Source of the DNA: Halogeometricum rufum
GTDB taxonomy: Archaea; Halobacteriota; Halobacteria; Halobacteriales; Haloferacaceae
Assembly: GCF_900112175.1 (NCBI RefSeq)
Contig: NZ_FOYT01000001.1
Coordinates: 1,488,001-1,552,000 of the forward strand
Direction: 5' to 3'
Length of the DNA stretch: 64,000 bases
Shown piece after piece: positions 1 through 64,000 of this stretch. Each line of letters opens with the position of its first letter. Position 1 is the first letter of the stretch. The notes under the pieces are model-generated. The model saw nothing but the letters and a program-made list of their open reading frames with translations. It was not told where the DNA came from and ran no database searches. The translations under genes were made by a program, and so were the position numbers.

Positions 1-2
1 CG

Positions 3-1202
3 TACGAGAAGATTCAGTACCGCCTCGTGCGCGACATCGTCGGTCTCGGTCCGCTCGAACCCATCATGCGCGACCCGGCGAACGAGGACATTCACGTCAT
101 CGGGCCCCAGCAGGTGGACGTCGACCACGGCGTGTTCGGCCTCCTCGAGACCACGGTCGAGTTCGGCTCGAAGGACGACTTCGACAACTGGCTTCGGAAC
201 ATGGGTGAGCGCATCGGCGACCCCGTCTCCGACGCTCACCCCATCGTGGACTCGACGCTGCCGGACGGTTCACGTATCAACATCATCTACTCCGACGACG
301 TGTCGCTGAAGGGGTCGAGCCTCACCATCCGTCAGGGCGACGACGTTCCGCTGTCGGTGTTCCAGATATCGAAGTGGGGGACGCTCTCGCCGGAGTTGTG
401 CGGTTACCTCTGGATGGCGCTGGAGAACGAGCGCACCATCTTCGTGGTCGGCGAGACGGCGTCCGGGAAGACGACGACGCTCAACGCCATCCTCTCGTTC
501 ATCCCGCAGGACTCGAAGATATACACGGCGGAGGACACCGCGGAGGTGCTGCCGCCGCACGACACGTGGCAGCAACTCCTCACGCGCGAGGGGCGCGGTG
601 CGGACTCCGAGGTGGACATGTTCGACCTGGTCGCGGCCGCCCTGCGTTCGCGCCCCGACTACATCATCGTCGGGGAGGTCCGTGGCGAGGAGGGCCGGAT
701 GGCGTTCCAGGCGGCCCAGACCGGTCACCCCGTGATGCTGACGTTCCACGCGTCCGACATCGTCTCGATGATTCAGCGGTTCACCGGCGACCCCATCAAC
801 GTCCCCGAGACGTTCATGTCGAACTGTGACATCGCCCTGTTCCAGAACCGGGTGAAGCGGGGCAACGAGACGCTGCGTCGCGTGACCAGCGTGCAGGAGA
901 TAGAGGGCTACTCCAAGGAGATGGGCGGCGTCGTCACCCGCGAGGCGTTCTACTGGGACCCCGTCGAGGACGAGATCGTGTTCCAGGGGCGGAACAACTC
1001 GTTCATCATGGAGGAGAAGATCGCGACGTTGCTCGGCTACGACGACACGCGGAAGATATACGACGACATCGAGTACCGCGCCGAAATCGTTCGTCGGGCG
1101 CAGCAGGAGAACATCACGGGCTACCACGAAGTGAACGAACTCATCGAGGACTTCCAGCGGGACGGCGCCGAGGGCCTCCCGTTCGACATGGCGAGGTTGT
1201 AA
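3..1202 (+). CDS. arlI: ArlI (FlaI) archaellum motor ATPase, 5'-truncated
   Basis: Secretion-type hexameric ATPase that powers archaellum assembly and rotation on the cytoplasmic face of the membrane. The frame is open from base 3, so the N-terminus lies outside the window; a GTG at 27 is internal, not the start. Visible features are the N-terminal PilT/VirB11-like domain ending in LTIRQGD, Walker [11 protein letters not shown] near base 450, an Asp box and Walker B-like [10 protein letters not shown] near base 665, and a His box [12 protein letters not shown] near base 720. It ends 2 bases before arlJ, the usual partner order in haloarchaea. A general type IV pilus assembly ATPase is the alternative, but the CheF and che neighbours favour archaellum. 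Confidence 0.93.
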
Positions 1203-1204
1203 CG

Positions 1205-2956
1205 ATGTCCGAGACGAGTACCGGAGAGGGATTCGGCACGCAGACCAGACAGGTCAGAGCGTTCCTCGACTCCGTCCTGGAGTCGTACGAGCGGATGCCG
1301 ATGCCCATCAGACGCTACGGGCTGGTGGTGTTGCTGCCGGCGGCGGTGTTCTTCGCCGCCGCCCTCGTCGGCGCGATAGCGCTCCCGTTGCCGTTGCTCG
1401 TCCGCATCCCCATCTTCCTCCTCGGCGCACTCGTCGTCGTCGGCGCGGTGCTGTACCCGCGCCTCCTCGTCGAGGAGCAACGCCGCGGACTGGAGAACCA
1501 GATACACCTTCTCATCACCCACATGACCGTCCTCTCGACGACGAACATCGACCGGGTGTCGGTGTTCCGACAGCTCGGCCGGGAGGAGGAGTACGGCGAA
1601 CTCGCCATCGAGATGCGCCGCATCACCGAACTCGTGGACACGTGGAACCAGTCGCTCGACGACGCCTGTGAGCGTCGGGCACGGCAGGTGCCGTCGAAAC
1701 CGCTCGCGGACTTCCTCGACAGACTGGCGTACTCGCTCAGTGCGGGGCAGGACATCGACGACTTCCTCCTGGGCGAGCAGAACGCGATGGTCCAGAAGTA
1801 CATCACCGTCTACGAGAGCGCGCTCGGCAACCTCGAAGTGATGAAGGACCTCTACCTCTCGATGATTCTCTCGATGACGTTCGCCGTCATCAACGCCATC
1901 GTCCTCCCCATCCTCACGGGGACGGACGCGACGATGACCATCGCGGCGGTCATCGTGCTGTTCGTCTTCGTCCAACTCGGGTTCTACTACGTCATCAAGA
2001 CGATGTCGCCGTACGACCCGCTGTGGTACGTGCAGGACGAGTACCGGACCAAGGCCGACCGGCAGATAGACATCGCGCTCTACGGGGCCGTCGCGCTGTC
2101 GTTCGTCCTCGTCGGCGTCCTCGCTCTCGGGACGGCCGGGTTCACCGCCGTCGGCCAGTCGGTACAGGCGGTCATGATAGACACGCCCGTCCCCCTCCTC
2201 ATCGCCGCACCGCTGACTCCCCTCGCCATCCCCGGCATCATCGCCCGGCGGCACGAGAACCGCATCAAGGAACGCGACGAGGAGTACCCCGGCTTCATCC
2301 GCGCGCTGGGGGCCTCCGAGAGCGCGAAGCAGAGCACGACCACCGCCGTCCTGAAGACGCTGCGGACGAAGGACTTCGGCGTCCTCTCGCGGGAGATAGA
2401 CCGCCTGTACGTCCGGCTCAACATGCGAATCGGGCCGACCCGCTCGTGGTTCTTCTTCACCGCCGAGTCGAGTTCCTACCTCATCCAGAAGTTCAGCGAG
2501 ATGTACAACATCGGCCGCCAGATGGGTGGGACGCCGAAGCAACTCGGCGAACTCATCTCGCGGAACATGAACGAGATAATCAAGCTCCGCCGCCAGCGCG
2601 AACAGGCGACGGTCACCCTCATCGGCGTCCTCTACGGCATCACGGCGTCGGCGTCGTTCGCCTTCTTCATCGGGCTGGAAGTCGTGGAGATTCTGGCCTC
2701 GTTCTCGACGAAGATGAACCTCGGTCAGATGCAGTTCGGCCAACTCATCTACGCGGGCGTCTACGACATCCCGTTCATCGAGTACCTCCTCGCACTCATC
2801 ATCCTGTTCAACGCGCTGTTGTCCTCGCTGATGATTCGGATGGTGGACGGCGGTCACAAGGCGAACGCGTACCTCCACTTCGTGGTCCTCGTGTGGATCG
2901 GCTGTGCGAGTGCCGTCGCCACCTCCTCGCTCGCAGGAGCACTGATCAGCGTATGA
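1205..2956 (+). CDS. arlJ: ArlJ (FlaJ) archaellum polytopic membrane platform protein
   Basis: 583 aa membrane protein that forms the platform for ArlI, related to TadC/GspF. There are hydrophobic segments near residues 37-80, about 210-265, about 290-345 and three near the C-terminus (about 480-580), separated by charged cytoplasmic loops rich in Arg and Glu, which is the T2SSF arrangement duplicated in the archaeal form. The ATG at 1205 follows the arlI stop by 2 bases, so the pair is translationally coupled. Its stop overlaps the ATG of the next gene (ATGA at 2953), tying a chemotaxis adaptor to the motor operon. Confidence 0.93.
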   Translation: MSETSTGEGFGTQTRQVRAFLDSVLESYERMPMPIRRYGLVVLLPAAVFFAAALVGAIALPLPLLVRIPIFLLGALVVVGAVLYPRLLVEEQRRGLENQIHLLITHMTVLSTTNIDRVSVFRQLGREEEYGELAIEMRRITELVDTWNQSLDDACERRARQVPSKPLADFLDRLAYSLSAGQDIDDFLLGEQNAMVQKYITVYESALGNLEVMKDLYLSMILSMTFAVINAIVLPILTGTDATMTIAAVIVLFVFVQLGFYYVIKTMSPYDPLWYVQDEYRTKADRQIDIALYGAVALSFVLVGVLALGTAGFTAVGQSVQAVMIDTPVPLLIAAPLTPLAIPGIIARRHENRIKERDEEYPGFIRALGASESAKQSTTTAVLKTLRTKDFGVLSREIDRLYVRLNMRIGPTRSWFFFTAESSSYLIQKFSEMYNIGRQMGGTPKQLGELISRNMNEIIKLRRQREQATVTLIGVLYGITASASFAFFIGLEVVEILASFSTKMNLGQMQFGQLIYAGVYDIPFIEYLLALIILFNALLSSLMIRMVDGGHKANAYLHFVVLVWIGCASAVATSSLAGALISV

Positions 2957-4098
2957 CTGACGACAGCGACACCGACCGTGACGCATCGACACCGCCTCGC
3001 GACGACCCGACTGCGCGACGGGAGGCCGACGCGAGACTCCGAACCGACGGGGGTGCCGAGCGCTCCTCCGACGGGGGCGGCGCGTCGCCCGCGAACACGG
3101 ACTCGAACGGCGAGGACCTGCTGGAAGCGTACCGGCAGAAGAAACAGGAGGACGTCGACGAGGACGGCGAGGCGGAGAAGCGACGACAGCGCGAACTGCG
3201 CAAGGCGAAGAACGGCGAGTCCATCATCGTCGACTTCGTGGCGAACTTCGTCGCCGGCGGGGACGCGACGTTCGACCCGGTGAAGGGCCGGGTCCTGATG
3301 AGCGAACGCCGCCTCATCCTCGCCACCTCGCAGACCAAGACGGTGGTGCCCGTCACCTCCATCTTCGACATCGCCGTCGGGCAGGTGCCCCCCGAGGTCG
3401 AGGAGTTCTTCGACTACACGGTGATGGTCGGCTACATCGTCGGCAACCGCCGACGGACGACGGTCATCGGCGGCGACCGCGAGACCATCGAGAAGTTCTC
3501 CCTGCTGCTGTTCCGCGCGGCGCTGAACGGGTCGACGACGCTCGTGAAGCACCCCGCCAAGGTCGGGGGGCGCGTCATGGACACGCCGAAGCGAAAGACG
3601 GGACTCCACCTCGACTACGAGTCCGTCGTCTTCCCCGGCAACGACGTGCTCGGCGAGGGCGACGACCCGTTCGAGATAGACCTCGCCTCCGTCATCTTCT
3701 TCGAGGTCATCGAACGCACCATCGACGACGAGAAGCGACTCGTCCTCTCGGTCCAGCACGTCGAGAACGGCCAGACCGTCACCTCGGAGATTTCGATGGG
3801 GTCGCGCCGGAAGATGAACATCCTCGGGCGCTACCTCAGACTCATCTATCACTGGATTAAGAGCGACGTGCGCGACGTCGAAGTCGAAGAGGAGACGCTG
3901 GAGGTCCTCGTCGGCCTCTACTCGACCGGCCCGGAGATGGACATCGCGTCGCTGCTGGACCTCGACGACGACGAACTCGACCACCGCCTCGGCGAACTGT
4001 TCGACGACAACCTCATCACCGACGAAGAGTTGCCCTGCGACCTGACGCCGCAGGGGCGGTTCGTGGTCAACGAGGAGATAGAGGACGTCAACGTCTGA
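2953..4098 (+). CDS. cheF: CheF-family archaellum/chemotaxis adaptor protein
   Basis: 381 aa soluble protein of the archaeal CheF family, which in Halobacterium links CheY, CheD and CheC to the archaellum motor. The start is the ATG that overlaps the arlJ stop; a longer open frame upstream only shadows arlJ. The first 95 residues are a low-complexity acidic and Lys/Arg-rich leader, followed by the conserved beta-rich core (from KAKNGESIIVDFVANFV on) and a C-terminal winged-helix-like part (LLDLDDDELDHRLGELF...LPCDLTPQGRFVV). It resembles the minus-strand gene at 4622-5506 in layout, giving two CheF paralogues that point toward each other. Confidence 0.85.
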   Translation: MTDDSDTDRDASTPPRDDPTARREADARLRTDGGAERSSDGGGASPANTDSNGEDLLEAYRQKKQEDVDEDGEAEKRRQRELRKAKNGESIIVDFVANFVAGGDATFDPVKGRVLMSERRLILATSQTKTVVPVTSIFDIAVGQVPPEVEEFFDYTVMVGYIVGNRRRTTVIGGDRETIEKFSLLLFRAALNGSTTLVKHPAKVGGRVMDTPKRKTGLHLDYESVVFPGNDVLGEGDDPFEIDLASVIFFEVIERTIDDEKRLVLSVQHVENGQTVTSEISMGSRRKMNILGRYLRLIYHWIKSDVRDVEVEEETLEVLVGLYSTGPEMDIASLLDLDDDELDHRLGELFDDNLITDEELPCDLTPQGRFVVNEEIEDVNV

Positions 4099-4250
4099 GG
4101 CGGCGCTCTCGCCGTACGGAGGTCGGGAGGCGTCGCACCAGCGGTGGTCCGGGCGACGACGCCGACCCGACGGACGAACGACTCGCCGGGCGGGGGAAGT
4201 CACCTACCGATGACACACAGTTACTACGCTCCGTGTCGGACGACCGTTCG

Positions 4251-4501
4251 ATGGCTCCGTCAGGGAGAGACGAGTGGCGCGACGGCGACGACGGCGGCGA
4301 CCTGCGCGAGCGACTCGTCTCCGAACTCGCGGCGGCACCGCGTCCCGTCGTCACTATCTGGTGAGACGACTCGACCGCCCGTTCGAGACGGTCTCTCGGG
4401 AGCTAGAGCGACTCGTCGACGAGGGGACCGTCGAACGCGTGCGGGTCCGTGACCGCGGCCACCTGTGGTGGCTCTCGGAGGACGCACGACGCTCGGAGTG
4501 A
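4251..4501 (+). pseudogene. Frameshifted small winged-helix regulator
   Basis: The ATG at 4251 opens a frame giving MAPSGRDEW then DLRERLVSELAAAPRPV and stops at 4362. The other half of a winged-helix domain (HYLVRRLDRPFETVSRELERL followed by VDEGTVERVRVRDRGHLWWLSED) continues in another frame from about 4349 to the stop at 4501. Joined at 4345-4352, the two pieces make a plausible MarR/ArsR-like helix-turn-helix with beta wing of about 80 residues. One extra base (or two missing) explains it. It lies between two convergent cheF genes. It could be a decayed gene, an assembly error or, less likely, a programmed shift. Confidence 0.5.
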
Positions 4502-4621
4502 GAGACCGAGACGTGGTCGGACCGCTCGGTCTCGGCTTCGTGACGAATGCGCGGTTCGTACCGCAGGAGAGGAGAGGAGCGGTCGACGGCCGATTCGCGA
4601 CGTTCTCGTACGCCGCGTCGG

Positions 4622-5506
4622 TCACATGTTCGCGCCCTGGTCGTCGATGGCGTCGGCGGCGATGGACCGCCCGCGGGCGTTGAGTTCGACTTCGTGGCGG
4701 ACGCGGACCTCGTCGAGGACGTTGTGGTCGATGAGGCGGACGAACAGTTCCTCGACTTCGTCCACGTCGATGCCGAGGAACGCGGGGATGTCGAACGGGG
4801 AGACGCCGGAGTACAGCGCCATCAACACCTGCTTGTCCTGCTTGGACAGTTCCAGCGCCGTCTCGGACTGCTCCTCGCCGATGCGGAACAGCGACTTCAG
4901 AATCTTCACCGGGCGTTCGGGGCCGGAGACGTACGTCTGGAGGCTGGTCCCCTCGTCGTCGGAGTGCTCGACTTCGATGACCTCCCGCGACTCGTCGCGG
5001 ACGGTGCGTCGCCCCATCTCGATGTCGCCGATGTCGTCCAGCCTGATGTTGACGAACGACCCGGTGACGGTGGCGATGCTGACGGCCTCCTCCTCGACTT
5101 TCATCCGCGCGCCCTCCCACTCGGTGTTCTGGACGACGCCCCCCTCGACGGCGGGGTGGCGGACGAGGAACTTCGTGGAGTTGAGCAGCGCGCCGTACAG
5201 TTCGAGTTCGAACTCGTCGAAGTCCTTGGGCGCGACGAGGACCACGTCTTCGCCGTCGTTGTAGTGTAGCGAGAGGTAGTCCGAGACGGTCGCTATCTTC
5301 TGGTTCACGTCGAACCGGCCGCCCAGTCGCTCTATCGTCGAGAGCGGGAACGTCCGCTTCCCGCCGGTGCCCGCGAGGACGAGGCGCTGGTTCGACAGCA
5401 GGATGCGACCGTTCGCCCAGTTGGCGTCGTTCAGATTTCGCCCGCCGCGCTTGACCTGGAGGAACCGTCCGTTCGTGTCAGCGACCTTTTTCTCGCCAGG
5501 TTTCAT
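4622..5506 (-). CDS. cheF: Second CheF-family protein
   Basis: 294 aa protein that shares the order of conserved blocks with the CheF gene at 2953-4098: a beta-rich core with GGRFDVNQKIATVSDYLSLHY and a C-terminal winged-helix-like domain (KQDKQVLMALYSGVSPFDIPAFLGIDVDEVEELFVRLIDHN). It lacks the long acidic leader of its paralogue. It is the last gene of the minus-strand che operon, 17 bases after the cheR stop. In Halobacterium two CheF proteins lie side by side on opposite strands, as here. Role: adaptor between the chemotaxis pathway and the archaellum switch. Confidence 0.82.
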   Translation of the reverse strand: MKPGEKKVADTNGRFLQVKRGGRNLNDANWANGRILLSNQRLVLAGTGGKRTFPLSTIERLGGRFDVNQKIATVSDYLSLHYNDGEDVVLVAPKDFDEFELELYGALLNSTKFLVRHPAVEGGVVQNTEWEGARMKVEEEAVSIATVTGSFVNIRLDDIGDIEMGRRTVRDESREVIEVEHSDDEGTSLQTYVSGPERPVKILKSLFRIGEEQSETALELSKQDKQVLMALYSGVSPFDIPAFLGIDVDEVEELFVRLIDHNVLDEVRVRHEVELNARGRSIAADAIDDQGANM

Positions 5507-5523
5507 CGTGTTATCTCACGGAG

Positions 5524-6348
5524 TCAGTTTCCCGCCGCGTTCCGGTAGATTCTGAGCCGTTTCTCGACGGGGTCGAACCGGTCCCGGCACGACGGCGGCA
5601 CCGTCTCGGTCATCCCGATGGTGAGGTAGCCGTCCGGCGTGAGCGCCGACCCCAGCGTGTCGAATATCGCCTCCTTCGCCTCGCTGTTGATGTAGATGAA
5701 CAGGTTCCGACACACCACGAGGTCGAACGTGTCCGGGGGGCGTTGCTGCACCAGGTCGTGCCGCTTGAACGAGACGAGCGACTTCACCTCGTCGGTGACG
5801 CGGTAGACGTCGCCGTCGCGTTCGACGTAGCGGTCGTTCCCCGAGAGCGGTTCGAGTTGCTCTTCGATGTCGTTCGTCTCGGAGGCGTGGTACTCGCCGG
5901 CCCGCGCCGCGCGGAGAATCTCCGGCTTGATGTCGGTGCCGAGAATCCGGACCCGGTTGGGGTCGATTCGGTCGTCGTCGTGCGCGAGCATCGCCATCGA
6001 GTACGCCTCGCGGCCGTCCGAACAGGCCGCGCTCCAGACGTCGACGCGCCCGTTCGACGCGATGTCGGCGAGGACGTCCCGGAGCGACTCCCACACCTCG
6101 GGGTTGCGGAAGAAGCTGGTGACGTTGACGCTGAGGGAGTTCAACAGCGCCTCGCGTTCCTCGTCGTCCTCGCCGAGCAGCGACTGGTAGTCGTCGTACC
6201 CCTCGACGCCCCGGCGGCGCATCCGCGCGGAGATTCGGCGGTCGAGGTAGGCGTCGTTGTACGAACTCGTCGCGAACGACAGCGACGACTCGACGTAGTC
6301 GAGCAGGTCGCGGAACGTCCGGTCCGAGGACGCCTCGGTCCTCGCCAT
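5524..6348 (-). CDS. cheR: CheR chemoreceptor glutamate methyltransferase
   Basis: 274 aa SAM-dependent methyltransferase that methylates receptor glutamates. The start MARTEASSDRTFRD overlaps the cheA stop (ATGA at 6348); a longer frame to 6402 only runs inside cheA. The N-terminal helical CheR domain (about 1-75) contains RISARMRRRGVEGYDDY; the catalytic Rossmann domain has NVTSFFRNPEVW, then WSAACSDGREAYSMAM (SAM-binding loop with Ser-Asp in place of the usual Ser-Thr-Gly), and FDLVVCRNLFIYI. It sits between cheA and cheF, in the normal haloarchaeal order. Confidence 0.95.
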   Translation of the reverse strand: MARTEASSDRTFRDLLDYVESSLSFATSSYNDAYLDRRISARMRRRGVEGYDDYQSLLGEDDEEREALLNSLSVNVTSFFRNPEVWESLRDVLADIASNGRVDVWSAACSDGREAYSMAMLAHDDDRIDPNRVRILGTDIKPEILRAARAGEYHASETNDIEEQLEPLSGNDRYVERDGDVYRVTDEVKSLVSFKRHDLVQQRPPDTFDLVVCRNLFIYINSEAKEAIFDTLGSALTPDGYLTIGMTETVPPSCRDRFDPVEKRLRIYRNAAGN

Positions 6349-8894
6349 CAGTCGGCGGCCTCCTCGACCTCTCCGGACTCGTCGTTCGACGGCGGCGTCC
6401 ACTCGCGCATCGCCTGCCTGCCCCCGTCGGGCAGTTCCAGCGTGCTCACGTCGAGGATGGGGATGACGTTGCCGTCGCCGATGACCGCCGTGCCGGACAG
6501 TCCGCTCGTCCCGCTGAGCGGACCCTGAAGCGGCGTGACGACGACCTCCTCCTGCCGGGTGACGTGGTCGCAGTGGAGCGCCACCTGCCGGTCGGCGGGC
6601 CGGATGCGGACGATCATCCCCGTGTCGCGTTCGTCGATGTCCACGTCGAGGGCGTCGCGGAGGCGGATGAGCGGGAAGATGTCGTCCTCGTGGACGACGA
6701 CTTCGGCCCCGTTGACCGTCCGGACCTCCTGTCGCCGGGAAATCTCGTCGATGTACTTGATGGGGACGCCGAACTCGCGTTCGCCGACGCGGACGAACAG
6801 CACCTTGATGATGGCGACGGAGACGGGCAGTCGGATGGTGAACACCGACCCCTCGCCGGGCGTGCTGGTGACGCCCACGGACCCGTCGAGCGCTTCGACG
6901 GTGGTCTTGACCACGTCCATGCCGACGCCGCGACCGCTCACGTCCGTAATCTCGTCGTTGGTGGAGAGGCCGGGGTGGTAGACGTAGTCGTACACCTCCT
7001 CGTCGGGGAGTTCGTTCAGTTCGTCGCGCGTCGCCAGTCCCTCCGAGACGACCTTGTCGCGGAGGGAGTCGGCGTCGATGCCGGCCCCGTCGTCGGAGAC
7101 GGTGATGACCACCGTGTCGTGTTCGCGTCGGGCGCTGAGTTCGACGGTCCCGGTGCGGGACTTCCCGTTCGCCTCGCGCACGTCCGGCGCCTCGATGCCG
7201 TGGTCCACGGCGTTCCGCAGGACGTGCATCAGGGGGTCGGATATCTCGTCGAGGATGGTCCGGTCGAGTTCGATGTCCTCGCCCTCGACTTTGAAACGCA
7301 CTCGCTTGTCCTGTTCGCGCGCGATGTCGCGGACCATGCGCGGGAACTTGTCGAACACCTTCTTCAGCGGGATGAGCCGCATGTCCATGACGGTGTTCTG
7401 GAGGTTCGTGGATATCTTGTCCAACTCGTCCAGCGTGTCGAGTCCGCTCGTCATGTCCGCCTGCCCCTCCATCGCCTGTCGGAGCTTGATGCGACTGGTG
7501 ACGAGTTGTTCGACGAGTTCGTGCAGTTCGTCGAGTTGGTCGACGTCCACGCGGACGGACTTGACCGCCGAGATGGAGCGGTCCTTCTCCTCTTTCGCCT
7601 CGTCCGCGCGCTTCGACGCGTCGTCGTCCGTCTCGTCGCTCCCCTCCTGTTCCGTCTCCGAGTCCGACGCCTCGTCGTCGCCGTCGTCGTCGGCGCTCTC
7701 CTCGTCGCCGTCGTCGTCGGCGCTCTCCTCGTCGCCGTCGTCGTCGGCGCTCTCATCGTCGGCGTCCGTCTCGGGGTTCTCGTCGGCGTCGGCCGCGTTC
7801 GCCGCCGCGGCCGACTCGCTCGCCGCCTCCGCGTCGGTCGCTGCGTCGTCCGGCGTTTCGGCCGCGTCGGCGGACCCGTCTGCGTCCGCACCGTCGGAGT
7901 AGGCGGCCTCGACCGCCGCGACGGCCGCTTCGGCCTCCGTGGGGTCGACGCCGTCGGCGTCCGCGTCGCCGGCATCCGCGTCCGCCGTCGCGTCGTCGGG
8001 GTCGCTCTCGGCGGATTCGACGGCGTCGGTGGCATCTGCGCCGGCGTCTGCGGTCTCTACGTTCTCCGCGGCGGCGGCGCCCTCCGTTCCGGAGTCAGAC
8101 GCCGTCTCGGGGTCGAAGTCGTCGGTGAGGACGGCCGACACGTCCGTGAGTTCGACGCGTTCGACCTTCCACAGGTCCGCGAGCGTCGGCCCGAGTTCCG
8201 ACTCGGGCGTCCCGGCGATCAACAGGGCGAACCCGTCCTCGAACTCGCCCTCCTCGATGCTGTCGATGTTCGGCACCGACCCCACGACGTCGATGTCGTC
8301 GGGGACGCCGCCGAGGAACAGGCCGGCGTCCACGCCCTTCATGTCGCCCGCGTCGAGTTCGATGGCGGCGTGGTACAGCAGTTCGGTGTCGGCGAGTTCG
8401 TCGCTGGCGAGGTCCAACGTCTCGGCGGCGACGGCGAGGACGTCGTCGCCGTCCTCGTCTTCGGACGCCGACGCCGTCTCCTCAGTCGTCGCCGACTCCT
8501 CGTTTCCCCCCTCGTCGCCCCCTTCGGCGGCGGCGCGAATCTCCTCGACGAGGTCCGACGGGTCGCTCTTCGACTCGCCGTGTTCCTCGATATCGTGGAG
8601 AATCTCCAGAATCTCGTCCATGCCGTCGAAGACGAGGTCCATCCGGTCGGGGGTGACCGCCAGCCGTTCGTGACGAATCTCGTCCAGGAGGTCCTCGACG
8701 GCGTGCGCCACCGTCGCGGCGTTGTCGAACCCCATCGCGCCGAAGTTGCCCTTCAGCGTGTGGGCCTGCCGGAAGATGTCGTCGATGGCCTCGGTGTCGT
8801 CCGGGTTGGCCTCCAGTTCGAGCAGCGAGTTGTTCAGTTGCGTGATGCTCTCCTCCGATTCGGTGATGAATGCCTGGTATAGTTCCTCGTCCAT
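6348..8894 (-). CDS. cheA: CheA chemotaxis histidine kinase
   Basis: 848 aa, longer than a typical archaeal CheA because of an expanded linker. Domains in order: Hpt domain with phospho-acceptor His45 in FRQAHTLKGNFG; a CheY/CheB-binding-like segment about 150-260; an acidic Ala/Asp/Glu linker of some 170 residues with a 9-residue repeat; the dimerisation helices (from SVRVDVDQLDELHELVEQL); the ATPase core with N box HVLRNAVDHGIE and G1 box DDGAGID; and the C-terminal CheW-like regulatory domain. It begins 3 bases after cheB and overlaps cheR, so cheB-cheA-cheR-cheF form one operon. Confidence 0.96.
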   Translation of the reverse strand: MDEELYQAFITESEESITQLNNSLLELEANPDDTEAIDDIFRQAHTLKGNFGAMGFDNAATVAHAVEDLLDEIRHERLAVTPDRMDLVFDGMDEILEILHDIEEHGESKSDPSDLVEEIRAAAEGGDEGGNEESATTEETASASEDEDGDDVLAVAAETLDLASDELADTELLYHAAIELDAGDMKGVDAGLFLGGVPDDIDVVGSVPNIDSIEEGEFEDGFALLIAGTPESELGPTLADLWKVERVELTDVSAVLTDDFDPETASDSGTEGAAAAENVETADAGADATDAVESAESDPDDATADADAGDADADGVDPTEAEAAVAAVEAAYSDGADADGSADAAETPDDAATDAEAASESAAAANAADADENPETDADDESADDDGDEESADDDGDEESADDDGDDEASDSETEQEGSDETDDDASKRADEAKEEKDRSISAVKSVRVDVDQLDELHELVEQLVTSRIKLRQAMEGQADMTSGLDTLDELDKISTNLQNTVMDMRLIPLKKVFDKFPRMVRDIAREQDKRVRFKVEGEDIELDRTILDEISDPLMHVLRNAVDHGIEAPDVREANGKSRTGTVELSARREHDTVVITVSDDGAGIDADSLRDKVVSEGLATRDELNELPDEEVYDYVYHPGLSTNDEITDVSGRGVGMDVVKTTVEALDGSVGVTSTPGEGSVFTIRLPVSVAIIKVLFVRVGEREFGVPIKYIDEISRRQEVRTVNGAEVVVHEDDIFPLIRLRDALDVDIDERDTGMIVRIRPADRQVALHCDHVTRQEEVVVTPLQGPLSGTSGLSGTAVIGDGNVIPILDVSTLELPDGGRQAMREWTPPSNDESGEVEEAAD
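7678..7758. repeat. 27-bp tandem repeat (three units) inside cheA linker
   Basis: Three head-to-tail copies of a 27-base unit starting at 7678, 7705 and 7732; only one base differs in the third copy. On the coding strand each unit adds nine residues (DDDGDEESA register) to the acidic linker of CheA. In-frame length means copy-number change would alter linker length without breaking the gene. Confidence 0.85.
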
Positions 8895-8897
8895 CGT

Positions 8898-10085
8898 TCA
8901 GTCCTCCGTGAGTCCGTCCAGAATGCTCGACGCGACGTCTCCCGCGGGGGCGACCACGTCTACGCACCCCGTCTCGATGGCTCGCTTCGGCATCCCGAAG
9001 ATAGCCGACGTCGCTTCGTCCTGTGCAACCGTGTGGCCGCCCGCCTCGTGGATGCGCCCCATCCCGTCCACCCCGTCGCTTCCCATCCCCGTGAGGAGGA
9101 CGCCGGCCAACGGGCCGTCGACCGTCTCGACGGCGGACGCCATCGTGAGGTCGATGGCGGGTTTGACACCGTGGACGGGCTTGGTGTCCGTCAGTTTCAG
9201 CGAGAGTCGACCCCCGCGGTCCCGGTCGACGACGAGGTGCGACCCACCGGGCGCGACGCGCGCCTCGCCGACGCCGATTCGGTCGCCGTCCGTCGCCTCC
9301 CGCACGTCGTACGCCGACCGCGAGTCGAGGCGGTCCGCGAACCGGCCGGTGAACCCCTCCGGCATGTGCTGGACGACGACGATGCGGAGGTTCGCGGCCG
9401 TCGGCAGGTCGCCGAGGACCTGTTCGACCACGTTCGGCCCGCCCGTGGACGCGCCGAGGACCAGCGTGGACACGTCGGGGTACGACCCGTCCGCGTCGGC
9501 GTCGTCGCGCGACGGCGCGGCCGACTCGCTCCGCCCGGCGTCGCGGGGTTCGGCGGGTGTCGCCGTCTCCTTCGGGGGACTCCGGCGCGCCGCCGTCTCG
9601 CCGACGTTCCCCTTGGTCCGCTGGGTGGCCGAGAGGTCCACCGCGGCGGCCGAGCGAACCTTCTCGACAAGTTCGCGCTTGACGCGGGGCATCGACGAGG
9701 TGACCTCCCCGCCCGGTTTCGTGACGAAGTCGACGGCCCCCTTGTCGAGTGCCTCGAACGTCACGTCGGCGTCGTCCTCGGCGTGCGCCGAGAGCATCAA
9801 CACCGGCGTCGGATGCTTCGCCATGATGGCTTCGACGGCCTCGATGCCGTTCATCTCGGGCATCTCGATGTCCATCGTCACCACGTCCGGTCCGTGCTCG
9901 CCGACGGTCTCGACCGCTTCGGCGCCGTCGGACGCTTCGGCGACCACGTCGATTCCCCCGTCCTCCAGAAGGGTGCGAATGAGCGTTCGCATGAACCGCG
10001 AGTCGTCGACGACGACGGCGCGCGTGGTGCCGTCCGCCGAGTTCGACCCCGATGCGGCGCTCACTGCGACCCGCTCCGGTGACAT
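8898..10085 (-). CDS. cheB: CheB receptor methylesterase with receiver domain
   Basis: 395 aa. The N-terminal receiver domain (about 20-140) has the phospho-acceptor Asp in VTMDIEMPEMNG and the switch Lys in VTKPGGEV. A Pro/Ala/Asp linker (about 165-205) leads to the esterase domain with catalytic Ser in LGASTGGP, His in VVQHMPEGFTGRF and Asp in TGMGSDGVDGM. It demethylates or deamidates chemoreceptor side chains when phosphorylated by CheA. It is the first gene of the minus-strand che operon; cheW is divergent across about 250 bases. Confidence 0.96.
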   Translation of the reverse strand: MSPERVAVSAASGSNSADGTTRAVVVDDSRFMRTLIRTLLEDGGIDVVAEASDGAEAVETVGEHGPDVVTMDIEMPEMNGIEAVEAIMAKHPTPVLMLSAHAEDDADVTFEALDKGAVDFVTKPGGEVTSSMPRVKRELVEKVRSAAAVDLSATQRTKGNVGETAARRSPPKETATPAEPRDAGRSESAAPSRDDADADGSYPDVSTLVLGASTGGPNVVEQVLGDLPTAANLRIVVVQHMPEGFTGRFADRLDSRSAYDVREATDGDRIGVGEARVAPGGSHLVVDRDRGGRLSLKLTDTKPVHGVKPAIDLTMASAVETVDGPLAGVLLTGMGSDGVDGMGRIHEAGGHTVAQDEATSAIFGMPKRAIETGCVDVVAPAGDVASSILDGLTED

Positions 10086-10270
10086 CCTTCTCGGATCGTT
10101 CGCCGCACGCGCCCGGCGTGCGATGAACGGTACCGCGGTCCGGGGACCTGTCGGCGTCCGGACGGTACCGTTCTGACTCCTTTCTGACCGCTCATCTATG
10201 TCTGTCCTTTCCGAGAAGGGGTCTTAAACGCTCGCCGGTGAGAATCACGGCTGATAATCGGGTACGTACC

Positions 10271-10277
10271 TTTATGG
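10271..10277 (+). promoter_or_regulatory. TATA box for cheW
   Basis: TTTATGG sits about 30 bases before the GTG at 10308 and about 60 before the preferred ATG of cheW, just after the inverted-repeat-like GGTACGTACC at 10261-10270. On the opposite strand a TTTAAGA box at about 10224-10230 could serve cheB with a leader. Confidence 0.4.
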
Positions 10278-10337
10278 ACGATTTGACGCGAGAACTCAGG
10301 TAAGCCGGTGACGCTCGCGCGTCCCGGGAGCTACACC

Positions 10338-10820
10338 ATGTCGCAGGAACCACAGACCGCTGCCGTACCCACCGCAGACGAGGCGGACGACGAGTCAGTC
10401 CGAGAGATACAGGTGCTCGAGTTCAAACTCGGCGACGAGACGTACTGCGTCGACATCGAGTACGTCTCCGAAATCGTCGACAAGGGCTCGCTCACCGCCG
10501 TCCCGAACGCCCCCGACTACGTCGACGGCGTGATGGACCTCCGCGGGCGAACCACGTCCATCGTCAACCCGAAGGCGCTGTTGAACGTCGACACCGGCGA
10601 CGGCGAGGCCAAGCGCATCGTCATCTTCGACTCGAACAAGTTCGAGGACGACGCCGCCATCGGCTGGCTCGTCGACGAGGTGTTCCAGGTCGTTCGCGTC
10701 TCGATGGACGAGATAGAGGAACCGCCGCTGGAGAAGGACGACTCCATCGAGGGCGTCATCAAGCGCGACGGCGACCTGGTCATCTGGATCTCGCCGGTGA
10801 ACGCCGTCGCCCAGCACTAG
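10338..10820 (+). CDS. cheW: CheW receptor-kinase coupling protein
   Basis: 160 aa single CheW domain that bridges chemoreceptors and CheA. Core motifs are LEFKLGDETYCVDIEYVSEIV, then VMDLRGRTTSIVNPKALL, and a C-terminal KRDGDLVIWISPVNA. The ATG at 10338 is chosen because a GGGAG Shine-Dalgarno-like sequence lies about 8 bases upstream; a GTG at 10308 would add ten non-conserved residues and cannot be excluded. The gene is monocistronic, divergent from cheB, and convergent with the transporter at 10881. Confidence 0.94.
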   Translation: MSQEPQTAAVPTADEADDESVREIQVLEFKLGDETYCVDIEYVSEIVDKGSLTAVPNAPDYVDGVMDLRGRTTSIVNPKALLNVDTGDGEAKRIVIFDSNKFEDDAAIGWLVDEVFQVVRVSMDEIEEPPLEKDDSIEGVIKRDGDLVIWISPVNAVAQH

Positions 10821-10880
10821 CGCCGACGACGAGCGACGACTTTCTCTCCCTCGTCCCGGCGGGCCACCCCGAACCCGCGG

Positions 10881-12206
10881 TCAGATGCCGCGAACCGTCC
10901 GCTCGCGGACGACGACGGCCACCGACGCGAGGAGACAGACCGCAGCGAGTGCGAACGCGGCGACGTAGCCGACGCTCCCGGCGACGACGCCGCCGACGGC
11001 GCTCCCGACGCCCCCGCCGAGACTGCCGAGCGCCGTGTACGCGCCGAGCGCCTCGCTCCGGATGGGTTCGGGCGCGAGGTTGGTGACCAGTCCCGTCGCC
11101 GTGACGGCGATGACGGCCCACGAGAGCCCGATGGCCGCGAAGAGCGCGCCGACGAGGACCACTCCGCCCGGGGGCGCGACGCCGAGGCCGACGACGGCGA
11201 CGAGGGGAAACAGTATCGCCCGCGACACCAGCGCGCTCGTCTGGAGGCGGAGCGCGTCGATGCGGGCGACGAGCGTCCCGACGGGGGCGTACGCGACGGC
11301 CGAGGCGGCCGAGGAGACGACGAACAGGACGAACACCTCGTCGGTGCCGTACCCCACGTCGGTCAGGAACGCCGGGAGCGGTCCGAAGAAGACCGAAAAG
11401 GCCGCGAAGAACAGCGTCGCTGCCGCCAGATAGCGGACGATTGGGGTGCCGAGCCGACTTCGGAGGCGCCGCCGCGCGTCGTCGCCGAACCTGAGCGACC
11501 GCAGTCCCCAGTACACCCGCCCCGGTCCGAACGGGACGGCGCGCGTGGACCGGTCGCCGCCGAACCCGTTCTGCTGGACGTGGCGGAGGAGGCGGACGAA
11601 CCGCCGTTCGGTGATGCGCGGCCGTTCGGGGTAGCGGAGGTAGACGACGAACGCCCCGAGGAGGGCCGTGAGACCCGCACCGACGAAGAACAGGCGCTTG
11701 GCCACCAGCGGAGAGAGCCCGAACGCCGACCCGGCGACGCCGGACCACCCCGCGCCGACGACGAGGCCGGCGAGCCAGCCGTACCCCTGATACTTGTTCA
11801 ACAGCCCGAAACGGACCGGCCACTGGTGCTGCTGGTGACCCTCCACGACGACGAGGTTCAGCACGGGGGCGGCCGCCGCGACGACGAACCACAGGAGGGC
11901 GTTGGCGGCGAGCACCGTCCACGGCGAGGAGAGCAACGGTGTGAGAGCGAGGACGGCGCTGGTCAGGCCGAGTGCGACGAGGATGAACGGCCGTCGGCGG
12001 TGCGTCCGAGAGACCAGCCAGCCCCACAGAATCGCGCCCGGGACGCCCGCGAACGCCGCCGTGGCGGCGATGAGACTCACGAGAAGCGCGCCCGCGCCCA
12101 GGTCGATGGCGTACAGCGGTACCAGAAGCGACGCCGCGCCGACGGCGGCGTACCCCAGCGCCCACCCGTACAGCCACGCGTCCGTCGTTCGATGTGACTG
12201 CGTCAC
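10881..12206 (-). CDS. MFS transporter
   Basis: 441 aa with about 12 hydrophobic segments and the MFS loop 2-3 signature in altered form (GWLVSRTHRRRPFILVALG). A large cytoplasmic loop of about 90 residues (from RYPERPRITERR to GTPIVRY) separates the two six-helix halves. The start is GTG at 12206 (VTQSHRTTDAWLYGW); upstream codons run into the divergent permease promoter and encode no conserved sequence. Substrate not predictable from sequence. Transcribed away from the NCS2 permease. Confidence 0.8.
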   Translation of the reverse strand: MTQSHRTTDAWLYGWALGYAAVGAASLLVPLYAIDLGAGALLVSLIAATAAFAGVPGAILWGWLVSRTHRRRPFILVALGLTSAVLALTPLLSSPWTVLAANALLWFVVAAAAPVLNLVVVEGHQQHQWPVRFGLLNKYQGYGWLAGLVVGAGWSGVAGSAFGLSPLVAKRLFFVGAGLTALLGAFVVYLRYPERPRITERRFVRLLRHVQQNGFGGDRSTRAVPFGPGRVYWGLRSLRFGDDARRRLRSRLGTPIVRYLAAATLFFAAFSVFFGPLPAFLTDVGYGTDEVFVLFVVSSAASAVAYAPVGTLVARIDALRLQTSALVSRAILFPLVAVVGLGVAPPGGVVLVGALFAAIGLSWAVIAVTATGLVTNLAPEPIRSEALGAYTALGSLGGGVGSAVGGVVAGSVGYVAAFALAAVCLLASVAVVVRERTVRGI

Positions 12207-12272
12207 GTCGGAGCCCACGAAACGACGGGAGAAAGGTGTTGCCGATTCGACGCGAATCGGGCGAGAGCGGCG

Positions 12273-12279
12273 GATATTT
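12273..12279 (+). promoter_or_regulatory. TATA box for NCS2 permease
   Basis: GATATTT in a GC-rich stretch, about 50 bases before the ATG at 12326, which would give a leader of some 20 bases. Confidence 0.4.
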
Positions 12280-12325
12280 GTGGGTCGATGCGGACCGAAC
12301 CGACGAGCATGGACGGGGATACCCC

Positions 12326-13906
12326 ATGAGCCGGTCCGACGACTCCTTCGTGGAGTACGGTATCGAAGACGAACCGCCCCTCGGCACCTCACTTCTCCTC
12401 GGCGTTCAACACTACCTCACGATGGTCGGCGCGAACATCGCCGTCCCCCTCATCCTCGCGGGCGCACTCGGGATGCCCGCGGAGATAATCCCGCGGTTCG
12501 TCGGCACGTTCTTCGTCGTCTCCGGCGTCGCCACGCTGGCGCAGACGACGTTCGGCAACCGCTACCCCATCGTGCAGGGCGCGCCGTTCTCGATGCTGGC
12601 GCCCGCCCTCGCCGTCGTGGGCGTCGTCACCGCCGCCGATCCGGCCGGGCCGGCGTGGCAGACGGCCCTTCTCCAACTGCAGGGGGCGATAATCGCCGCC
12701 GCCGCCGTCGAAATCGCCGTCGGCTACTTCGGCCTCCTCGGGAAACTCCGCTCGTTCCTCTCGCCGGTGGTCATCGCGCCCACCATCGCCCTCATCGGTC
12801 TCGCCCTGTTCAACACGCCGCAGGTCACGTCCGCCGGCGGCAACGTCTCCCTCCTCGCGTTGACGCTCCTCCTCATCGTCCTCTTCTCGCAGTACGTCGA
12901 CACCGCCCACCGCGCCTTCCAACTGTTCCCCGTCCTCCTCGGCATCGTCGTCGCCTACCTCGTCGCCGCCGTCCTGTCGGTCACCGGCGTCTACGCGCCG
13001 GGAACGCCGGGCTACGTCGACCTCGGGTCGGTGCTTGCCGCGCCCGCCCTCATGCCCATCTTCCCCCTCCAGTGGGGCTTCGCGGGCGGCCCGTACGCGG
13101 TCACCGTCGGCCTCCCCCTCGTCGGGAAGGTGGCGTTCGGCGTCCCGCAGTTCACCTCGTCGTTCGTCATCGGCATGCTCGCGGGCGTCTGCGCGTCGAT
13201 GATAGAGAGCCTCGGCGACTACCACGCCGTCGCCCGCCTCTCGGGCGTCGGGGCGCCCTCCGAGCGACGCATCAACCACGGCATCGGCATGGAGGGCATC
13301 ATGAACGTCTTCTCGGGGCTGATGGGCGGGTCGGGGTCGACCTCCTACTCCGAGAACATCGGCGCCATCGGCCTCACCGGCGTCGCCTCGCGCTACGTCG
13401 TGCAGGTCGGCGCGGCGGTGATGCTGGTCGTCGGCTTCGTCGGCTACTTCGGCCAACTGGTCGCGACCATCCCCGACCCCATCGTCGGCGGCCTCTACAT
13501 CGCCATGTTCGGGCAAATCGTCGCCGTCGGCCTCTCGAACCTGAAGTACGTGGACCTCGACTCCTCGCGGAACATCTTCGTCGTCGGCGTCGCCCTGTTC
13601 GTCGGCCTCGCCGTGCCGACCTACATGGGCAACGTCGGGTCCGCGGCGGCGTTTCAGGAGGGGATGCGCGGCGTCGCGTACCTCGGCCCCGTCCTCGGCA
13701 CGCAGGTCGTCTCCTACACCGTCTTCGTCATCGGGTCGACGGGGATGGCCGTCGGCGGCCTGTTCGCGTTCCTCCTCGACAACACCATCGAGGGGACGCG
13801 CGAGGAACGCGGCTTGGAGGAGTGGGAGGAGTCCGCCGAGGCGGACGAGGACTTCGCCTCCGCCTACGACCGCTTCGTCCGCGGCGGCGAGACGAAGGGC
13901 GACTGA
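12326..13906 (+). CDS. NCS2 xanthine/uracil permease
   Basis: 526 aa nucleobase:cation symporter-2. About 14 hydrophobic segments; signature elements are QHYLTMVGANIAVPLIL near residue 30, FVVSGVATLAQTTFGNRYPIVQGAPF near 75-100 and the family loop MIESLGDYHAVARLSG with the essential acidic residues, followed by the conserved NVFSGLMGGSGSTSYSENIGAI region. The ATG at 12326 is selected because homologues begin shortly before the first membrane segment. It has an acidic C-terminal tail. Likely imports a purine or pyrimidine base with a cation; exact substrate unknown. Confidence 0.9.
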   Translation: MSRSDDSFVEYGIEDEPPLGTSLLLGVQHYLTMVGANIAVPLILAGALGMPAEIIPRFVGTFFVVSGVATLAQTTFGNRYPIVQGAPFSMLAPALAVVGVVTAADPAGPAWQTALLQLQGAIIAAAAVEIAVGYFGLLGKLRSFLSPVVIAPTIALIGLALFNTPQVTSAGGNVSLLALTLLLIVLFSQYVDTAHRAFQLFPVLLGIVVAYLVAAVLSVTGVYAPGTPGYVDLGSVLAAPALMPIFPLQWGFAGGPYAVTVGLPLVGKVAFGVPQFTSSFVIGMLAGVCASMIESLGDYHAVARLSGVGAPSERRINHGIGMEGIMNVFSGLMGGSGSTSYSENIGAIGLTGVASRYVVQVGAAVMLVVGFVGYFGQLVATIPDPIVGGLYIAMFGQIVAVGLSNLKYVDLDSSRNIFVVGVALFVGLAVPTYMGNVGSAAAFQEGMRGVAYLGPVLGTQVVSYTVFVIGSTGMAVGGLFAFLLDNTIEGTREERGLEEWEESAEADEDFASAYDRFVRGGETKGD

Positions 13907-13996
13907 CGGGAGTCGTTCGACCACGTCGCACGCTCCGACGTCACCCCCGTCACCGCTTCCCGCACACCTTTTGCGCCGCCGTCCGTCCCCGGACGC

Positions 13997-14794
13997 ATGA
14001 CAGACCTCGACCTCCCGGCGATGGGGTTCGGCACCTCCGGCGACGAGACGGACGACGTGTGGACCGACAGCGTCGCCGAGGCGCTGAACGCCGGCTACCG
14101 GCACGTCGACACCGCGCAGATGTACGACAACGAGGCCGAAGTCGGCGCGGGAATCCGACGGAGCGAGGTGGACCGCGACGAGGTGGTGCTGGCGACGAAG
14201 GTCCACCCGGACAACCTCGCGCCGGACGACGCGAAGCGGACGGCGCGGGAGAGTCTCGACCGCCTCGGCGTCGACCGGGTCGACATGCTGTACGTCCACT
14301 GGCCCACCGCGGCGTACGACGCCGCGGCGACGCTCCCGGCGTTCGACGAACTCCGCGAGGCGGGCGTGACCGACTACGTCTGCGTCAGCAACTTCACGCC
14401 CGAGTTGCTGGACGAGGCCCGCGAGATTCTCGACGCGCCCATCGCCGCCCACCAGGTGGAGTGCCATCCGCTCCTGCCGCAGGAGGAACTCAGGGCGTAC
14501 GCGAGAGCGCACGGCCACCACCTCGTCGCCTACTCGCCGCTGGGTCGCGGGGAGATTCTCGACCACCCCGTCCTCGCGGACGTCGCCGACAAACACGGCG
14601 TCTCGACGGCGCGGGTGTGTCTCGCGTGGGCGACGGCGCACGATATCGTGCCCATCCCGAAGGCCACGGGCGACCACATCGCCGACAACCTCGCGGCGGC
14701 GGACCTCGAACTCGACGACGAGGACCTCGCGGCCATCGACGGCATCGACGAACGGCGGCGCGTCATCGACCCCGAGTCGGCCCCGTGGCACTGA
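13997..14794 (+). CDS. Aldo/keto reductase
   Basis: 265 aa NADPH-dependent oxidoreductase with a TIM-barrel fold. Catalytic tetrad: Asp and Tyr in HVDTAQMYDNEAEVG, Lys in LATKVHPDN and His in LYVHWPTAAYD. The C-terminal nucleotide-binding segment is PIPKATGDHIADNLAAADLEL. At 265 residues it matches the short AKR5-type (2,5-diketogluconate reductase-like) group. The next gene on the opposite strand begins one base after its stop. Physiological substrate not deducible. Confidence 0.9.
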   Translation: MTDLDLPAMGFGTSGDETDDVWTDSVAEALNAGYRHVDTAQMYDNEAEVGAGIRRSEVDRDEVVLATKVHPDNLAPDDAKRTARESLDRLGVDRVDMLYVHWPTAAYDAAATLPAFDELREAGVTDYVCVSNFTPELLDEAREILDAPIAAHQVECHPLLPQEELRAYARAHGHHLVAYSPLGRGEILDHPVLADVADKHGVSTARVCLAWATAHDIVPIPKATGDHIADNLAAADLELDDEDLAAIDGIDERRRVIDPESAPWH

Positions 14795-15016
14795 CTACCG
14801 GTCGGCCTCGTCCTCGGTCGGGTCGGTCGGGTCGTCGGAGTCGTCCGCGCGCGCCTCCGTGAGGCCCTCGCCGATGCCCGCGCGACCGAGGGCGACGAGG
14901 ACGACGTAGCCGACGGCCCCGGCGACGAAGAACGCCACCGGGATGACGAACGGACCGTAGGCCCGCACGACCCCGTCGATGAACTCGGCGACGACGGTCT
15001 GAAGCACCAGCGTCAT
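14795..15016 (-). CDS. Small single-span membrane protein
   Basis: 73 aa with one long hydrophobic segment (about residues 22-45: YGPFVIPVAFFVAGAVGYVVLVAL) and an acidic hydrophilic C-terminus. The stop is immediately adjacent to the aldo/keto reductase stop on the other strand. I do not recognise the family; haloarchaea carry many such short membrane proteins. It lies 93 bases downstream of the mscS stop on the same strand and could be co-transcribed with it. Confidence 0.6.
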   Translation of the reverse strand: MTLVLQTVVAEFIDGVVRAYGPFVIPVAFFVAGAVGYVVLVALGRAGIGEGLTEARADDSDDPTDPTEDEADR

Positions 15017-15109
15017 ACGCCCGCTTGGGGGGCCGCCGAGTTATACTGTCGGCTCCGCGGCCGTCGGTTTCGGTCGTGGGTGGACGGTTGACGGTCGACG
15101 GCCCTCGCG

Positions 15110-16270
15110 TCAGTCGTCGACGCCCGCGACCCGTTCGTCCGCCTCGACGTCGCTCTCCGTCTCCGCCTCCGTCTCCGCGTCTACGGCCGTCCGGCCGTCG
15201 CCGCCCGCGTTCGCCGGGGGCGCTCGCGTGAACGTCACGTCCCGCTTCGGGTACGGTATCTCGACGCCCGCGTCGGTCATCGCCACGTAGAGCGCGCGGT
15301 TCAGTTCGTGCTGCGCGCGGCGGCGGCGCGTCGGTGCGCTCACCCAGCAGAGCAGTTCGTACTCCAGCGCGGAGTCGCCGAACCGGCGGAAGCGCATCCG
15401 GGGTTTCGGCGAGTCCAGCACCAGCGACTCGGCGTCGGCCACCTCGACGGCGAGCGCTTCGAAGGCGTCCACGTCCGTGCCGTAGGCGACGCCGAGGGGG
15501 ACGCGGATGCGCCGACGACGTTGCGGAGCGGACTCGTTCGTTATCTTCGCGGCGTTGAGCACGGAGTTCGGCACGGTCACCATCAGTTCGTCGCGCGTGA
15601 GGAGCGTCGTCGACCGGATGCCCACCTTCACCACCGACCCCGAGGTGCCGTCGTCGAGGACGATGAAGTCCCCCAGTTTGTACGTGTCGTCGAAGTAGAG
15701 CGCGATGCCGCCGAAGAAGTTGGCGACGGTGTCCTTCGCGGCGAAGCCGACGGCGATGCCGGCGACGCCCGCCGCGCCGAGCAGCGGCGTTATCTCGATG
15801 TTCCAGAGCCACAGCAGGGTGGCCGCGCCGCCGAGGAGGACGACGAGCGTCCAGACGTTCGAGAAGACGGGCGCGAAGTCGAACCGTCCGCCGCGGTCGT
15901 TCACCTCCTCGACCAGCCGGTTCACCACGCGGTTGGCCGCGTACGCCCAGACGAGGACGATGACCGACAGCGACGGCCGGCCGAAGAAGTTGTCCAGCGC
16001 CGCGGCGGAGAACAGCGTCGACCCCCTGACCGCGGGCACCTGCGAGAGGAGGAACACGCCGGTGAGGGCGGCGGTGACGACCACCGGCAGGCGCAACTCC
16101 GCGAGGACGATGTCGTCGTAGGCGCCGTCCGTGTGGCTGACGTAGCGCCGCGCCGCCCGGAGGACGACGAACTCCATGCCGAGGGCCGCGAGGAGGGAGA
16201 CGAGGAGGAGGCCGACGGTGGCCTCGGCGGCCGACAGGCCCGCGAGTGCATCCGAGAGGGGGCCGTACAT
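15110..16270 (-). CDS. MscS-family mechanosensitive ion channel
   Basis: 386 aa. Four N-terminal hydrophobic segments are followed by the pore helix and beta domain signature GVAGIAVGFAAKDTVANFFGGIALYFDD and the beta-sandwich start YKLGDFIVLDDGTSGSVVKVGIRSTTL with NSVLNAAKITN. The C-terminal 40 residues are an acidic Glu/Ala-rich tail. It would open under membrane tension to release solutes after osmotic downshock. The ATG at 16270 lies 23 bases from a clear TATA box. Confidence 0.93.
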   Translation of the reverse strand: MYGPLSDALAGLSAAEATVGLLLVSLLAALGMEFVVLRAARRYVSHTDGAYDDIVLAELRLPVVVTAALTGVFLLSQVPAVRGSTLFSAAALDNFFGRPSLSVIVLVWAYAANRVVNRLVEEVNDRGGRFDFAPVFSNVWTLVVLLGGAATLLWLWNIEITPLLGAAGVAGIAVGFAAKDTVANFFGGIALYFDDTYKLGDFIVLDDGTSGSVVKVGIRSTTLLTRDELMVTVPNSVLNAAKITNESAPQRRRRIRVPLGVAYGTDVDAFEALAVEVADAESLVLDSPKPRMRFRRFGDSALEYELLCWVSAPTRRRRAQHELNRALYVAMTDAGVEIPYPKRDVTFTRAPPANAGGDGRTAVDAETEAETESDVEADERVAGVDD

Positions 16271-16292
16271 GCCCGAAACACGTCACCTCGGA

Positions 16293-16299
16293 ACATAAC
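16293..16299 (-). promoter_or_regulatory. TATA box for mscS-like gene
   Basis: GTTATGT on the minus strand, about 25 bases before the ATG, consistent with a leaderless transcript. Confidence 0.5.
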
Positions 16300-16364
16300 G
16301 GTTTCTCGAATTCTCGCGGCGGCGGACCGGTCGGTTTTTCGGAGTTCCGCCGCGAGACGGAGGC

Positions 16365-16871
16365 ATGTTCCGCAAGGGCCACTACGGCGTCTCGCTGCTC
16401 GTCTTCGCGCCCGTCGGCTTCGCACTCGTCCGCCTCGGCCGCCCGGACCTCGCGTTCGTCGTCGGCGCGGCGATGCTGTGGCTGGCGATGCTGCCGGACG
16501 TTGACCACCGACTCCCCGGCGTCCCCCACCGGGGGCCGACGCACTCGTTGGCGTTCGCGGCCCTCGTCGGCGGCGGCTTCGCCCTCGTCGGACGCGCCGC
16601 GGCGTCCGCGGGCCTCGGCGACGTCGGCCTCGCGGCCGTCGCCGAGGGCAGCGTCGTCGTCTTCGGCTTCCTCGTCGGCTTCCTCGCCGTCCTCGCGCAC
16701 CTCCTCGCGGACGCCCTCACGCCCGCGGGCGTGAACTTCCTCTGGCCGCTCTCCGGCCGCGAGTACACCGTCTCCCTGTGGCGGGCCGACAACCGACTCG
16801 CCAACTACGGGCTGTTCGGCGTCGGCGTCTTCGCCGTCGCGGGCGCCCTCACTCTCGCGGTCACGCTCTGA
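16365..16871 (+). CDS. Membrane-bound metal-dependent hydrolase (LexA-binding/YdjM family)
   Basis: 168 aa with four hydrophobic segments. The motif set is HYGVSLL near the N-terminus, LPDVDHRLPGVPHRGPTHSLAF (His/Asp metal-ligand cluster around residues 45-62), and HLLADALTPAGVNFLWPLS near 120, all typical of the DUF457 inner-membrane hydrolase family. The natural substrate is unknown in haloarchaea. It is a monocistronic gene divergent from the MscS-type channel. Confidence 0.85.
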   Translation: MFRKGHYGVSLLVFAPVGFALVRLGRPDLAFVVGAAMLWLAMLPDVDHRLPGVPHRGPTHSLAFAALVGGGFALVGRAAASAGLGDVGLAAVAEGSVVVFGFLVGFLAVLAHLLADALTPAGVNFLWPLSGREYTVSLWRADNRLANYGLFGVGVFAVAGALTLAVTL

Positions 16872-16919
16872 CTCGACTCGCGTCGGCCTCGGCCCGCGCG
16901 CCGCCGCGCCGACGGTGGG

Positions 16920-17786
16920 TCACTCGCTCTCGGTGACGCTGACGACCGGCACCGGCGAGGTGCGTATCGTCTTCTCGGCGACGCTCCCGAGGAGAATGCG
17001 GTCCACGCCGCGCTTGCCGGTAGTTCCCATCACGATGGCGTCCGCACTGGTCTCGTCAACGCCGTCGAGAATCGCCTCGTAGGGCGACCCGCGTTCGACG
17101 TGTTTCACCACCTCCACCTCGCGGGACTCGGCGGCGAGGGCGACGTTCTCCACCGCCTCCTCGGCCGCCTCCTCGCCCTCGGCCTCCGAGAGCGCCGAGC
17201 GGACGTCGAGGCCGAGGAGCGACTCGTCCACGACGGAGAGGACGTGGACGGTGGCGTCGAGGGCGGCGGCGACGTCGAGGGCGTGTTCGGCGGCGTACGT
17301 CGCCGCGGAACTGCCGTCGGTCGGGACGAGGATGCGCTCGTACGGGAACGACAGGTCCCGCTCGGTGCCGGTGCGGACGGTCATCACCGGCCGGTCGCAG
17401 AGGCGGACCACCTTCTCGGTGACGCTCCCGAGCAACTGCTCTGAGAGGCCCCGCTCACCCTGCGTCGGCATGACGACCACGTCGTAGTCGTACCGGTCGG
17501 CGTACTCGACGATGGTCGAGACGGGGTCGCCCTGCACCACGTCCGTCGCGTACTCGACGCCCAGCGACTCCAGCACCGACGCGGCCTCCTCGATGACTTC
17601 CTCGCCCTCCTGTTCGAGGGCGTCCACCACGTCGTTCTCCACGACGGTGACGCTGTCGCGCGCGGTGTCGGCGACGTACAGCAACTGGACGCTCCCGTCG
17701 GCCCACTGCGCTATCTCGCCCGCGTGGTACAGCGCCTCGCTCGCGCCGGTGCTGCCGTCCACCGGCAGGAGGATACGTTCGTACAT
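16920..17786 (-). CDS. Tandem universal stress protein
   Basis: 288 aa with two UspA domains (about 1-145 and 148-288). Each half ends with an ATP-binding signature G-2X-G-9X-G-(S/T): PTQGERGLSEQLLGSVTEK in the first and GTTGKRGVDRILLGSVAEK in the second. Both begin with the YERILVPTDGS strand-loop. Such tandem proteins are common in haloarchaea and act as soluble nucleotide-binding stress factors. A TATA box lies 25 bases upstream of the ATG. Confidence 0.93.
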   Translation of the reverse strand: MYERILLPVDGSTGASEALYHAGEIAQWADGSVQLLYVADTARDSVTVVENDVVDALEQEGEEVIEEAASVLESLGVEYATDVVQGDPVSTIVEYADRYDYDVVVMPTQGERGLSEQLLGSVTEKVVRLCDRPVMTVRTGTERDLSFPYERILVPTDGSSAATYAAEHALDVAAALDATVHVLSVVDESLLGLDVRSALSEAEGEEAAEEAVENVALAAESREVEVVKHVERGSPYEAILDGVDETSADAIVMGTTGKRGVDRILLGSVAEKTIRTSPVPVVSVTESE

Positions 17787-17810
17787 ACTGGCCCCGACGT
17801 CCGACAGCGT

Positions 17811-17817
17811 GTTAATC
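17811..17817 (-). promoter_or_regulatory. TATA box for the tandem Usp gene
   Basis: GATTAAC on the minus strand, 25 bases before the ATG at 17786; it suggests a leaderless transcript. Confidence 0.45.
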
Positions 17818-17874
17818 GCTTTCCCAGTCGGGGGCGCGTCCGACCCGCCGCGACGACGTCGGTCGGAGAGCAGT

Positions 17875-17881
17875 CCTTAAG
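17875..17881 (+). promoter_or_regulatory. TATA box for the AhpD-like gene
   Basis: CCTTAAG, 24-30 bases before the ATG at 17905, in the about 120-base divergent region with the Usp gene. Confidence 0.45.
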
Positions 17882-17904
17882 CATCGACCGGCATATACCG
17901 AGGC

Positions 17905-18492
17905 ATGGTCGAACTGGACGACGACGCGATGACGCGATTCCCGGTGCCGGACGAAGACGAACTGCCCGACGACCTGCGGGAGCGAATCGAATCGGAGACC
18001 GAGCGCGCGGGGTTCACGCCGAACGTCTTCTCGGCGTTCGCGTACAAGCCGAGTCACTTCCGCGCGTTCTTCGACTACCACGACGCCCTCGTCGAGGACA
18101 CCGCCCTCGACCGCGAGGAGGTGGAGATGATCGTCGTCGCCGTCTCGGGCGTCAATCACTGCTACTACTGCAACGTCGCCCACGGCGCACTCGTCCGCAT
18201 CTACGCGAAGGACCCGACGCTGGCGGACCAACTCGTCGCCAACTACCGGCAGGCGGACGTCTCCGAGAAACGCATGGCGATGCTCGACGTGGCCGTGAAA
18301 CTCACCGAGTCGCCCCGAGACGTGACCGAGGCGGACATCGACCGACTGGCCGAGGCGGGCTACTCCGAGGAGGCCATCTGGGACATCGCGTCGGTGACGG
18401 CCTTCTTCAACCTCTCGAACCGGATGGCGATGTTCGCCGACATGCGGCCGAACGACGAGTTCCACACGCTCGGTCGGGAGTCGCGGGAGTAG
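17905..18492 (+). CDS. Peroxidase-related enzyme, AhpD/CMD-like
   Basis: 195 aa alpha-helical protein of the alkylhydroperoxidase D/carboxymuconolactone decarboxylase superfamily. The redox pair and catalytic His are in HCYYCNVAHGALVR (CxxC followed four residues later by His) around residues 90-100. The region with ERIESETERAGFTPNVF and HFRAFFDYHDAL matches the uncharacterised peroxidase-related subgroup. It likely reduces organic hydroperoxides with a dithiol donor. Divergent from the universal stress gene, which is compatible with a stress role. Confidence 0.88.
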   Translation: MVELDDDAMTRFPVPDEDELPDDLRERIESETERAGFTPNVFSAFAYKPSHFRAFFDYHDALVEDTALDREEVEMIVVAVSGVNHCYYCNVAHGALVRIYAKDPTLADQLVANYRQADVSEKRMAMLDVAVKLTESPRDVTEADIDRLAEAGYSEEAIWDIASVTAFFNLSNRMAMFADMRPNDEFHTLGRESRE

Positions 18493-18541
18493 TCAGGTCT
18501 GCCCTGCATCCGTTCTCGACGACCAGACGTGACCGGCGAGG

Positions 18542-18589
18542 CGACGTGACGGCGTGGCGACGTGACGGCGTGGCGACGTGACGGCGTGG
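18542..18589. repeat. 16-bp tandem repeat, three exact copies
   Basis: CGACGTGACGGCGTGG occurs three times head to tail at 18542, 18558 and 18574, with a degenerate partial copy just upstream (around 18527-18541) and a partial copy after. It sits in the 130-base gap before the OB-fold gene. The unit length is not a multiple of three, so each copy puts its GTG triplet in a different frame, which creates several spurious start codons. Confidence 0.9.
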
Positions 18590-18624
18590 CGAACGTTGAA
18601 GACATCCGACCGGTACTGTCGAGT

Positions 18625-19245
18625 ATGTCTTCCAACTGGTTCACCGAGGCGGATTCGAGCGGTACGCTCACGGTCGAAAAGAGGGACGGGAGTTGGTACG
18701 TCGCCTCGCCGGGGAGCGTCGGGCCGACGAAGTGCCTGTTCGACTTCGAGGTCGACGGGGGAACGGGCGCGGTCCGCGACGTCGAGGCGACGGTCACGCG
18801 GTTTCAACGCGCGGTCGGTCGTCGTGACAACTACCTGTTTCTCGGGGCGCCCGAAGACGGTGGGACCGACGGCACCGACGGCACGTCGGGCGACGCGGAG
18901 ACACCGGTCACGTCGGACGGCGACCGGAGCGACTCGTACCCGTCGAGGGTCAGAGCGCTGAAGGACTTCACCGGGTCCGGCGACTACGTCGACGTCGAGG
19001 CGACGGTCGACGCCGTGTTCTTCGTCAAGAAGAACGTCTCGGGAATGCCGGACGTGAAAGGAGAACTCGTCGACGAGAACAGTTGGCGACCGGTGCCGTT
19101 CGTCGTCGGCGACGGCGTCAGCCACCCCTATCTGGCGGAGGGAAAGCGGTTCAGATTCGAGAACGTCAAGGACCACTACTACAAGCAGAACGACGAGATT
19201 CAGGTCGTCATCGGCGACAACACGAACTTCGTCGAGTTGGACTGA
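18625..19245 (+). CDS. OB-fold-like hypothetical protein
   Basis: 206 aa. The ATG at 18625 (MSSNWFTEADSSG) is chosen over GTG codons in the tandem repeat at 18562 because the extra residues would be encoded by repeat DNA. The N-terminal half (about 1-75) is beta-rich (GTLTVEKRDGSWYVASPGSVG). A Gly/Thr/Asp linker (GTDGTDGTSGDAE) precedes a C-terminal domain (about 118-206) with the strand pattern of an OB fold (GDYVDVEATVDAVFFVKKNV ... KRFRFENVKDHYYKQNDEIQVVI). That suggests single-stranded nucleic-acid binding, but no family is recognised. It lies next to a cold-shock gene. Confidence 0.65.
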   Translation: MSSNWFTEADSSGTLTVEKRDGSWYVASPGSVGPTKCLFDFEVDGGTGAVRDVEATVTRFQRAVGRRDNYLFLGAPEDGGTDGTDGTSGDAETPVTSDGDRSDSYPSRVRALKDFTGSGDYVDVEATVDAVFFVKKNVSGMPDVKGELVDENSWRPVPFVVGDGVSHPYLAEGKRFRFENVKDHYYKQNDEIQVVIGDNTNFVELD

Positions 19246-19373
19246 ATCGTCGTCGTACAGCGAGTACGTCTCCCGAATGCACCTCCGCCGAGAGGGGCCG
19301 CCTGTCGCGCCTCCGGGCCGCCGCCGACACCAGACGAACCCCGAGAGTCGCGCGACCGAACCGACGGCGGAAG

Positions 19374-19380
19374 CCTTATC
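19374..19380 (+). promoter_or_regulatory. TATA box for cspA-like gene
   Basis: CCTTATC lies 28-34 bases before the ATG at 19408. Confidence 0.5.
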
Positions 19381-19407
19381 AGGCAGGTCGCCCTCTGTCC
19401 ACCCGCA

Positions 19408-19602
19408 ATGGCGAAAGGTACGGTTGCGTTCTTTAACGACACGGGCGGTTACGGATTTATCGAAAGCGAAGACTCTGACGAGGACGTTTTCTTCCACATG
19501 GAAGACGTCGGTGGCCCTGACCTCGAAGAGGGCCAGGAAGTCGAGTTCGACATCGAACAGGCCGACAAGGGTCCGCGAGCGAAGAACCTCCAGCGCCTGT
19601 AA
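19408..19602 (+). CDS. cspA: Cold-shock protein CspA family
   Basis: 64 aa single cold-shock domain. RNP1-like GGYGFIES (13-20) and RNP2-like DVFFHME (26-32) are intact, and the N-terminus KGTVAFFNDT is canonical. Length is normal for the family. Binds single-stranded RNA/DNA and acts as an RNA chaperone. Codon use around the start is less GC-rich than neighbours (GGTACGGTTGCGTTC), as expected for an abundantly translated haloarchaeal gene. Confidence 0.96.
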   Translation: MAKGTVAFFNDTGGYGFIESEDSDEDVFFHMEDVGGPDLEEGQEVEFDIEQADKGPRAKNLQRL

Positions 19603-19741
19603 GGAACGCAACACGACAGCGGTACTGCGGTCGGCGGTCACGTCGATTCTCACCACGATTCTGCGGTATTTCACCCCTCGCGAGCGACGGCGTTCGCCGT
19701 GGTCGAAGGAGTGATAGTCGTCTCCGAGAGAGACTTCACCG

Positions 19742-20161
19742 ATGACTAGCCCAACCGTGGCGTTCGTCTGCGTGCAGAACGCCGGACGGAGTCAGATGGC
19801 GACGGCGTTCGCCGAACGGGAGAGAGCGGAGCGCGGACTGGACGTGAACGTGGTCACCGGCGGGACGCGCCCGGCCGACCACGTCCACGAGAACGTCGTG
19901 GAGACGATGCAGGAGGTCGAAATCGACCTCTCCGACCGGTCGCCGCGGGAGGTGACGTTCGAGGAGATATCCGAGTCCGACTACGTGATAACGATGGGCT
20001 GTTCGGCCGACGACGTCTGCCCGGCCGGGTGGGCCGGCGACAACCGCGACTGGGACCTGACGGACCCCCACGGGAAGGACCCCGAGGCGACGGCGGAGAT
20101 TCGCGACGAGATTCGCGGCCGCGTCGCCGCGTTCTTCGACGAGTTGGAACGCGAGGCGTAG
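19742..20161 (+). CDS. Low-molecular-weight phosphatase / arsenate reductase-like protein
   Basis: 139 aa. The phosphate-binding loop C10-VQNAG-R16-S17 is the CX5R(S) motif of the LMW-PTP/ArsC family, and the general acid region is WDLTDPHGKDPE. Additional cysteines at C-S-A-D-D-V-C (about 87-93) could support the disulfide relay of thioredoxin-coupled arsenate reductases. Either arsenate reduction or protein tyrosine dephosphorylation is possible. No arsenic-resistance genes are adjacent. Confidence 0.85.
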   Translation: MTSPTVAFVCVQNAGRSQMATAFAERERAERGLDVNVVTGGTRPADHVHENVVETMQEVEIDLSDRSPREVTFEEISESDYVITMGCSADDVCPAGWAGDNRDWDLTDPHGKDPEATAEIRDEIRGRVAAFFDELEREA

Positions 20162-20199
20162 TCGGTCGGCCGGTCGGCCCGGTTCGAGCGCTACCGGCG

Positions 20200-21735
20200 C
20201 TACAGGTCGCCGCGCGCGCCCATCTCCCGAATCGTCGCGGCGCGGTCACGAATCGCCTCCCACTCGGACTCGTCTTTTCGGTCGACGTGCGAGTACATCA
20301 GTCCCATCCGGCCCGTCCCGCGGAGTTCCGCCTCGTTTCGCTTCAGGAAGTCCCAGTAGAGCGCGTTGAACGGGCACGCACGCTCGCCGGTCGTCTTCGT
20401 GTGGTGGTACGGACACGACGAGCAGTAGTCGCTCATCCCGTTCACGTAGTTCGCCGAGGCGGCGTACGGCTTCGAGGAGAGGGCGTCCGTCGCGAACGAC
20501 CCCATGCCGACGACGTTCGGCGTCGTCACCCAGTGGAAGGCGTCAACGAACCCGAAGTGGAACCACTCGTTGAGTTCGTGCGGGTCCGCGCCGTACAGGA
20601 GCGCGAAGTTCGACAGCACCATCAGCCGCTCGATGTGGTGAGCGTAGCCGTGGTCCCAGACGTGGCCGACCGCCTCCGAGAGGCAGGTCATCTCCGTCTC
20701 ACCCGAGTAGTACGCCGCCGGGAGCGGTTCGGTCTGGCCGAGTCGGTTCGCCTCGCCCATCTCGGGCATCCGCCGCCGGTAGACGTGGCGCACGAACTCG
20801 CGCCAGCCGAGGACCTGCCGGACGAACCCCTCGACGCTGTTCAGCGGTGCGCCGTCCTCGTACGCGCGCTCTGCCGCCTCGACCGCTTCCCGCGGGTGGA
20901 GGAGGCCGAGGTTGAGCGACGACGACAGGAGCGAGTGACACAGGGCCCACTCGCCCTCGACCATCGCGTCCTGATACGGCCCGAACTCGGCCAGACGGAC
21001 CTCGACGAAGTGGTCCAGCGCCTGTCTCGCCTCCTCGCGGGTGACCGGCCAACCGAACGACTCGTCGGAGCCCCACGCGTCGTCGTACCGGTCGCGGACG
21101 AACCGCCGGACCGCCTCGGTCGTCTCGTCCGGTTCGAACCGCGGCACCTCGGGCGGGGTCCACCCGTCCGGCGGCGTCTCGCGGTTCTCCCCGTCGTAGT
21201 TCCACTGCCCGCCGACCGGGCCGTCGCCGTCCATCAGCACGTCCAACTCGCGCCGGACGTGGCGGTACCAGTGCTCCTGTCGGTAGCGTTCGTCTCCGTC
21301 GTCACCGTCGCCGTCACCGCCGCCGTCGCCGTTCCGCGCCTCGGCCCACGCGTCGAACGTCTCCGGCGTCGTCAGGAAGAGGTCGTTCGTCACGAGCGTG
21401 AGGTTCCCGCCGCGCGCCTCGACCATCGCCCGGAGTCGGTCGCCCGCGCCGTGACTCGGCGGGTCCATGAGAACCAGGTCGTCGCCGGGGTTCGCCGCGA
21501 AGTAGTCGTCGAGGGCGTCGCCGAACGACTCTGCCCGGAGGTACGTCACCTCGTACCCGCGTTCGCGCAACTCGTCGCGGAAGTGCCGCATCGCGCTGAA
21601 CACGAGGGTGAGCTTCTGCGGGTGGTACGGGAGGCGTTCGCCGAAGCCGTGCGCCTCCACGAGGAGGACGTGGTCGGCCGACTGCAACGGCGTCACGTCG
21701 GGGTTCAGTTGGTCGCCGAGCAACCAGACGGTCAT
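20200..21735 (-). CDS. Cryptochrome/photolyase-related protein with Fe-S cluster (PhrB/FeS-BCP)
   Basis: 511 aa flavoprotein of the deoxyribodipyrimidine-photolyase-related group. The N-terminal Rossmann-like antenna domain starts TVWLLGDQLNPDV. The helical FAD domain has GWREFVRHVYRR and a C-terminal cysteine set CSSCPYHHTKTTGERACPFN, which together with an upstream Cys matches the [4Fe-4S] site of the FeS bacterial cryptochromes and (6-4) photolyases. Members repair (6-4) photoproducts or act as sensors. Length is normal. Light exposure makes it reasonable in a halophile. Confidence 0.93.
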   Translation of the reverse strand: MTVWLLGDQLNPDVTPLQSADHVLLVEAHGFGERLPYHPQKLTLVFSAMRHFRDELRERGYEVTYLRAESFGDALDDYFAANPGDDLVLMDPPSHGAGDRLRAMVEARGGNLTLVTNDLFLTTPETFDAWAEARNGDGGGDGDGDDGDERYRQEHWYRHVRRELDVLMDGDGPVGGQWNYDGENRETPPDGWTPPEVPRFEPDETTEAVRRFVRDRYDDAWGSDESFGWPVTREEARQALDHFVEVRLAEFGPYQDAMVEGEWALCHSLLSSSLNLGLLHPREAVEAAERAYEDGAPLNSVEGFVRQVLGWREFVRHVYRRRMPEMGEANRLGQTEPLPAAYYSGETEMTCLSEAVGHVWDHGYAHHIERLMVLSNFALLYGADPHELNEWFHFGFVDAFHWVTTPNVVGMGSFATDALSSKPYAASANYVNGMSDYCSSCPYHHTKTTGERACPFNALYWDFLKRNEAELRGTGRMGLMYSHVDRKDESEWEAIRDRAATIREMGARGDL

Positions 21736-21840
21736 CGGGGCACGACGGCGGCGGGCGGTCTGAACGTCATCGAACGCCCGTTAGGAGGGTCGAGAGTTAA
21801 ACGTGCGGCCGGGAGACGACCGGCATCGCCGCCGGTGGCC

Positions 21841-22638
21841 TCACCGCCGACTGCCCGGTTGCGGGTCCACGTGCGCCGGTGCCATCAAGTCCTCGAACCG
21901 CCTGTCGTCCAGCCAGTCTATCAACTGCACCAACTGGTCGGCGGCGGCCTCGAACAGGCGTTCGCCCGTCTCGGGCGTCGCGTCCGTCTGGTCGCCGAAG
22001 ACGCCGTTCTCAGAGTTCTCCACGGCGTCGTAGAACGTGCGCGCGCCGTGGGTCATGTAGTTCGTGGAGTCGTCGAGGTCCACGAGGCCGCCGTCGCGGG
22101 CGTCTCCGAGTCGGTCCTCGCGGACGAGTTCGCCGGCGATGTGCATGATCATCGCCGTCTCCTTCGGTCCGCCGTGGGGACCGTTGTGCTCGAACACCTC
22201 GTCGACGAGGTCCGGAATGGACTCGTCCCACATCCACTCGATGGCGTACATCGTCCCGTCGTCGCGGAGGCGGCGACCCACCTCGCGGAGGTGTTGGGCG
22301 TTGCCGCCGTGGGCGTTCACGTACACCACGCGGTCGATACCGTGGTAGGCGAGGTTGCGCGTCATCGACTCCACGTAGTCGCGGAACTGCGGCGGGTCCA
22401 CCCACATCGTCCCGTGGAACTGCCGGTGGTGGGGGCTGACGCCGACGTTCACGGTGGGCGTACAGAGCACGTCCGTCCGGTCGGCGGCCTCGCGGGCCAA
22501 CGCCTCGGCGATGAGGTGGTCGGTGGCGAGGGGGAGGTGCGGGCCGTGCTGTTCCGTCGAACCGAGGGGGACGACTGCGACCGACTCTGCGGCGACGTAG
22601 TCTCCGAGTTCGGGCCACGTCTGGTCTGCGACGTACAT
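21841..22638 (-). CDS. Creatininase-family amidohydrolase
   Basis: 265 aa. Metal-binding motifs are PLGSTEQHGPHLPLATDH near residue 25-43 and VYVNAHGGNAQHL near 100, plus a Glu in GPHGGPKETAMIMH near 155. The family includes creatininase, mycofactocin peptidase MftE and FAPy deformylase ArfB. In haloarchaea the role is unassigned. It lies between the Fe-S photolyase and an acyl-CoA synthetase, all on the minus strand but with gaps near 100 bases, so co-transcription is uncertain. Confidence 0.88.
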   Translation of the reverse strand: MYVADQTWPELGDYVAAESVAVVPLGSTEQHGPHLPLATDHLIAEALAREAADRTDVLCTPTVNVGVSPHHRQFHGTMWVDPPQFRDYVESMTRNLAYHGIDRVVYVNAHGGNAQHLREVGRRLRDDGTMYAIEWMWDESIPDLVDEVFEHNGPHGGPKETAMIMHIAGELVREDRLGDARDGGLVDLDDSTNYMTHGARTFYDAVENSENGVFGDQTDATPETGERLFEAAADQLVQLIDWLDDRRFEDLMAPAHVDPQPGSRR

Positions 22639-22735
22639 CTACTCCTGTCGACGTGGAGACGACCCAAGAAAGTACGTGAGGCAGAAAGATACCGCGAGAC
22701 CGTGACCTGCCGGCCGAACCGGCGGTCCGGCGGCG

Positions 22736-24388
22736 CTACTGGCCGAACGTCTCCTCCTCTCGGCTCCGGAGTTCGATGCGGCGAATCTTCCCGGACGACG
22801 TCTTCGGCAGTTCCTCGACGAACTCGATTCGGCGCGGGTACTTGTACGGCGCCGTCTCTTCCTTCATGAACTCCTGAATCTCCGTCGCCAGTTCGTCGGA
22901 GCCCTCGTGCCCCTCGGTGAGGACGACGTACGCCTTCACCACGTCGCCGCGTTCCTCGTGCGGGGAGGCGACGGCGGCCGCCTCCGCGACGGCGTCGTGG
23001 GAGACGAGGGCGTCCTCCACCTCGAACGGGCCGATGCGGTAGCCCGCGGAGATGATGATGTCGTCGGCGCGGCCCTCGAAGAAGAAGTAGCCGTCCTCGT
23101 CGCGGGAGGCCAGGTCGCCCGTCCGGTAGTACTCCCCGAAGAACGTCTCGCGGTCCAGGTCGTCGCGTTCGAAGTAGCCGTCGAAGATTCCCGGACAGTC
23201 GACGGGGACGGCTATCTCGCCGATCTCGCCCGCGTCGAGTTCGTTCTCTTCGTCGTCGATTATCGTCGTCCCGAGTCCCGGCGTCGGCTTGCCCATGCTG
23301 CCCGGTTTCACGTCGATGCCGGGGTAGTTCGTCACGAGTGCCACCGTCTCCGTCTGACCGTACCCGTCCCGCGGGGTGACGCCGAACGTCGACTCGATGG
23401 CCTCGATGGGTTCGCGGTTGAGCGGTTCTCCCGCCGACAGGGCCGCCCGCAGGTCGATGTCGTACGACGAGAGGTCGGCCTGCGAGAACATCCGGTACTG
23501 CGTCGGGACGGCGCAGAGGCGCGTGACGCCCTCCTCGGCCATGATTGAGAGGAACGTGTCGGGGTCGAACTCGCCGTCGTACAGCAACTGCGTCGCGCCC
23601 GTGGTGATGCCGACGCCGACGGGACTCCAGAACCACTTGGCCCACCCGGTGCCCGTCGTCGCCCAGAGCAGTTCGTCCGACAGGTCGGCGGGTTCCTCTG
23701 ACTCGCCCGGCGGCACCTCGCCGTCGGCGGTGACGCCCCACCAGTACGGCGCGTTCACGAGTTCGAAGCAACGCATCCACCGGTGGCGGTGCATCACGGG
23801 CTTCGGTTGCCCCGTCGTCCCCGACGTGTAGTTGATGGACATCGGGTCCGACGCGGCGAGTTCGGGGCCGTCGTGCGTCGTCTCTCGCCCCGACAGGAGC
23901 GACTGCAACGACTCCCACCCGTCGGCGTCGCCGCCGAGACAGACGAACCGTTCGAGGGGCGTCTCCGCGCGCACCTCGTCGACCATCTCCACGAGGGAGT
24001 CGTGGGCGACGACGGTGGACGCCTCGCAGTCGTTCGCGCGGTAGGCGATGTCCTTCGGCTTCAGCATCGACGAACACGGGACGAGAATCGCCCCGCGCTT
24101 CAGCGCACCCAACTGTACCGCGAACACGTCGGGGTGGCGCGGCACGAGGTGCATCACGCGGTCACCCTCGCCGACGCCCATCTCCGCGAGGGCGTTGGCG
24201 AAGCGGTTCATGTCGTCGCGGAGGTCCGCGTACGTCCGTTCCTCGCGCGTCCCCTCGGCGTCCCGGAAGCGGAGGGCGACCCGGTCACCGAACGCCTCGG
24301 CGTGGGAGGCGACCACCGCCGGGAGGTTGTAGTCGGCCGGAACGTCCCACTCGAACTGGCTGACGGCGTCGTCGTACGAAAGTGCCAT
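22736..24388 (-). CDS. Acyl-CoA synthetase (AMP-forming)
   Basis: 550 aa ANL-superfamily enzyme that activates a carboxylate with ATP to an acyl-AMP and then the CoA thioester. P-loop-like SINYTSGTTGQPKPVMHRH, the GYGQTETV motif, the FFFEGRADDIIISAGYRIGP hinge and the catalytic Lys region ELPKTSSGKIRR are all present. The start MALSYDDAV at 24388 is supported by a TATA box 24 bases upstream; in-frame codons further upstream are not conserved in character. The medium-chain acyl-CoA synthetase type (AcsM/AAE-like) is the best guess; substrate unknown. Confidence 0.93.
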   Translation of the reverse strand: MALSYDDAVSQFEWDVPADYNLPAVVASHAEAFGDRVALRFRDAEGTREERTYADLRDDMNRFANALAEMGVGEGDRVMHLVPRHPDVFAVQLGALKRGAILVPCSSMLKPKDIAYRANDCEASTVVAHDSLVEMVDEVRAETPLERFVCLGGDADGWESLQSLLSGRETTHDGPELAASDPMSINYTSGTTGQPKPVMHRHRWMRCFELVNAPYWWGVTADGEVPPGESEEPADLSDELLWATTGTGWAKWFWSPVGVGITTGATQLLYDGEFDPDTFLSIMAEEGVTRLCAVPTQYRMFSQADLSSYDIDLRAALSAGEPLNREPIEAIESTFGVTPRDGYGQTETVALVTNYPGIDVKPGSMGKPTPGLGTTIIDDEENELDAGEIGEIAVPVDCPGIFDGYFERDDLDRETFFGEYYRTGDLASRDEDGYFFFEGRADDIIISAGYRIGPFEVEDALVSHDAVAEAAAVASPHEERGDVVKAYVVLTEGHEGSDELATEIQEFMKEETAPYKYPRRIEFVEELPKTSSGKIRRIELRSREEETFGQ

Positions 24389-24411
24389 GCCCTCACATCG
24401 GAAACGTGCCG

Positions 24412-24419
24412 AATAATGA
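24412..24419 (-). promoter_or_regulatory. TATA box for acyl-CoA synthetase gene
   Basis: CATTATTC on the minus strand, 24 bases before the ATG at 24388. Confidence 0.5.
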
Positions 24420-24547
24420 TTTGGGTCCGCGCACCCCCCGGACGACCCGGCGCCGGGCGACGGTCCGTCGCTCGGCGGCCGGTACACAACCCATCGGGCG
24501 GGCGCGCTCGGAGCGCCAGTGTCGACTGCGACGTCGTTCGTGAAAAG

Positions 24548-24585
24548 CGAAGTTACCGGGTACGTAGCACGAAGTTACCACGTAC
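24548..24585. repeat. Direct repeat pair CGAAGTTACC-NN-GTAC, 22 bp apart
   Basis: Two 16-base copies at 24548-24563 and 24570-24585 match at 14 of 16 positions and start exactly 22 bases apart, about two helical turns. They lie in the 255-base gap between the acyl-CoA synthetase start and the bactofilin-like stop, 160-200 bases before the former. The rest of the gap shows no gene. Arrangement suits a regulator binding side by side. Confidence 0.55.
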
Positions 24586-24643
24586 CCACGCCGGTCGACC
24601 CGTCGTCTCCCGTTCTCGAGGGGGCCGCGAGCGACGGCGCGGT

Positions 24644-25744
24644 TCAGGCCGTCTGCGCCTCGTCGCCGCCGACGGCTCCGACCGACTCGTCGCCCTCGTC
24701 GCCGCCCTCACCGCGGAGGGCCAGGGCGAACGCCCCGAGGCCGACCAGGAGGACGAGGAACTGGAGGACGCCCCCGAGAGGGACGAGACCCACCAGACTC
24801 ACGAGGAGGACGCCCACCGCGAGGGCGGCCCACCTGCTCTCGTACTCGCCGAGCGACAGCAGCCACGTCCCGAGGACGAGTGCGCCGTACACCGTCGTCA
24901 CCCACAGCACCAGACCGAACGCGAGGAACCCCGCGATGGACAGGGGGATGCCGACGATGGTCAGGAGCAACAGCACCAACGCGACGGGGACGCCGACCAG
25001 CACGAGGAGGCCGACGCCGCCGCTCTTTATCGCCTGCGCGGTGCCGACGCTGGTCACGCGCGCGGCGAACCGGGGCGCGACGAGCAAGAGGACGGCGCCG
25101 AGGACGAGGTTGACGAGCAGTCCGTAGGCCGCGCCGACCCACTGCGGCAGGGCGAAGCTGTCCGTCTCGACCCCGAAGACGGGCGTGCTGACGACGAGGC
25201 TGTCGTCGCGGACGACCGACCCGGCGACCGAGGCGCCGTCCGCGAGCGAGAACCGCTGGGCGTCGTAGGTCAGGCTGCCGCCGACGACGGCCGTCTCGCC
25301 GACGACGATGGTGTCGGCGCCGAGGGTCACGTCGCCCTCCACGGTGCCGTCGAGGCGAACGTCGCCCGCGCCGGCTTCGAGGATGCCGGCCACGACGGCC
25401 GTCTCACCCACGTCGAGGACGCCGGCGGCGACTTCGACGTCGCCACCGACCGCGCCGTCGACGGTGACGGACCCGGCGGCAACCCCGACGTCGCCGGTGA
25501 CGCGACCGGTGTCGGTGACGACGACGGTGCCGGCGACGCCCTGTAGGTCGCCGTCGACGGTGCCGGCCACCACGACGGTGCCGGCGACGACTTCGAGCGT
25601 GCCTTGGTGCGTCTCGCCCTCGGCGACGGTTACCGTCGTGCCGAAGGGCGCTTCTTGCGCACTCACCGCGCCGGCGAACCCTCCGGTCAGGAGGAAGACG
25701 GCCAGGACGACGGCGAACAACCGAGTGACGAACGTATTGGACAT
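24644..25744 (-). CDS. Exported bactofilin-like (polymer-forming repeat) membrane protein
   Basis: 366 aa. A Sec-type signal (about 1-30, ending FAGAVSAQ) precedes about 15 short beta repeats rich in Gly and Val (VAGTVDGDLQGVAGTVVVTDTG), the DUF583/bactofilin right-handed beta-helix pattern, to about residue 170. The C-terminal half has about five hydrophobic segments and an acidic Gly-rich tail. Cytosolic bactofilins form filaments; here the helix is predicted outside the cell and tethered by the membrane part. The start could also be three codons upstream at 25753 (MFIMSNTF). Confidence 0.8.
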   Translation of the reverse strand: MSNTFVTRLFAVVLAVFLLTGGFAGAVSAQEAPFGTTVTVAEGETHQGTLEVVAGTVVVAGTVDGDLQGVAGTVVVTDTGRVTGDVGVAAGSVTVDGAVGGDVEVAAGVLDVGETAVVAGILEAGAGDVRLDGTVEGDVTLGADTIVVGETAVVGGSLTYDAQRFSLADGASVAGSVVRDDSLVVSTPVFGVETDSFALPQWVGAAYGLLVNLVLGAVLLLVAPRFAARVTSVGTAQAIKSGGVGLLVLVGVPVALVLLLLTIVGIPLSIAGFLAFGLVLWVTTVYGALVLGTWLLSLGEYESRWAALAVGVLLVSLVGLVPLGGVLQFLVLLVGLGAFALALRGEGGDEGDESVGAVGGDEAQTA

Positions 25745-25945
25745 GATGAACACCTCAGAGCGAACGGTCGGCTCCGACCATCGGCTCGTGAGTGACGATA
25801 CGACGTGTCAGACGATAAATATCTCGTGAGACCCCGTCGCGTGAGAATCCTCACCTCGGTTGAAGCGGCTACACCGGACGATTCCCCGGCCGGCCCGTCC
25901 GCCTCGCGTGGTTTTTTGCTCCGTGCCCGTGTGTGTCAGTCCGGC

Positions 25946-26920
25946 ATGGAATACACGACGCTCGGCGACACCGGGATGGAGGTGTCCCGAATCTGTCTGG
26001 GCTGCATGAGTTTCGGGACCAGCGACTGGCGCGACTGGGTGCTGGACGAGGAGGCGGGCAAGGAACTGGTGGACCGGGCCATCGAACTCGGTGTCAACTT
26101 CTTCGACACGGCGAACATGTACTCCGCGGGCGAGTCCGAACGCGTCCTCGGCGAGGCGTTGGAGGGCCGCCGCGAGGAAGCCGTCGTCGCGACGAAAGTC
26201 TACTTCCAGATGGACGAGGAGGACCCGAACTCCGGCGGCCTGTCGCGGAAGGCCATCGAACAGGAGTTGGACGCCTCGCTCGACCGCCTCGGGATGGACA
26301 CGGTGGACCTCCTGCAGATTCACCGCTGGGACTACGATACGCCCGTCGAGACGACGCTTCGCGCCCTCGACGACGCGGTCCGGCGCGGGAAGGTGCGGTA
26401 CTTCGGCGCGTCGTCGATGTGGGCGCACCAGTTCGCCGACGCCCTGCACACCTCGGACCGACTGGGCCTCGACCGGTTCGCGACGATGCAGAACCACTAC
26501 AACCTGCTGTACCGGGAGGAGGAACGCGAGATGCTGCCGTTGTGCGAGAAGGAGAACGTCGGCGTCATCCCGTGGTCACCGCTCGCTCGCGGGTGGGTCG
26601 CCCGCCCGCACGAGGAGGCCCGTTCGACCAAACGCGGCGAGACGGACGAACTCGCGCACGGCCATCCGTACCTCGAGGGCGGCGGCCGGGCGGTGAACGA
26701 GCGCGTGCAGGAACTCGCAGACGAGAAGGGCGTGAAGATGGCGCAAATCGGGCTGGCGTGGCTGTTCCACAAGGACGGCGTGGACGCGCCCATCGTCGGC
26801 ACGACGAGTATCGAACACCTCGAAGACGCGGTGGAGGCGCTCGACATCTCGCTCAGTCGGTCGGAGATGGACTACCTCGAAGAGCCGTACGAGCCGGTTC
26901 GGGTGTCGGGACACGACTGA
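25946..26920 (+). CDS. Aldo/keto reductase
   Basis: 324 aa, AKR11/Kvbeta-like. The start MEYTTLGDTGMEVSRICLG is canonical, and 47 upstream in-frame codons have no family character. Tetrad residues: Asp and Tyr in NFFDTANMYSAGESE, Lys in VATKVYFQM, His in LQIHRWDYDTP. NADPH-binding SPLARGWVARP and GTTSIEHLEDAVEALD follow. It is longer than the aldo/keto reductase at 13997 and from a different subfamily. Substrate unknown. Confidence 0.92.
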   Translation: MEYTTLGDTGMEVSRICLGCMSFGTSDWRDWVLDEEAGKELVDRAIELGVNFFDTANMYSAGESERVLGEALEGRREEAVVATKVYFQMDEEDPNSGGLSRKAIEQELDASLDRLGMDTVDLLQIHRWDYDTPVETTLRALDDAVRRGKVRYFGASSMWAHQFADALHTSDRLGLDRFATMQNHYNLLYREEEREMLPLCEKENVGVIPWSPLARGWVARPHEEARSTKRGETDELAHGHPYLEGGGRAVNERVQELADEKGVKMAQIGLAWLFHKDGVDAPIVGTTSIEHLEDAVEALDISLSRSEMDYLEEPYEPVRVSGHD

Positions 26921-26942
26921 GGACGCCCGCGCTCGGACCACG

Positions 26943-28145
26943 TCAGTCGCTCGCCGACTCGGCTATCGACTCGCCGAACCCGTCCGCCGAGAGCCGCCAC
27001 ACCGCCCGCCCCGCGACGGTTGCGATGGCGATTTCGGCGAGGCCGACGGCGAGGAAGGCCGCGAAGTAGCCCGCCGACGAGGTGGCGAACCCGCCGACGA
27101 GGAAGCCCGCGAGGAAGCCGAGACTGCCGAAGACGTTGAAGCCGCCGAGCGCCGCACCGCGCTCTTCGGCCCCCGCCACGTCCGTCACCAGCGCCATCGT
27201 CGCCGGCGAGACGAGCGCGCCGAACACGCCGACGAGCGCCATCGTCGCGACGGCCAGCGGGAGCGTGGGCGCGGCGCCGACGGCGACGATGGTGACGCCG
27301 TAGCCGACGGAGCCGACGACGACGGGGACGAACCGACCCACGCGGTCCGAGAGCGAGCCGAACGGGTACTGCAGCAGCGCGAACGGGAAGAAGAACGCGA
27401 ACAGGGCGAGGCCGGCCCCGAACGCGTCGAGCCCGAACGCGTCGCGGAAGTAGTAGACGCCGACGAGGGCGAAGAATCCGGCCGTCATCCGGTCGATGAA
27501 GCCGAAAGCGTACGGGACGCCGAGCGCCGGGCGTCGGCGGAGACGGCCGAGGGCGGCGTCGAGGCGGACCCGGACGCCGTCGGGCGTGCGGTCGGGGACG
27601 GTGGCGACGACGGCGGCGGCGGCGACGAGGACGAACGCCGCGCCGTACAGCGGGTAGAGGGGGTCGGCGTCGGCGAGTCGCCCGCCGACGACGGAGCCGA
27701 GTGCCGCCCCGAGACCGATGGCGATGCCCGCCGCGCCCATGTTCTTGCCGTTCTCCGAGGAGAGGTCGGCGAGCGCCGTCATCGACAGCGAGAACGCGCC
27801 GATGGTCATCGCGCCGCCGAGGACGCGGACGACGAGGACGGCGGCGAAGGGGAGTCCGAGCGTCGGCGCGGCGGCGAGGACGAGGTAGCCGCAGGCGCCG
27901 CCGAGTGCGCCGGCGACGACGAGCGGTCGGCGTCGTCCGACCGCGTCGCTGGCCGCGCCCCAGACGCCCGCGAAGGCGACGAACGCGGCGAACTCGGCGA
28001 CGAGGAACCACATCCCGGCCCGCACGTCGCCCGCGCCGCCCAGCGCCCGAACGAGGTCGGAGACGCCGGGATAGAGCAACACCTGCGACACCAGCACGGC
28101 CCACATGGCCAGTGCGAGTCGGCGTCGCTCCGTCCGTCTGTCCAT
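26943..28145 (-). CDS. MFS transporter
   Basis: 400 aa with 12 predicted membrane helices. The loop 2-3 signature GAASDAVGRRRPLVVAGAL and the repeat GSLSDRVGRFVPVVVGS in the second half are typical drug-efflux-type MFS motifs. The gene is convergent with the aldo/keto reductase (22 bases between stops). Efflux of a small molecule is likely; substrate cannot be assigned. Confidence 0.88.
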   Translation of the reverse strand: MDRRTERRRLALAMWAVLVSQVLLYPGVSDLVRALGGAGDVRAGMWFLVAEFAAFVAFAGVWGAASDAVGRRRPLVVAGALGGACGYLVLAAAPTLGLPFAAVLVVRVLGGAMTIGAFSLSMTALADLSSENGKNMGAAGIAIGLGAALGSVVGGRLADADPLYPLYGAAFVLVAAAAVVATVPDRTPDGVRVRLDAALGRLRRRPALGVPYAFGFIDRMTAGFFALVGVYYFRDAFGLDAFGAGLALFAFFFPFALLQYPFGSLSDRVGRFVPVVVGSVGYGVTIVAVGAAPTLPLAVATMALVGVFGALVSPATMALVTDVAGAEERGAALGGFNVFGSLGFLAGFLVGGFATSSAGYFAAFLAVGLAEIAIATVAGRAVWRLSADGFGESIAESASD

Positions 28146-28266
28146 ACCCGTCCGTCCGTGACGACGATAGAAAATCGCGTCGCTCGCGGGGCGTCGGCCG
28201 TCGGCCGCCGGCCGTCCGCCGGTGTCGCTCCGGTCGACGGTCTGACGGCCCGCCGTCCGGGCGCCC

Positions 28267-28956
28267 TCAGTTCGACGCGTTTCGGACCCGGCGCAGGTCC
28301 TCGATGAGCGTCTGCTCGTCGGGTTCGGAGCCGCGGTAGGCGCGTTCGACGTAGCCGTCGCCGTTGACGAGGAGGATGAGGCCCAGATGCGCGAACATGT
28401 ACGGACCGTCGCCGTTCTCCTGTTTCTGGAAGAAGACGCCGAACTCCTCGTCGACGACGCGTCGGGCGGCCTCCTTCCCGTCCGGTCGGAGGAACTGCCA
28501 GTTGCCGGCGTCCATGTCCACGTTCATCTGTTCGGCCTCTTCGCGGAACGCCTCGGCGTCGTCCCGCGCCGGGTCGAACGTGACGGGGTAGAACGACACG
28601 GCGTCGGCGTAGCCCTCCTCTATCGAGTGAATCTGCACCTCGCGGAGGGCGCTGATGAGGACCGGACAGACGGTCATGCAGTTGGTGAAGAAGAACGTGT
28701 GGAAGTGCGGGCCCTCGATGTCGCGGACGGCGACGGTCTCGCCGGAGAGCGGAGCCGGTATCGTCACGTCGGGGACTTGCTGGCCCCACGCGGGGTACGG
28801 CAGGTCCTCGCTCGACACGTCCGCGTCGCGGTCCGGTTTCCCGAGGGCGACGTTCGGGTTCGCGTCGCCGAGGCCGAGTGGTGACCCGCCGACACAGCCC
28901 GCGAGACCGGTCGCGCCGACGAGTCCCGCCGCCCGGAGGTAGGAGCGTCGCTTCAT
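28267..28956 (-). CDS. SCO1/SenC/PrrC-family copper chaperone lipoprotein
   Basis: 229 aa. The N-terminus MKRRSYLRAAGLVGATGLAGC with lipobox Cys21 marks a Tat-type haloarchaeal lipoprotein. The thioredoxin-like domain holds the copper ligands C93 and C97 (TNCMTVCP) and His190 (MFAHLG). Sco proteins deliver copper or reduce the CuA site of cytochrome c oxidase subunit II on the outer membrane face. It is divergent from the DyP-like Tat protein gene. Confidence 0.9.
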   Translation of the reverse strand: MKRRSYLRAAGLVGATGLAGCVGGSPLGLGDANPNVALGKPDRDADVSSEDLPYPAWGQQVPDVTIPAPLSGETVAVRDIEGPHFHTFFFTNCMTVCPVLISALREVQIHSIEEGYADAVSFYPVTFDPARDDAEAFREEAEQMNVDMDAGNWQFLRPDGKEAARRVVDEEFGVFFQKQENGDGPYMFAHLGLILLVNGDGYVERAYRGSEPDEQTLIEDLRRVRNASN

Positions 28957-29078
28957 CGTCCTGAGTTACGTCTCGGCGTAGATGAACGGCGTGGTTCCGG
29001 CGTCGAACCCGAGCGCCGTACCACTCGCGACGAGGCGCGCACCAGAACCCACTTGACCGCGAGCGCCCTAGGACGGCC

Positions 29079-30368
29079 ATGTTCGAGCGTGGTGCGTCCC
29101 GTCGGGCGTTTCTGAAGTCCGCCGTCGCGCTCGGCGGCGCGACGGCCCTCTCCGCCTGCCTCTCCCGCGCCGAGGAACCGATTCCGTCCGGGACGACCGA
29201 CCCCTCGTCGCTCCCGGCGCGCCAGCACGCCTGGAACGACGCCCTCCCCCGTGACGACGCCGGCAACGTCGTCCTGCCGCGCCATCAGGTCCTCCTCTAC
29301 TTGGACCACGACGGCGTCCCCGACGCCGCCGCCCGCGAGACGGTCGAAGCCGCGCTGACGACGCTCGACGGGGCGTACGAGCGGAGCAACGAGGGGCTGA
29401 TTCACTCCATCGGCTACTCGCCGCGGTACTTCTCTCGGTTCGACGAGTCGCTCCCCGAGAGCGTGGACCTGCCCGAACCGCGGGCGCTGTCGTCGTTCGA
29501 GACGCCCGAGTTCGACCGGCAGGACGCCCTCCTCCACCTCGCCTCCGACCGGGCGGACGCGGTGCTCGCCGCCGAGGAGGCCCTCCGGGGCAACCGGGAC
29601 ACGCTGAACGGCACGGACGTGGCGGCACCGCTGACCGACGCGTTCACCGTCGCCGACCGGCGGACGGGGTTCGTCGGGCCGGGGATGCCCGCCGAACGGC
29701 AGGACGAACTGAACGGCATCCCGGCGTCGGGGCCCGTCCCCGAGGAGTCGCCGCTGTTCATGGGGTTCAAAGCGGGGTTCGCGAAGACGCAGGCGACGGA
29801 GGACTACGTGACCATCGACGAGGGACCGTTCGCCGGCGGGACGACCAAACACCTCGCCACCATCCGGCAACGCCTCGACGACTGGTACGGCGAACAGGAC
29901 TTCGAGGAGCGCGTGATGGAGATGTTCTCACCGCTGCACGCCGAACGCGGACTCGTGGAGGGCGTCGGCGAGAACCTCGGCGACGACAGCGGCCTCACGC
30001 AGGAGATGCTCGACACGATTCGCGAACAGGCCGCGGAGTTCGGGCGCGTCGGCCACGCCCAGAAGGCCGCGCGGGCCAACCGCGACGCCGACGGCAACGT
30101 CCGCCTGCTCCGCCGGCACTTCGAGTCCACCGACGACGGCGAGGCGAGCCTCCACTTCCCCAGCCTCCAGCGGCGAATCACCGACTTCGAGGAGGTTCGC
30201 ACGGCGATGAACGGGTCGGACCTGACCGACGTGCCGACCATCCGCCAGCGGGTGAACAACGGCATCCTCGAGTACATCTTCGTCCAGCGACGCGGCAACT
30301 TCCTCGTCCCGCCCCGGTCGCTGCGGTCGCTGCCGACGCCGACGGGCGCGGTGCCGGGACTGGACTGA
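29079..30368 (+). CDS. Tat-exported Dyp-type-peroxidase-like lipoprotein
   Basis: 429 aa. SRRAFLKSAVALGG is a twin-arginine signal, with lipobox LSAC (Cys27). The body keeps the DyP order: FAGGTTKHLATIRQRLDDWY resembles the beta-strand and helix before the heme site, His326 in GRVGHAQKAAR fits the proximal heme ligand, then NVRLLRRHFES, LQRRITDFEEV and a C-terminal NFLVPPRSL. The distal GxxDG catalytic motif appears as GFVGPG (197-202), without the Asp. It may therefore be a heme protein with altered peroxidase chemistry. Divergent from the Sco gene. Assignment is from motif order, not an alignment. Confidence 0.6.
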   Translation: MFERGASRRAFLKSAVALGGATALSACLSRAEEPIPSGTTDPSSLPARQHAWNDALPRDDAGNVVLPRHQVLLYLDHDGVPDAAARETVEAALTTLDGAYERSNEGLIHSIGYSPRYFSRFDESLPESVDLPEPRALSSFETPEFDRQDALLHLASDRADAVLAAEEALRGNRDTLNGTDVAAPLTDAFTVADRRTGFVGPGMPAERQDELNGIPASGPVPEESPLFMGFKAGFAKTQATEDYVTIDEGPFAGGTTKHLATIRQRLDDWYGEQDFEERVMEMFSPLHAERGLVEGVGENLGDDSGLTQEMLDTIREQAAEFGRVGHAQKAARANRDADGNVRLLRRHFESTDDGEASLHFPSLQRRITDFEEVRTAMNGSDLTDVPTIRQRVNNGILEYIFVQRRGNFLVPPRSLRSLPTPTGAVPGLD

Positions 30369-30472
30369 CGGCGCAGTCGGCGCACTCGAACGGGCGAGAC
30401 GCCCGGCGCGTCGACGCCGCCGCCCGGCGAATCACCTAAGAGGGTGCTTTTCCTCTACTCGGGCGGTTCCGT

Positions 30473-30892
30473 ATGCAAGTTCGCGAGATCATGAGTTCGC
30501 CCGTCGTGACCGTCCGCTCGGACGCGACACTGCGCGAAGCGGTCGGCGAGATGCTGGACCGCGGCGTCGGGAGCGTCGTCGTCGTCGACTCCGGGCCGGT
30601 CGGTATCGTCACCAGCACCGACGTCCTCCGAGCGATGTACCGCGGCGGTGGGGCACTGGCGGACGTCGCGGTGACGAGGGTGATGAGTCGGGAGCTAGCG
30701 ACGGCGACGAAGAAGACGAGCGTCACGACGGCGCTCGACACGATGGAGCGGCGAAAGGTGAAGAAGCTCCCCGTCCGGGACGGCATCGAACTCGTCGGCA
30801 TCGTCACGATGACGGACATCGCCCAGCACCAACCGGACGCCGTCAACGAGGTGCGCGGGCGCATCTCCCACCGGGGCGACTGGTCGAAGTGA
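30473..30892 (+). CDS. Two-CBS-domain protein
   Basis: 139 aa consisting of a CBS pair (about 1-60 and 66-125). The motif GIVTSTDVLRAMYRGGG in the first repeat and GIVTMTDIAQH in the second are typical. Such stand-alone pairs bind adenosine nucleotides and act as energy-state sensors on unknown partners. It lies in the redox island, convergent with the CcdA-like gene; no specific partner is indicated. Confidence 0.9.
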   Translation: MQVREIMSSPVVTVRSDATLREAVGEMLDRGVGSVVVVDSGPVGIVTSTDVLRAMYRGGGALADVAVTRVMSRELATATKKTSVTTALDTMERRKVKKLPVRDGIELVGIVTMTDIAQHQPDAVNEVRGRISHRGDWSK

Positions 30893-30913
30893 GGCGGCGC
30901 GGCGGCGGACCGG

Positions 30914-31621
30914 TCAGACCCAGCCGAGGAACTGCACCGAGATGACCACCTGCCACAGGCCGGCCAGCACCATCACGACGCCCGCCACGCGTTGCACCGA
31001 CCCGACGTGCCTCGACAGGCCGCGGAACGCGTCGCTCCCGAGAGCGCCCAGCACCGTCACCGCCGCGAGGGGGACGGCGGCCGCGAGGGCGTACGCGAGG
31101 AGGGCGACGGCCGCCCGCCCCGCCGAGAGCGTCAGCGACTGGGTGACGACGCCGACGAAGACGGGGACGACGCAGCCGGCGGCCGCGAGGGCGTAGACGC
31201 CGCCGAAGACGGCGAATCCGCCGACTGACGCCCGTCGCTGTGGTAACTGCAGGTGGAGCGTCGGCGCGCGGCCGAGGGCGAACAGGGCACCGAGGAAGAC
31301 GAGGGCGACGCCGACGACGGGTTCGAGGAGCGTCAGGCGCGAGACGACGGCGGCGCCGGCGGTGAACAGCAGGGCGGTGACGCCGGCGAGGACGACGAGT
31401 GCGCCGGCCGCCGCCGCCCCGCCGCGGACGACGGCGCCGCCCAAGTCGGCGTCTTCACGGCTCACGTAGTAGCCGACGTAACCGGGGAGGAGGGGGTAGG
31501 CGCAGGGGGCGAGGAAGGTGGCGACGCCCGCTGAGACGGCGAACGCGACGGTGCCGGCGAAGGCGCCCGAGGCGACGGCCTGCATCGCCGTCGCCGTCGC
31601 CGTCGATCCCACCGCGTCCAT
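30914..31621 (-). CDS. CcdA/DsbD-like thiol-disulfide transport membrane protein
   Basis: 235 aa with six predicted helices. The first conserved Cys lies in VATFLAPCAYPLLPGYVGYYV and a second in LAAAGCVVPVFVGVV, the pair that shuttles electrons across the membrane in CcdA. The ATG at 31621 overlaps the stop of the TlpA-like gene (ATGA), so the two are translationally coupled: CcdA supplies reductant from cytosolic thioredoxin to the outward-facing TlpA. Upstream in-frame codons fall inside that gene and are rejected. Confidence 0.88.
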   Translation of the reverse strand: MDAVGSTATATAMQAVASGAFAGTVAFAVSAGVATFLAPCAYPLLPGYVGYYVSREDADLGGAVVRGGAAAAGALVVLAGVTALLFTAGAAVVSRLTLLEPVVGVALVFLGALFALGRAPTLHLQLPQRRASVGGFAVFGGVYALAAAGCVVPVFVGVVTQSLTLSAGRAAVALLAYALAAAVPLAAVTVLGALGSDAFRGLSRHVGSVQRVAGVVMVLAGLWQVVISVQFLGWV

Positions 31622-32136
31622 CACAGCACCGCCCGAATCTGTTCGCGGAGGTTCGCCTCCGAGGCGAGGCCCCGGTGGGTCCACGTCGCGGTGCCGTCGG
31701 CGTCGAAGACGGCGAGGAACGGGAGGCCGCCGGCGCCCAACTCGCTCATCAGGCGGCTCTCGGGGTCGTGTCCGACGGTCCACGCGCCGTCGTGGTCGGC
31801 CCACCACGCGCGCACGTCGTCGGCCGTCAGGCCGCCGCCGAAGCGTTCGTTCGTCACGGAGACGAACGTCGCCCTGTCACCGAACTCCTCGTGCAGCGCC
31901 GTCAGCGACTCCATCTGCGCCGAACACGGCACGCACCACGTGGCGAACAGGTCGAGGACGGTCGGGTCGCCGGGCACGGGGACGGGGCGCTCCCCCGCCT
32001 CGGACCCCGGCGCGTCCAACGTCCGGACGGTCAGGGGGAGGCCGTCGTCGCCGCCGAGGCCGTTCAGCGCGACGTAGCCCGCGCCGCCGACGACGCCCAG
32101 ACTCCCGAGTCCGGCGAGGAGTTCGCGCCGCCTCAC
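31621..32136 (-). CDS. TlpA/ResA-like membrane-anchored thioredoxin
   Basis: 171 aa. N-terminal signal anchor MRRRELLAGLGSLGVVGGAG with Arg-rich start (possible Tat). The thioredoxin domain carries the active site W67-C68-V-P-C71 and the cis-Pro loop GGLPFLAVFD. Outward-facing reductase for cytochrome c maturation or copper-site cysteines. First gene of the pair with the CcdA-like gene. The DsbA-like gene ends about 100 bases upstream on the same strand. Confidence 0.88.
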   Translation of the reverse strand: MRRRELLAGLGSLGVVGGAGYVALNGLGGDDGLPLTVRTLDAPGSEAGERPVPVPGDPTVLDLFATWCVPCSAQMESLTALHEEFGDRATFVSVTNERFGGGLTADDVRAWWADHDGAWTVGHDPESRLMSELGAGGLPFLAVFDADGTATWTHRGLASEANLREQIRAVL

Positions 32137-32237
32137 GGGGTCGCACCTCGGGGAACGGATGGCCTCATGCTAGTCGAATCGAGGATGTCGAGCGACAAAG
32201 CCCGTACGCAGTCGTGCATGGCTGACGCGCGAGTCGG

Positions 32238-32909
32238 TCAGGACTTCGAGGCGGACTTCAGGTGCCCCTCGATGCCGTTCTGTACCGTCTCCCAGTCGTA
32301 GTTCGCCAACCGTTCGCCGTTGACGACGACCGTGGGCGTGCTCTGCAGTCCCCTGTCCACCGCGCGCTGGCGGTCCTGCTGGACGACGGGCCGGTAGGCG
32401 TCCTGTTCGACCGAGCCCATCACCTCACAGCCGTCCACGTCGTACTCGTCGGCCGCGTCGTGGACGACGGTGAAGCCGTTGCTCGTGAGTTCGTCCTGCC
32501 GGTCGAACAGGGTCTTTGCGTACTCGAAGTACGTCTCGTGGTCCGTGCGGTCCTGTACCGCGCGGGCGGCTATCGCGCCGCCCCACGACCACTGCTCGCT
32601 GACGGGCAGGGGGAAGTCGAAGAAGCGGTACCGTATCTTCCCGGTGTCGACGTAGTTCTCCTTCACCTTCGGGAACACGTCGAGGTTGTACGTCGCGCAG
32701 TGCGGACAGGCGAAGTCCTCGTAGACGTCGACGGTGACGGCGGCGTCTTCGGCCCCGAGCGTCGGGTGCGGGAGCGAGTTCACCTGCTCTAACTGGCCGA
32801 CGTCGCAGGAGGGTCTGTCGCCGGAACCGGACCCGCCGCCGAGACACCCGGCGGTGCCCGCGAGGGCCGCACCGGCGACGGCGAGGTAGGTTCGTCGGGT
32901 CGTTCGCAT
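32238..32909 (-). CDS. DsbA-like thiol-disulfide oxidoreductase lipoprotein
   Basis: 223 aa. Tat/lipoprotein-type N-terminus MRTTRRTYLAVAGAALAGTAGC with lipobox Cys22. The thioredoxin-4 (DsbA) domain has active site C68-P-H-C71 in YEDFACPHCATYNLD, a helical insertion, and cis-Pro in STPTVVVNGERL. Predicted to act at the outer face of the membrane on substrate disulfides. TATA box 23 bases upstream. Completes a Sco/TlpA/CcdA/DsbA group. Confidence 0.9.
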   Translation of the reverse strand: MRTTRRTYLAVAGAALAGTAGCLGGGSGSGDRPSCDVGQLEQVNSLPHPTLGAEDAAVTVDVYEDFACPHCATYNLDVFPKVKENYVDTGKIRYRFFDFPLPVSEQWSWGGAIAARAVQDRTDHETYFEYAKTLFDRQDELTSNGFTVVHDAADEYDVDGCEVMGSVEQDAYRPVVQQDRQRAVDRGLQSTPTVVVNGERLANYDWETVQNGIEGHLKSASKS

Positions 32910-32931
32910 GGTCGGTAGGAAGGGGGCGGGC

Positions 32932-32938
32932 TATTTAT
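32932..32938 (-). promoter_or_regulatory. TATA box for DsbA-like gene
   Basis: ATAAATA on the minus strand, 23 bases before the ATG at 32909; the strongest match to consensus in this area. Confidence 0.55.
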
Positions 32939-33041
32939 GGCCACCGTGAACCGGCAGTCGTCACCGAGATGTACCACCGGTCACCGTCGCGCCGGCACGG
33001 CCACCGACGACGCTTTGCCCGTCCGGTCCCCCCGTTCGGGT

Positions 33042-33377
33042 ATGCCGACCGTCCGATACCGCGGAGAGGAGATTCCGTGCGAACGCGGCGCGGTGCTCCG
33101 CGACGTCCTCCTCGCGGCCGACCAGTCGCCCCACAACGGCGGCGCGAACGTCCTCAACTGCCGGGGACTGGGTTCGTGCGGGACGTGCGCCGTCTCCGTC
33201 CGCGGCCCCGTCACCGACCGGACGGCCAGAGAACGCGCGCGCCTGTCCGTCCCGCCGCACGACGCCGCGGCGGGACTCCGACTGGCGTGCCAGACGCGCG
33301 TCCTCGACGACGTGACCGTCGAGAAACACCCCGGGTTCTGGGGGCACCGCGTCGAGGAACCGGCCCCGGAAGAGTAG
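33042..33377 (+). CDS. 2Fe-2S ferredoxin
   Basis: 111 aa plant-type ferredoxin. Cluster ligands sit in LNCRGLGSCGTCAVSV (CX5CX2C) plus the distant Cys in LACQTRVLDDV. The start MPTVRYRGEEIPCERG at 33042 is canonical; upstream in-frame codons are unsupported. Electron carrier in the cytosol. Six bases separate its stop from the convergent zinc-ribbon gene. Confidence 0.92.
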   Translation: MPTVRYRGEEIPCERGAVLRDVLLAADQSPHNGGANVLNCRGLGSCGTCAVSVRGPVTDRTARERARLSVPPHDAAAGLRLACQTRVLDDVTVEKHPGFWGHRVEEPAPEE

Positions 33378-33383
33378 TCGCGG

Positions 33384-33575
33384 TCAGTCGCGGGCGGGGC
33401 CGTGGAGCGCCGGGAACGCCGTCCCGCAGTCGTCGCAGGTCATCGTCTCCTCTGTCAGGTCGTCTCTGTCGTCGTCGCCCTCGCCGGGTTCCGTCGTGAC
33501 GAACCGGTTGCCGTCCGGTATCGACAGGTAGACGGACGCGCCGCAGGCGGGGCAGGGAACGCTCACGAGTGGCAT
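33384..33575 (-). CDS. Small zinc-ribbon protein
   Basis: 63 aa with two CxxC knuckles, CPAC (8-11) and CDDC (about 47-50), about 36 residues apart, making one zinc ribbon, and an acidic middle. No further domain. Typical of haloarchaeal small zinc-finger proteins, whose roles are mostly unknown. Confidence 0.7.
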   Translation of the reverse strand: MPLVSVPCPACGASVYLSIPDGNRFVTTEPGEGDDDRDDLTEETMTCDDCGTAFPALHGPARD

Positions 33576-33680
33576 CGTGATTCAGGTGGGGCCGCCCTCG
33601 GAAAAACCGTAGCGCATCCGCTCGTCGTTCGCCGTCGGGACTCCGAAGGAGCTAACAGGCCCGCCGTGCGCAACGCTCTC

Positions 33681-34694
33681 ATGCTCCTCGCTGGAACCGA
33701 AGACGGGGTCTACCGCGTCGAGGGCGTCCGCGACGGGAGAGAGACGGAGGTCCGGAGGGTGCTCGCTGCCGACCGGGTGTTCCGCATCCGCCGGTTCGAC
33801 GCCCTCGACGGCCTGTTCGTCGCCGCGCAGTCGGGGCTGTACCACTCGCTCGACGGCGACGACTGGGAGCGGATACCCGTCCCGGAAGACGAGGTGTACG
33901 CGGTGGCCGCCGGGCCCGCCGGCGACCGACTCTACGTCGGGACGCGGCCCGCACGCCTGTTCGTCGCCGACGCGGGGTCGGTCCCTCCCTCCGACGCGTC
34001 GGCGTGGGAGGCCGTGGCCGGATTCGACGCGTTGCGGGACCGGTGCGACTGGGGACTCGCCCGACACGACGGCGTCGCGCAGGTCCGGAGCCTCCGAACG
34101 CATCCGACGGCCCCGGACCGTCTCGTCGCGGGCGTCGAAGTCGGCGGCGTCCACGTGAGCGACGACGGCGGCGAGACGTGGACGACCCGAGGAATCGAAG
34201 GGTTCGACGCGCCGCACACGGACGACGTCCACCACCTCGCCGGTGACGCCGAGACGATGGTCGCCTCGACGGGGAGCGGTCTCTACCGAACGACCGACGT
34301 CGGGCGAACGTGGCGGCGGTTAGACGGCGACCACCGACAGCGGTACTTCAAGGAGGCGTTCGTCCACGAGAGTCGCGTCTACGCCGGCGGCGCGCCCGCC
34401 CATCCGGCCACGTGGGACGAGGACGACGACCACGCCCTGTTCGTCTCGCGCGGCGGTCGGACGCTCGAACGGGCGAGTTCTCCGGCGACGGGGGAACTTC
34501 CGCTCGGGTGGTGCCGCGCCGGCGACGACGTGGTGACCGCGACCCACCGCGGGACGCTCCTCCGACGCCGACGGGGCGACGGCGGCCCGGGTGGGGGCGA
34601 CGACGCGGCGGGGGGCGGCGACTGGGAGCGACTCGCGTCGCTCCCGACGCTCCGAAGTCGTGGCTACCTCCCGACGTGTTGGTTCGAACCCTGA
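33681..34694 (+). CDS. BNR/Asp-box beta-propeller protein (glycosyl hydrolase-like)
   Basis: 337 aa soluble beta-propeller with Asp-box motifs, clearest in HVSDDGGETWTTRGI and LYRTTDVGRTWRRLD, and repeats of the LLAGTEDGVYRV/LYVGTRPARLFV type. Family members (sortilin/VPS10-like, YCF48-like) bind ligands or assist photosystem assembly; haloarchaeal ones are uncharacterised. No signal peptide. The ATG at 33681 is preferred; open sequence upstream is not conserved. Confidence 0.78.
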   Translation: MLLAGTEDGVYRVEGVRDGRETEVRRVLAADRVFRIRRFDALDGLFVAAQSGLYHSLDGDDWERIPVPEDEVYAVAAGPAGDRLYVGTRPARLFVADAGSVPPSDASAWEAVAGFDALRDRCDWGLARHDGVAQVRSLRTHPTAPDRLVAGVEVGGVHVSDDGGETWTTRGIEGFDAPHTDDVHHLAGDAETMVASTGSGLYRTTDVGRTWRRLDGDHRQRYFKEAFVHESRVYAGGAPAHPATWDEDDDHALFVSRGGRTLERASSPATGELPLGWCRAGDDVVTATHRGTLLRRRRGDGGPGGGDDAAGGGDWERLASLPTLRSRGYLPTCWFEP

Positions 34695-34760
34695 CCCCGC
34701 GGCGTCGAGGCGGTGAGGGATGGGGCGAACGGGACGGAACGGAAAGTCGTGCGCCGTCCG

Positions 34761-35324
34761 CTACAACGAGACGCGTTCGCGCCACGCGAGCAGTTCCGAC
34801 CGGTCGCGCGTGTCCGCCGGTAGGTCGGCGAACGGGAACCACTCGGCCGCCGATATCTCGTCGTCGGGGTCCTGCACGGAGAGGTCCGCCCCGTCGGCGG
34901 CGGCGCAGAACACCGGCATGACGCCCCACGTCTCGTACTCGTCGCAGCAGATGTCGATGCGTTCGGCGATGGCGAGGCCGCGGTAGTCGGCGGCGACGCC
35001 CGCCTCCTCGTCGAGTTCGCGGACCGCCGCCTCGCGGTACGTCTCGCCGTCGCACACCTCGCCGCCGGGGAGGACCCACAGGTCCACGCCGTCGTGGCGG
35101 ACGAGGAGGAGTTCGTCTGTGTCGCGGTAGACGATGGTGTGCGCGCCGTACGGCGCGCCGGTCCGCTTCACGCGGGTCGCCAGCGTCCGGAAGCGTGGGC
35201 GCGAGACGCGCCGGGTGCGCCGTTCGTCGACGTAGTCGGTGTACCGGTCTCTGAGCCGGTGGTACGCCTGCTCGGCGCGTTGACTCGCCTCGTCCGCGAG
35301 GAACCACAGGTCGTCTACGACCAT
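34761..35324 (-). CDS. NUDIX hydrolase
   Basis: 187 aa. Complete Nudix box GGEVCDGETYREAAVRELDEEAGV in the middle of the protein, so Mg-dependent hydrolysis of a nucleoside-diphosphate-linked substrate is expected. The N-terminal 65 residues are helical and charged (LADEASQRAEQAYHRLRDRY), as in several haloarchaeal Nudix proteins. The start MVVDDLWFLADE at 35324 is preferred; an in-frame ATG at 35381 adds 19 residues. Confidence 0.88.
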   Translation of the reverse strand: MVVDDLWFLADEASQRAEQAYHRLRDRYTDYVDERRTRRVSRPRFRTLATRVKRTGAPYGAHTIVYRDTDELLLVRHDGVDLWVLPGGEVCDGETYREAAVRELDEEAGVAADYRGLAIAERIDICCDEYETWGVMPVFCAAADGADLSVQDPDDEISAAEWFPFADLPADTRDRSELLAWRERVSL

Positions 35325-35475
35325 CGCTCGGGGTCGGGCGGCCGCCTCGTTCGCGCGTCCGTGATTCTCATGCCGGCGCATTCGGCGCCGCGGCTAAAGA
35401 CGGCTTCGACACCGTGAGCGTCCGGCGCCGCGGCGAACCAGTCCGCTTTTCACCTCCGCGGTCCGCATCCGAGAT

Positions 35476-35679
35476 ATGGAATTCGACGAAGGCGACGCCG
35501 TCGTCCTGCACGACAAGCACAGCGAGTTCGACGGACAGGTCGGCGAAATCACGCAGGTCGTAGAGACGATGTTCGGCGACGAGACGTACGTCGTCAGCTT
35601 CGACGAGGGACAGGAAGTGGGCATCTCCGCGGACCAACTCGACGAGGCCGACGCGGCGGACGACGCCGACGAGGAATAG
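35476..35679 (+). CDS. Small SH3-like/KOW-type acidic protein
   Basis: 67 aa. A beta-barrel-like pattern (FDEGDAVVLHDKHSEFDGQVGEITQVV then ETYVVSFDEGQEVGISADQL) resembles KOW/DUF1918-type SH3 barrels, followed by an Asp/Glu/Ala tail. Function unknown. A T6 tract right after the stop (35687-35692) could terminate it. The RNA-binding gene follows 40 bases later. Confidence 0.65.
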   Translation: MEFDEGDAVVLHDKHSEFDGQVGEITQVVETMFGDETYVVSFDEGQEVGISADQLDEADAADDADEE

Positions 35680-35719
35680 GACGGCCTTTTTTCCGCCGGG
35701 GTGCAAACGCGGCACAGAG

Positions 35720-36166
35720 ATGCCACGCGTCCCGTTCCACTACGTAGACCTGCGGACGTTCTGCTACGAGACCGAAGACGAGAAGCGCGTCGAAGCCGCG
35801 CTCCGACACTTCCTCCCCGAGGAGTTCGAAGTCGAACGCGTCGAGAACACCGGCCACCACGGCGACCGAATCGTGGTGTTCTCCGCGCGCGCCGAACGCG
35901 CCGACGCGGTGCGTCACGTCCTCGCGACGCTGGCGGAGAGCCCGGACTTCGAGAGCCTGCTGGCCGAACTCGACGAACGCGTCACCGAGAACACCGAACT
36001 GTTCACGCGACTGGACAAGCAGGCCGCCTTCCGGGGCGAGACCCGACTCGGCGAGGGAATCACGTTCCGGGCGAAGGTCGAAGCCTACCCGGCGAAGAAG
36101 GAGGCGGCCGTCGAGAACGCCCGTGAGGCCCTGTCACAGGCGTCGGAGTTGGCCGAGGAGGATTAG
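35720..36166 (+). CDS. RNA-binding protein, predicted exosome-associated (COG1325/PF01877)
   Basis: 148 aa. Opens with PFHYVDLRTFCYETEDEKRVEAAL and contains NTGHHGDRIVVFSAR, TLAESPDFESLLAELDERV and LDKQAAFRGETRL, the conserved blocks of the archaeal family long predicted to be an exosome-linked RNA-binding subunit. Length is normal. Its stop overlaps the stop of the convergent thioredoxin-like gene (36163-36166). Confidence 0.88.
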   Translation: MPRVPFHYVDLRTFCYETEDEKRVEAALRHFLPEEFEVERVENTGHHGDRIVVFSARAERADAVRHVLATLAESPDFESLLAELDERVTENTELFTRLDKQAAFRGETRLGEGITFRAKVEAYPAKKEAAVENAREALSQASELAEED

Positions 36167-36723
36167 TCCTTCCACTTGATGGAACAGCCCTGCGACGGCG
36201 TCTCCGAGACGGGTATCTCGTCGCCGGAGATGACCGCTTCGACGGCCGTCCGCATCTCGTAGTCGGTCACTTCCTCGTCGGGCGTCATCGCGTCGTCGAT
36301 GCGCGAGTGGAACCGGAGTTCGAAGTCGTCGCCGACGTTCTCGAACAGGAACGGGTCGGGCGTGCACACCGCGCCGTACTCGCGCGCCACCGCCTGCGAC
36401 TCGTCGCGGAGGTAGGCGGTGTACTGAATCGTCCCGTCCTCGACCAGTTCCTGCATCCGGTCGAAGGAGTCGTCGGGGTACTCCGCCGCGTCGTTCGGGT
36501 TGATGCCGACGACGGCGAGTTCGTCGTACGTCCGCGCGAGGTAGTTCAGTTCGTCGAACTTCGCCTGCGCGTACGGGCAGTGGTTGCAGGTGAAGACGAC
36601 GAGCAACGCGTCGTACTCGGCGAACGAGTCGAGCGTGTACGTCTCCCCGTCGGTTCCCGGCAGCGAGAACTCCGGGGCGGCGTCGCCCTGCGACAGTTTC
36701 GAGTCGGATTCCGTCAGTACCAT
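36163..36723 (-). CDS. Thioredoxin/AhpC-TSA-like redoxin
   Basis: 186 aa. Starts LSQGDAAPEFSLPGTDGETYTLDSF, the AhpC/TSA opening, with active-site C46-N-H-C49-P in VVFTCNHCPYAQ, then GINPNDAAEYPDDSFDRM and TPDPFLFE. It belongs to the cytosolic redoxin group with CxxC rather than a single peroxidatic Cys. The ATG at 36723 is preferred; a GTG at 36735 is in frame. Confidence 0.9.
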   Translation of the reverse strand: MVLTESDSKLSQGDAAPEFSLPGTDGETYTLDSFAEYDALLVVFTCNHCPYAQAKFDELNYLARTYDELAVVGINPNDAAEYPDDSFDRMQELVEDGTIQYTAYLRDESQAVAREYGAVCTPDPFLFENVGDDFELRFHSRIDDAMTPDEEVTDYEMRTAVEAVISGDEIPVSETPSQGCSIKWKD

Positions 36724-36766
36724 CTCGCGGTGCACTACGGCCTTGAGGGGGAAAGTCGTTACTCGG

Positions 36767-37192
36767 CTACTCGACGCTGACGAGGTAGATGGCGACGAGG
36801 GCCAGTCCGATGCCGACGGCTTTCCGCGCGGTGAGCGACTCGTTCAGGAAGGCGATGCCGATGACGGAACTGAGCACGAGAAACATCCCGAAGATGGGCG
36901 AGACGATGCTCACGGGGCCCATCGACAGGGCGCGGTAGTACGCGAGGATGCCGACGGTGAGGCAGACGCCCGCCGCGAAGACGAACTTCGCCTTCGGGTG
37001 CGTCAGGTACGAGAGGGCGTCGGCGTCGTTGTAGACGACGATGGCCGCCGTGCCGACGACGAGGAGGGAGTTGGCCATCAACGCCGCGACGTTGCTCGGA
37101 ATCTTCGGCGACCCCGTCGTCGCGACACTCATCAACGGCGAGACGAACGCGTAGGCGACGAGGGCGAGGACGGCCCACGGGAGATAGTTCAT
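36767..37192 (-). CDS. Half-size EamA/DMT-family transporter
   Basis: 141 aa with five hydrophobic segments, covering one EamA repeat (ALSMGPVSIVSPIFGMFLVLSSVIGIAFLNESLTARKAVGIGLALVAIYLVS is the signature half). Full-length EamA carriers have two such repeats, so this protein would need to dimerise as EmrE does. The organisation is known in prokaryotes (single-repeat DMT). Substrate unknown. Confidence 0.82.
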   Translation of the reverse strand: MNYLPWAVLALVAYAFVSPLMSVATTGSPKIPSNVAALMANSLLVVGTAAIVVYNDADALSYLTHPKAKFVFAAGVCLTVGILAYYRALSMGPVSIVSPIFGMFLVLSSVIGIAFLNESLTARKAVGIGLALVAIYLVSVE

Positions 37193-37243
37193 CGGTGTCG
37201 TGGTTGCGGGGGCCCAGAGTTGACCGTTTCGACCTGCGTCGGC

Positions 37244-38620
37244 CTACCCGGCGGCGACGCGCGGGGCACCGGCCGTCGTCCCGGCGGGGGCGGCGACGCG
37301 CGACTGACTGTCCCGTTGCGTCTCCGGCGGGAACCGCTGGCTGTCGACGAACTCGACGGTCACCGTCGGCTCCCGGTCGGTCTTCGACGTTATCCGGTCT
37401 CTGATGCGCCGGGACAGGTCCGGATACGTCTCGTCGGCCGGCGTCCGGACGGTGACGGTCACGGCTTGGGACTCCGCGAACGGCGGCCCCGGGTTGAACC
37501 CGGCCTGCACGCCCACGAGTTCCAGGTCCTCGTACCCCCCTCGGTCGAGCGTCTCCTCGACGGCGACGTTCGCGTCCCGTTCGAACCCGATGTGCGTCGA
37601 CAGCACGCCGCCGGCGGCGGCGAACAGGACGAGGAGGGCGACGGCGACGGCGATGGACGACCCGAACCGCCGGAGCGAGACGTTCGCGAACAGGTCGTCC
37701 GCGTCCCACGCGTCGGGGCGGTAGCCGAGGTACCAGAAGACGGCGACGCCCGAGACGTGTATCGACGCGGCGTTCACGACGAGGAGGACGAACGCCCCGA
37801 GCGCGATGGAGGGCTGTCCCCAGACGATACCGATGCCGACGGCGGCGGCGGCGGGGATGAGCGCCGCCGCTATCATGACGCCGACCAGCGCGGCGGAGAT
37901 GCCGGTCGCTATCCCCACGGCGCCCGCGGCGCCCGCGCAGACGCCGATGACGAGGGAGAGCAACCCCGGCGAGATTCGCTGGGCTATCTGTGCGGTCGTC
38001 GACGGGCGTAACGAGGGCGGCAACAGCACGCCGCTCTTGAGGGCCAACCCGAACGCCGCGGAGCCGAGGATGGCGAGGCCGAGGCCGAGCAACTGCGTCT
38101 TGAACCCCTCCAGAATCATCTCGCGTTCGGTGAGCACCGTGCCGACGCTGGCGGTCAGCGCGGACCCGACCAGCGGCGCGATGACCATCGACCCGACGAC
38201 CAGCGCCGGCGCGTCGAGGAGGAGGCCGGCCGTCGCGACGATGGCGCTGAGCGCGGTCAGCGTGTAGAAGGTGAACGCGTCTGGGAGGAGGCTGAGCGCC
38301 TGCGACCGGAGTTCCTCGACGGCGATGCTGCTGTCCTCTTCCTCTCCGACCACGAACCGCTCTTCCACCTCGCCCATGTTCTCCGAGAGCGCCGACGTGG
38401 CGTCGGAGACGACGGTGAACGCGTGTTCGTCGTGGCCGGCCGCGTCGAACTTCTCGAAGACGATTTCGACGGCCTGTTCGGGTATCGGGAACTCGACGAC
38501 GAACAGGTCGCTGCGACCGCTGGCCTCCCGGTAGACGATGTAGTCGATGTTCTCGGACTCGAGGACGTCGACGACGCCGTCTCGGTCGTCTTCGTGGATG
38601 AGCGTCCGGACTAACCTCAC
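37244..38620 (-). CDS. DUF389 (TIGR00341-type) membrane protein
   Basis: 458 aa. N-terminal cytosolic domain (about 1-105) with RLVRTLIHEDDRDGVVDVL, then about eight hydrophobic segments holding DALSAIVATAGLLLD-like and APLVGSALTASVGTVL family blocks, and a C-terminal extracytoplasmic domain. GTG at 38620 is chosen because the protein then begins MRLVRTLI as relatives do, and a TATA box lies 26 bases upstream; TTG at 38632 or GTG at 38626 are alternatives. Function of the family is unknown. Confidence 0.85.
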   Translation of the reverse strand: MRLVRTLIHEDDRDGVVDVLESENIDYIVYREASGRSDLFVVEFPIPEQAVEIVFEKFDAAGHDEHAFTVVSDATSALSENMGEVEERFVVGEEEDSSIAVEELRSQALSLLPDAFTFYTLTALSAIVATAGLLLDAPALVVGSMVIAPLVGSALTASVGTVLTEREMILEGFKTQLLGLGLAILGSAAFGLALKSGVLLPPSLRPSTTAQIAQRISPGLLSLVIGVCAGAAGAVGIATGISAALVGVMIAAALIPAAAAVGIGIVWGQPSIALGAFVLLVVNAASIHVSGVAVFWYLGYRPDAWDADDLFANVSLRRFGSSIAVAVALLVLFAAAGGVLSTHIGFERDANVAVEETLDRGGYEDLELVGVQAGFNPGPPFAESQAVTVTVRTPADETYPDLSRRIRDRITSKTDREPTVTVEFVDSQRFPPETQRDSQSRVAAPAGTTAGAPRVAAG

Positions 38621-38645
38621 TCCCACTTCCAACGAGCGAACGACG

Positions 38646-38652
38646 GTTAAGT
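38646..38652 (-). promoter_or_regulatory. TATA box for the DUF389 gene
   Basis: ACTTAAC on the minus strand, 26 bases before the GTG at 38620; it helps decide that start. Confidence 0.45.
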
Positions 38653-38790
38653 CGTCTTGCCGTCGTGTCAGCCCGTACCGACGTTCGGCACGCCTCCTCG
38701 GTCCGTCCGCCGCCGAGGAGAGGTTTACTTTCTAACGCTCTTTTCCCTCAGAAGATGACGTTAGCAACCTATCTCTGCTACTGTGCGAAC

Positions 38791-38798
38791 ATTTTATG
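38791..38798 (+). promoter_or_regulatory. TATA box for the small zinc-finger gene
   Basis: ATTTTATG, about 26-33 bases before the ATG at 38824, in an AT-richer stretch (38741-38800). Confidence 0.55.
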
Positions 38799-38823
38799 AC
38801 TCTGGGGGCGCATTAGTGCCAGT

Positions 38824-39021
38824 ATGTCTCAGTCAGAACCGCCGTCGGAGATAGCGTACTCGTGGGACGACCCGGACCGCTGTCCGTTCTGCATGACGGA
38901 GTTGGCCGACCCGGGCGCGGGGTTCGTCGAACACCTCGACGACAGTCCCGTCTGCGAGAGCGGGTTCGAGACGTGGCGCACGTCCGTCGCCGACGACATG
39001 CGCGGCGAGTGGTCCGGGTAG
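38824..39021 (+). CDS. Small C2HC-type zinc-finger protein
   Basis: 65 aa. A single zinc-finger-like set: CPFCMTEL (CxxC at 20-23), His in FVEHLDDSPVC and Cys40. Acidic and short, as in several haloarchaeal zinc-finger micro-proteins; some of these affect biofilm or motility, but no role can be assigned here. Strong leaderless promoter. Confidence 0.75.
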   Translation: MSQSEPPSEIAYSWDDPDRCPFCMTELADPGAGFVEHLDDSPVCESGFETWRTSVADDMRGEWSG

Positions 39022-39118
39022 TCGGACCCCTGGTCTCCGAGCAGGACTCGACCGGGCGGGACGCGAGAAACCGACACTGCCGCTGAACGGGGCGCACCGA
39101 TGCCGGGACTCGCGTCCC

Positions 39119-39979
39119 CTAGCCGACCCACACGTCGGCGAAGGCGTCGAAGAAGTCCGACCCGGAGTTCACGAGGACGTGGTCCGCGCGGAGCGTCGTC
39201 GCCCGGTCGGAGATGGCTTCGACGTGCGACTCCAGTCGGTCGTGGTACTGACCGGCCAACGCCCCGCCGAAGTACGACCGGCGGGAGTCGCCCGACTCGG
39301 GGTCCTCGAAGATGGTGTCGCCCGTCACGTCGGGGTCGAGTTCCTCCGGCGCGAGCGTCTGGACGAGGATGACGTCGTTGTCACCGAGGGCCGCCACGGC
39401 GGACTCCACGTCGTCGGGGTCGGTGAGGAAGTCGCTGACGACGACGACCAGCGAACGGGAGTGGATGGTGCTGGCGTACTCCTCCATGGCGCCGACGAGG
39501 TCGGCGCTTCCGGCCAACTCCGCCTCGTTCAACAGGTCCACGACGCGCAGCAGGTCGCCGTGGTTCGACCGTCCGGTGTCGAGGCGCGTCGGCCGGTCCA
39601 GAAACGTCGAGAAGCGGAAGTCGTTGTTCTCCTCGACGGTGAGGTAGGCGAAGCCCAGTCCGATCTTGGCGCCGAACTCGAACTTGTGGGCGTCGCCCTC
39701 GCCGAAGTCCATCGACGCCGAGGTGTCCACGAGGACGTGGACGGTGAGGTTTCGCTCCTCCTCGAACTGCTTGACGTAGAACTCCTCGGTCCGGGCGTAC
39801 ACGCGCCAGTCGATGAGACGGGTGTCGTCGCCCGGCGAGTACCGGCGGTAGTCGCTGAACGTCAACCCCTCGCCGACGCTCCGGGACTCCTGTTCGCCCT
39901 GCTGGACGTCCTCGGAGATGCGCTTCAGCGAGGCGTCGAACCGCTCCAGTTCGGCGAAGAAGTCCGGGTCGATGGTCAT
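39119..39979 (-). CDS. DUF58 protein with VWA domain
   Basis: 286 aa. DUF58 core SVGEGLTFSDYRRYSPGDDTRLIDWRVYART followed by a von Willebrand A domain with MIDAS motif DTSAS (in VHVLVDTSASMDF). The start at 39979 overlaps the moxR stop (TAATG). DUF58 and MoxR are constant partners: MoxR is thought to act as an AAA+ chaperone that activates VWA-bearing proteins. Last gene of the minus-strand operon. Confidence 0.92.
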   Translation of the reverse strand: MTIDPDFFAELERFDASLKRISEDVQQGEQESRSVGEGLTFSDYRRYSPGDDTRLIDWRVYARTEEFYVKQFEEERNLTVHVLVDTSASMDFGEGDAHKFEFGAKIGLGFAYLTVEENNDFRFSTFLDRPTRLDTGRSNHGDLLRVVDLLNEAELAGSADLVGAMEEYASTIHSRSLVVVVSDFLTDPDDVESAVAALGDNDVILVQTLAPEELDPDVTGDTIFEDPESGDSRRSYFGGALAGQYHDRLESHVEAISDRATTLRADHVLVNSGSDFFDAFADVWVG

Positions 39980-40923
39980 TATGCTTGGTCGACGAGTTGT
40001 CGGACCGCGTCGTCCGGCGTCGTCCCCTCGCGTTCGGCGCGGAAGTCCAGCAGGATGCGGTGTCTGAGGATGGGCGGGGCCATGTCGACCACGTCCTCCC
40101 AACTGACGTGCGAGCGACCCGCGAGGAACGCGCTGGCCTTCGCCGCGAGGACGAGACCCATGCTCGCCCGCGGACTCGCCCCGTACTCGACCATCTCGGC
40201 CTCGCGCGTCGAGCGGACCAGTCTGACCGTCCGGTCCCGGATGTCGTCCGCGATGGGCGTCTGTCGGACGTACTCCTGTGCGCGCTGGAGTTCCTCGCGC
40301 CCGAAGACGCGTTCGACGTCGGGCGCCTCGACCTCGCCGGTGTAGCGGTTCACTATCTCGAACTCCTCGTCCTCCGTGGGGTAGTCCACGACGATCTTCA
40401 TCAGGAAGCGGTCCGTCTGCGCCTCCGGCAGCGGGTAGGTGCCGCCCTGGTCGATGGGGTTCTGCGTCGCGAGGACGAAGAACGGCCGGGGAAGTTCGTA
40501 CGTCGCGCCGGCCGCCGTCACCTGCTGTTCCTGCATCGCCTCCAGCAGTGCGGCCTGCGTCTTCGGCGTCGCGCGGTTTATCTCGTCGGCGAGGACGATG
40601 TTGGCGAACACCGGCCCCTTCTCGAACACGAACTCCCGCCCCTCCGCGGACTCGCGGATTATCTCGGTCCCCGTGATGTCCGACGGCATGAGGTCCGGCG
40701 TGTTCTGGATGCGGGAGAAGGAGAGGTCCGTCACCTCGGCCATCGTCCGCACCAGCGTCGTCTTCCCGAGGCCCGGGTTCGACTCCAGCAGGGCGTTGCC
40801 GTCGCAGAGGATGCAGACCAGCAGTCGCTCTACCACCTCCGACTGGCCGACGATTCGCTTCGCTATCTCGCCGCGGACGCGGGACAGTTTCTCCTGCACT
40901 CGGTCGATGTCGTCTGGTGCCAT
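39979..40923 (-). CDS. MoxR-family AAA+ ATPase
   Basis: 314 aa. Walker A in ALLESNPGLGKTTLV, Walker B in IVLADEINRATPKTQAALLEAMQE, sensor 1 ATQNPIDQGGTYPLPEAQ, and the C-terminal lid with GASPRASMGLVLAAKASAFL. Full-length MoxR. Overlaps the DUF58 gene and follows the membrane-protein gene by 7 bases, so it belongs to the Bat/MoxR operon that ends the block. Confidence 0.95.
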   Translation of the reverse strand: MAPDDIDRVQEKLSRVRGEIAKRIVGQSEVVERLLVCILCDGNALLESNPGLGKTTLVRTMAEVTDLSFSRIQNTPDLMPSDITGTEIIRESAEGREFVFEKGPVFANIVLADEINRATPKTQAALLEAMQEQQVTAAGATYELPRPFFVLATQNPIDQGGTYPLPEAQTDRFLMKIVVDYPTEDEEFEIVNRYTGEVEAPDVERVFGREELQRAQEYVRQTPIADDIRDRTVRLVRSTREAEMVEYGASPRASMGLVLAAKASAFLAGRSHVSWEDVVDMAPPILRHRILLDFRAEREGTTPDDAVRQLVDQA

Positions 40924-40930
40924 TGTCGTC

Positions 40931-42058
40931 TCAGGTGTCGTCTTCGTCGTCTTCGTCGTCTCGCTCGCGTATCTGCAAGTTGTACTCCCTGATGAGGTCG
41001 GCGTCCTCGACGTTCTCGGCCTCGGCGTAGCCCGCCTCTTGGCTCTCGACGGCCGCGTCGGCGAACCCGCCGTCGTCGTAGGCGGAGGGCGGAGCGGTCG
41101 ACCCGCCCTGCCCCTCGCCGCTTCCGGTCCCCTGGACGGAGGCGTTGATGCTCTCGTCGCCGGCGGAGACGTTCTCGGCGTCGCCGAGAATCTGCTCGCC
41201 GTCGCGGAGTTCCTCGTCCTCGTCGCTCGGGTCTTCGGTGGGTCGACCCTGCGGGCCGTCGTCGCCGCCGCCGTCGAACGTGTCGGTCAGGTCGAGGCCC
41301 ACGACGGCGACCTGGATGCTGGCGAGGCTGACGACGACGACGAGCAACGCGGTGACGACGACGCGACGGGTGCCGACGAGTTCGAAACTCGACGTGCCGC
41401 GCAGACCGTCGAGGACGTCCTCGTAGAGGCGGCGGGCCATCGCCGAGTTCGCGCCGTGGTCCACGCTGTCGCGCGCGGTTCGGAGCGCCTCCCGCACCGA
41501 CGGGTTGGCCGACTCGAACTGCTCGACGAGGGGTCGTCGCGTCCGCAGGAGGAACTCCGCGCCGAACGCGACGACGCCGAGGGCGAGGCCGACCAGCGAC
41601 GCGCCGTGAATCGTCCGCGGGACGACGCCGGCCGTCCCGGCGACGGACGCCGGGAGCCGAATCGCCGCGGCCAGCGACTCCGGCCGGAACAGGCGGAGCA
41701 GGAGGTTGACCGCGAGGGCGACGAGGGCGGCGTCGAGGGCGGCGTAGAGGAACGCCACCTTCCGCCCCTCGCGGCGGACCTCCGCGAGGGCCGCGCGCAT
41801 CCGGAGCGTCGAGTTGTCCGTCTCGGCGGCCGCGGCGTCCGTCTCGACGGGGTCGGCGTCCCTCGCGGCCGTCCGGTCCCCGCTCTCGCCGTCGGTCGCC
41901 GGGTCCGGGTCGGTCCCCGGGGCGGCGTCCACTGCGTCCGTCTCCCGCGCGTCGGCGGCGTCCGGGTCGGTTCCGGAGTCGCCGTCCGTCTCGCCGCCGA
42001 GGGTCACGTCGAACCCCGCGTCCTCGTCGAACTCTCGTTCGTCGGGTTCGTCGCTCAT
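40931..42058 (-). CDS. Membrane protein of the MoxR/Bat operon
   Basis: 375 aa. The first 110 residues are an acidic low-complexity leader (Asp/Thr/Glu/Ala), then membrane segments near VAFLYAALDAALVALAVNLLL, SLVGLALGVVAFGAEFLL and VVVTALLVVVVSLASIQVAVVGL, then an acidic C-terminal domain ending in a Glu/Asp cluster. The start at 42058 overlaps the upstream coiled-coil gene stop (ATGA). Found in this operon in haloarchaea; biochemical role unknown. Confidence 0.75.
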   Translation of the reverse strand: MSDEPDEREFDEDAGFDVTLGGETDGDSGTDPDAADARETDAVDAAPGTDPDPATDGESGDRTAARDADPVETDAAAAETDNSTLRMRAALAEVRREGRKVAFLYAALDAALVALAVNLLLRLFRPESLAAAIRLPASVAGTAGVVPRTIHGASLVGLALGVVAFGAEFLLRTRRPLVEQFESANPSVREALRTARDSVDHGANSAMARRLYEDVLDGLRGTSSFELVGTRRVVVTALLVVVVSLASIQVAVVGLDLTDTFDGGGDDGPQGRPTEDPSDEDEELRDGEQILGDAENVSAGDESINASVQGTGSGEGQGGSTAPPSAYDDGGFADAAVESQEAGYAEAENVEDADLIREYNLQIRERDDEDDEDDT

Positions 42059-42663
42059 CAGCGACACTCCGACGGGACGGAGCCGTTTTGCGCGTCGGCC
42101 AGGTCGTCACACACCGAGTCGAGGTCGTCACGCAGGTCGCCGTTCTCGTCCTGCAGGTCGTCCACTCGCTCGGAGAGGTCCTGGTTCTCGTCTTCGAGGT
42201 CCGACACGCTGCTCTCTAGCTCCTCGTTCTCCTGTTCGAGTTCGCTCACCCGGTCTTCGAGGTCCGAGATGGTGCTCCGCGCCTCGTCGAGGTTCTCGCG
42301 GACGGCCTCCAACTGGTCGCGGCTCTCCTGCAGCGACGCCTCGGTCTCCTCCAGTTCGCTCTGCGTCTGGTTCAGCAGCCGTTCCGTCGACTCCAACTCG
42401 GAGGCGACCTGCCCCACGTCCCCCTCCGTCTGCTGGAGGCTCTGGTTCAGGTCCGCGACGCGTTCCCGGAGTATCTGCAGTTCGGTTCGCGCGTTCTCCA
42501 GTTCCTGGCGAAGCTCCTCGTTCCGGTCGCGCAACTGCTCGTTCTGCGCCTCCAGGTCGCTCGCCGACGACTGATAGACGACCGTCGCGCCGACGGTTCC
42601 CGCGAGGAGGAGGGCGACGACGGCGACGACGGCGAGGTTGATGGGGCGGCCGATGAAGCTCAT
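42058..42663 (-). CDS. Membrane-anchored coiled-coil protein
   Basis: 201 aa. One N-terminal membrane segment (about 10-31: AVVAVVALLLAGTVGATVVY) is followed by about 140 residues of near-continuous heptad coiled coil (LEAQNEQLRDRNEELRQELE ... LEQENEELESSVSDLEDENQDL) and two Cys near the end (CDDLADAQNGSVPSEC). Possible scaffold or spacer for the VWA proteins beside it; it overlaps both neighbours by 1-4 bases. No family recognised beyond the coiled coil. Confidence 0.8.
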   Translation of the reverse strand: MSFIGRPINLAVVAVVALLLAGTVGATVVYQSSASDLEAQNEQLRDRNEELRQELENARTELQILRERVADLNQSLQQTEGDVGQVASELESTERLLNQTQSELEETEASLQESRDQLEAVRENLDEARSTISDLEDRVSELEQENEELESSVSDLEDENQDLSERVDDLQDENGDLRDDLDSVCDDLADAQNGSVPSECR

Positions 42664-45047
42664 GTCAGGCCTCCTTCACCCGCGGTACTGCTCCGACGGA
42701 CTTGAACCCGCCGGTAGACGACGTCGAGGGTGAACGACGCGAGTGCGACCACCAACAGGAGCCACGTCCAGTCGGTGCGGACCGAGCGCACCCGCCGGGA
42801 CTGCTCGCGGGTGAACTCGGCTATCGCCTGCCCCTGACTCGCGGTGAACTCCCGGCCGCCGGTTCCCTCCGCGAGGTCCGAGAGCGCCGGGTCGGGGCCG
42901 AACGCGGCGTACTCCTCGCGGTAGTTGGCGGCGTAGGCCGCGTCGAGCACCTCGTGGTAGCCGACTTCGTCCGGCGTCACCGTCGCTCGGAACGTCTCGT
43001 CGCCGACCTGTCGGAACGACACGCTCTCGACGGACGGCCGTTCGGTCCCGCGGTACGTCACCGTCGTCGGGGACCCGACGCGGGTGTCGGGGATGCCGAC
43101 GATGCCCGTCGCCTTCCGCTCGGGGTCGCCGATGACGTAGTTCGTGGACTTCGTCAGGAGCAGCGAGTCCGGCCGGCCGAGGAGGCCGTCGAGGCTGCCG
43201 TCTGCGCCGTACGTCGTGATGGTGGCGACGCGCCCGAGGCCGTAGCGCCACGTGGCGACGGCGGGCGACCCGTCCTCGGTGGCGACGAGGAACTCCGCGC
43301 CCCGCCGGATGGAGACGTCGTTGCTCGAACCGGGGTTCGCCGTCAGGCGCACGCCCGAGGTGATGAAGGAGTTCGGGTCCACGATGGTGAGCCCCTCGCC
43401 CTCGTACGACTGCGACCCGCCGAACAGGATGTTGAGGCGGTTCGTCTCCGTCGCGCGGAAGTAGCTCCCGCCGGAGGCGCGGGCGATGGCGCGGAGGTTC
43501 CCCTCGTTGGGGTTCTGCCCCGCGCCGATGGCGATGACGCGCTTGCCCTGCGAGCGGAGGCGGTTGGCGTAACTGATGGACGCCTCGGGTCGGTCGTGCC
43601 CGTCGCTGATGAGGATGACCGTCCCCGGGTCGTCGCCGAGCATCTCGCCCGCCCCGCGCAGGCCGCCGGCGATGTCCGTCGCGCCGCCCGCCTGCAGTCG
43701 CCGAACCTGGTCGGACAGTTGCTCGCGGTTGGGTCCGAGCGGTCGCCTGTCGGCGACGCGGTAGGCGCGCTGGTTGAATCCGACGATACCGACTTCGTTC
43801 TCGTCGCCGAGTTGCTCCAGCGCCGAGAGGGCGACGGCCTTCTGGACGCGCATGCCGCCCTGCGCGCTCCCGGAGACGTCGACGGCGAGGACGATGTTCG
43901 TGGACTGTCCCGTCCCCTCGCCGGTGGTGACGGGGAGCATCGACGCCAGCGACGAACTCTCGTAGTCGCCGTTCTCGAAGGAGTTCGGCCCGCCGACGAC
44001 GAGCAACCCGTTGCCGTCGATGACGAACTCCTGCAGGGCGTCGACGTCGCCGACGCGCCCCGCGGGCATGTCCTGCATCACGACGGCGTAGTACGGCGAG
44101 AGGTCCTCCGGCACCGACGAGCGCCGTTCCACGTCGTACACCTCACGCAGGTAGCTCTCGAACGGGTACGACCGCTCTGCGACGTACAGGACGGTCGGCC
44201 GGTCCACGGCGCGGACCGTCTTGCGGAAGGCGTCGTTCTGGTCGAACTCGTCCACCGAGGAGATTTCGGCGGTCACGCGGTGCGTCCCCGTCTCCGAGAA
44301 CGTGTACGAGAACTCCCGCGCGGCGCTGGCGTTCCGTATCGTCGTCTCCAACACCTGCTCGCCGTCCACCTCGACGGTCACCTCCGTCGGCGAGTCTATC
44401 TCGACGCCGCCGACGCTGACGAGGAACGTGCTCTCGACGCCGACGCTCGTCTTCGAGGGGCCGTTGACGGTCACGTACCGCTCCGTCTCGGCCGGTTCCG
44501 GCGAGACGACGGAGACGGTGGCGTTCAGCGACCGGGCGAGTTCCGTCACCTCGGGGAGCGACCGCCCCTCCGTCACCCGGCCGTCCGAGAGGAGGAGGAC
44601 GCTCCCGTTCTCGCGGAGGTTCGCGGCCACGCCGTCCCCGACGGGCGAGGCGTCGCCGCTGGCGATGGTCGTCGTCGTCACCGGTACGCCCGCCTCTTCG
44701 ACGGCCGACGCGAGGCGGTCCGCACGCTGCGGGGCGACCCCGGTGCTGTCGGAGCGGTCCACGAGGAGGTTCACGCGGGGGTCGCCGAGCGTCTCGGTGG
44801 ACTGGACCGTGTACGGCCCCGCCGCCGCGACGACGAGGAGGAGGACGGTGAAGACGCGGACGGCGAAGAACCACCGCCGACTCCGCGTCGAGGCCGTCCC
44901 CGACGCGCGGTACCAGACGAGCGCCCACAGCAGGGCGACGCCGACGGGGAACGCGAGCAGGAACAGCGGTCGCTCCAGCCCGACGGTCAGCCCCGACGGG
45001 AGTTCGTAGCCGACGGCCGACCCCGAGGGGAGTCCGAAGCCGACCAT
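42660..45047 (-). CDS. Bat-like VWA/GATase-like membrane protein
   Basis: 795 aa. Two N-terminal membrane segments (LFLLAFPVGVALLWALVWY and FAVRVFTVLLLVVAAAGPY), a first nucleotide- or metal-binding-like VNLLVDRSDSTG segment, an Ig-like region, a GATase1-like segment (YYAVVMQDMPAGRVGDVDALQ...LLVVGGPNSF), a VWA domain with MIDAS DVSGS (near residue 390), and a C-terminal membrane helix. Overlaps the next gene by 4 bases. A probable client of the MoxR ATPase; the GATase-like part is not catalytic as far as can be seen. Confidence 0.85.
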   Translation of the reverse strand: MVGFGLPSGSAVGYELPSGLTVGLERPLFLLAFPVGVALLWALVWYRASGTASTRSRRWFFAVRVFTVLLLVVAAAGPYTVQSTETLGDPRVNLLVDRSDSTGVAPQRADRLASAVEEAGVPVTTTTIASGDASPVGDGVAANLRENGSVLLLSDGRVTEGRSLPEVTELARSLNATVSVVSPEPAETERYVTVNGPSKTSVGVESTFLVSVGGVEIDSPTEVTVEVDGEQVLETTIRNASAAREFSYTFSETGTHRVTAEISSVDEFDQNDAFRKTVRAVDRPTVLYVAERSYPFESYLREVYDVERRSSVPEDLSPYYAVVMQDMPAGRVGDVDALQEFVIDGNGLLVVGGPNSFENGDYESSSLASMLPVTTGEGTGQSTNIVLAVDVSGSAQGGMRVQKAVALSALEQLGDENEVGIVGFNQRAYRVADRRPLGPNREQLSDQVRRLQAGGATDIAGGLRGAGEMLGDDPGTVILISDGHDRPEASISYANRLRSQGKRVIAIGAGQNPNEGNLRAIARASGGSYFRATETNRLNILFGGSQSYEGEGLTIVDPNSFITSGVRLTANPGSSNDVSIRRGAEFLVATEDGSPAVATWRYGLGRVATITTYGADGSLDGLLGRPDSLLLTKSTNYVIGDPERKATGIVGIPDTRVGSPTTVTYRGTERPSVESVSFRQVGDETFRATVTPDEVGYHEVLDAAYAANYREEYAAFGPDPALSDLAEGTGGREFTASQGQAIAEFTREQSRRVRSVRTDWTWLLLVVALASFTLDVVYRRVQVRRSSTAGEGGLT

Positions 45048-46843
45048 CAGAGGTCACCCCGTCTGCGCAGGTAGGCGACTTCGAGCACGAGTCCGCCGAC
45101 GACGGCGAGTGCGACCCACTCGGTCAGCGGGTCGGGGACGGTCCGCTCCTCCTCGCGCGTCGCCACGCTCCCGTTGCCCGCCGCCTCGATGTCCGGGGCG
45201 ACGACGGCCGACTCGGGTTCGCTCAGGAGCGACGCGCTGTACCGCGTCCCGCCGGCCTCGTAGAACCCGGCGTCGTCGAGGCGAATCGACGAGGCCGTGA
45301 CCGCGCCGTCCGGCGTCGTGATGGCCGTCTCGTTGCCGAACGACAGTCGGGTCCCCGTCTCGACGTTCAACTCCGAGAGCGGCGGCCGACCCGCCAGGTC
45401 GTAGACGGCGCGCTTCCAGAACACCGGGTACTGATAGTTGTACTTGAACGACGAGGAGTCCTCGATGTAGCCGTAGTAGAGGATTCGGCCCTCGCCGCGC
45501 TGGGCGGTGGCTATCAGCGGCGTCCCGTCTGCCGTCCGCACCACCGGGCGGCCGTCGCGGAGTTCGCCCCTGACGTACAGTTCCGGCGGCGGGAAGTCGA
45601 CGTTCCGCGTCAGTTCGGTCTCGGCCGGTTGGGCGAGCGTCGGGTTCGTCGCGGTGCCGTTCGGCGAGACGAGGAGCAGGTCGCCGTACCGCGTCGGCAT
45701 CGGGTCCTGTGCCTGCACGACGACGCCCCCGCCGTTCTGGACCGCCTCGCGGCCCGCCTCCAGATGGCTGGAGAGCAGACGCTCGGCGTTCACGTTCGAG
45801 TAGACGACCACGTCGTAGTCGCCGCTCACCGGCGTCGGCGGGTTGGTCACGGTGAGTTCGACGCTGTCGATGACCGACAGCGCCGTCGTGAGGTAGCGGT
45901 TCTCGTCGTTCGTCACCACGAGGACGTCCACGACGGCGTCCGACGGCGCGGCGACGTACGAGACGTCGTCCGTCGGGAAGTCGTCGCCCGGCGAGAGCCG
46001 AACGGTCCCGCCGCTTGCGGGTATCTCGAACGTCAGCGACCGAACGTCGCCCGGACCGAGCGACAGCGACTTCTCCTGCCCGCCGAGCGAGGCGGTCCGC
46101 GTCACCGAGGCGTTGCCGTAGTTCTTCACGGCCACCGTCACCTCGTTGCCGGAGAACGACCGGTCGACGACGCCGACGTTGCCCTCGCCGCCGGCGGCGA
46201 ACTGCCGGAGTTCGACCGAGAGGCCGCGGGCGCGGGCGACGCGGACGGCGTCCTGCCACGCGCCGTCGTCGGCGAAGTCGCTCACGACGACGATGCGGGA
46301 CTCCTCGCCCGCGATGGACGACGCCGTGGAGATGGCCGAGCGGAGGTCACCGGCCGCGGCCGTCGGCGACAGGCCCGAGAGGACGCTCCGCGCCTCGTCC
46401 GGCGGGCCGCCGCGGAGTTCCACTGTCGGGTTCGCCCCGGCGACGACGACGGAGGTGGTGCCGGTGACGGCCGTCTCCGCCTCGTCGACGGCGCGGGCGA
46501 ACCGCGTCTCGCCGCCGGACTGGACGGTCATGCTGGCGCTGGCGTCGACGACCAGCACCGTCTCCTCCACCGTCGAGGACTCCGAGACGGGGGCGTACGG
46601 CGTGGCGAGAGCCGTCGCGAACAGCAGTATCGCGAGCAGTTGCAGCAGCAACAGCACGCTCCGCTTGAGTCGCTCGAACACGGGGTTCGACTGGTCCTCG
46701 CGTCGGTCCTCGGTGAGAAACCGGAAGGTGGGGAACTGAATCGTCCGCGGGTCCGGGCGGATGAGATACAGGATGATGATGGGAATCGCGGCCGCGAGGG
46801 CGGCGAATCCCAGCGGGGTGAGAAAGACGTCGGAGAGGGCCAT
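45047..46843 (-). CDS. BatA-like protein with aerotolerance N-domain and VWA domain
   Basis: 598 aa. Opens with LTPLGFAALAAAIPIIILYLIRPDPRTIQFPTFRFL, the Bat N-terminal membrane motif (PF07584-like), a second membrane segment, then a VWA domain with MIDAS DASAS and a long extracytoplasmic part, and a C-terminal helix EWVALAVVGGLVLEVAYL. The ATG at 46843 is first in the family register; upstream codons are not conserved. First gene of the operon; its stop overlaps the following start. Confidence 0.88.
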   Translation of the reverse strand: MALSDVFLTPLGFAALAAAIPIIILYLIRPDPRTIQFPTFRFLTEDRREDQSNPVFERLKRSVLLLLQLLAILLFATALATPYAPVSESSTVEETVLVVDASASMTVQSGGETRFARAVDEAETAVTGTTSVVVAGANPTVELRGGPPDEARSVLSGLSPTAAAGDLRSAISTASSIAGEESRIVVVSDFADDGAWQDAVRVARARGLSVELRQFAAGGEGNVGVVDRSFSGNEVTVAVKNYGNASVTRTASLGGQEKSLSLGPGDVRSLTFEIPASGGTVRLSPGDDFPTDDVSYVAAPSDAVVDVLVVTNDENRYLTTALSVIDSVELTVTNPPTPVSGDYDVVVYSNVNAERLLSSHLEAGREAVQNGGGVVVQAQDPMPTRYGDLLLVSPNGTATNPTLAQPAETELTRNVDFPPPELYVRGELRDGRPVVRTADGTPLIATAQRGEGRILYYGYIEDSSSFKYNYQYPVFWKRAVYDLAGRPPLSELNVETGTRLSFGNETAITTPDGAVTASSIRLDDAGFYEAGGTRYSASLLSEPESAVVAPDIEAAGNGSVATREEERTVPDPLTEWVALAVVGGLVLEVAYLRRRGDL

Positions 46844-46989
46844 CGACAGAGTAGCGGACCGCACGCCTATTGGGTCTTTTCCAATTGGGCGACAGGTGCA
46901 ACGAACGTTCACGAACCGGCGAATGTGCTACGGTCTCGCGTGCCGGGAGGGAAAGGCGTTACTCGCCTCGGTGGGACGGTCCGACCGAG

Positions 46990-47484
46990 ATGGTCGAACG
47001 AGTGTCCGTGTCGGACCTGCCCGACACGCCGAACCCGACGAGCGGGAAGAAAGAGGTCGACGAAGCGGTGGGCGCGGAGGCGTTCGGATTCAACGTCTAC
47101 GAGGTTCGCCCGGGCGAGCAGATTCCGTGGGGGTACCACTCCCACCCGGACCACGAGGAACTGTTCTACGTCCTCGCGGGAGCCATCGCCGTCGAGACGG
47201 AGGAGGGGACCGTCCGCGCCGAGAGCGGGGACGCCGTGTTCGTCGCGCCGGGAGAGAAGAATCGCGCGCACAACGACGGCGACGAGACGGCGCGCGTCCT
47301 GGCCGTCGGCGCGCCGAAGGACGCCGACGGCGCGGAGATAGCCGAGGAGTGCCCCGCCTGCGGCGCGGTGACCGGCCGGACGCACGAGGCCGTCGAGACG
47401 GCCGACGGCGAGGTGTACGTCCTCTCCTGTGCGGCGTGCGGAGCGGAAGTCCGGCGGTTCGGCGCCGGCCCCGACGACGACTGA
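46990..47484 (+). CDS. Cupin-domain protein with C-terminal zinc ribbon
   Basis: 164 aa. Cupin core (about 30-110) with metal-ligand set in HSHPDHEELFYVL and a later His in NRAHNDG. A C-terminal zinc-ribbon (CPAC ... CAAC, residues about 118-152) follows. Cupin plus ribbon is less usual than a cupin alone; a regulatory or small-molecule-binding role is possible. The start ATG at 46990 is chosen because upstream codons lack similarity to cupins. Divergent from the Bat operon. Confidence 0.8.
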   Translation: MVERVSVSDLPDTPNPTSGKKEVDEAVGAEAFGFNVYEVRPGEQIPWGYHSHPDHEELFYVLAGAIAVETEEGTVRAESGDAVFVAPGEKNRAHNDGDETARVLAVGAPKDADGAEIAEECPACGAVTGRTHEAVETADGEVYVLSCAACGAEVRRFGAGPDDD

Positions 47485-47612
47485 GCGCTCGTCGCCTCCG
47501 GCGGTCGGTGTCGGTGGCGACATCGGCGTCGGCGTCGACACCGACGCGCCGGCGACGGCGAAACGGGTTCGCGTCAGGCCCAGTTATGGCCCCGCGCGTC
47601 GTAGCCTCTCAC

Positions 47613-48029
47613 ATGCGCGTGGAGCTAGACGGGACGGGGCTGGAACTGGACGAGTCGTACCTCGACGCCGACGAGGAGACGATTCGAGCGCAGGTCCGCG
47701 AGTACGAACGCGGCGATCGGACGGCGTTCGACCTCTCGGTCGCGTACCCCGACTCGTTCACCGGTCGGGTGATGCGGGCGATGTCGGAGATACCGTACGG
47801 CGAGACGCGGACGTACGGCGAACTCGCGGCGGCGCTCGAGACGAGTCCCGTCGCCGTCGGGCAGGCCTGCGGGCGGAACCCGGTACCCCTCGTCGTCCCC
47901 TGCCACCGCGTCGTCGGCGCGGACGGGAGCCTCGTCGGGTTCTCGGGCGAGGGCGGCGTCGAGCAGAAGCGACGGTTGCTGGCCGCCGAGGCGTCGGGTC
48001 GGCAGACGGAACTCGCGGCGTTCGAGTAG
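47613..48029 (+). CDS. ogt: Methylated-DNA--protein-cysteine methyltransferase (Ogt)
   Basis: 138 aa. The active-site PCHRV has acceptor Cys97 and the helix-turn-helix element is in GETRTYGELAAALETSPVAVGQACGRNP. It removes O6-alkyl groups from guanine in DNA and is consumed once. The ATG at 47613 lies about 25 bases after a TATA-like AGTTATGG; an ATG at 47586 would lie within that box and is disfavoured. Confidence 0.93.
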   Translation: MRVELDGTGLELDESYLDADEETIRAQVREYERGDRTAFDLSVAYPDSFTGRVMRAMSEIPYGETRTYGELAAALETSPVAVGQACGRNPVPLVVPCHRVVGADGSLVGFSGEGGVEQKRRLLAAEASGRQTELAAFE

Positions 48030-48153
48030 CGCGGGAGGAACCCGGGCCGGGTCCGCCGCGCCGGCGGGGCGGTGTCAGGTCTGGTGGCCCGTCGGGGGGA
48101 TTCGGCCCGCGCCGACGTATCATCTGCGCATATATTCCATTCTAACAGAAACA

Positions 48154-48160
48154 TTTTATA
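48154..48160 (+). promoter_or_regulatory. Strong TATA box for the tubulin-locus plus-strand operon
   Basis: TTTTATA, 25 bases before the ATG at 48185, preceded by an A-rich element (CAGAAACA) that fits a BRE, and by another AT-rich stretch at 48128-48145. It stands out from the GC-rich surroundings. Confidence 0.65.
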
Positions 48161-48184
48161 CCGGACAAACTTGTTAGTGAACCG

Positions 48185-49309
48185 ATGCCAGTCCGGCCCG
48201 TCGATAGAGATGTGCTCTCGGATATCTGCGGAGAGATCGCGCAGGACAACTGCGGGTTTCTCTACGTGGACCGTGCGAAGGACCGAATACAGTCGGAGTA
48301 CGAGTCCGCCGACAAGAGTATGCTGAAGGCCGGTTCGGTGACGGCGTCCAGCATCGAAGAGACGTTGTCGGACCTCGCCGCGGACGACGCGTTCGAGTTC
48401 GAACGGTTGCGTCCGCGAGCGTACTACATCTCCCCGTTCGGGGGCGGTGGTCTGGAGAAGCAGATAATGAGTACGCTGACGACGCTCTTTCGCACGCAGA
48501 TGGTCGTCACCGCGGAGGCCATCCGCGACGCGTTCGACATCGCTCACGACGACCTGGCGTTCTTCACCCGCGAACTCAGGAACCGACGGTTCGTGATGCG
48601 AATCGCCGCGGGGAACCGCGAATACTTCACGGTGGGCGGCTACCTCGAGGAGGAGACGGACGAACCCGGACTGACCGACAAACTGGAGACGAAGAGCTTC
48701 TCCGGGAAGATTTCACACGAGCAGTTGGAGGACGCCATCGCCGTTTCGGCGACGTCCGACGTGATCAACTACCTGCAGAGCGAGGGCTACATCGTCGATT
48801 TGGACGGCGAGTACCTGGTCTGTTCGGCCCTCGACGAGTTCACGCGGGGGGTCACGAAGGAGATCTCCGACGACGTCGTCGAGGCTTTCGAGGACGCCGG
48901 GTACGCGATGCCCCGTGACGAGTACGACAGCCTCGTCGAAACCCGCGTCACAGACGTGTCGTCGGTGCTGGATGCCTCGCGGACCGTCCACGACGACACG
49001 CTGTCGGAGACGAGGGTGTTGAACAGCGTTCGCGAGAACCTCGAATCCGGATACGACATCCGCGTGCGAGACGGCGTCGCCGTCCACGCGGACCCGCTAT
49101 CGGAGGTGGTCGAGGACTACGCGTCGGACCTCGTTCGACAGTCGATGGCGAATGGGGGGGCGGCGACGCCGTCCAGTGTGATGGAGGACGTCGACGCGGA
49201 ACTCGACGAGTTACATCTGGCGTCGACGGAGGCCGGGAACGCGCACGTACGAGACCAAATCCGGGAGGCGGCGGCGGAACGGGCCAACGCAGCGTTCGAG
49301 ACCGAGTGA
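48185..49309 (+). CDS. Tandem winged-helix protein, UFL1-like in layout
   Basis: 374 aa soluble protein. At least three helix-turn-helix-plus-wing units can be traced: about 8-83, about 90-153 (LTTLFRTQMVVTAEAIRDAF ... NREYFTVGGYL) and about 172-225 (GKISHEQLEDAIAVSATSDVINYLQSEGYIVD), each ending in a hydrophobic strand, plus a helical C-terminus. The unit order resembles the N-terminal tandem winged-helix array of eukaryotic UFL1, including the YL/FTVGG strand ends. This is a layout resemblance only. First gene of the plus-strand operon. No family name assigned; DNA or protein binding is possible. Confidence 0.7.
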   Translation: MPVRPVDRDVLSDICGEIAQDNCGFLYVDRAKDRIQSEYESADKSMLKAGSVTASSIEETLSDLAADDAFEFERLRPRAYYISPFGGGGLEKQIMSTLTTLFRTQMVVTAEAIRDAFDIAHDDLAFFTRELRNRRFVMRIAAGNREYFTVGGYLEEETDEPGLTDKLETKSFSGKISHEQLEDAIAVSATSDVINYLQSEGYIVDLDGEYLVCSALDEFTRGVTKEISDDVVEAFEDAGYAMPRDEYDSLVETRVTDVSSVLDASRTVHDDTLSETRVLNSVRENLESGYDIRVRDGVAVHADPLSEVVEDYASDLVRQSMANGGAATPSSVMEDVDAELDELHLASTEAGNAHVRDQIREAAAERANAAFETE

Positions 49310-49324
49310 CACAACCGACACAGC

Positions 49325-50365
49325 ATGAACAACTTCGATTCATTCAACAGAAAAGAGACCGAGTACGGGACGTTCGTCATCGCGCAACCGAAGACGACCA
49401 CGGGGGACAAAGAGCCCGTTCGACTGGAGGCGTCGATAGTCGAACGGAACGAGGACGAGGACATGGTGGGGAACTGGGAACCGGTCATCGGCGAGATGGT
49501 CGGCGCCCGTCTGGGCGACGTTCTCTCGATGGACGAGGCCGGAAGCGCGTCGCTCTCTCGCACCGACGTGGTGGAGGCCGTCACGGAGAGCGACAACACC
49601 TCGACGACCACCGAGTGGGAGTCTGAGGCACTCGTCGAGTTCTTCGCCTCGGAGAACATCCTCGACGTCGAGGGCAAGGAGGTGACGGTTCTCAGCGCCC
49701 TCGACGACGTCGAGAGCACCGACGCGCCCATGATCAACAACTGGGCGGCGACGGTCGACGCCTGCGCCAACCGCATCGAGACGGCGGTCGAACAGGTCGA
49801 GAAGGCCAAAGAGCGCCTCGAAGAGCGGGGATCCGACCAGAACCGCCGAGAGATAATCGAGAAGAACCAGCAGAAGGCCAACGAGTACAAACAGGAGATC
49901 GGCGCACTGCTGGACGGGCGACTCCCCTCGGACCTCCCGCCGGAGGAGCACGAGCGATTCGTCGACCTGCGCGAGAAGTACCACACGTACGAGAACAACG
50001 TCACCGCGATGGAGAACGAGATCACCGACGCGACGAAGACCGAACAGTTGGGTGACGTCATCGAGCAACTCGAACATCTCCAGGAAGTCCTGTCGGTGAA
50101 GTCCAACGAGATGCGCGAACTGGTCGTCCAGAAGAACACAGACATCACCGGCGTCCTCGACCAACTCGACGCGCTGAAGAACCTCGTCAGCACCATCGGG
50201 AACACCGTCCCGACCGAGACGCACATGCAGGAGCAGTCCGGCGACGAGTTCGCAGAGGACCTGTTCGGGTCGGAGACGTTCCAACAGACGACCGAGGACG
50301 CGGAGACGCTCCAGACCGGGGGCAGCCTCGCGGAACAGGCCACCGTCGCCGAAGAAGTGAACTGA
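49325..50365 (+). CDS. Coiled-coil cytosolic protein
   Basis: 346 aa. The N-terminal 60 residues look beta-rich (TEYGTFVIAQPKTTTGDKEPV), residues about 75-145 helical, and about 150-290 a strong coiled coil (CANRIETAVEQVEKAKERLEER; MENEITDATKTEQLGDVIEQLE). The C-terminus is polar and Gln/Thr-rich. No signal peptide or membrane segment, so cytosolic. The gene starts 15 bases after the previous stop. Not recognised; candidate adaptor or filament-associated scaffold for the AAA+ ATPase two genes downstream. Confidence 0.72.
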   Translation: MNNFDSFNRKETEYGTFVIAQPKTTTGDKEPVRLEASIVERNEDEDMVGNWEPVIGEMVGARLGDVLSMDEAGSASLSRTDVVEAVTESDNTSTTTEWESEALVEFFASENILDVEGKEVTVLSALDDVESTDAPMINNWAATVDACANRIETAVEQVEKAKERLEERGSDQNRREIIEKNQQKANEYKQEIGALLDGRLPSDLPPEEHERFVDLREKYHTYENNVTAMENEITDATKTEQLGDVIEQLEHLQEVLSVKSNEMRELVVQKNTDITGVLDQLDALKNLVSTIGNTVPTETHMQEQSGDEFAEDLFGSETFQQTTEDAETLQTGGSLAEQATVAEEVN

Positions 50366-50372
50366 CCCGCCG

Positions 50373-51014
50373 ATGCGTGCCTCGTCGTTTCTCCGAGGTG
50401 TCGCACACGTGGAGCGACAGGCGTCCGCCGTCGCCGAGCGACGAGCGTACCCCGAAGACGACCCGGAGCCGTACCGCCGTGCGAACCGCGCGCGCGAGGC
50501 GGTTTCGGACGTCGCCACGCAGTTCGTCGCGTCGGTTCCGCTGCCGACGTCCAGTCGTCGCTCGGGGGCCGACGCCGACGGCGCGGTCGAGACGCTCCTC
50601 GACCGGGTGTACGAGCGGTCGCGTCCCGACCCGAGCGGGTCGGCGTTCGACCGGGCGCGGGCGGTCGGCCGAGCGGACGCCGTCGACGGCATCCTCGTCG
50701 TTCCGCTCGGGTCGGACCCGCCCGGCATCTCGAACTGGTACACCGTCTCGCGGTCGATGGTCCGGTACGCGGGCCGCGCGGCCGTCGTCTGCGACCGCAT
50801 CGAACAGCGACTGCGGACCGCGACACGCCCCGGCGCCGCGGTTCGCTGGCGAGAACTCTCGGAACTCCTCGTCGCGGTCGGTCGAACCGTCGCAACCGTC
50901 GCGGCCGCCCGCGAGTGGATCGACCCGCCGGAGACCGACGCGGACGGTGCGGGCGAACTGATCGCAGTGGCGAAACGAACCGTAGAGCACGTCTCCCCAG
51001 ACTCAACGATATGA
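50373..51014 (+). CDS. Unrecognised cytosolic protein of the tubulin-locus operon
   Basis: 213 aa, Arg/Ala-rich and largely helical (RRANRAREAVSDVATQF; AGRAAVVCDRIEQRLRTATR), with one beta-like patch (VDGILVVPLGSDPPGISNWYTVS). No signal peptide. Its TGA overlaps the ATG of the AAA+ gene (ATGA at 51011), so translation is coupled and the products may act at a fixed ratio. No family recognised. Confidence 0.65.
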   Translation: MRASSFLRGVAHVERQASAVAERRAYPEDDPEPYRRANRAREAVSDVATQFVASVPLPTSSRRSGADADGAVETLLDRVYERSRPDPSGSAFDRARAVGRADAVDGILVVPLGSDPPGISNWYTVSRSMVRYAGRAAVVCDRIEQRLRTATRPGAAVRWRELSELLVAVGRTVATVAAAREWIDPPETDADGAGELIAVAKRTVEHVSPDSTI

Positions 51015-52714
51015 ACCGAGAGAAACTCACACTCATCACGAACGACAACGAACCCACCTCGCACGTCCGCGTCGGGCGAAGCCGAGTCTCCCCCTCGACG
51101 GACGTGGTGCAGGTGTCGTACCGCGGACAGAGCGCGTACTTTCGCGTCCAGACCGAAGACGACCGGGTCGCGAACAAGATTCGCAACCGCGGGTACGTCC
51201 ACGGGAACGTCGCACCCATCCTCGGCGGTAGCGACGACGTCGGCCGGAAGTGCCTCGTGGATTCGAGTGCGACGATTCGCGACGTTCCGGCCTGTTCGAC
51301 CGCCAAGCTGTACGCTCCCGGTACCGACGAGGACCAACTCACGTCGGCGCTCGTGGACTCGCAGTACCTGCTCCACGAGATAGAGGAGGTTCCGAAGTTC
51401 GGCCCCGACGGCTTCAGTTTCACCGTCGTGGAGATGGATCCGTCCGGCTACTCGACGCTCAGAGTGACCCCCGAGACGGAGTTCGAATTCGTCGACGAGG
51501 GTGAGTGGGCCGAGCAACGCCGCGAGCGGAAGACGCAGAGTCGGGGTGCGGACGAGGCAGGCGCGGGCGGCGGCCGCGGCGAGTCCGACGACGAAGAACC
51601 CACCGTCGACATCGAACCGACGAATCCGAGCGTCAGTTTCGAGGAGGACGTGGCGGGACTCGAATCGGTCAAGCAGACGGCTCGGATGCTGCTGTCGCTG
51701 TACGACCCCGACGTGCAGGCCCAGATGAAGGAGTTGTACGGCGGCACGTTCGCGTCTCGGAGCGGGAGTATGCTCCTGTACGGCCCGCCCGGGTGCGGGA
51801 AGACGCTCGTGTCGGAGGCCATCGCGTACGAGGCGAAGCACGAGACGGACATCGAGGCGCGCCGCGGAGACGTGAAGTTCCTCGAAGTCGAGGCGAGCGA
51901 CATCGTCTCGAAGTACATGGGCGAGTCGGAGAAGAACATCCGGGCGGTGTTCGACCAGGCGCACGACCTGTCGAGCGAGGGGTTCGTCGTCCTTTTTTTC
52001 GACGAAGTCGAGACGCTCATCCCGGACCGAAGCGACGAGAACCTCAAGCGGTCCGAGCGGTCACTCACCAACGCGTTCCTGCAGGAGATGAACGACGTGG
52101 AGGACAACCTGTTCGTCATCGGCGCGACGAACATGCCGTTCTCCATCGACCCGGCCGCGACTCGCCGGTTCCCCATTCAGCAGTTCATCCCGCAACCGGA
52201 CGAGCGCGTGATGTCGCAGGTTTGGCAGAAGACGCTCTCCTCGCTGCCCAACGCGGGCGACATCGACTTCGAGCGGCTCGGGCGGAAGTCGACCGGCTAC
52301 ACGCCCGCCGAAGTCGCAGACCGCGTCCTGGGGAGCGACCTCAGGCGCGAACTCATCGAGAGCGTCGTCGAGGACGGCCGCGAGCCGATAACCGTCACGA
52401 CGGACTACCTCGTCGAACAGCTCGAATCGACGGAACCGAAGACGGTCAACCAGTACGTCGCAAGCGTCAGAAAACAGCTCTCGGACCTCGAAGGCTATCC
52501 CGAACTGAAGCGGTACATCGAACGACAGGTCGAGGAGTTGGACGAACCGACCGGCGGCCGCGACGGCGGTGGGTCGGGCGCCGAACTGGTCCGACAGCTG
52601 ATGCAGAGCGCCGACGGCGACGGCGACGCTTCGGACCCGAGCGCCGACGGCGCCGGCGAGGCACCGTCCTCCGACGGCGGCGGCGGAGACGGCGCGGAGG
52701 CCGGTGGTGACTGA
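51011..52714 (+). CDS. AAA+ ATPase: Cdc48-like N-domain with Vps4/katanin-like core
   Basis: 567 aa. Residues about 15-165 have the Cdc48/p97 N-domain pattern (SRVSPSTDVVQVSY ... KLYAPGT ... FSFTVVEMDPSGYSTLRVTPETEFEF). A linker (166-205) leads to one AAA+ module: Walker A GPPGCGKT 258-265, pore loop SKYMGESEK (300-308), Walker B VVLFFDE 326-332, sensor Asn374 in VIGATNMPF, and Arg finger pair at 385-386 in IDPAATRRFPIQQFIPQP. That last stretch resembles the Vps4/katanin/Msp1 clade rather than the GRFD of Cdc48 D1. The C-terminal 50 residues are acidic Gly/Asp-rich. Predicted protein-remodelling motor. Confidence 0.9.
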   Translation: MNREKLTLITNDNEPTSHVRVGRSRVSPSTDVVQVSYRGQSAYFRVQTEDDRVANKIRNRGYVHGNVAPILGGSDDVGRKCLVDSSATIRDVPACSTAKLYAPGTDEDQLTSALVDSQYLLHEIEEVPKFGPDGFSFTVVEMDPSGYSTLRVTPETEFEFVDEGEWAEQRRERKTQSRGADEAGAGGGRGESDDEEPTVDIEPTNPSVSFEEDVAGLESVKQTARMLLSLYDPDVQAQMKELYGGTFASRSGSMLLYGPPGCGKTLVSEAIAYEAKHETDIEARRGDVKFLEVEASDIVSKYMGESEKNIRAVFDQAHDLSSEGFVVLFFDEVETLIPDRSDENLKRSERSLTNAFLQEMNDVEDNLFVIGATNMPFSIDPAATRRFPIQQFIPQPDERVMSQVWQKTLSSLPNAGDIDFERLGRKSTGYTPAEVADRVLGSDLRRELIESVVEDGREPITVTTDYLVEQLESTEPKTVNQYVASVRKQLSDLEGYPELKRYIERQVEELDEPTGGRDGGGSGAELVRQLMQSADGDGDASDPSADGAGEAPSSDGGGGDGAEAGGD

Positions 52715-52719
52715 GAGCG

Positions 52720-55503
52720 ATGGCCGCCGAACACCACCGGTACGTGCGGTCGCACGCGTTCGAGGTGGGCGACGTCGTGGCGACGGCGTCGGGCCCCGAC
52801 TACGCCGCGGTCACCGACGGAGAGCGAGTCGAACTCGTCGACACCGACGGTCACGTCGCCGTCGAACTGGACGCGCCCGTCAGCGCACTCGCCGCGGACC
52901 GAACGCGGACGTACTGTCTCTGTGAGTCGGACGTCACCGCAGTCTCGCGCGGTGGTGCGGTCACGTGGCGGGTGGACGTCGCGGACGCGCAGGAACTGAC
53001 GGCCGACCCGGCGGGCACGTTCGTCGTCGTCGCGACGAGCGAGGGCGAACTGGTCGGCCTCGACGCCGACGTCGGGACGGAACGGTTTCGCGTCCCCCAA
53101 CCCCACCGCGACGTCGCCGGCGCGCCGAACGTCACCTGCCTCGGCGACAGCGTCGTGCTCGCGAGTTGGTCGTTCGTCACCGTCCTCGACGACCGAGGGG
53201 AGACGGTCGCCGAGACGTCCATCGACGGCGCGGCGGAGTCCGTCTCGTCGCTCGGCGACGACCGGATACTCGTCTCGACGAAGGACGGCCGTCTGGTCTG
53301 TCTGGACGCCGAGGGCGAGGTGGCGTGGGAACACCGCGCGGACGTCTCGTGGGTCGCCGAGAGCGGCGACGAGTGGGTCGCGGCCGTCCTCGACGACGAG
53401 GACGCCATCGGAGCCATCGAACCCGACGGGACTGTCGAAGCCGTCCACGACCGGTCGGGGTCGGCGCACGCCGTCGCGGCCGACGGGAGTACCGTCTGCG
53501 TCGTTCGGAACGGGACGCTCGTCGCGTACCGCGCGGCGGGCGCCGCCGCCGACCTCTCGGTCGCGTTCGACGACGACCACCTCGTCCCGGGCGAGGAACT
53601 CACGGTGACGATACAGAACGAGGGCGACGAACGCGCCGTTGCGACGGTGGCCGTGGACGCCGACGGGGCCACGGTGGGAACGACGGCGTTCGACGTTACG
53701 CTCGACCCGGGCGAACGGAGCGACCGGCAGGTAGACGTCGTCGCCGTCGAGTCCGGCCGCCAGTCCGTGGACGCGCGCGTCACGCTCGACGGCGAACGGG
53801 CCGCCGAAACGACGTTCGAAGTGTCGGAACTGTCGGGCGACCCCGTGACAGCCGACGCCGTCGTTCGCGACGTCTCGGAGGGCGGAGCGTCGGTCGAGGT
53901 GATGGTCCGGAACGACTCGCACGAACCGCTCACCCGGGTCGGAGTCGGTTCTCGGGGGACGGCGACGGTTCCACCCGGTCGGACGGAGACGTTCACCGTC
54001 CGGCGGTCGCTCCCCGTCGACCGCCTCTCCGTCGTCGGGCAGAACGTCGACGTCGAGGCGTCGGTCGAGTCCGACCTGGACGAACCGGTCGTCTCGGTCC
54101 GCGGCCGCGACGACGGCTGGTTCGACGTGCGCGTCGTGAACGAGACGGACACGCGGTTCGAGGACGTCCTCCGCGTCGAGGTTTCGGGGAGCGTCGAGGC
54201 CGACCCGTTCCCCGCCGCCGGGGCGACCCGCCCGGTCGAGATTCCCCCGCGAGGGACGTTCGTCCTCGCGTATCCCGCTCCGGGGACGTCGGCCGACGAA
54301 CGGGCGTTCGAGGTGACCGCGTCGCTCGACGGCGTCTCCGCGTCCGTGGACCGACGCCGCGTCCGTGTCTCCGGTCTCGCGGTCGACCCGCTGCGACGGA
54401 CCGGCGCGTCGGAACCGTCCGGCGCTCGGGAACGGACGCGGGCGGGTCCCGCCTCGGAACCGGCACTCCCGGCCGGGAGCGGCGAGGGCGACGCGTCGGC
54501 CGGGAACGTCCCCGCTTCGGTGGACGTCGAACGGTCGTTCGGGGACACGGCGACGGCCGGAACCGCGTTCGTCGAACGGCTCACCGTGGAGAACCACAGC
54601 GACCGACCCGTCGCGCCGGTCGTTCGGTTCGAAGCGACCGACGAGACGCCGTCCGAGCGGGTCGAACTCGACTCGCTGGACCCGGGAGCGGCGACGAGAG
54701 TCACGCGCCGCCACGCCGCGTGGGGACGCGACGAACTCACGCTGGCCGGGGGCGTCGTAACAGACGGCGACGAGCGGGTCGAATCGTTCGGGGCCGCGAG
54801 CGTTCCCGTGGATCCGAACCCCCTGTTGATCCGTCTGTGGGCGCCCGTCGGCGCGTCGACGCTCGACGTCGTCGTCGAGAACACCGGCGACCGGCCGCGG
54901 ATAGTGACCCAAATCGCCGTCCGGGGGGCGCGTAACGGGGAGACCATCGACGAGGTCGTCGACCCCGGCGAGACGGTCGACCGCTCGGTCTCGATGACCG
55001 ACTCGATACCCGACGACGCCGTCCGCGCGGCGGTCGAACACGCGCCCGCAGACGACCCCGACGCGACGGCGTACTTCGAAACGCTGGTCGCGCGCCGGGA
55101 GCGTCCGGGGCGAACCGTCGACCTGTCGGCGGCCGTCGCGCCCGAGACGGATATCGCCGACGGCTACGGTGAAGTCGTCCTCCGGTTCACCAACGAGGGG
55201 GACGCCACGCTCGACGCCGTGACGGTGGAGGCGACGGGCGCGGCGCCCGACGATTACCTCTACTACGGTCCCGAATCGTTCGAGTCGGTCGAATCGGGCG
55301 AGTCGTTCACGCACCGAGTCGACGTCGACGCGGACGCGGACGAACTCCGCCTCCCCGTCGACGTGACCACCGAAACTGCCGACGAGACGGCGAGCGAGTC
55401 CGTCGTCGTCGAATCCGTCGACGGGTCGCTCGCCGCGTCCGGACGTCGCGACGACCCGGCGTTGCGTCCGGTCGTTCTCGTCACGACGGCACGAGAGGAG
55501 TAG
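52720..55503 (+). CDS. Beta-propeller plus Ig-like repeat protein, apparently cytosolic
   Basis: 927 aa, no signal peptide or membrane segment. Residues about 10-275 form PQQ/WD-type propeller blades (AVTDGERVELVDTDGHVAVEL; TFVVVATSEGELVGLDADVGTERF; RILVSTKDGRLVCLDAEGEVAWEH). From about 277 to the end come CARDB-like/Ig-like domains (LVPGEELTVTIQNEGDERAV; AFVERLTVENHSDRPVAPVV; GYGEVVLRFTNEGDATLDAV). Such Ig-like strings are normally extracellular, so their place in a cytosolic frame is unusual. Last gene of the plus-strand operon; stop 59 bases from the convergent operon. Confidence 0.75.
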   Translation: MAAEHHRYVRSHAFEVGDVVATASGPDYAAVTDGERVELVDTDGHVAVELDAPVSALAADRTRTYCLCESDVTAVSRGGAVTWRVDVADAQELTADPAGTFVVVATSEGELVGLDADVGTERFRVPQPHRDVAGAPNVTCLGDSVVLASWSFVTVLDDRGETVAETSIDGAAESVSSLGDDRILVSTKDGRLVCLDAEGEVAWEHRADVSWVAESGDEWVAAVLDDEDAIGAIEPDGTVEAVHDRSGSAHAVAADGSTVCVVRNGTLVAYRAAGAAADLSVAFDDDHLVPGEELTVTIQNEGDERAVATVAVDADGATVGTTAFDVTLDPGERSDRQVDVVAVESGRQSVDARVTLDGERAAETTFEVSELSGDPVTADAVVRDVSEGGASVEVMVRNDSHEPLTRVGVGSRGTATVPPGRTETFTVRRSLPVDRLSVVGQNVDVEASVESDLDEPVVSVRGRDDGWFDVRVVNETDTRFEDVLRVEVSGSVEADPFPAAGATRPVEIPPRGTFVLAYPAPGTSADERAFEVTASLDGVSASVDRRRVRVSGLAVDPLRRTGASEPSGARERTRAGPASEPALPAGSGEGDASAGNVPASVDVERSFGDTATAGTAFVERLTVENHSDRPVAPVVRFEATDETPSERVELDSLDPGAATRVTRRHAAWGRDELTLAGGVVTDGDERVESFGAASVPVDPNPLLIRLWAPVGASTLDVVVENTGDRPRIVTQIAVRGARNGETIDEVVDPGETVDRSVSMTDSIPDDAVRAAVEHAPADDPDATAYFETLVARRERPGRTVDLSAAVAPETDIADGYGEVVLRFTNEGDATLDAVTVEATGAAPDDYLYYGPESFESVESGESFTHRVDVDADADELRLPVDVTTETADETASESVVVESVDGSLAASGRRDDPALRPVVLVTTAREE

Positions 55504-55532
55504 CGCGAGAACTGCGGTCGGAGCGCGAGACT

Positions 55533-55537
55533 GTTTT
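55533..55537 (+). terminator. Oligo-T terminator after the plus-strand operon
   Basis: TTTTT about 30 bases after the stop at 55503, in the 58-base gap between the two convergent operons; T-rich runs end transcription in archaea. No matching tract is seen for the minus-strand operon in the gap. Confidence 0.45.
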
Positions 55538-55561
55538 TCGTCGCCCGCGTCGCCTCGACTC

Positions 55562-58291
55562 TCAGGCGTCGGCCGGGGACGAAGCGACGAGGAAGTCGCC
55601 GCTCGACGCCGTCCGCGCGTCCTGCACGTAGGCGTACAGTCTGCGAGCGACGGTGACGAGGAGTCCGAGCGCGACGAGTCCGTACAGGGCGAGCGACCCG
55701 TACAGCGTGTACTCGGTCACCCGGAGCGACTGCCGCGCGGCCGCTTGTTCGGCGCGTGTCCGACTCGCCTCCTCGGTCGCACCCGCGGCGGTGAACTCCG
55801 TCCGCGCCCGCTCGTAGTGGCTGAGTGCCCTGTCTGTCCGGTCGGTGACCGCGTCGAACCGGGCGGGGTTCAACACGACGCCGTAGTCGAACAGGACGAA
55901 CGTGGCGTTCGCTTCGACGGCGGCGCGCACGTCGCGCGCGTCCCGCCGGGTCGCACTCGCGTTCCGCACCTGTTCGAGGTACGTGTCGAACGCCGCGTCG
56001 GCCTCGGTCCGCAACTGCTCGGCGCGCTCAGATTCGCCGCTGGCGGCCGCGAGGGTTCCGAGACTCCGCTTCGCTCGCGCGCGTTCGATAGTGGTGGCGT
56101 CCTCGGCTGCCAGCGTCTCTCGGTAGTGTCGCTCCTGTTCGGCGACCAGTTCTCCGAGGCGTTCGTCGCCCGCAGTGACGGCGTCTTCGGCCGGTCGGCT
56201 GACCTCCGGCGCGGTCAGGTCGTCGACGTACGCGCGCATGGATCGATGCGCGGCGGCGGCGCGAACGATAGCCGTCTGCGCCGCCGAGTAGTTCCCCGCG
56301 GACTGGGCGTCTCCGGCCGCGGCGGCCGACTCGATGAACAACTGCGTGCCGCGTCCCGCCGCGAGGCCGGCCGAGAGGTCGTCGCTGGGGACGGACTCGC
56401 CCGACTGCAGCCGCGACTCGATACGGTCGAGCGACGTCGACATCTCTCCGGCGACGGTCCCGCGCCATCCGCTCTCGGAGGACTGCTCGCGCAGGGGTTC
56501 GGTGATACGGTCGAACGAGTACGGTTTCGTGGTCGCGCGCACCGTAATTCGCTCGGACTCGACGCCCGACCCGGACAGCACGAACGTCCAGTTGTACGAC
56601 CGGTACAGTTCGGCCTGCGTGTCGAACTGGAGGGCGAACACGAGCGGTGCTCGCTCGCCGGGTTCGAACGCGTTCGGCGGCCGTTCGGCGACCGTCAGCC
56701 ACCGGTCGGGCCCGGACACCTTCTCGAGCGTCACGTCGTCCACGCGCTCGTACTCGAGGAGTTCCGAGACCCGCAGGCTCTCGGTTCGCTCCTTCGTCAC
56801 CACCGTCTCGCCGAACTCGACGTCGTTCCGTTCGACGTCGAGTTCGACGCCGTGGTCGACGGAGACCGCTCGGGTGACGGTCTTCTCCCCCGCCGACGCC
56901 GTCCGGACGGTCACGGTGACCTCGTAGGTTCCCTCGGGCGCGTCCGGGGCCGCGCTGTATTCGAGCGTGGCGCTCCCGGTGCCGAGGCCGGCGACCGACG
57001 ACGGTTCGTCGCTGACGGAGACGTCGACGAGTTCGGTGTCGGTCGTCGCCGTCACGGACTCGACGTCCATCCGCAGGTCACCCGTGTTGCTGAACTCGAC
57101 AGTCGACGTCTCGGTGTGGCTGGCCACCTCCGACTTCGGCCGGTCGAACAGTATCTCCGTGTCCGGCGCCGTCACCTCGCCGAGTTTCGCGGGGTAGATG
57201 ACGCGCGCCTCCACGTCGAACGTCTTCGTCGGACTCCCTCGGTCGTCGGCGGTGAGTTTGACGTCCCACGACAGCGTCTCGTGCTGGTCGGCGCCGTCGC
57301 CCGCCAAGACGGTCATCTCCGCGGTGTCCTCTCCGCCGGGGCCGGTCTCGACGTACGCCAGACCCGACAGCGAGAGTCGGCCGTCAGCCTCGACGCCGAC
57401 GATTTCGCCGGAGACGCCGTCGAGTCCGGAGAACCCGGCCGCCTCTCTGACGGTGAACGTCCTCGTCGACGACTGGCCGACGAGGATGTCGCCGACGTCG
57501 ACGGTGTTCGTGGCCGCCTCCGCGACGGCCGGCTTGCGCACCGTCACGCTGACGGGGAACTGGTCGGAGTGCCCGAGGTTGTCGGTCAGCGTCGCGGAGA
57601 ACTCGTACGTCCCCTCGTCGACGGACGAATCGACGGTCACGTCGAAGTTCATCCCGTCGGTGCTGTCGCCGGCGACTCGGTTCGGGAGGCTCACACCGCC
57701 CACGTCGAACCCGTCCGGAACGCCGGAGAACGTGACCTCCGTCGGCTTCATCACGCCTCGTCCCTCGTTGGATATCTCGGCGGAGACGCGCTCACTCTGG
57801 GCGTCGTCGTCCGTGAATGTGACCGTCGTCTGGTCCGTCCGCACCTCGCCCATCCGGGGAGAGCGCACGTCGACCGACAGCGACAGGCTCTCGCTGGCGA
57901 CGTAGCCGCCGGACTGCGTCTCGACCCGGGCCGTCGCCGAGTGAGTCCCCTCCGACGCGCCGGACTCTGCCGTCGCGTGGTAACTGACGCGGTACGTGCC
58001 GCCGTCCACCACCTGCCAGGACTGGCTCCCACCGCTCCCGCCGCCGTCGGTCCGTTCCCACTCGTCGAAGGTGAAGTAGACGTTGCCCCCGTCCAGACGC
58101 ATCGACTCTGTCGCCGTCACCGTCGCGTTCGAACCGGCGGTGAACGTGAACGACAGCGTGTCGGACTCCGCTTGGTCGTCGAGAGCCTCGTCGAGTTCGA
58201 CTGACCCCGACGCGGCGACTGCCGTCGACGGGACCGACCCGAGGACGACGACGAGTGCCACGAGAGCGGCCAGCAGGCCGGACTTACGCAT
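55562..58291 (-). CDS. Membrane-anchored Ig-like/helical-repeat surface protein
   Basis: 909 aa. Signal peptide 1-26 (LLAALVALVVVLGSVPSTAVAA), then Ig/CARDB-like extracytoplasmic domains to about 620 (VDVRSPRMGEVRTDQTTVTF; FTVREAAGFSGL), then an alpha-helical stretch (about 625-855) with TPR-like pairs (AAGDAQSAGNYSAAQTAIVR; LSHYERARTEFTAAG), and a C-terminal membrane helix (about 859-881) with a short basic-acidic cytosolic tail. Overlaps the upstream gene by 8 bases. No family recognised; topology suggests an outside structural module tied to the membrane. Confidence 0.78.
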   Translation of the reverse strand: MRKSGLLAALVALVVVLGSVPSTAVAASGSVELDEALDDQAESDTLSFTFTAGSNATVTATESMRLDGGNVYFTFDEWERTDGGGSGGSQSWQVVDGGTYRVSYHATAESGASEGTHSATARVETQSGGYVASESLSLSVDVRSPRMGEVRTDQTTVTFTDDDAQSERVSAEISNEGRGVMKPTEVTFSGVPDGFDVGGVSLPNRVAGDSTDGMNFDVTVDSSVDEGTYEFSATLTDNLGHSDQFPVSVTVRKPAVAEAATNTVDVGDILVGQSSTRTFTVREAAGFSGLDGVSGEIVGVEADGRLSLSGLAYVETGPGGEDTAEMTVLAGDGADQHETLSWDVKLTADDRGSPTKTFDVEARVIYPAKLGEVTAPDTEILFDRPKSEVASHTETSTVEFSNTGDLRMDVESVTATTDTELVDVSVSDEPSSVAGLGTGSATLEYSAAPDAPEGTYEVTVTVRTASAGEKTVTRAVSVDHGVELDVERNDVEFGETVVTKERTESLRVSELLEYERVDDVTLEKVSGPDRWLTVAERPPNAFEPGERAPLVFALQFDTQAELYRSYNWTFVLSGSGVESERITVRATTKPYSFDRITEPLREQSSESGWRGTVAGEMSTSLDRIESRLQSGESVPSDDLSAGLAAGRGTQLFIESAAAAGDAQSAGNYSAAQTAIVRAAAAHRSMRAYVDDLTAPEVSRPAEDAVTAGDERLGELVAEQERHYRETLAAEDATTIERARAKRSLGTLAAASGESERAEQLRTEADAAFDTYLEQVRNASATRRDARDVRAAVEANATFVLFDYGVVLNPARFDAVTDRTDRALSHYERARTEFTAAGATEEASRTRAEQAAARQSLRVTEYTLYGSLALYGLVALGLLVTVARRLYAYVQDARTASSGDFLVASSPADA

Positions 58292-59333
58292 CGTCCCACC
58301 CCACGACCGGAACGATTTCGCCCACGCGCGCTGCGCGGGCGTCTCGACCCCACAGTCCGACGCGGTGACCGACGAGTGCGGCGGCGCCCGCGAGGACGAG
58401 TGCGTACGCGAGCGACAGCAACGCGCTGCCGACGGTGAACGTCTCTAGCGCCGTCTCGCTCCGGGCTGCGAGCGACGTCGCCGCCTCCCGTCGGTCGGTC
58501 AGCGAGTGTTCGCCCGCTATCGCCGCGGCCTGCGAGGCGTGTCGATGGACGCGCCGCGCTTCGACGTACTGCGCGTACACGCCGGACGGGTTCGCTCGCA
58601 CGGCCGCGAGCGGCGATTCACAGCCCGAACAGCCGTCGAGGAACGACGACGCACGCGCCGTCGCAGCGTCGAACGTCGCAATGTCCGCCTCGAACGTCGA
58701 GCGGAGGTCGCTCTCTCTGACGGCTAACTCCGAGAACCGCTGGGACGCCCCCGCCCGCTTGAACGCCGACGCCGACTTCGAGAGCAGCGAGAGGCGTTCG
58801 GGAGTCGATTCGGCGTTTCGCGCCCGTTCGAACAGGCGCGACCCCTGTCGCTCGTAGAAGCGGTCCAGCGCGAGACTCGCCAGGTCGGCGTACCGGCTTC
58901 CCCCTGTCTCCCGCAGGTCGGTTATCGCCGTCGCCGTCTCGGCGGCCTTCGACATGCTCGCGTCGTAGTCGCCGTCCTCGGCGAGGCCGTGAGCGCTGAC
59001 GAACGAGTCGAGGGTCGCGAGGACGAGTCGCATCCGTCGCGCCTCCGCGTCGGTGAGGTCACCTATCTGCGTGCTCGTCACGGCTTGACTGCGGACCACT
59101 TCGAGTTCGCCGTACGCCTCCAGGGCGGGTTCCTCCTCGTAACCCCGGAGTTCGGCGAGGAAGTCGTCCGCCGTCTGTGGTTCTACTCGCTGTTCGACCG
59201 TCCCCGCGTCGAAGGCACCGCTCACCGGCGCCGCCGTCAGCAGGAGTGCGGCGACGACGACGAGGGCGGTTCGACCGTACCGCCTCGCGCCGCGCCGGTC
59301 GGTGTCGTCGTGTGATTGTGGTATCTCTCTCAT
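58284..59333 (-). CDS. Helical membrane-anchored surface protein
   Basis: 349 aa. Signal peptide about 15-40 (TALVVVAALLLTAAPVSGA), an alpha-helical extracytoplasmic domain with a CSGC pair (in LDGCSGCESPL), and a C-terminal membrane helix at about 301-325. The start at 59333 lies 2 bases after the previous stop; longer upstream frames are rejected. Its helical domain has the same general makeup as the second half of the 909-residue product of the next gene, so the two could pair. Unrecognised family. Confidence 0.72.
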   Translation of the reverse strand: MREIPQSHDDTDRRGARRYGRTALVVVAALLLTAAPVSGAFDAGTVEQRVEPQTADDFLAELRGYEEEPALEAYGELEVVRSQAVTSTQIGDLTDAEARRMRLVLATLDSFVSAHGLAEDGDYDASMSKAAETATAITDLRETGGSRYADLASLALDRFYERQGSRLFERARNAESTPERLSLLSKSASAFKRAGASQRFSELAVRESDLRSTFEADIATFDAATARASSFLDGCSGCESPLAAVRANPSGVYAQYVEARRVHRHASQAAAIAGEHSLTDRREAATSLAARSETALETFTVGSALLSLAYALVLAGAAALVGHRVGLWGRDARAARVGEIVPVVGWDDA

Positions 59334-59335
59334 CG

Positions 59336-62152
59336 TCAGAACATCGTCCGTTCGAGTCGTTCTCTCAACGCCGGTTCGTCGAAGAGGCCCTCCGCGGCGT
59401 CGAGGAGGCCACAGGCGGCGAACACGGTGACTGCGTGGGTGACGTCGTCGTCGTCCTTCGCCCTCCCGACGAGTCGTTTCACCTCGTCGTACGTGTCGCT
59501 CACCGGGTATATCGAGGAGACCGCGCCCCGTTCGCCGTCTATCCGCTCGTCGACCGACTGGAGCCGGGACCGCAACTCGCGTCGCTGCTCGACGCGCTGT
59601 TGGCCGACCAGTTCGAACAGGTAGTCCACCTCGAACGAGTCGGCCCACTCGACGCGGGCGTCGGGCATGTCGGCGCAGGCGGTGAACAGGTCGACGTTGT
59701 GTTTCGTCGTCATCGCGTCGTCGACGACGCCGACCAGGTCGTCGGCGCGGTCCAACACCGCGTCGGTCACGTGGTCGGGCGACGCACCGGTCCGCGCGAA
59801 CTGCCGTCCGCAGTTCGGGAGTCGTTCGACGGTGTCGAGGAGCGAATCGACCACGCTGCCGTAGTACCGCGGAACTGCGACGTCGGTCGTCCGCGAGGAC
59901 GTGAGGTCGTCGACGCCGTCCCGTATCGCGTTCGCCCGGTCGCGCTGGCCGTCGTCGAGCGACCAGACGAACGCCACGTCGAGCGTCACGTCGGCGGTCT
60001 CGGCCGCCGAGACGGTCACGTCAGACGGCGAGCAGTCGAACCACGGCGCGTCGGCGGACGCGGTGACCCGGTACCGACCGACGGGCACCTCGTCGAACGA
60101 GACGCGCCCGTTCGCGTCCGTCGTGGCCCGCGCGACGTCCAGTCGGTCCCGCGCCCACTCGTCGCGCGCGTCGAGTTCGACGGCGACGTTCGGCCGAGGG
60201 ACGCCGTCGACGGACACCGACGCCGAGACGCGCCCGCGTTCGGGCGTGAGCCTGAACGTGACCGCTTCGCCGTGGCTTTCGGCGAACCGTTCGCGCGGGA
60301 CGTCCTTCTCCTTCGACTCGTATCTGTCCCGGTCGACTGCGAGTCGCGCCCCGTCGGCCTGCCGCGAGAGTTCCAGTCTGGCGCTCCCGTCGGGGCCGGT
60401 CCGCAGTCGGTCCGTTCGCCCGTCCTCGCCCACGTCGATAGCGACGTCCGACAGCGGTTCGTCGGTAGCCTCGTCGCGGACGACGACGTCTACCTCGTAC
60501 GGCGGTATCTCGAACGTCAAGTTCTCCGTTTGGTACGCCGTCGAGACGTGTCTCGGACCGCGCTGCTTGTCGGCGTCGACGGTGACTTCCCAGTCGTCGA
60601 CGCCGCCGTCGAGCGACACCGTCGCTTCGCCGCCTTCCACCCGCTCGGTCTTCCGCCGGGCGGGTTCGTGCGACTGGACGGTCTCGCTGCTCCGCCGCGG
60701 TTCCGCGACGAGTCTCACCGGGCCGTCGTACGGTTCCCCGCGCTTCTTGTCGCGAACGTTCACCGTGAGTTCCGTCGGCGGCGCCGTGGGTTCCCCCGCC
60801 GGCCGACCCTTCGTGTCGCGGGTGAGCAACCAGACGACAGCGAGGACACCCAGAGCCACCACGAAGACGACGAAGACGACGAAGACGATGTCCGAGGAAG
60901 GGAACGACGGGAGGAGTCCGCCCGACGCCGACCCGTCGCCGCCCGCGCCGCCCCCGCCGTCCGCCTGCGCGGCGGTGAGCGACCCGTACGAACCGCCCTC
61001 ACCGATGGTGACGGGCAGCGTCGGCCGGCCGTCGAACGCGAGAAGTAGCTGGTAGTAGCCCCCCTCCTCGAGCGCGTACCCCGTCCCGGAGAGGTTCACC
61101 GTCCCGTCGGTGGCGTCGACGTCCGTCAGTCGCCGGACGCCGTCGTCCGTGCGAATCCAGAGGTAGGAGAAGTCGGCGGCCGCGAACCGCTCGCTGTCGA
61201 CGGTGAACGCCGTCCCGTTCGCCGTGAGCGTCGCACCGACCGTCTGCGCGGTCGGCGTCCCCGCCGTGACGACGGCGCCGTCGGTCGTTCTGACCGTCGC
61301 GTTCAGGCCCCCCACCGCCGCGAGACTCGCCGCTTCGACCGTCAGTCGGCCCGGGGCCGACGCCTCGACGGGGCGTCTGAACACTCCCTCGGAGGCCGAC
61401 GATCGGACGACGACGGCGTACGTCGTCCCGTTCCTGATGGCGGGGCTGTCGATGTGGATGCCCGCGCCGGTCCGTTCGACCGCCGTCGCGTCCCGCGCCG
61501 CGGCGAGGAGGTTTACCGTCCGCTCCCCGCGAAGGGGCGTCTCGCCCTCGGGGGGTCGGACGGTCGCGTCCGTCGACGTCAGCGACGGCCCATACCCCGC
61601 CCTCGGCACGTCGAGTACCGTCGTCCCGGAGGCGTTTCGAACCGTCGCGGTGGTCTTCGTCGTTCCGACGACGACAGTCAGTTCGTCGCCGTCGGAGAGA
61701 CCGACGGAACGGTCGAGTTCGAGTCTGAGTTCGGCCGTCCCGTTGGACACCGTGAACCCTCGGGACTGGCCGAGTCGCGCGTGCCTGAGGTCGAGCGATT
61801 CGCGCGCCAGTTGGGTTCCGCTCGACGTGCGTTTCACCGTAACGGAGACGTTCGAGAGGTCGCCGTCGGGGAACCGGTCGGGCGCGATTCGGTACGTCGC
61901 CCGGCCGCCTGTCGTGTCGTTCGGCACCTGTCGCTCGACTGTCTTCTGTCCCAGTCGGACGGTTATCGCCGACTCGTTGGTGGCGTTCGTCTTCACGACG
62001 AGGTCGCCGTTCTCGGTCGAGACGGTCGCCTCCTCGGCCGCGACGACGCCCGCGCACGCCGACGCGACGAGGAGCATCGCCGCGACGACGCTGAGTCCGA
62101 CCGCGACCCGCCGGCCCGCGCCCGTCGCCGTCTGAGTCCGCTCTCGGGTCAT
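59336..62152 (-). CDS. Bitopic protein with cytosolic carboxypeptidase-regulatory-like repeats
   Basis: 938 aa. Signal peptide 1-39, extracytoplasmic Ig-like domains to about 395, a Gly-rich hinge (399-412), one membrane helix (421-443: DIVFVVFVVFVVALGVLAVV) with basic TRDTKGR on its inside end, then about 490 cytosolic residues: Ig-like strand blocks of the carboxypeptidase-regulatory type (NVAVELDARDEWARDRLDVA; ATTDANGRVSFDEVPVGRYR) and a helical C-terminus with several Cys. Starts 1 base after the tubulin-like gene. Could relay between the cytosolic GTPase and the envelope; inferred. Confidence 0.78.
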   Translation of the reverse strand: MTRERTQTATGAGRRVAVGLSVVAAMLLVASACAGVVAAEEATVSTENGDLVVKTNATNESAITVRLGQKTVERQVPNDTTGGRATYRIAPDRFPDGDLSNVSVTVKRTSSGTQLARESLDLRHARLGQSRGFTVSNGTAELRLELDRSVGLSDGDELTVVVGTTKTTATVRNASGTTVLDVPRAGYGPSLTSTDATVRPPEGETPLRGERTVNLLAAARDATAVERTGAGIHIDSPAIRNGTTYAVVVRSSASEGVFRRPVEASAPGRLTVEAASLAAVGGLNATVRTTDGAVVTAGTPTAQTVGATLTANGTAFTVDSERFAAADFSYLWIRTDDGVRRLTDVDATDGTVNLSGTGYALEEGGYYQLLLAFDGRPTLPVTIGEGGSYGSLTAAQADGGGGAGGDGSASGGLLPSFPSSDIVFVVFVVFVVALGVLAVVWLLTRDTKGRPAGEPTAPPTELTVNVRDKKRGEPYDGPVRLVAEPRRSSETVQSHEPARRKTERVEGGEATVSLDGGVDDWEVTVDADKQRGPRHVSTAYQTENLTFEIPPYEVDVVVRDEATDEPLSDVAIDVGEDGRTDRLRTGPDGSARLELSRQADGARLAVDRDRYESKEKDVPRERFAESHGEAVTFRLTPERGRVSASVSVDGVPRPNVAVELDARDEWARDRLDVARATTDANGRVSFDEVPVGRYRVTASADAPWFDCSPSDVTVSAAETADVTLDVAFVWSLDDGQRDRANAIRDGVDDLTSSRTTDVAVPRYYGSVVDSLLDTVERLPNCGRQFARTGASPDHVTDAVLDRADDLVGVVDDAMTTKHNVDLFTACADMPDARVEWADSFEVDYLFELVGQQRVEQRRELRSRLQSVDERIDGERGAVSSIYPVSDTYDEVKRLVGRAKDDDDVTHAVTVFAACGLLDAAEGLFDEPALRERLERTMF

Positions 62153-62153
62153 G

Positions 62154-63350
62154 TTACTCGTTGACCTTCATGTACTGCCGAAGGTTCTCTTCTATCGTGT
62201 CGAGTTCCCCCTTCGGGATGCGTTCGTTTCCGAGACGACGCCCTGCAGCGAGGTTCTCCCGGTGGCTCTCGTACTGGTCCCACGCGTGGTCGACGAGCGG
62301 GTTCAGGTCGAAGCCGCCGAGCAACAGGAGGACGTCGACGCCGTTCCCCGTCGCCCGTTTCGGGGTGAGCGTCTCCATGCCGACGGTGCCGGTGAGCCCG
62401 TGCTTTCGCTTCCAGGAGTCGAACGCCTGCTTCACGTCGTTCGTCGTGAGTTCGTCCCCGACGAGGTGCTCCGGTGCGCGGACGATGGCGTAGGCGGCCC
62501 GGCACGTCTCGACGTCCATCGGAACGTACGTCGCCTCGGACGCTCTGTCGAACATGTGTTCGAGCGACCGAATCTGGTAGTTCTCGTCGGTGGTGACGGC
62601 GGGCGTGAAGTGGTAGCCGCTGATGTTCGAGGGCTGGGCGACGTAGTCCTCCACGTCGATGACGCGTTGGGTCTCCCGACCGGCGCTGATGAGCAGGTCG
62701 ACCGCCTCCACGATTCGCTCGTTCACCAGTTCGTACTCGCCGCTCCCGCCGACGGTGTCGTCGCCCTCGATGTGGGAGTTCGCCGCCAAGAGCACCATGT
62801 CCGCGTTCTGTGAGTTGTCCTCCCGACAGAGGAGCCGAGAGAGCCCGCAGACGGCGTTGAACTGCTGCTGTATCGCCTCGTTGTAGTACGGCCAGATACC
62901 GAACGTGATGTGGACGCCGTCGCGCATCCACGCTCGCTGGTCGTCGATGTCGGTCGGGTCGCCGAACTGGTTGACGAGGTACGGAATGGACCCGTTCCCC
63001 GTCCCGCCGCCGAGCGTCGTCAGGTAGAGGAAGGCGTCGGCGTTGCCGGCGTCGTTCTCTATCTGGCTGACGATGTCGTCGATGTCCTCCTGAGCGCACT
63101 GCCGCCCGTCGACGAACGAGTTGCCGACGCCGCGCTTGGAGCCGAACATGACCGCCTTCTCCGCCAGCGTCTCGGGCACGTTCGACCCCTCGATGGTGTT
63201 ACGGATGTCCGCGCGGTTCGTGTTCAGCAGTATCATCCGGTCGTCGATGCCGGGGTTCTCGGTCCGCGCGAAGAAGTCGGCCGTCACGCGGCCGCCGCCC
63301 TCGCCGGACGAGACGACGGCCCACCGGGTGAAGGTGTCTGAGCGGGACAT
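62154..63350 (-). CDS. Divergent FtsZ/tubulin-superfamily GTPase
   Basis: 398 aa. The nucleotide-binding set is complete: T1 GEGGGR (16-21), T2 LNTNRAD (42-48), T3 GSKRGVGNSF (70-79), signature T4 GGGTGNGS (114-121), T5/H6 region PYYNEAIQQQFNAVCG, H7 with Asn210, and T7 catalytic loop VIDVEDY (230-236) with Asp232 and Asp235. The set fits a non-FtsZ1/2, non-CetZ tubulin family (Tubulin_2 or FtsZ-like group) better than canonical FtsZ. It should bind GTP and polymerise, though polymerisation is unproven. Overlaps the preceding gene (TAATG) and lies 1 base before the 938-residue membrane protein gene. Confidence 0.88.
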   Translation of the reverse strand: MSRSDTFTRWAVVSSGEGGGRVTADFFARTENPGIDDRMILLNTNRADIRNTIEGSNVPETLAEKAVMFGSKRGVGNSFVDGRQCAQEDIDDIVSQIENDAGNADAFLYLTTLGGGTGNGSIPYLVNQFGDPTDIDDQRAWMRDGVHITFGIWPYYNEAIQQQFNAVCGLSRLLCREDNSQNADMVLLAANSHIEGDDTVGGSGEYELVNERIVEAVDLLISAGRETQRVIDVEDYVAQPSNISGYHFTPAVTTDENYQIRSLEHMFDRASEATYVPMDVETCRAAYAIVRAPEHLVGDELTTNDVKQAFDSWKRKHGLTGTVGMETLTPKRATGNGVDVLLLLGGFDLNPLVDHAWDQYESHRENLAAGRRLGNERIPKGELDTIEENLRQYMKVNE

Positions 63351-64000
63351 TACTGCTTCGTCACCTCCGATTGTCCGACCGTGAACGAGGCGTCCACGTT
63401 CGTCTGGACGCCGGTCACGAGTTCCTCGAGGAGTTGGTCGGAGGCCGGTACGGTCAGGTATCGTTCACGCATCGTATCGTAGGACATCGAATCGCCGCTT
63501 GAGAGGTTGTGTGTCAGGATGTTCTCCAGCCGGTTCGTCAGTCTGGACTCGTCGAAGACGAGGACGTCACCGCCGTCGAGACACGCCCGCCCGTCGGACT
63601 GTTCGCCCCACATGGCGAGCAGGCACGGGACGAAGTCGTCCCTGATCGGGAACGACATCGACGGGTCGACGTAGCCGTCCTCGTCCAGTTTCCGGTCGAG
63701 TTCGGGGGCCAACTCCGGCAGTTCGTCGTGCAGTGCGGACTGCTGACCGTCGCAGACTCGCTCTGCCAGCGACGCCTCCGAGACGGTCAGCTCTACGGTC
63801 GTATCGTCGTCGAGATAGACGGTCGTCGACTCGGCGACGTAGCCCTCAGCCGGCGTGTCCGCCGTCACGTCGTACTCGCCGTACGGCACGGATTCGAACG
63901 CGACCTGTCCGACGAGGTGCGTCCGCGTGGACGACTCCTCGGCGTAGTTCGCCCCGTCGACTTCGACGCGGAGTTCCCGCTCGTCGCCGCCCGTCTCGAA
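63350..64000 (-). CDS. Protein with carboxypeptidase-regulatory/Ig-like domain, 5'-truncated
   Basis: The frame is open from the stop at 63350 to the window edge at 64000 (216 codons). A GTG at 63889 lies inside a continuous Ig-like domain (ELRVEVDGANYAEESSTRTH ... QVAFESVPYGEYDV), so it is internal and the real start is beyond the window. Then about 180 residues follow with strands (AESTTVYLDDDTTVELTVSEAS) and helices (LAERVCDGQQSALHDELPEL). The stop overlaps the tubulin-like gene start (TAATG). The Ig-like block resembles the cytosolic repeats of the 938-residue protein. Unrecognised. Confidence 0.7.
   Translation of the reverse strand, partial: FETGGDERELRVEVDGANYAEESSTRTHLVGQVAFESVPYGEYDVTADTPAEGYVAESTTVYLDDDTTVELTVSEASLAERVCDGQQSALHDELPELAPELDRKLDEDGYVDPSMSFPIRDDFVPCLLAMWGEQSDGRACLDGGDVLVFDESRLTNRLENILTHNLSSGDSMSYDTMRERYLTVPASDQLLEELVTGVQTNVDASFTVGQSEVTKQ

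Follow-up and report, generated by a model that had tools for sequence, protein, structure and literature searches.

A predicted tandem winged-helix protein at the head of a Halo_adaptin-type locus in Halogeometricum rufum: a candidate scaffold beside a Cdc48-type ATPase and three tubulin-like families

What could a row of winged helices be doing at the head of an operon that also encodes a Cdc48-like ATPase? The question is raised by g1, the first gene of operon g1–g5 in the stretch of Halogeometricum rufum DNA analysed here (64,000 nucleotides, hereafter the window). The first-pass annotation of this DNA had described the g1 product as a tandem winged-helix protein with the layout of UFL1 and had proposed that it is an adaptor for protein extraction, possibly linked to ubiquitin-like modification.

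Gene content of the locus and the published Halo_adaptin type

The g1 product is 374 residues long and its frame opens with ATG. A TTTATA element lies about 27 nt upstream of this start, and such spacing is the geometry expected of leaderless haloarchaeal genes. g1 is a conserved gene and more than a chance open reading frame, because it has relatives (34–51% identity) in 25 of the 291 other genomes searched. Counting its own genome, 26 genomes of the 292 searched in this class carry g1, and they come from 14 of 77 genera. In a sample of the phylum (392 genomes) there are seven clear matches, all in the genome itself, the same family or the same order, and a single weak match of 19.7 bits. Alignment A1, which holds g1 of the window and 24 of the 25 relatives (L033 was left out), has 40 invariant columns. 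A contig search with the single g1 protein as query found no relative; with alignment A1 as query, 18 loci were found.

The genes of the operon are separated by gaps of 15, 7, −4 and 5 nt (Table 1). Gene presence in relatives was judged by tblastn in 25 stretches of 20 kb each, two of them shortened by contig ends. Gene order is the same in the relatives' loci. The g4 miss (L036) and the g5 misses (L036, L043) are all at contig ends. Among the five stretches without g6, L036 and L043 end early, and L034, L035 and L037 come from genomes (G017, G098 and G061, respectively) that have the tubulin genes elsewhere. A second, convergent operon runs from about 73.2 kb in window count (read from the overlapping stretch L002) back to 55562 and encodes three tubulin-like proteins alongside membrane proteins and proteins with possible Ig-like domains or related ones. 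Signal peptides and transmembrane (TM) helices of g6–g8 and g10 are predicted from hydropathy, which gives no signal peptide and one marginal hydrophobic stretch (residues 138–156) in g5. The propeller of g5 is a BamB-type NCBIfam match with an E-value of 5.1e-8, under the curated cut-off, and the Ig-like calls on g5 and g6 are CARDB and Big_13 Pfam matches under cut-off.

Table 1. Features of the two operons, in window count
Feature	Position	Strand	Basis
TATA-like box TTTATA	48155..48160	+	sequence; putative promoter element
g1, tandem winged-helix protein, predicted four units and helical tail	48185..49309	+	ORF list, conservation, model, fold searches
g2, 346 aa, coiled-coil-like C-terminal part	49325..50365	+	sequence; 24/25 relatives' stretches
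g3, helical protein of 213 aa, in the place of the published PspA/ESCRT-III-like gene	50373..51014	+	model; 21/25 relatives' stretches
g4, Cdc48-N-like domain (weak) and single AAA+ ATPase	51011..52714	+	Pfam, profiles, tree; 24/25 relatives' stretches
g5, beta-propeller (PQQ/BamB-like), possible Ig-like domains	52720..55503	+	sub-cut-off matches, hydropathy; 23/25 relatives' stretches
g6, signal peptide, possible Ig-like repeats, C-terminal TM helix	55562..58291	-	Pfam, hydropathy; 20/25 relatives' stretches
g7, signal peptide, C-terminal TM helix, start uncertain	58284..59339	-	hydropathy, tblastn in relatives
g8, signal peptide, TM helix 422–440, then CarboxypepD_reg	59336..62152	-	Pfam over cut-off, hydropathy
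g9, tubulin-like protein 1	62154..63350	-	Pfam Tubulin E 5.6e-9, tree
g10 (3' part), membrane protein, two TM helices	63350..64000	-	L002, hydropathy
g11, g12, g14, g16	past window end, same operon	-	L002
g13, tubulin-like 2	66761–67951 (L002:4761-5951), beyond window, same operon	-	L002
g15, tubulin-like 3	69463–71079 (L002:7463-9079), beyond window, same operon	-	L002

ESCRT-like loci named 'Halo_adaptin' have been described by Makarova et al. 2024 (mBio, PMC10936438; preprint PMC11188069). In the passages of the preprint that deal with them, the ATPase is Vps4-like, lacks a MIT domain and carries a domain related to VAT-N; upstream of it lies a gene with weak likeness to PspA. Two winged-helix proteins belong to arCOG11740 (the first gene) and arCOG11741 (joined to a coiled coil), and the loci also encode propeller–Ig 'adaptin-like' proteins, other Ig proteins, one CetZ-related protein and a membrane protein; a role in sorting or vesicle formation is proposed (PMC11188069). 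The two arCOGs and the locus name are in print, in versions of one work (PMC11188069, PMC10936438). Shared with our locus are the winged-helix gene in first place, a gene with coiled-coil-like sequence in second and a small gene in third, the ATPase with a single AAA domain behind an N-terminal domain (weakly Cdc48-N-like here), a probable propeller adaptor, membrane proteins and a tubulin-like gene outside the CetZ branch. Because order and content fit this description, we regard g1 as a member of a described kind; position and content make it a probable member of arCOG11740, and g2 is a probable member of arCOG11741. The published passages differ from our results in three respects: they speak of duplicated winged-helix domains, whereas the g1 model has four units, they name one CetZ-related protein, whereas we find three tubulin-like families, and they report a PspA likeness of the third gene that we could not reproduce for g3. 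Four winged helices in g1, as predicted by the model, are new here. Our literature search found no experiment on this type of locus.

A cluster of vWA, BatA and DUF7502 proteins (Pfam) also lies in the neighbourhood, at 40931-46912 on the opposite strand and upstream of g1. vWA partners are mentioned for FtsZl1 systems in the relevant part of Makarova and Koonin 2010 (PMC2875224). By tblastn no relative of the cluster was seen in 18 relatives' loci (16 of them with 10 kb upstream) or in the 25 relatives' stretches (3 kb upstream), and because it has no relatives beside g1 we do not count it into the gene set.

Predicted fold of g1 and its likeness to UFL1

The AlphaFold model of g1, made from 18 input sequences (the window and 17 relatives), has a mean pLDDT of 86.7 and a pTM of 0.74. 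It contains winged-helix units at about residues 8–82, 90–150, 163–212 and 213–301, each closing in a strand pair, and tail helices at 302–322, 329–340 and 349–372. The elements are H8-21 E25-27 H28-42 H54-66 E72-76 E79-82 in unit 1, H90-104 H110-117 H121-133 E137-142 E145-150 in unit 2, H163-170 E175-177 H178-185 H190-199 E203-205 E209-212 in unit 3 and H213-237 E241-243 H244-258 H261-267 H275-290 E292-295 E298-301 in unit 4. We read the model as four winged helices followed by a helical tail, of which unit 4, with its extra helix, is the least certain. The earlier description of three or more units before a helical tail is therefore borne out by the model. Mean column conservation is 0.66, 0.66, 0.72 and 0.52 in units 1 to 4 and 0.51 in the tail. 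Profile comparison among the four units (P 0.025–0.26) gave no support to an origin by internal duplication.

Foldseek against the PDB returned 11 matches with E ≤ 0.001, namely five UFL1, five SelB and one TFIIIC chains. The first match is UFL1 (8b9x_A, E 3.0e-6), tied with the best SelB match (1lva, E 5.9e-6); ESCRT-II chains follow at ranks 13, 15 and 21 with E-values from 4.2e-3 to 2.3e-2. In the best 50 rows the query-normalised TM-score is at most 0.26, so g1 resembles these structures as a series of units and not as one rigid body. The top of the VIA-align list is taken by matches to a single unit, with a MukBEF chain at rank 1 (9gm7_C, Z 8.7, 74 aligned residues) and MarR-type proteins at Z of about 8. 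Its multi-unit MukBEF/MukEF rows fit badly (9gm9_D, Z 8.3 at 16.6 Å; 3euh_B, Z 8.1 at 16.5 Å), and the best-fitting multi-unit row with Z of 8 or more is ESCRT-II chain 2zme_B, which we take to be VPS36 (Z 8.1, 141 aligned residues, 5.8 Å). SelB 4zu9 reaches Z 7.7 with 169 aligned residues at 7.1 Å, and UFL1 is absent from the best 50 rows. Among viral structures a single match lies under an E-value of 0.001, an uncharacterised protein of Vibrio phage VpV262 (E 1.3e-5).

Sequence searches add little to this picture. Pfam gave stray matches over the 25 g1 members and NCBIfam gave none; the UFL1 family had no match with E ≤ 0.1 among the 14 families listed for these members. The PDB profile search gave chance-like matches, and no UFL1 chain with E ≤ 10. 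Those to G6PDH (E about 1e-4) span winged helix 3 into the tail, which makes no structural sense, and we rejected them as chance driven by composition. The fold comparison therefore puts g1, as modelled, among the tandem winged-helix scaffolds, with no choice between UFL1, SelB and ESCRT-II.

Each of these three proteins shares the tandem arrangement with g1 and differs from it elsewhere. In SelB, whose C-terminal winged helices also number four, they are the RNA-binding part of a translation factor, and g1 has no EF-Tu-like domain. We know of no helical tail in ESCRT-II comparable to that of g1. ESCRT-II (VPS36/VPS22) is the published analogy for loci of the Halo_adaptin type, and the preprint passage on it gives two winged helices per subunit and the related subunits Vps22, Vps36 and Vps25 (PMC11188069). 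UFL1, like g1, has a row of winged helices and then a helical C-terminal part; it has a partial unit plus five winged helices, as against four units in g1. According to the parts of PMC9627666 on its structure, UFL1 has a partial N-terminal winged helix that needs UFBP1 for completion, and it acts on UFC1. Unit 1 of g1 is, in contrast, complete in the predicted model, and we recognised no UFBP1-, UFC1- or UFM1-like gene in the locus.

Genes for ubiquitin-like and E1-like proteins (ThiS and ThiF families) are present in all 26 genomes with g1, and the ThiS family would presumably include the SAMPs. This presence says little, because both families also have matches in most control genomes (11 and 12 of 14, respectively). 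No such gene was found less than 30 kb from g1 on its contig in any of the 26 genomes, three of which (G141, G162 and G249) are cut by contig ends; the closest lie about 38–40 kb away (G014, G038). The suggested link to ubiquitin-like modification, for which the first-pass annotation had advised a search for a ubiquitin-like gene in relatives of the locus, consequently finds no support in gene context. The first-pass annotation had proposed a fold search as the test that could refute the UFL1-like layout. In that search UFL1 chains make up 5 of the 11 rows with E ≤ 0.001 and the tandem arrangement is present. The layout stands; kinship with UFL1, or specificity for it, does not, given the SelB tie. 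Because there is no sequence match, unit 1 is complete and no ThiS or ThiF gene is nearby, 'UFL1-like' describes here a layout and not kinship, and with no partner gene recognised in the locus either we rejected kinship of g1 with UFL1.

The ATPase g4, the helical protein g3 and the tubulin-like families

The Cdc48-like ATPase ascribed to the operon is indeed there. It is g4, the third gene downstream of g1; its Pfam matches show one AAA domain (E 5.5e-32) and include no MIT family. Its N-terminal domain was said to be Cdc48-N-like, and this part of the description is plausible and weakly shown: over only 29 columns, hhalign matches the first 163 residues to the final part of the N-domain in the Cdc48 proteins of this genome (P 4.7e-4), and a PDB profile search with the N-domain gave chance-like matches only, including matches to myosin that we take as chance.

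The affinity of the AAA domain was examined with a profile of the g4 family, the class labels in this scoring being our own. Five Cdc48-type D2 domains score 69.5–111.6 bits, with four at or above 95; the range for D1 domains is 79.5–95.4 bits, apart from 49.5 for a shorter piece (L092); eight Vps4-type rows score 60–79 bits and two PAN-type rows 64–65. Against the PDB the best E-values of the profile are 1.7e-56 for Cdc48/p97 and 6.1e-35 for VPS4B. NCBIfam gives 124.9 bits for CdvC and 119.5 for CDC48, both far under cut-off. In a 33-row tree the g4 family forms its own clade (support 99/97) and the eight Vps4-type rows form another (100/99); this tree does not settle the sister of the g4 clade, and long branches were flagged in it. 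Judged from these sequence comparisons, g4 is not clearly a Vps4 protein. The PADLOC scan for anti-phage systems matched g4 alone, with AAA-type families (IetA, TRIP13, mads_8), and nothing on the eight other proteins scanned; we rejected a reading of the locus as anti-phage defence.

In Halo_adaptin loci the position of g3 is that of the PspA/ESCRT-III-like gene. The g3 model (pLDDT 87.2, pTM 0.83) is helical, with a hairpin at 118–149/153–183. Foldseek gave no match under an E-value of 0.34. The best VIA-align row is MukF(1-287) (1t98_A 120..281, Z 10.9, 134 aligned residues, 2.9 Å), a Z within the chance range of mostly helical models, for which the tool's own note gives a best Z of about 14. 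A PspA family model run over 30 genomes lists neither g2 nor g3, and profile–profile comparison with 15 haloarchaeal PspA sequences gave P 0.15 for g3 and P 0.01 over 34 columns for g2. Neither protein shows ESCRT-III likeness in Pfam or PDB profiles. The PDB profile search with g2 lists a CdvA chain at E 2.7, which is not significant, and AlphaRep and coiled-coil matches that we take as chance. With nothing convincing from any of these searches we could not confirm an ESCRT-III subunit in g2 or g3, and the ESCRT-III part of the locus is doubtful.

Seven genes of the tubulin family are present in the genome, four that score high against the family and, in addition, g9, g13 and g15. In a 19-row tree the latter three each form a group of their own (SH-aLRT 100, 100 and 99) apart from the other four, and g9 stands outside the CetZ and FtsZ-type members of the genome (SH-aLRT 100). 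The window-genome copy of g15 reads KGTGCGS where the four other members of the genome read GGGTGxG. The distribution of the three families follows that of g1, with counts that come from related genomes and are not independent events. g9 and g13 each accompany g1 in all 26 genomes and were found in none of six chosen genomes that lack it; g15, searched in all 292 genomes, scores at least 477 bits in each of the 26 and, with E ≤ 1e-20, also occurs in 2 of 266 genomes without g1 (232 bits in G081 and 185 bits in G031). In three genomes of one genus the winged-helix/ATPase operon lies apart from the tubulin genes and both are kept: the distance from g1 on the same contig is about 258 kb in G017 (contig C1) and about 71 kb in G098 (contig C26), and in G061 the two are on different contigs (C22 and C5). 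In G162 and G249 g1 is near a contig end, where its linkage to the tubulin genes cannot be judged. Presence as a block and survival of unlinking point to a joint function of g9, g13, g15 and the g1 gene set. That three non-canonical tubulin-like families belong to the Halo_adaptin-type gene set is new here. Literature searches on the tubulin superfamily with ESCRT in haloarchaea and on UFL1 with archaeal winged helices gave no three-tubulin gene set among the matches listed; supplementary tables may list extra tubulins.

Possible roles of g1 in its gene set

We consider it likely that g1 is a protein–protein scaffold of the Halo_adaptin-type gene set. Our main reading goes further and has a probability of about 0.5: g1 would be a cytoplasmic scaffold that heads a two-operon Halo_adaptin system and links membrane adaptors, tubulin-like filaments and the Cdc48-type ATPase. 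The proposed adaptor role in protein extraction would be compatible with such a locus.

A detailed mechanism, which we hold to be less likely than not, can be sketched. The membrane proteins g6–g8 and the intracellular propeller adaptor g5 would gather cargo at the membrane. The tubulin-like GTPases g9, g13 and g15 might form a filament that shapes or organises the site, and g1 together with g2 and g3 might bridge adaptors and filament in the way ESCRT-II stands between cargo and ESCRT-III. Finally, the single-ring ATPase g4 would, by means of its Cdc48-N-like domain, grip one subunit of the assembly, thread it apart and recycle it. The first and the last steps are drawn from domain content and the middle one from the ESCRT-II analogy. 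The scheme builds on the tandem winged helices of the predicted model, the conserved operon and gene set, the co-inheritance of g1 with three tubulin-like families and the AAA identity of g4; we infer from these which parts touch, what is carried, what the tubulins do and what the ATPase acts on.

If g1 instead binds DNA or RNA, it could act as a regulator of the locus or tether the tubulin-like filaments to DNA in a segregation-like manner. SelB, TFIIIC and MarR-type proteins are among its fold matches, and the viral matches include a PSV transcriptional regulator-domain protein. Unit 2 is slightly basic (net charge +1) in a very acidic protein, but the three other units and the tail have net charges of −8 to −13. 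Haloarchaeal proteins are acidic in general. Four units and a tail would be unusual for a regulator, and g1 is conserved together with membrane and adaptor genes. We regard nucleic-acid binding as unlikely.

There is another possibility, in which a Cdc48-N-type AAA protein, aimed by g1, dismantles filaments of the three tubulins at the membrane and the locus holds no true ESCRT-III system. In eukaryotes katanin and Vps4 do work of this kind; here the same job would be done with Cdc48-like parts. This is a distinctly improbable reading at present. We give very little weight to the idea that g1 and g3 are MukE/MukF-type parts of a tandem winged-helix clamp (a kleisin/KITE-like partner) rather than an ESCRT-II analogue. 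MukF is the best VIA-align row of g3, and MukBEF/MukEF chains are prominent in the list of g1 (9gm7_C, 9gm9_D, 3euh_B, 9gmb_C); yet helical bundles reach such Z by chance, Foldseek E-values of g3 are 0.34 or more, the Muk rows of g1 cover one unit only or have an rmsd of 16 Å or more, and no SMC-like Pfam family is found in g1–g16. This likeness of g3 and g1 to MukF and MukBEF may be the chance likeness of helical bundles and winged helices. As for a UFL1-like E3 or adaptor, which would activate or bind an enzyme of ubiquitin-like (SAMP) conjugation and pass the modified proteins on to the Cdc48-like ATPase, the first Foldseek rank, the ThiS and ThiF genes of all 26 genomes and the ATPase in the operon speak for it, but the SelB tie, the 25 members without a UFL1-family match, the complete predicted unit 1 and the distance of the ThiS and ThiF genes from g1 make it highly improbable.

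If the scaffold reading is true, one membrane-sorting machine of some haloarchaea combines three tubulin-like filaments with an ESCRT-II-like scaffold and a Cdc48-type ATPase, parts that serve separate machines in eukaryotes. The fold comparison also shows tandem winged helices of the 'UFL1-like' kind to be a scaffold shape of general use that does not mark ubiquitin-like ligases. At the thresholds applied, g1, g9, g13 and g15 all lack a match in G158, a genome of the same genus as that of the window; the gene set has therefore been gained or lost within one genus. It seems to be inherited or missing as one block (26 of 292 genomes) and may therefore be removable in a cultivable haloarchaeon, which would open the published proposal of vesicle formation or sorting to a direct test. 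As a minor observation, the frame of one g1 relative from a metagenome-assembled genome (L068:1073-2140) stops after 122 codons, which reflects an assembly error or a decayed copy.
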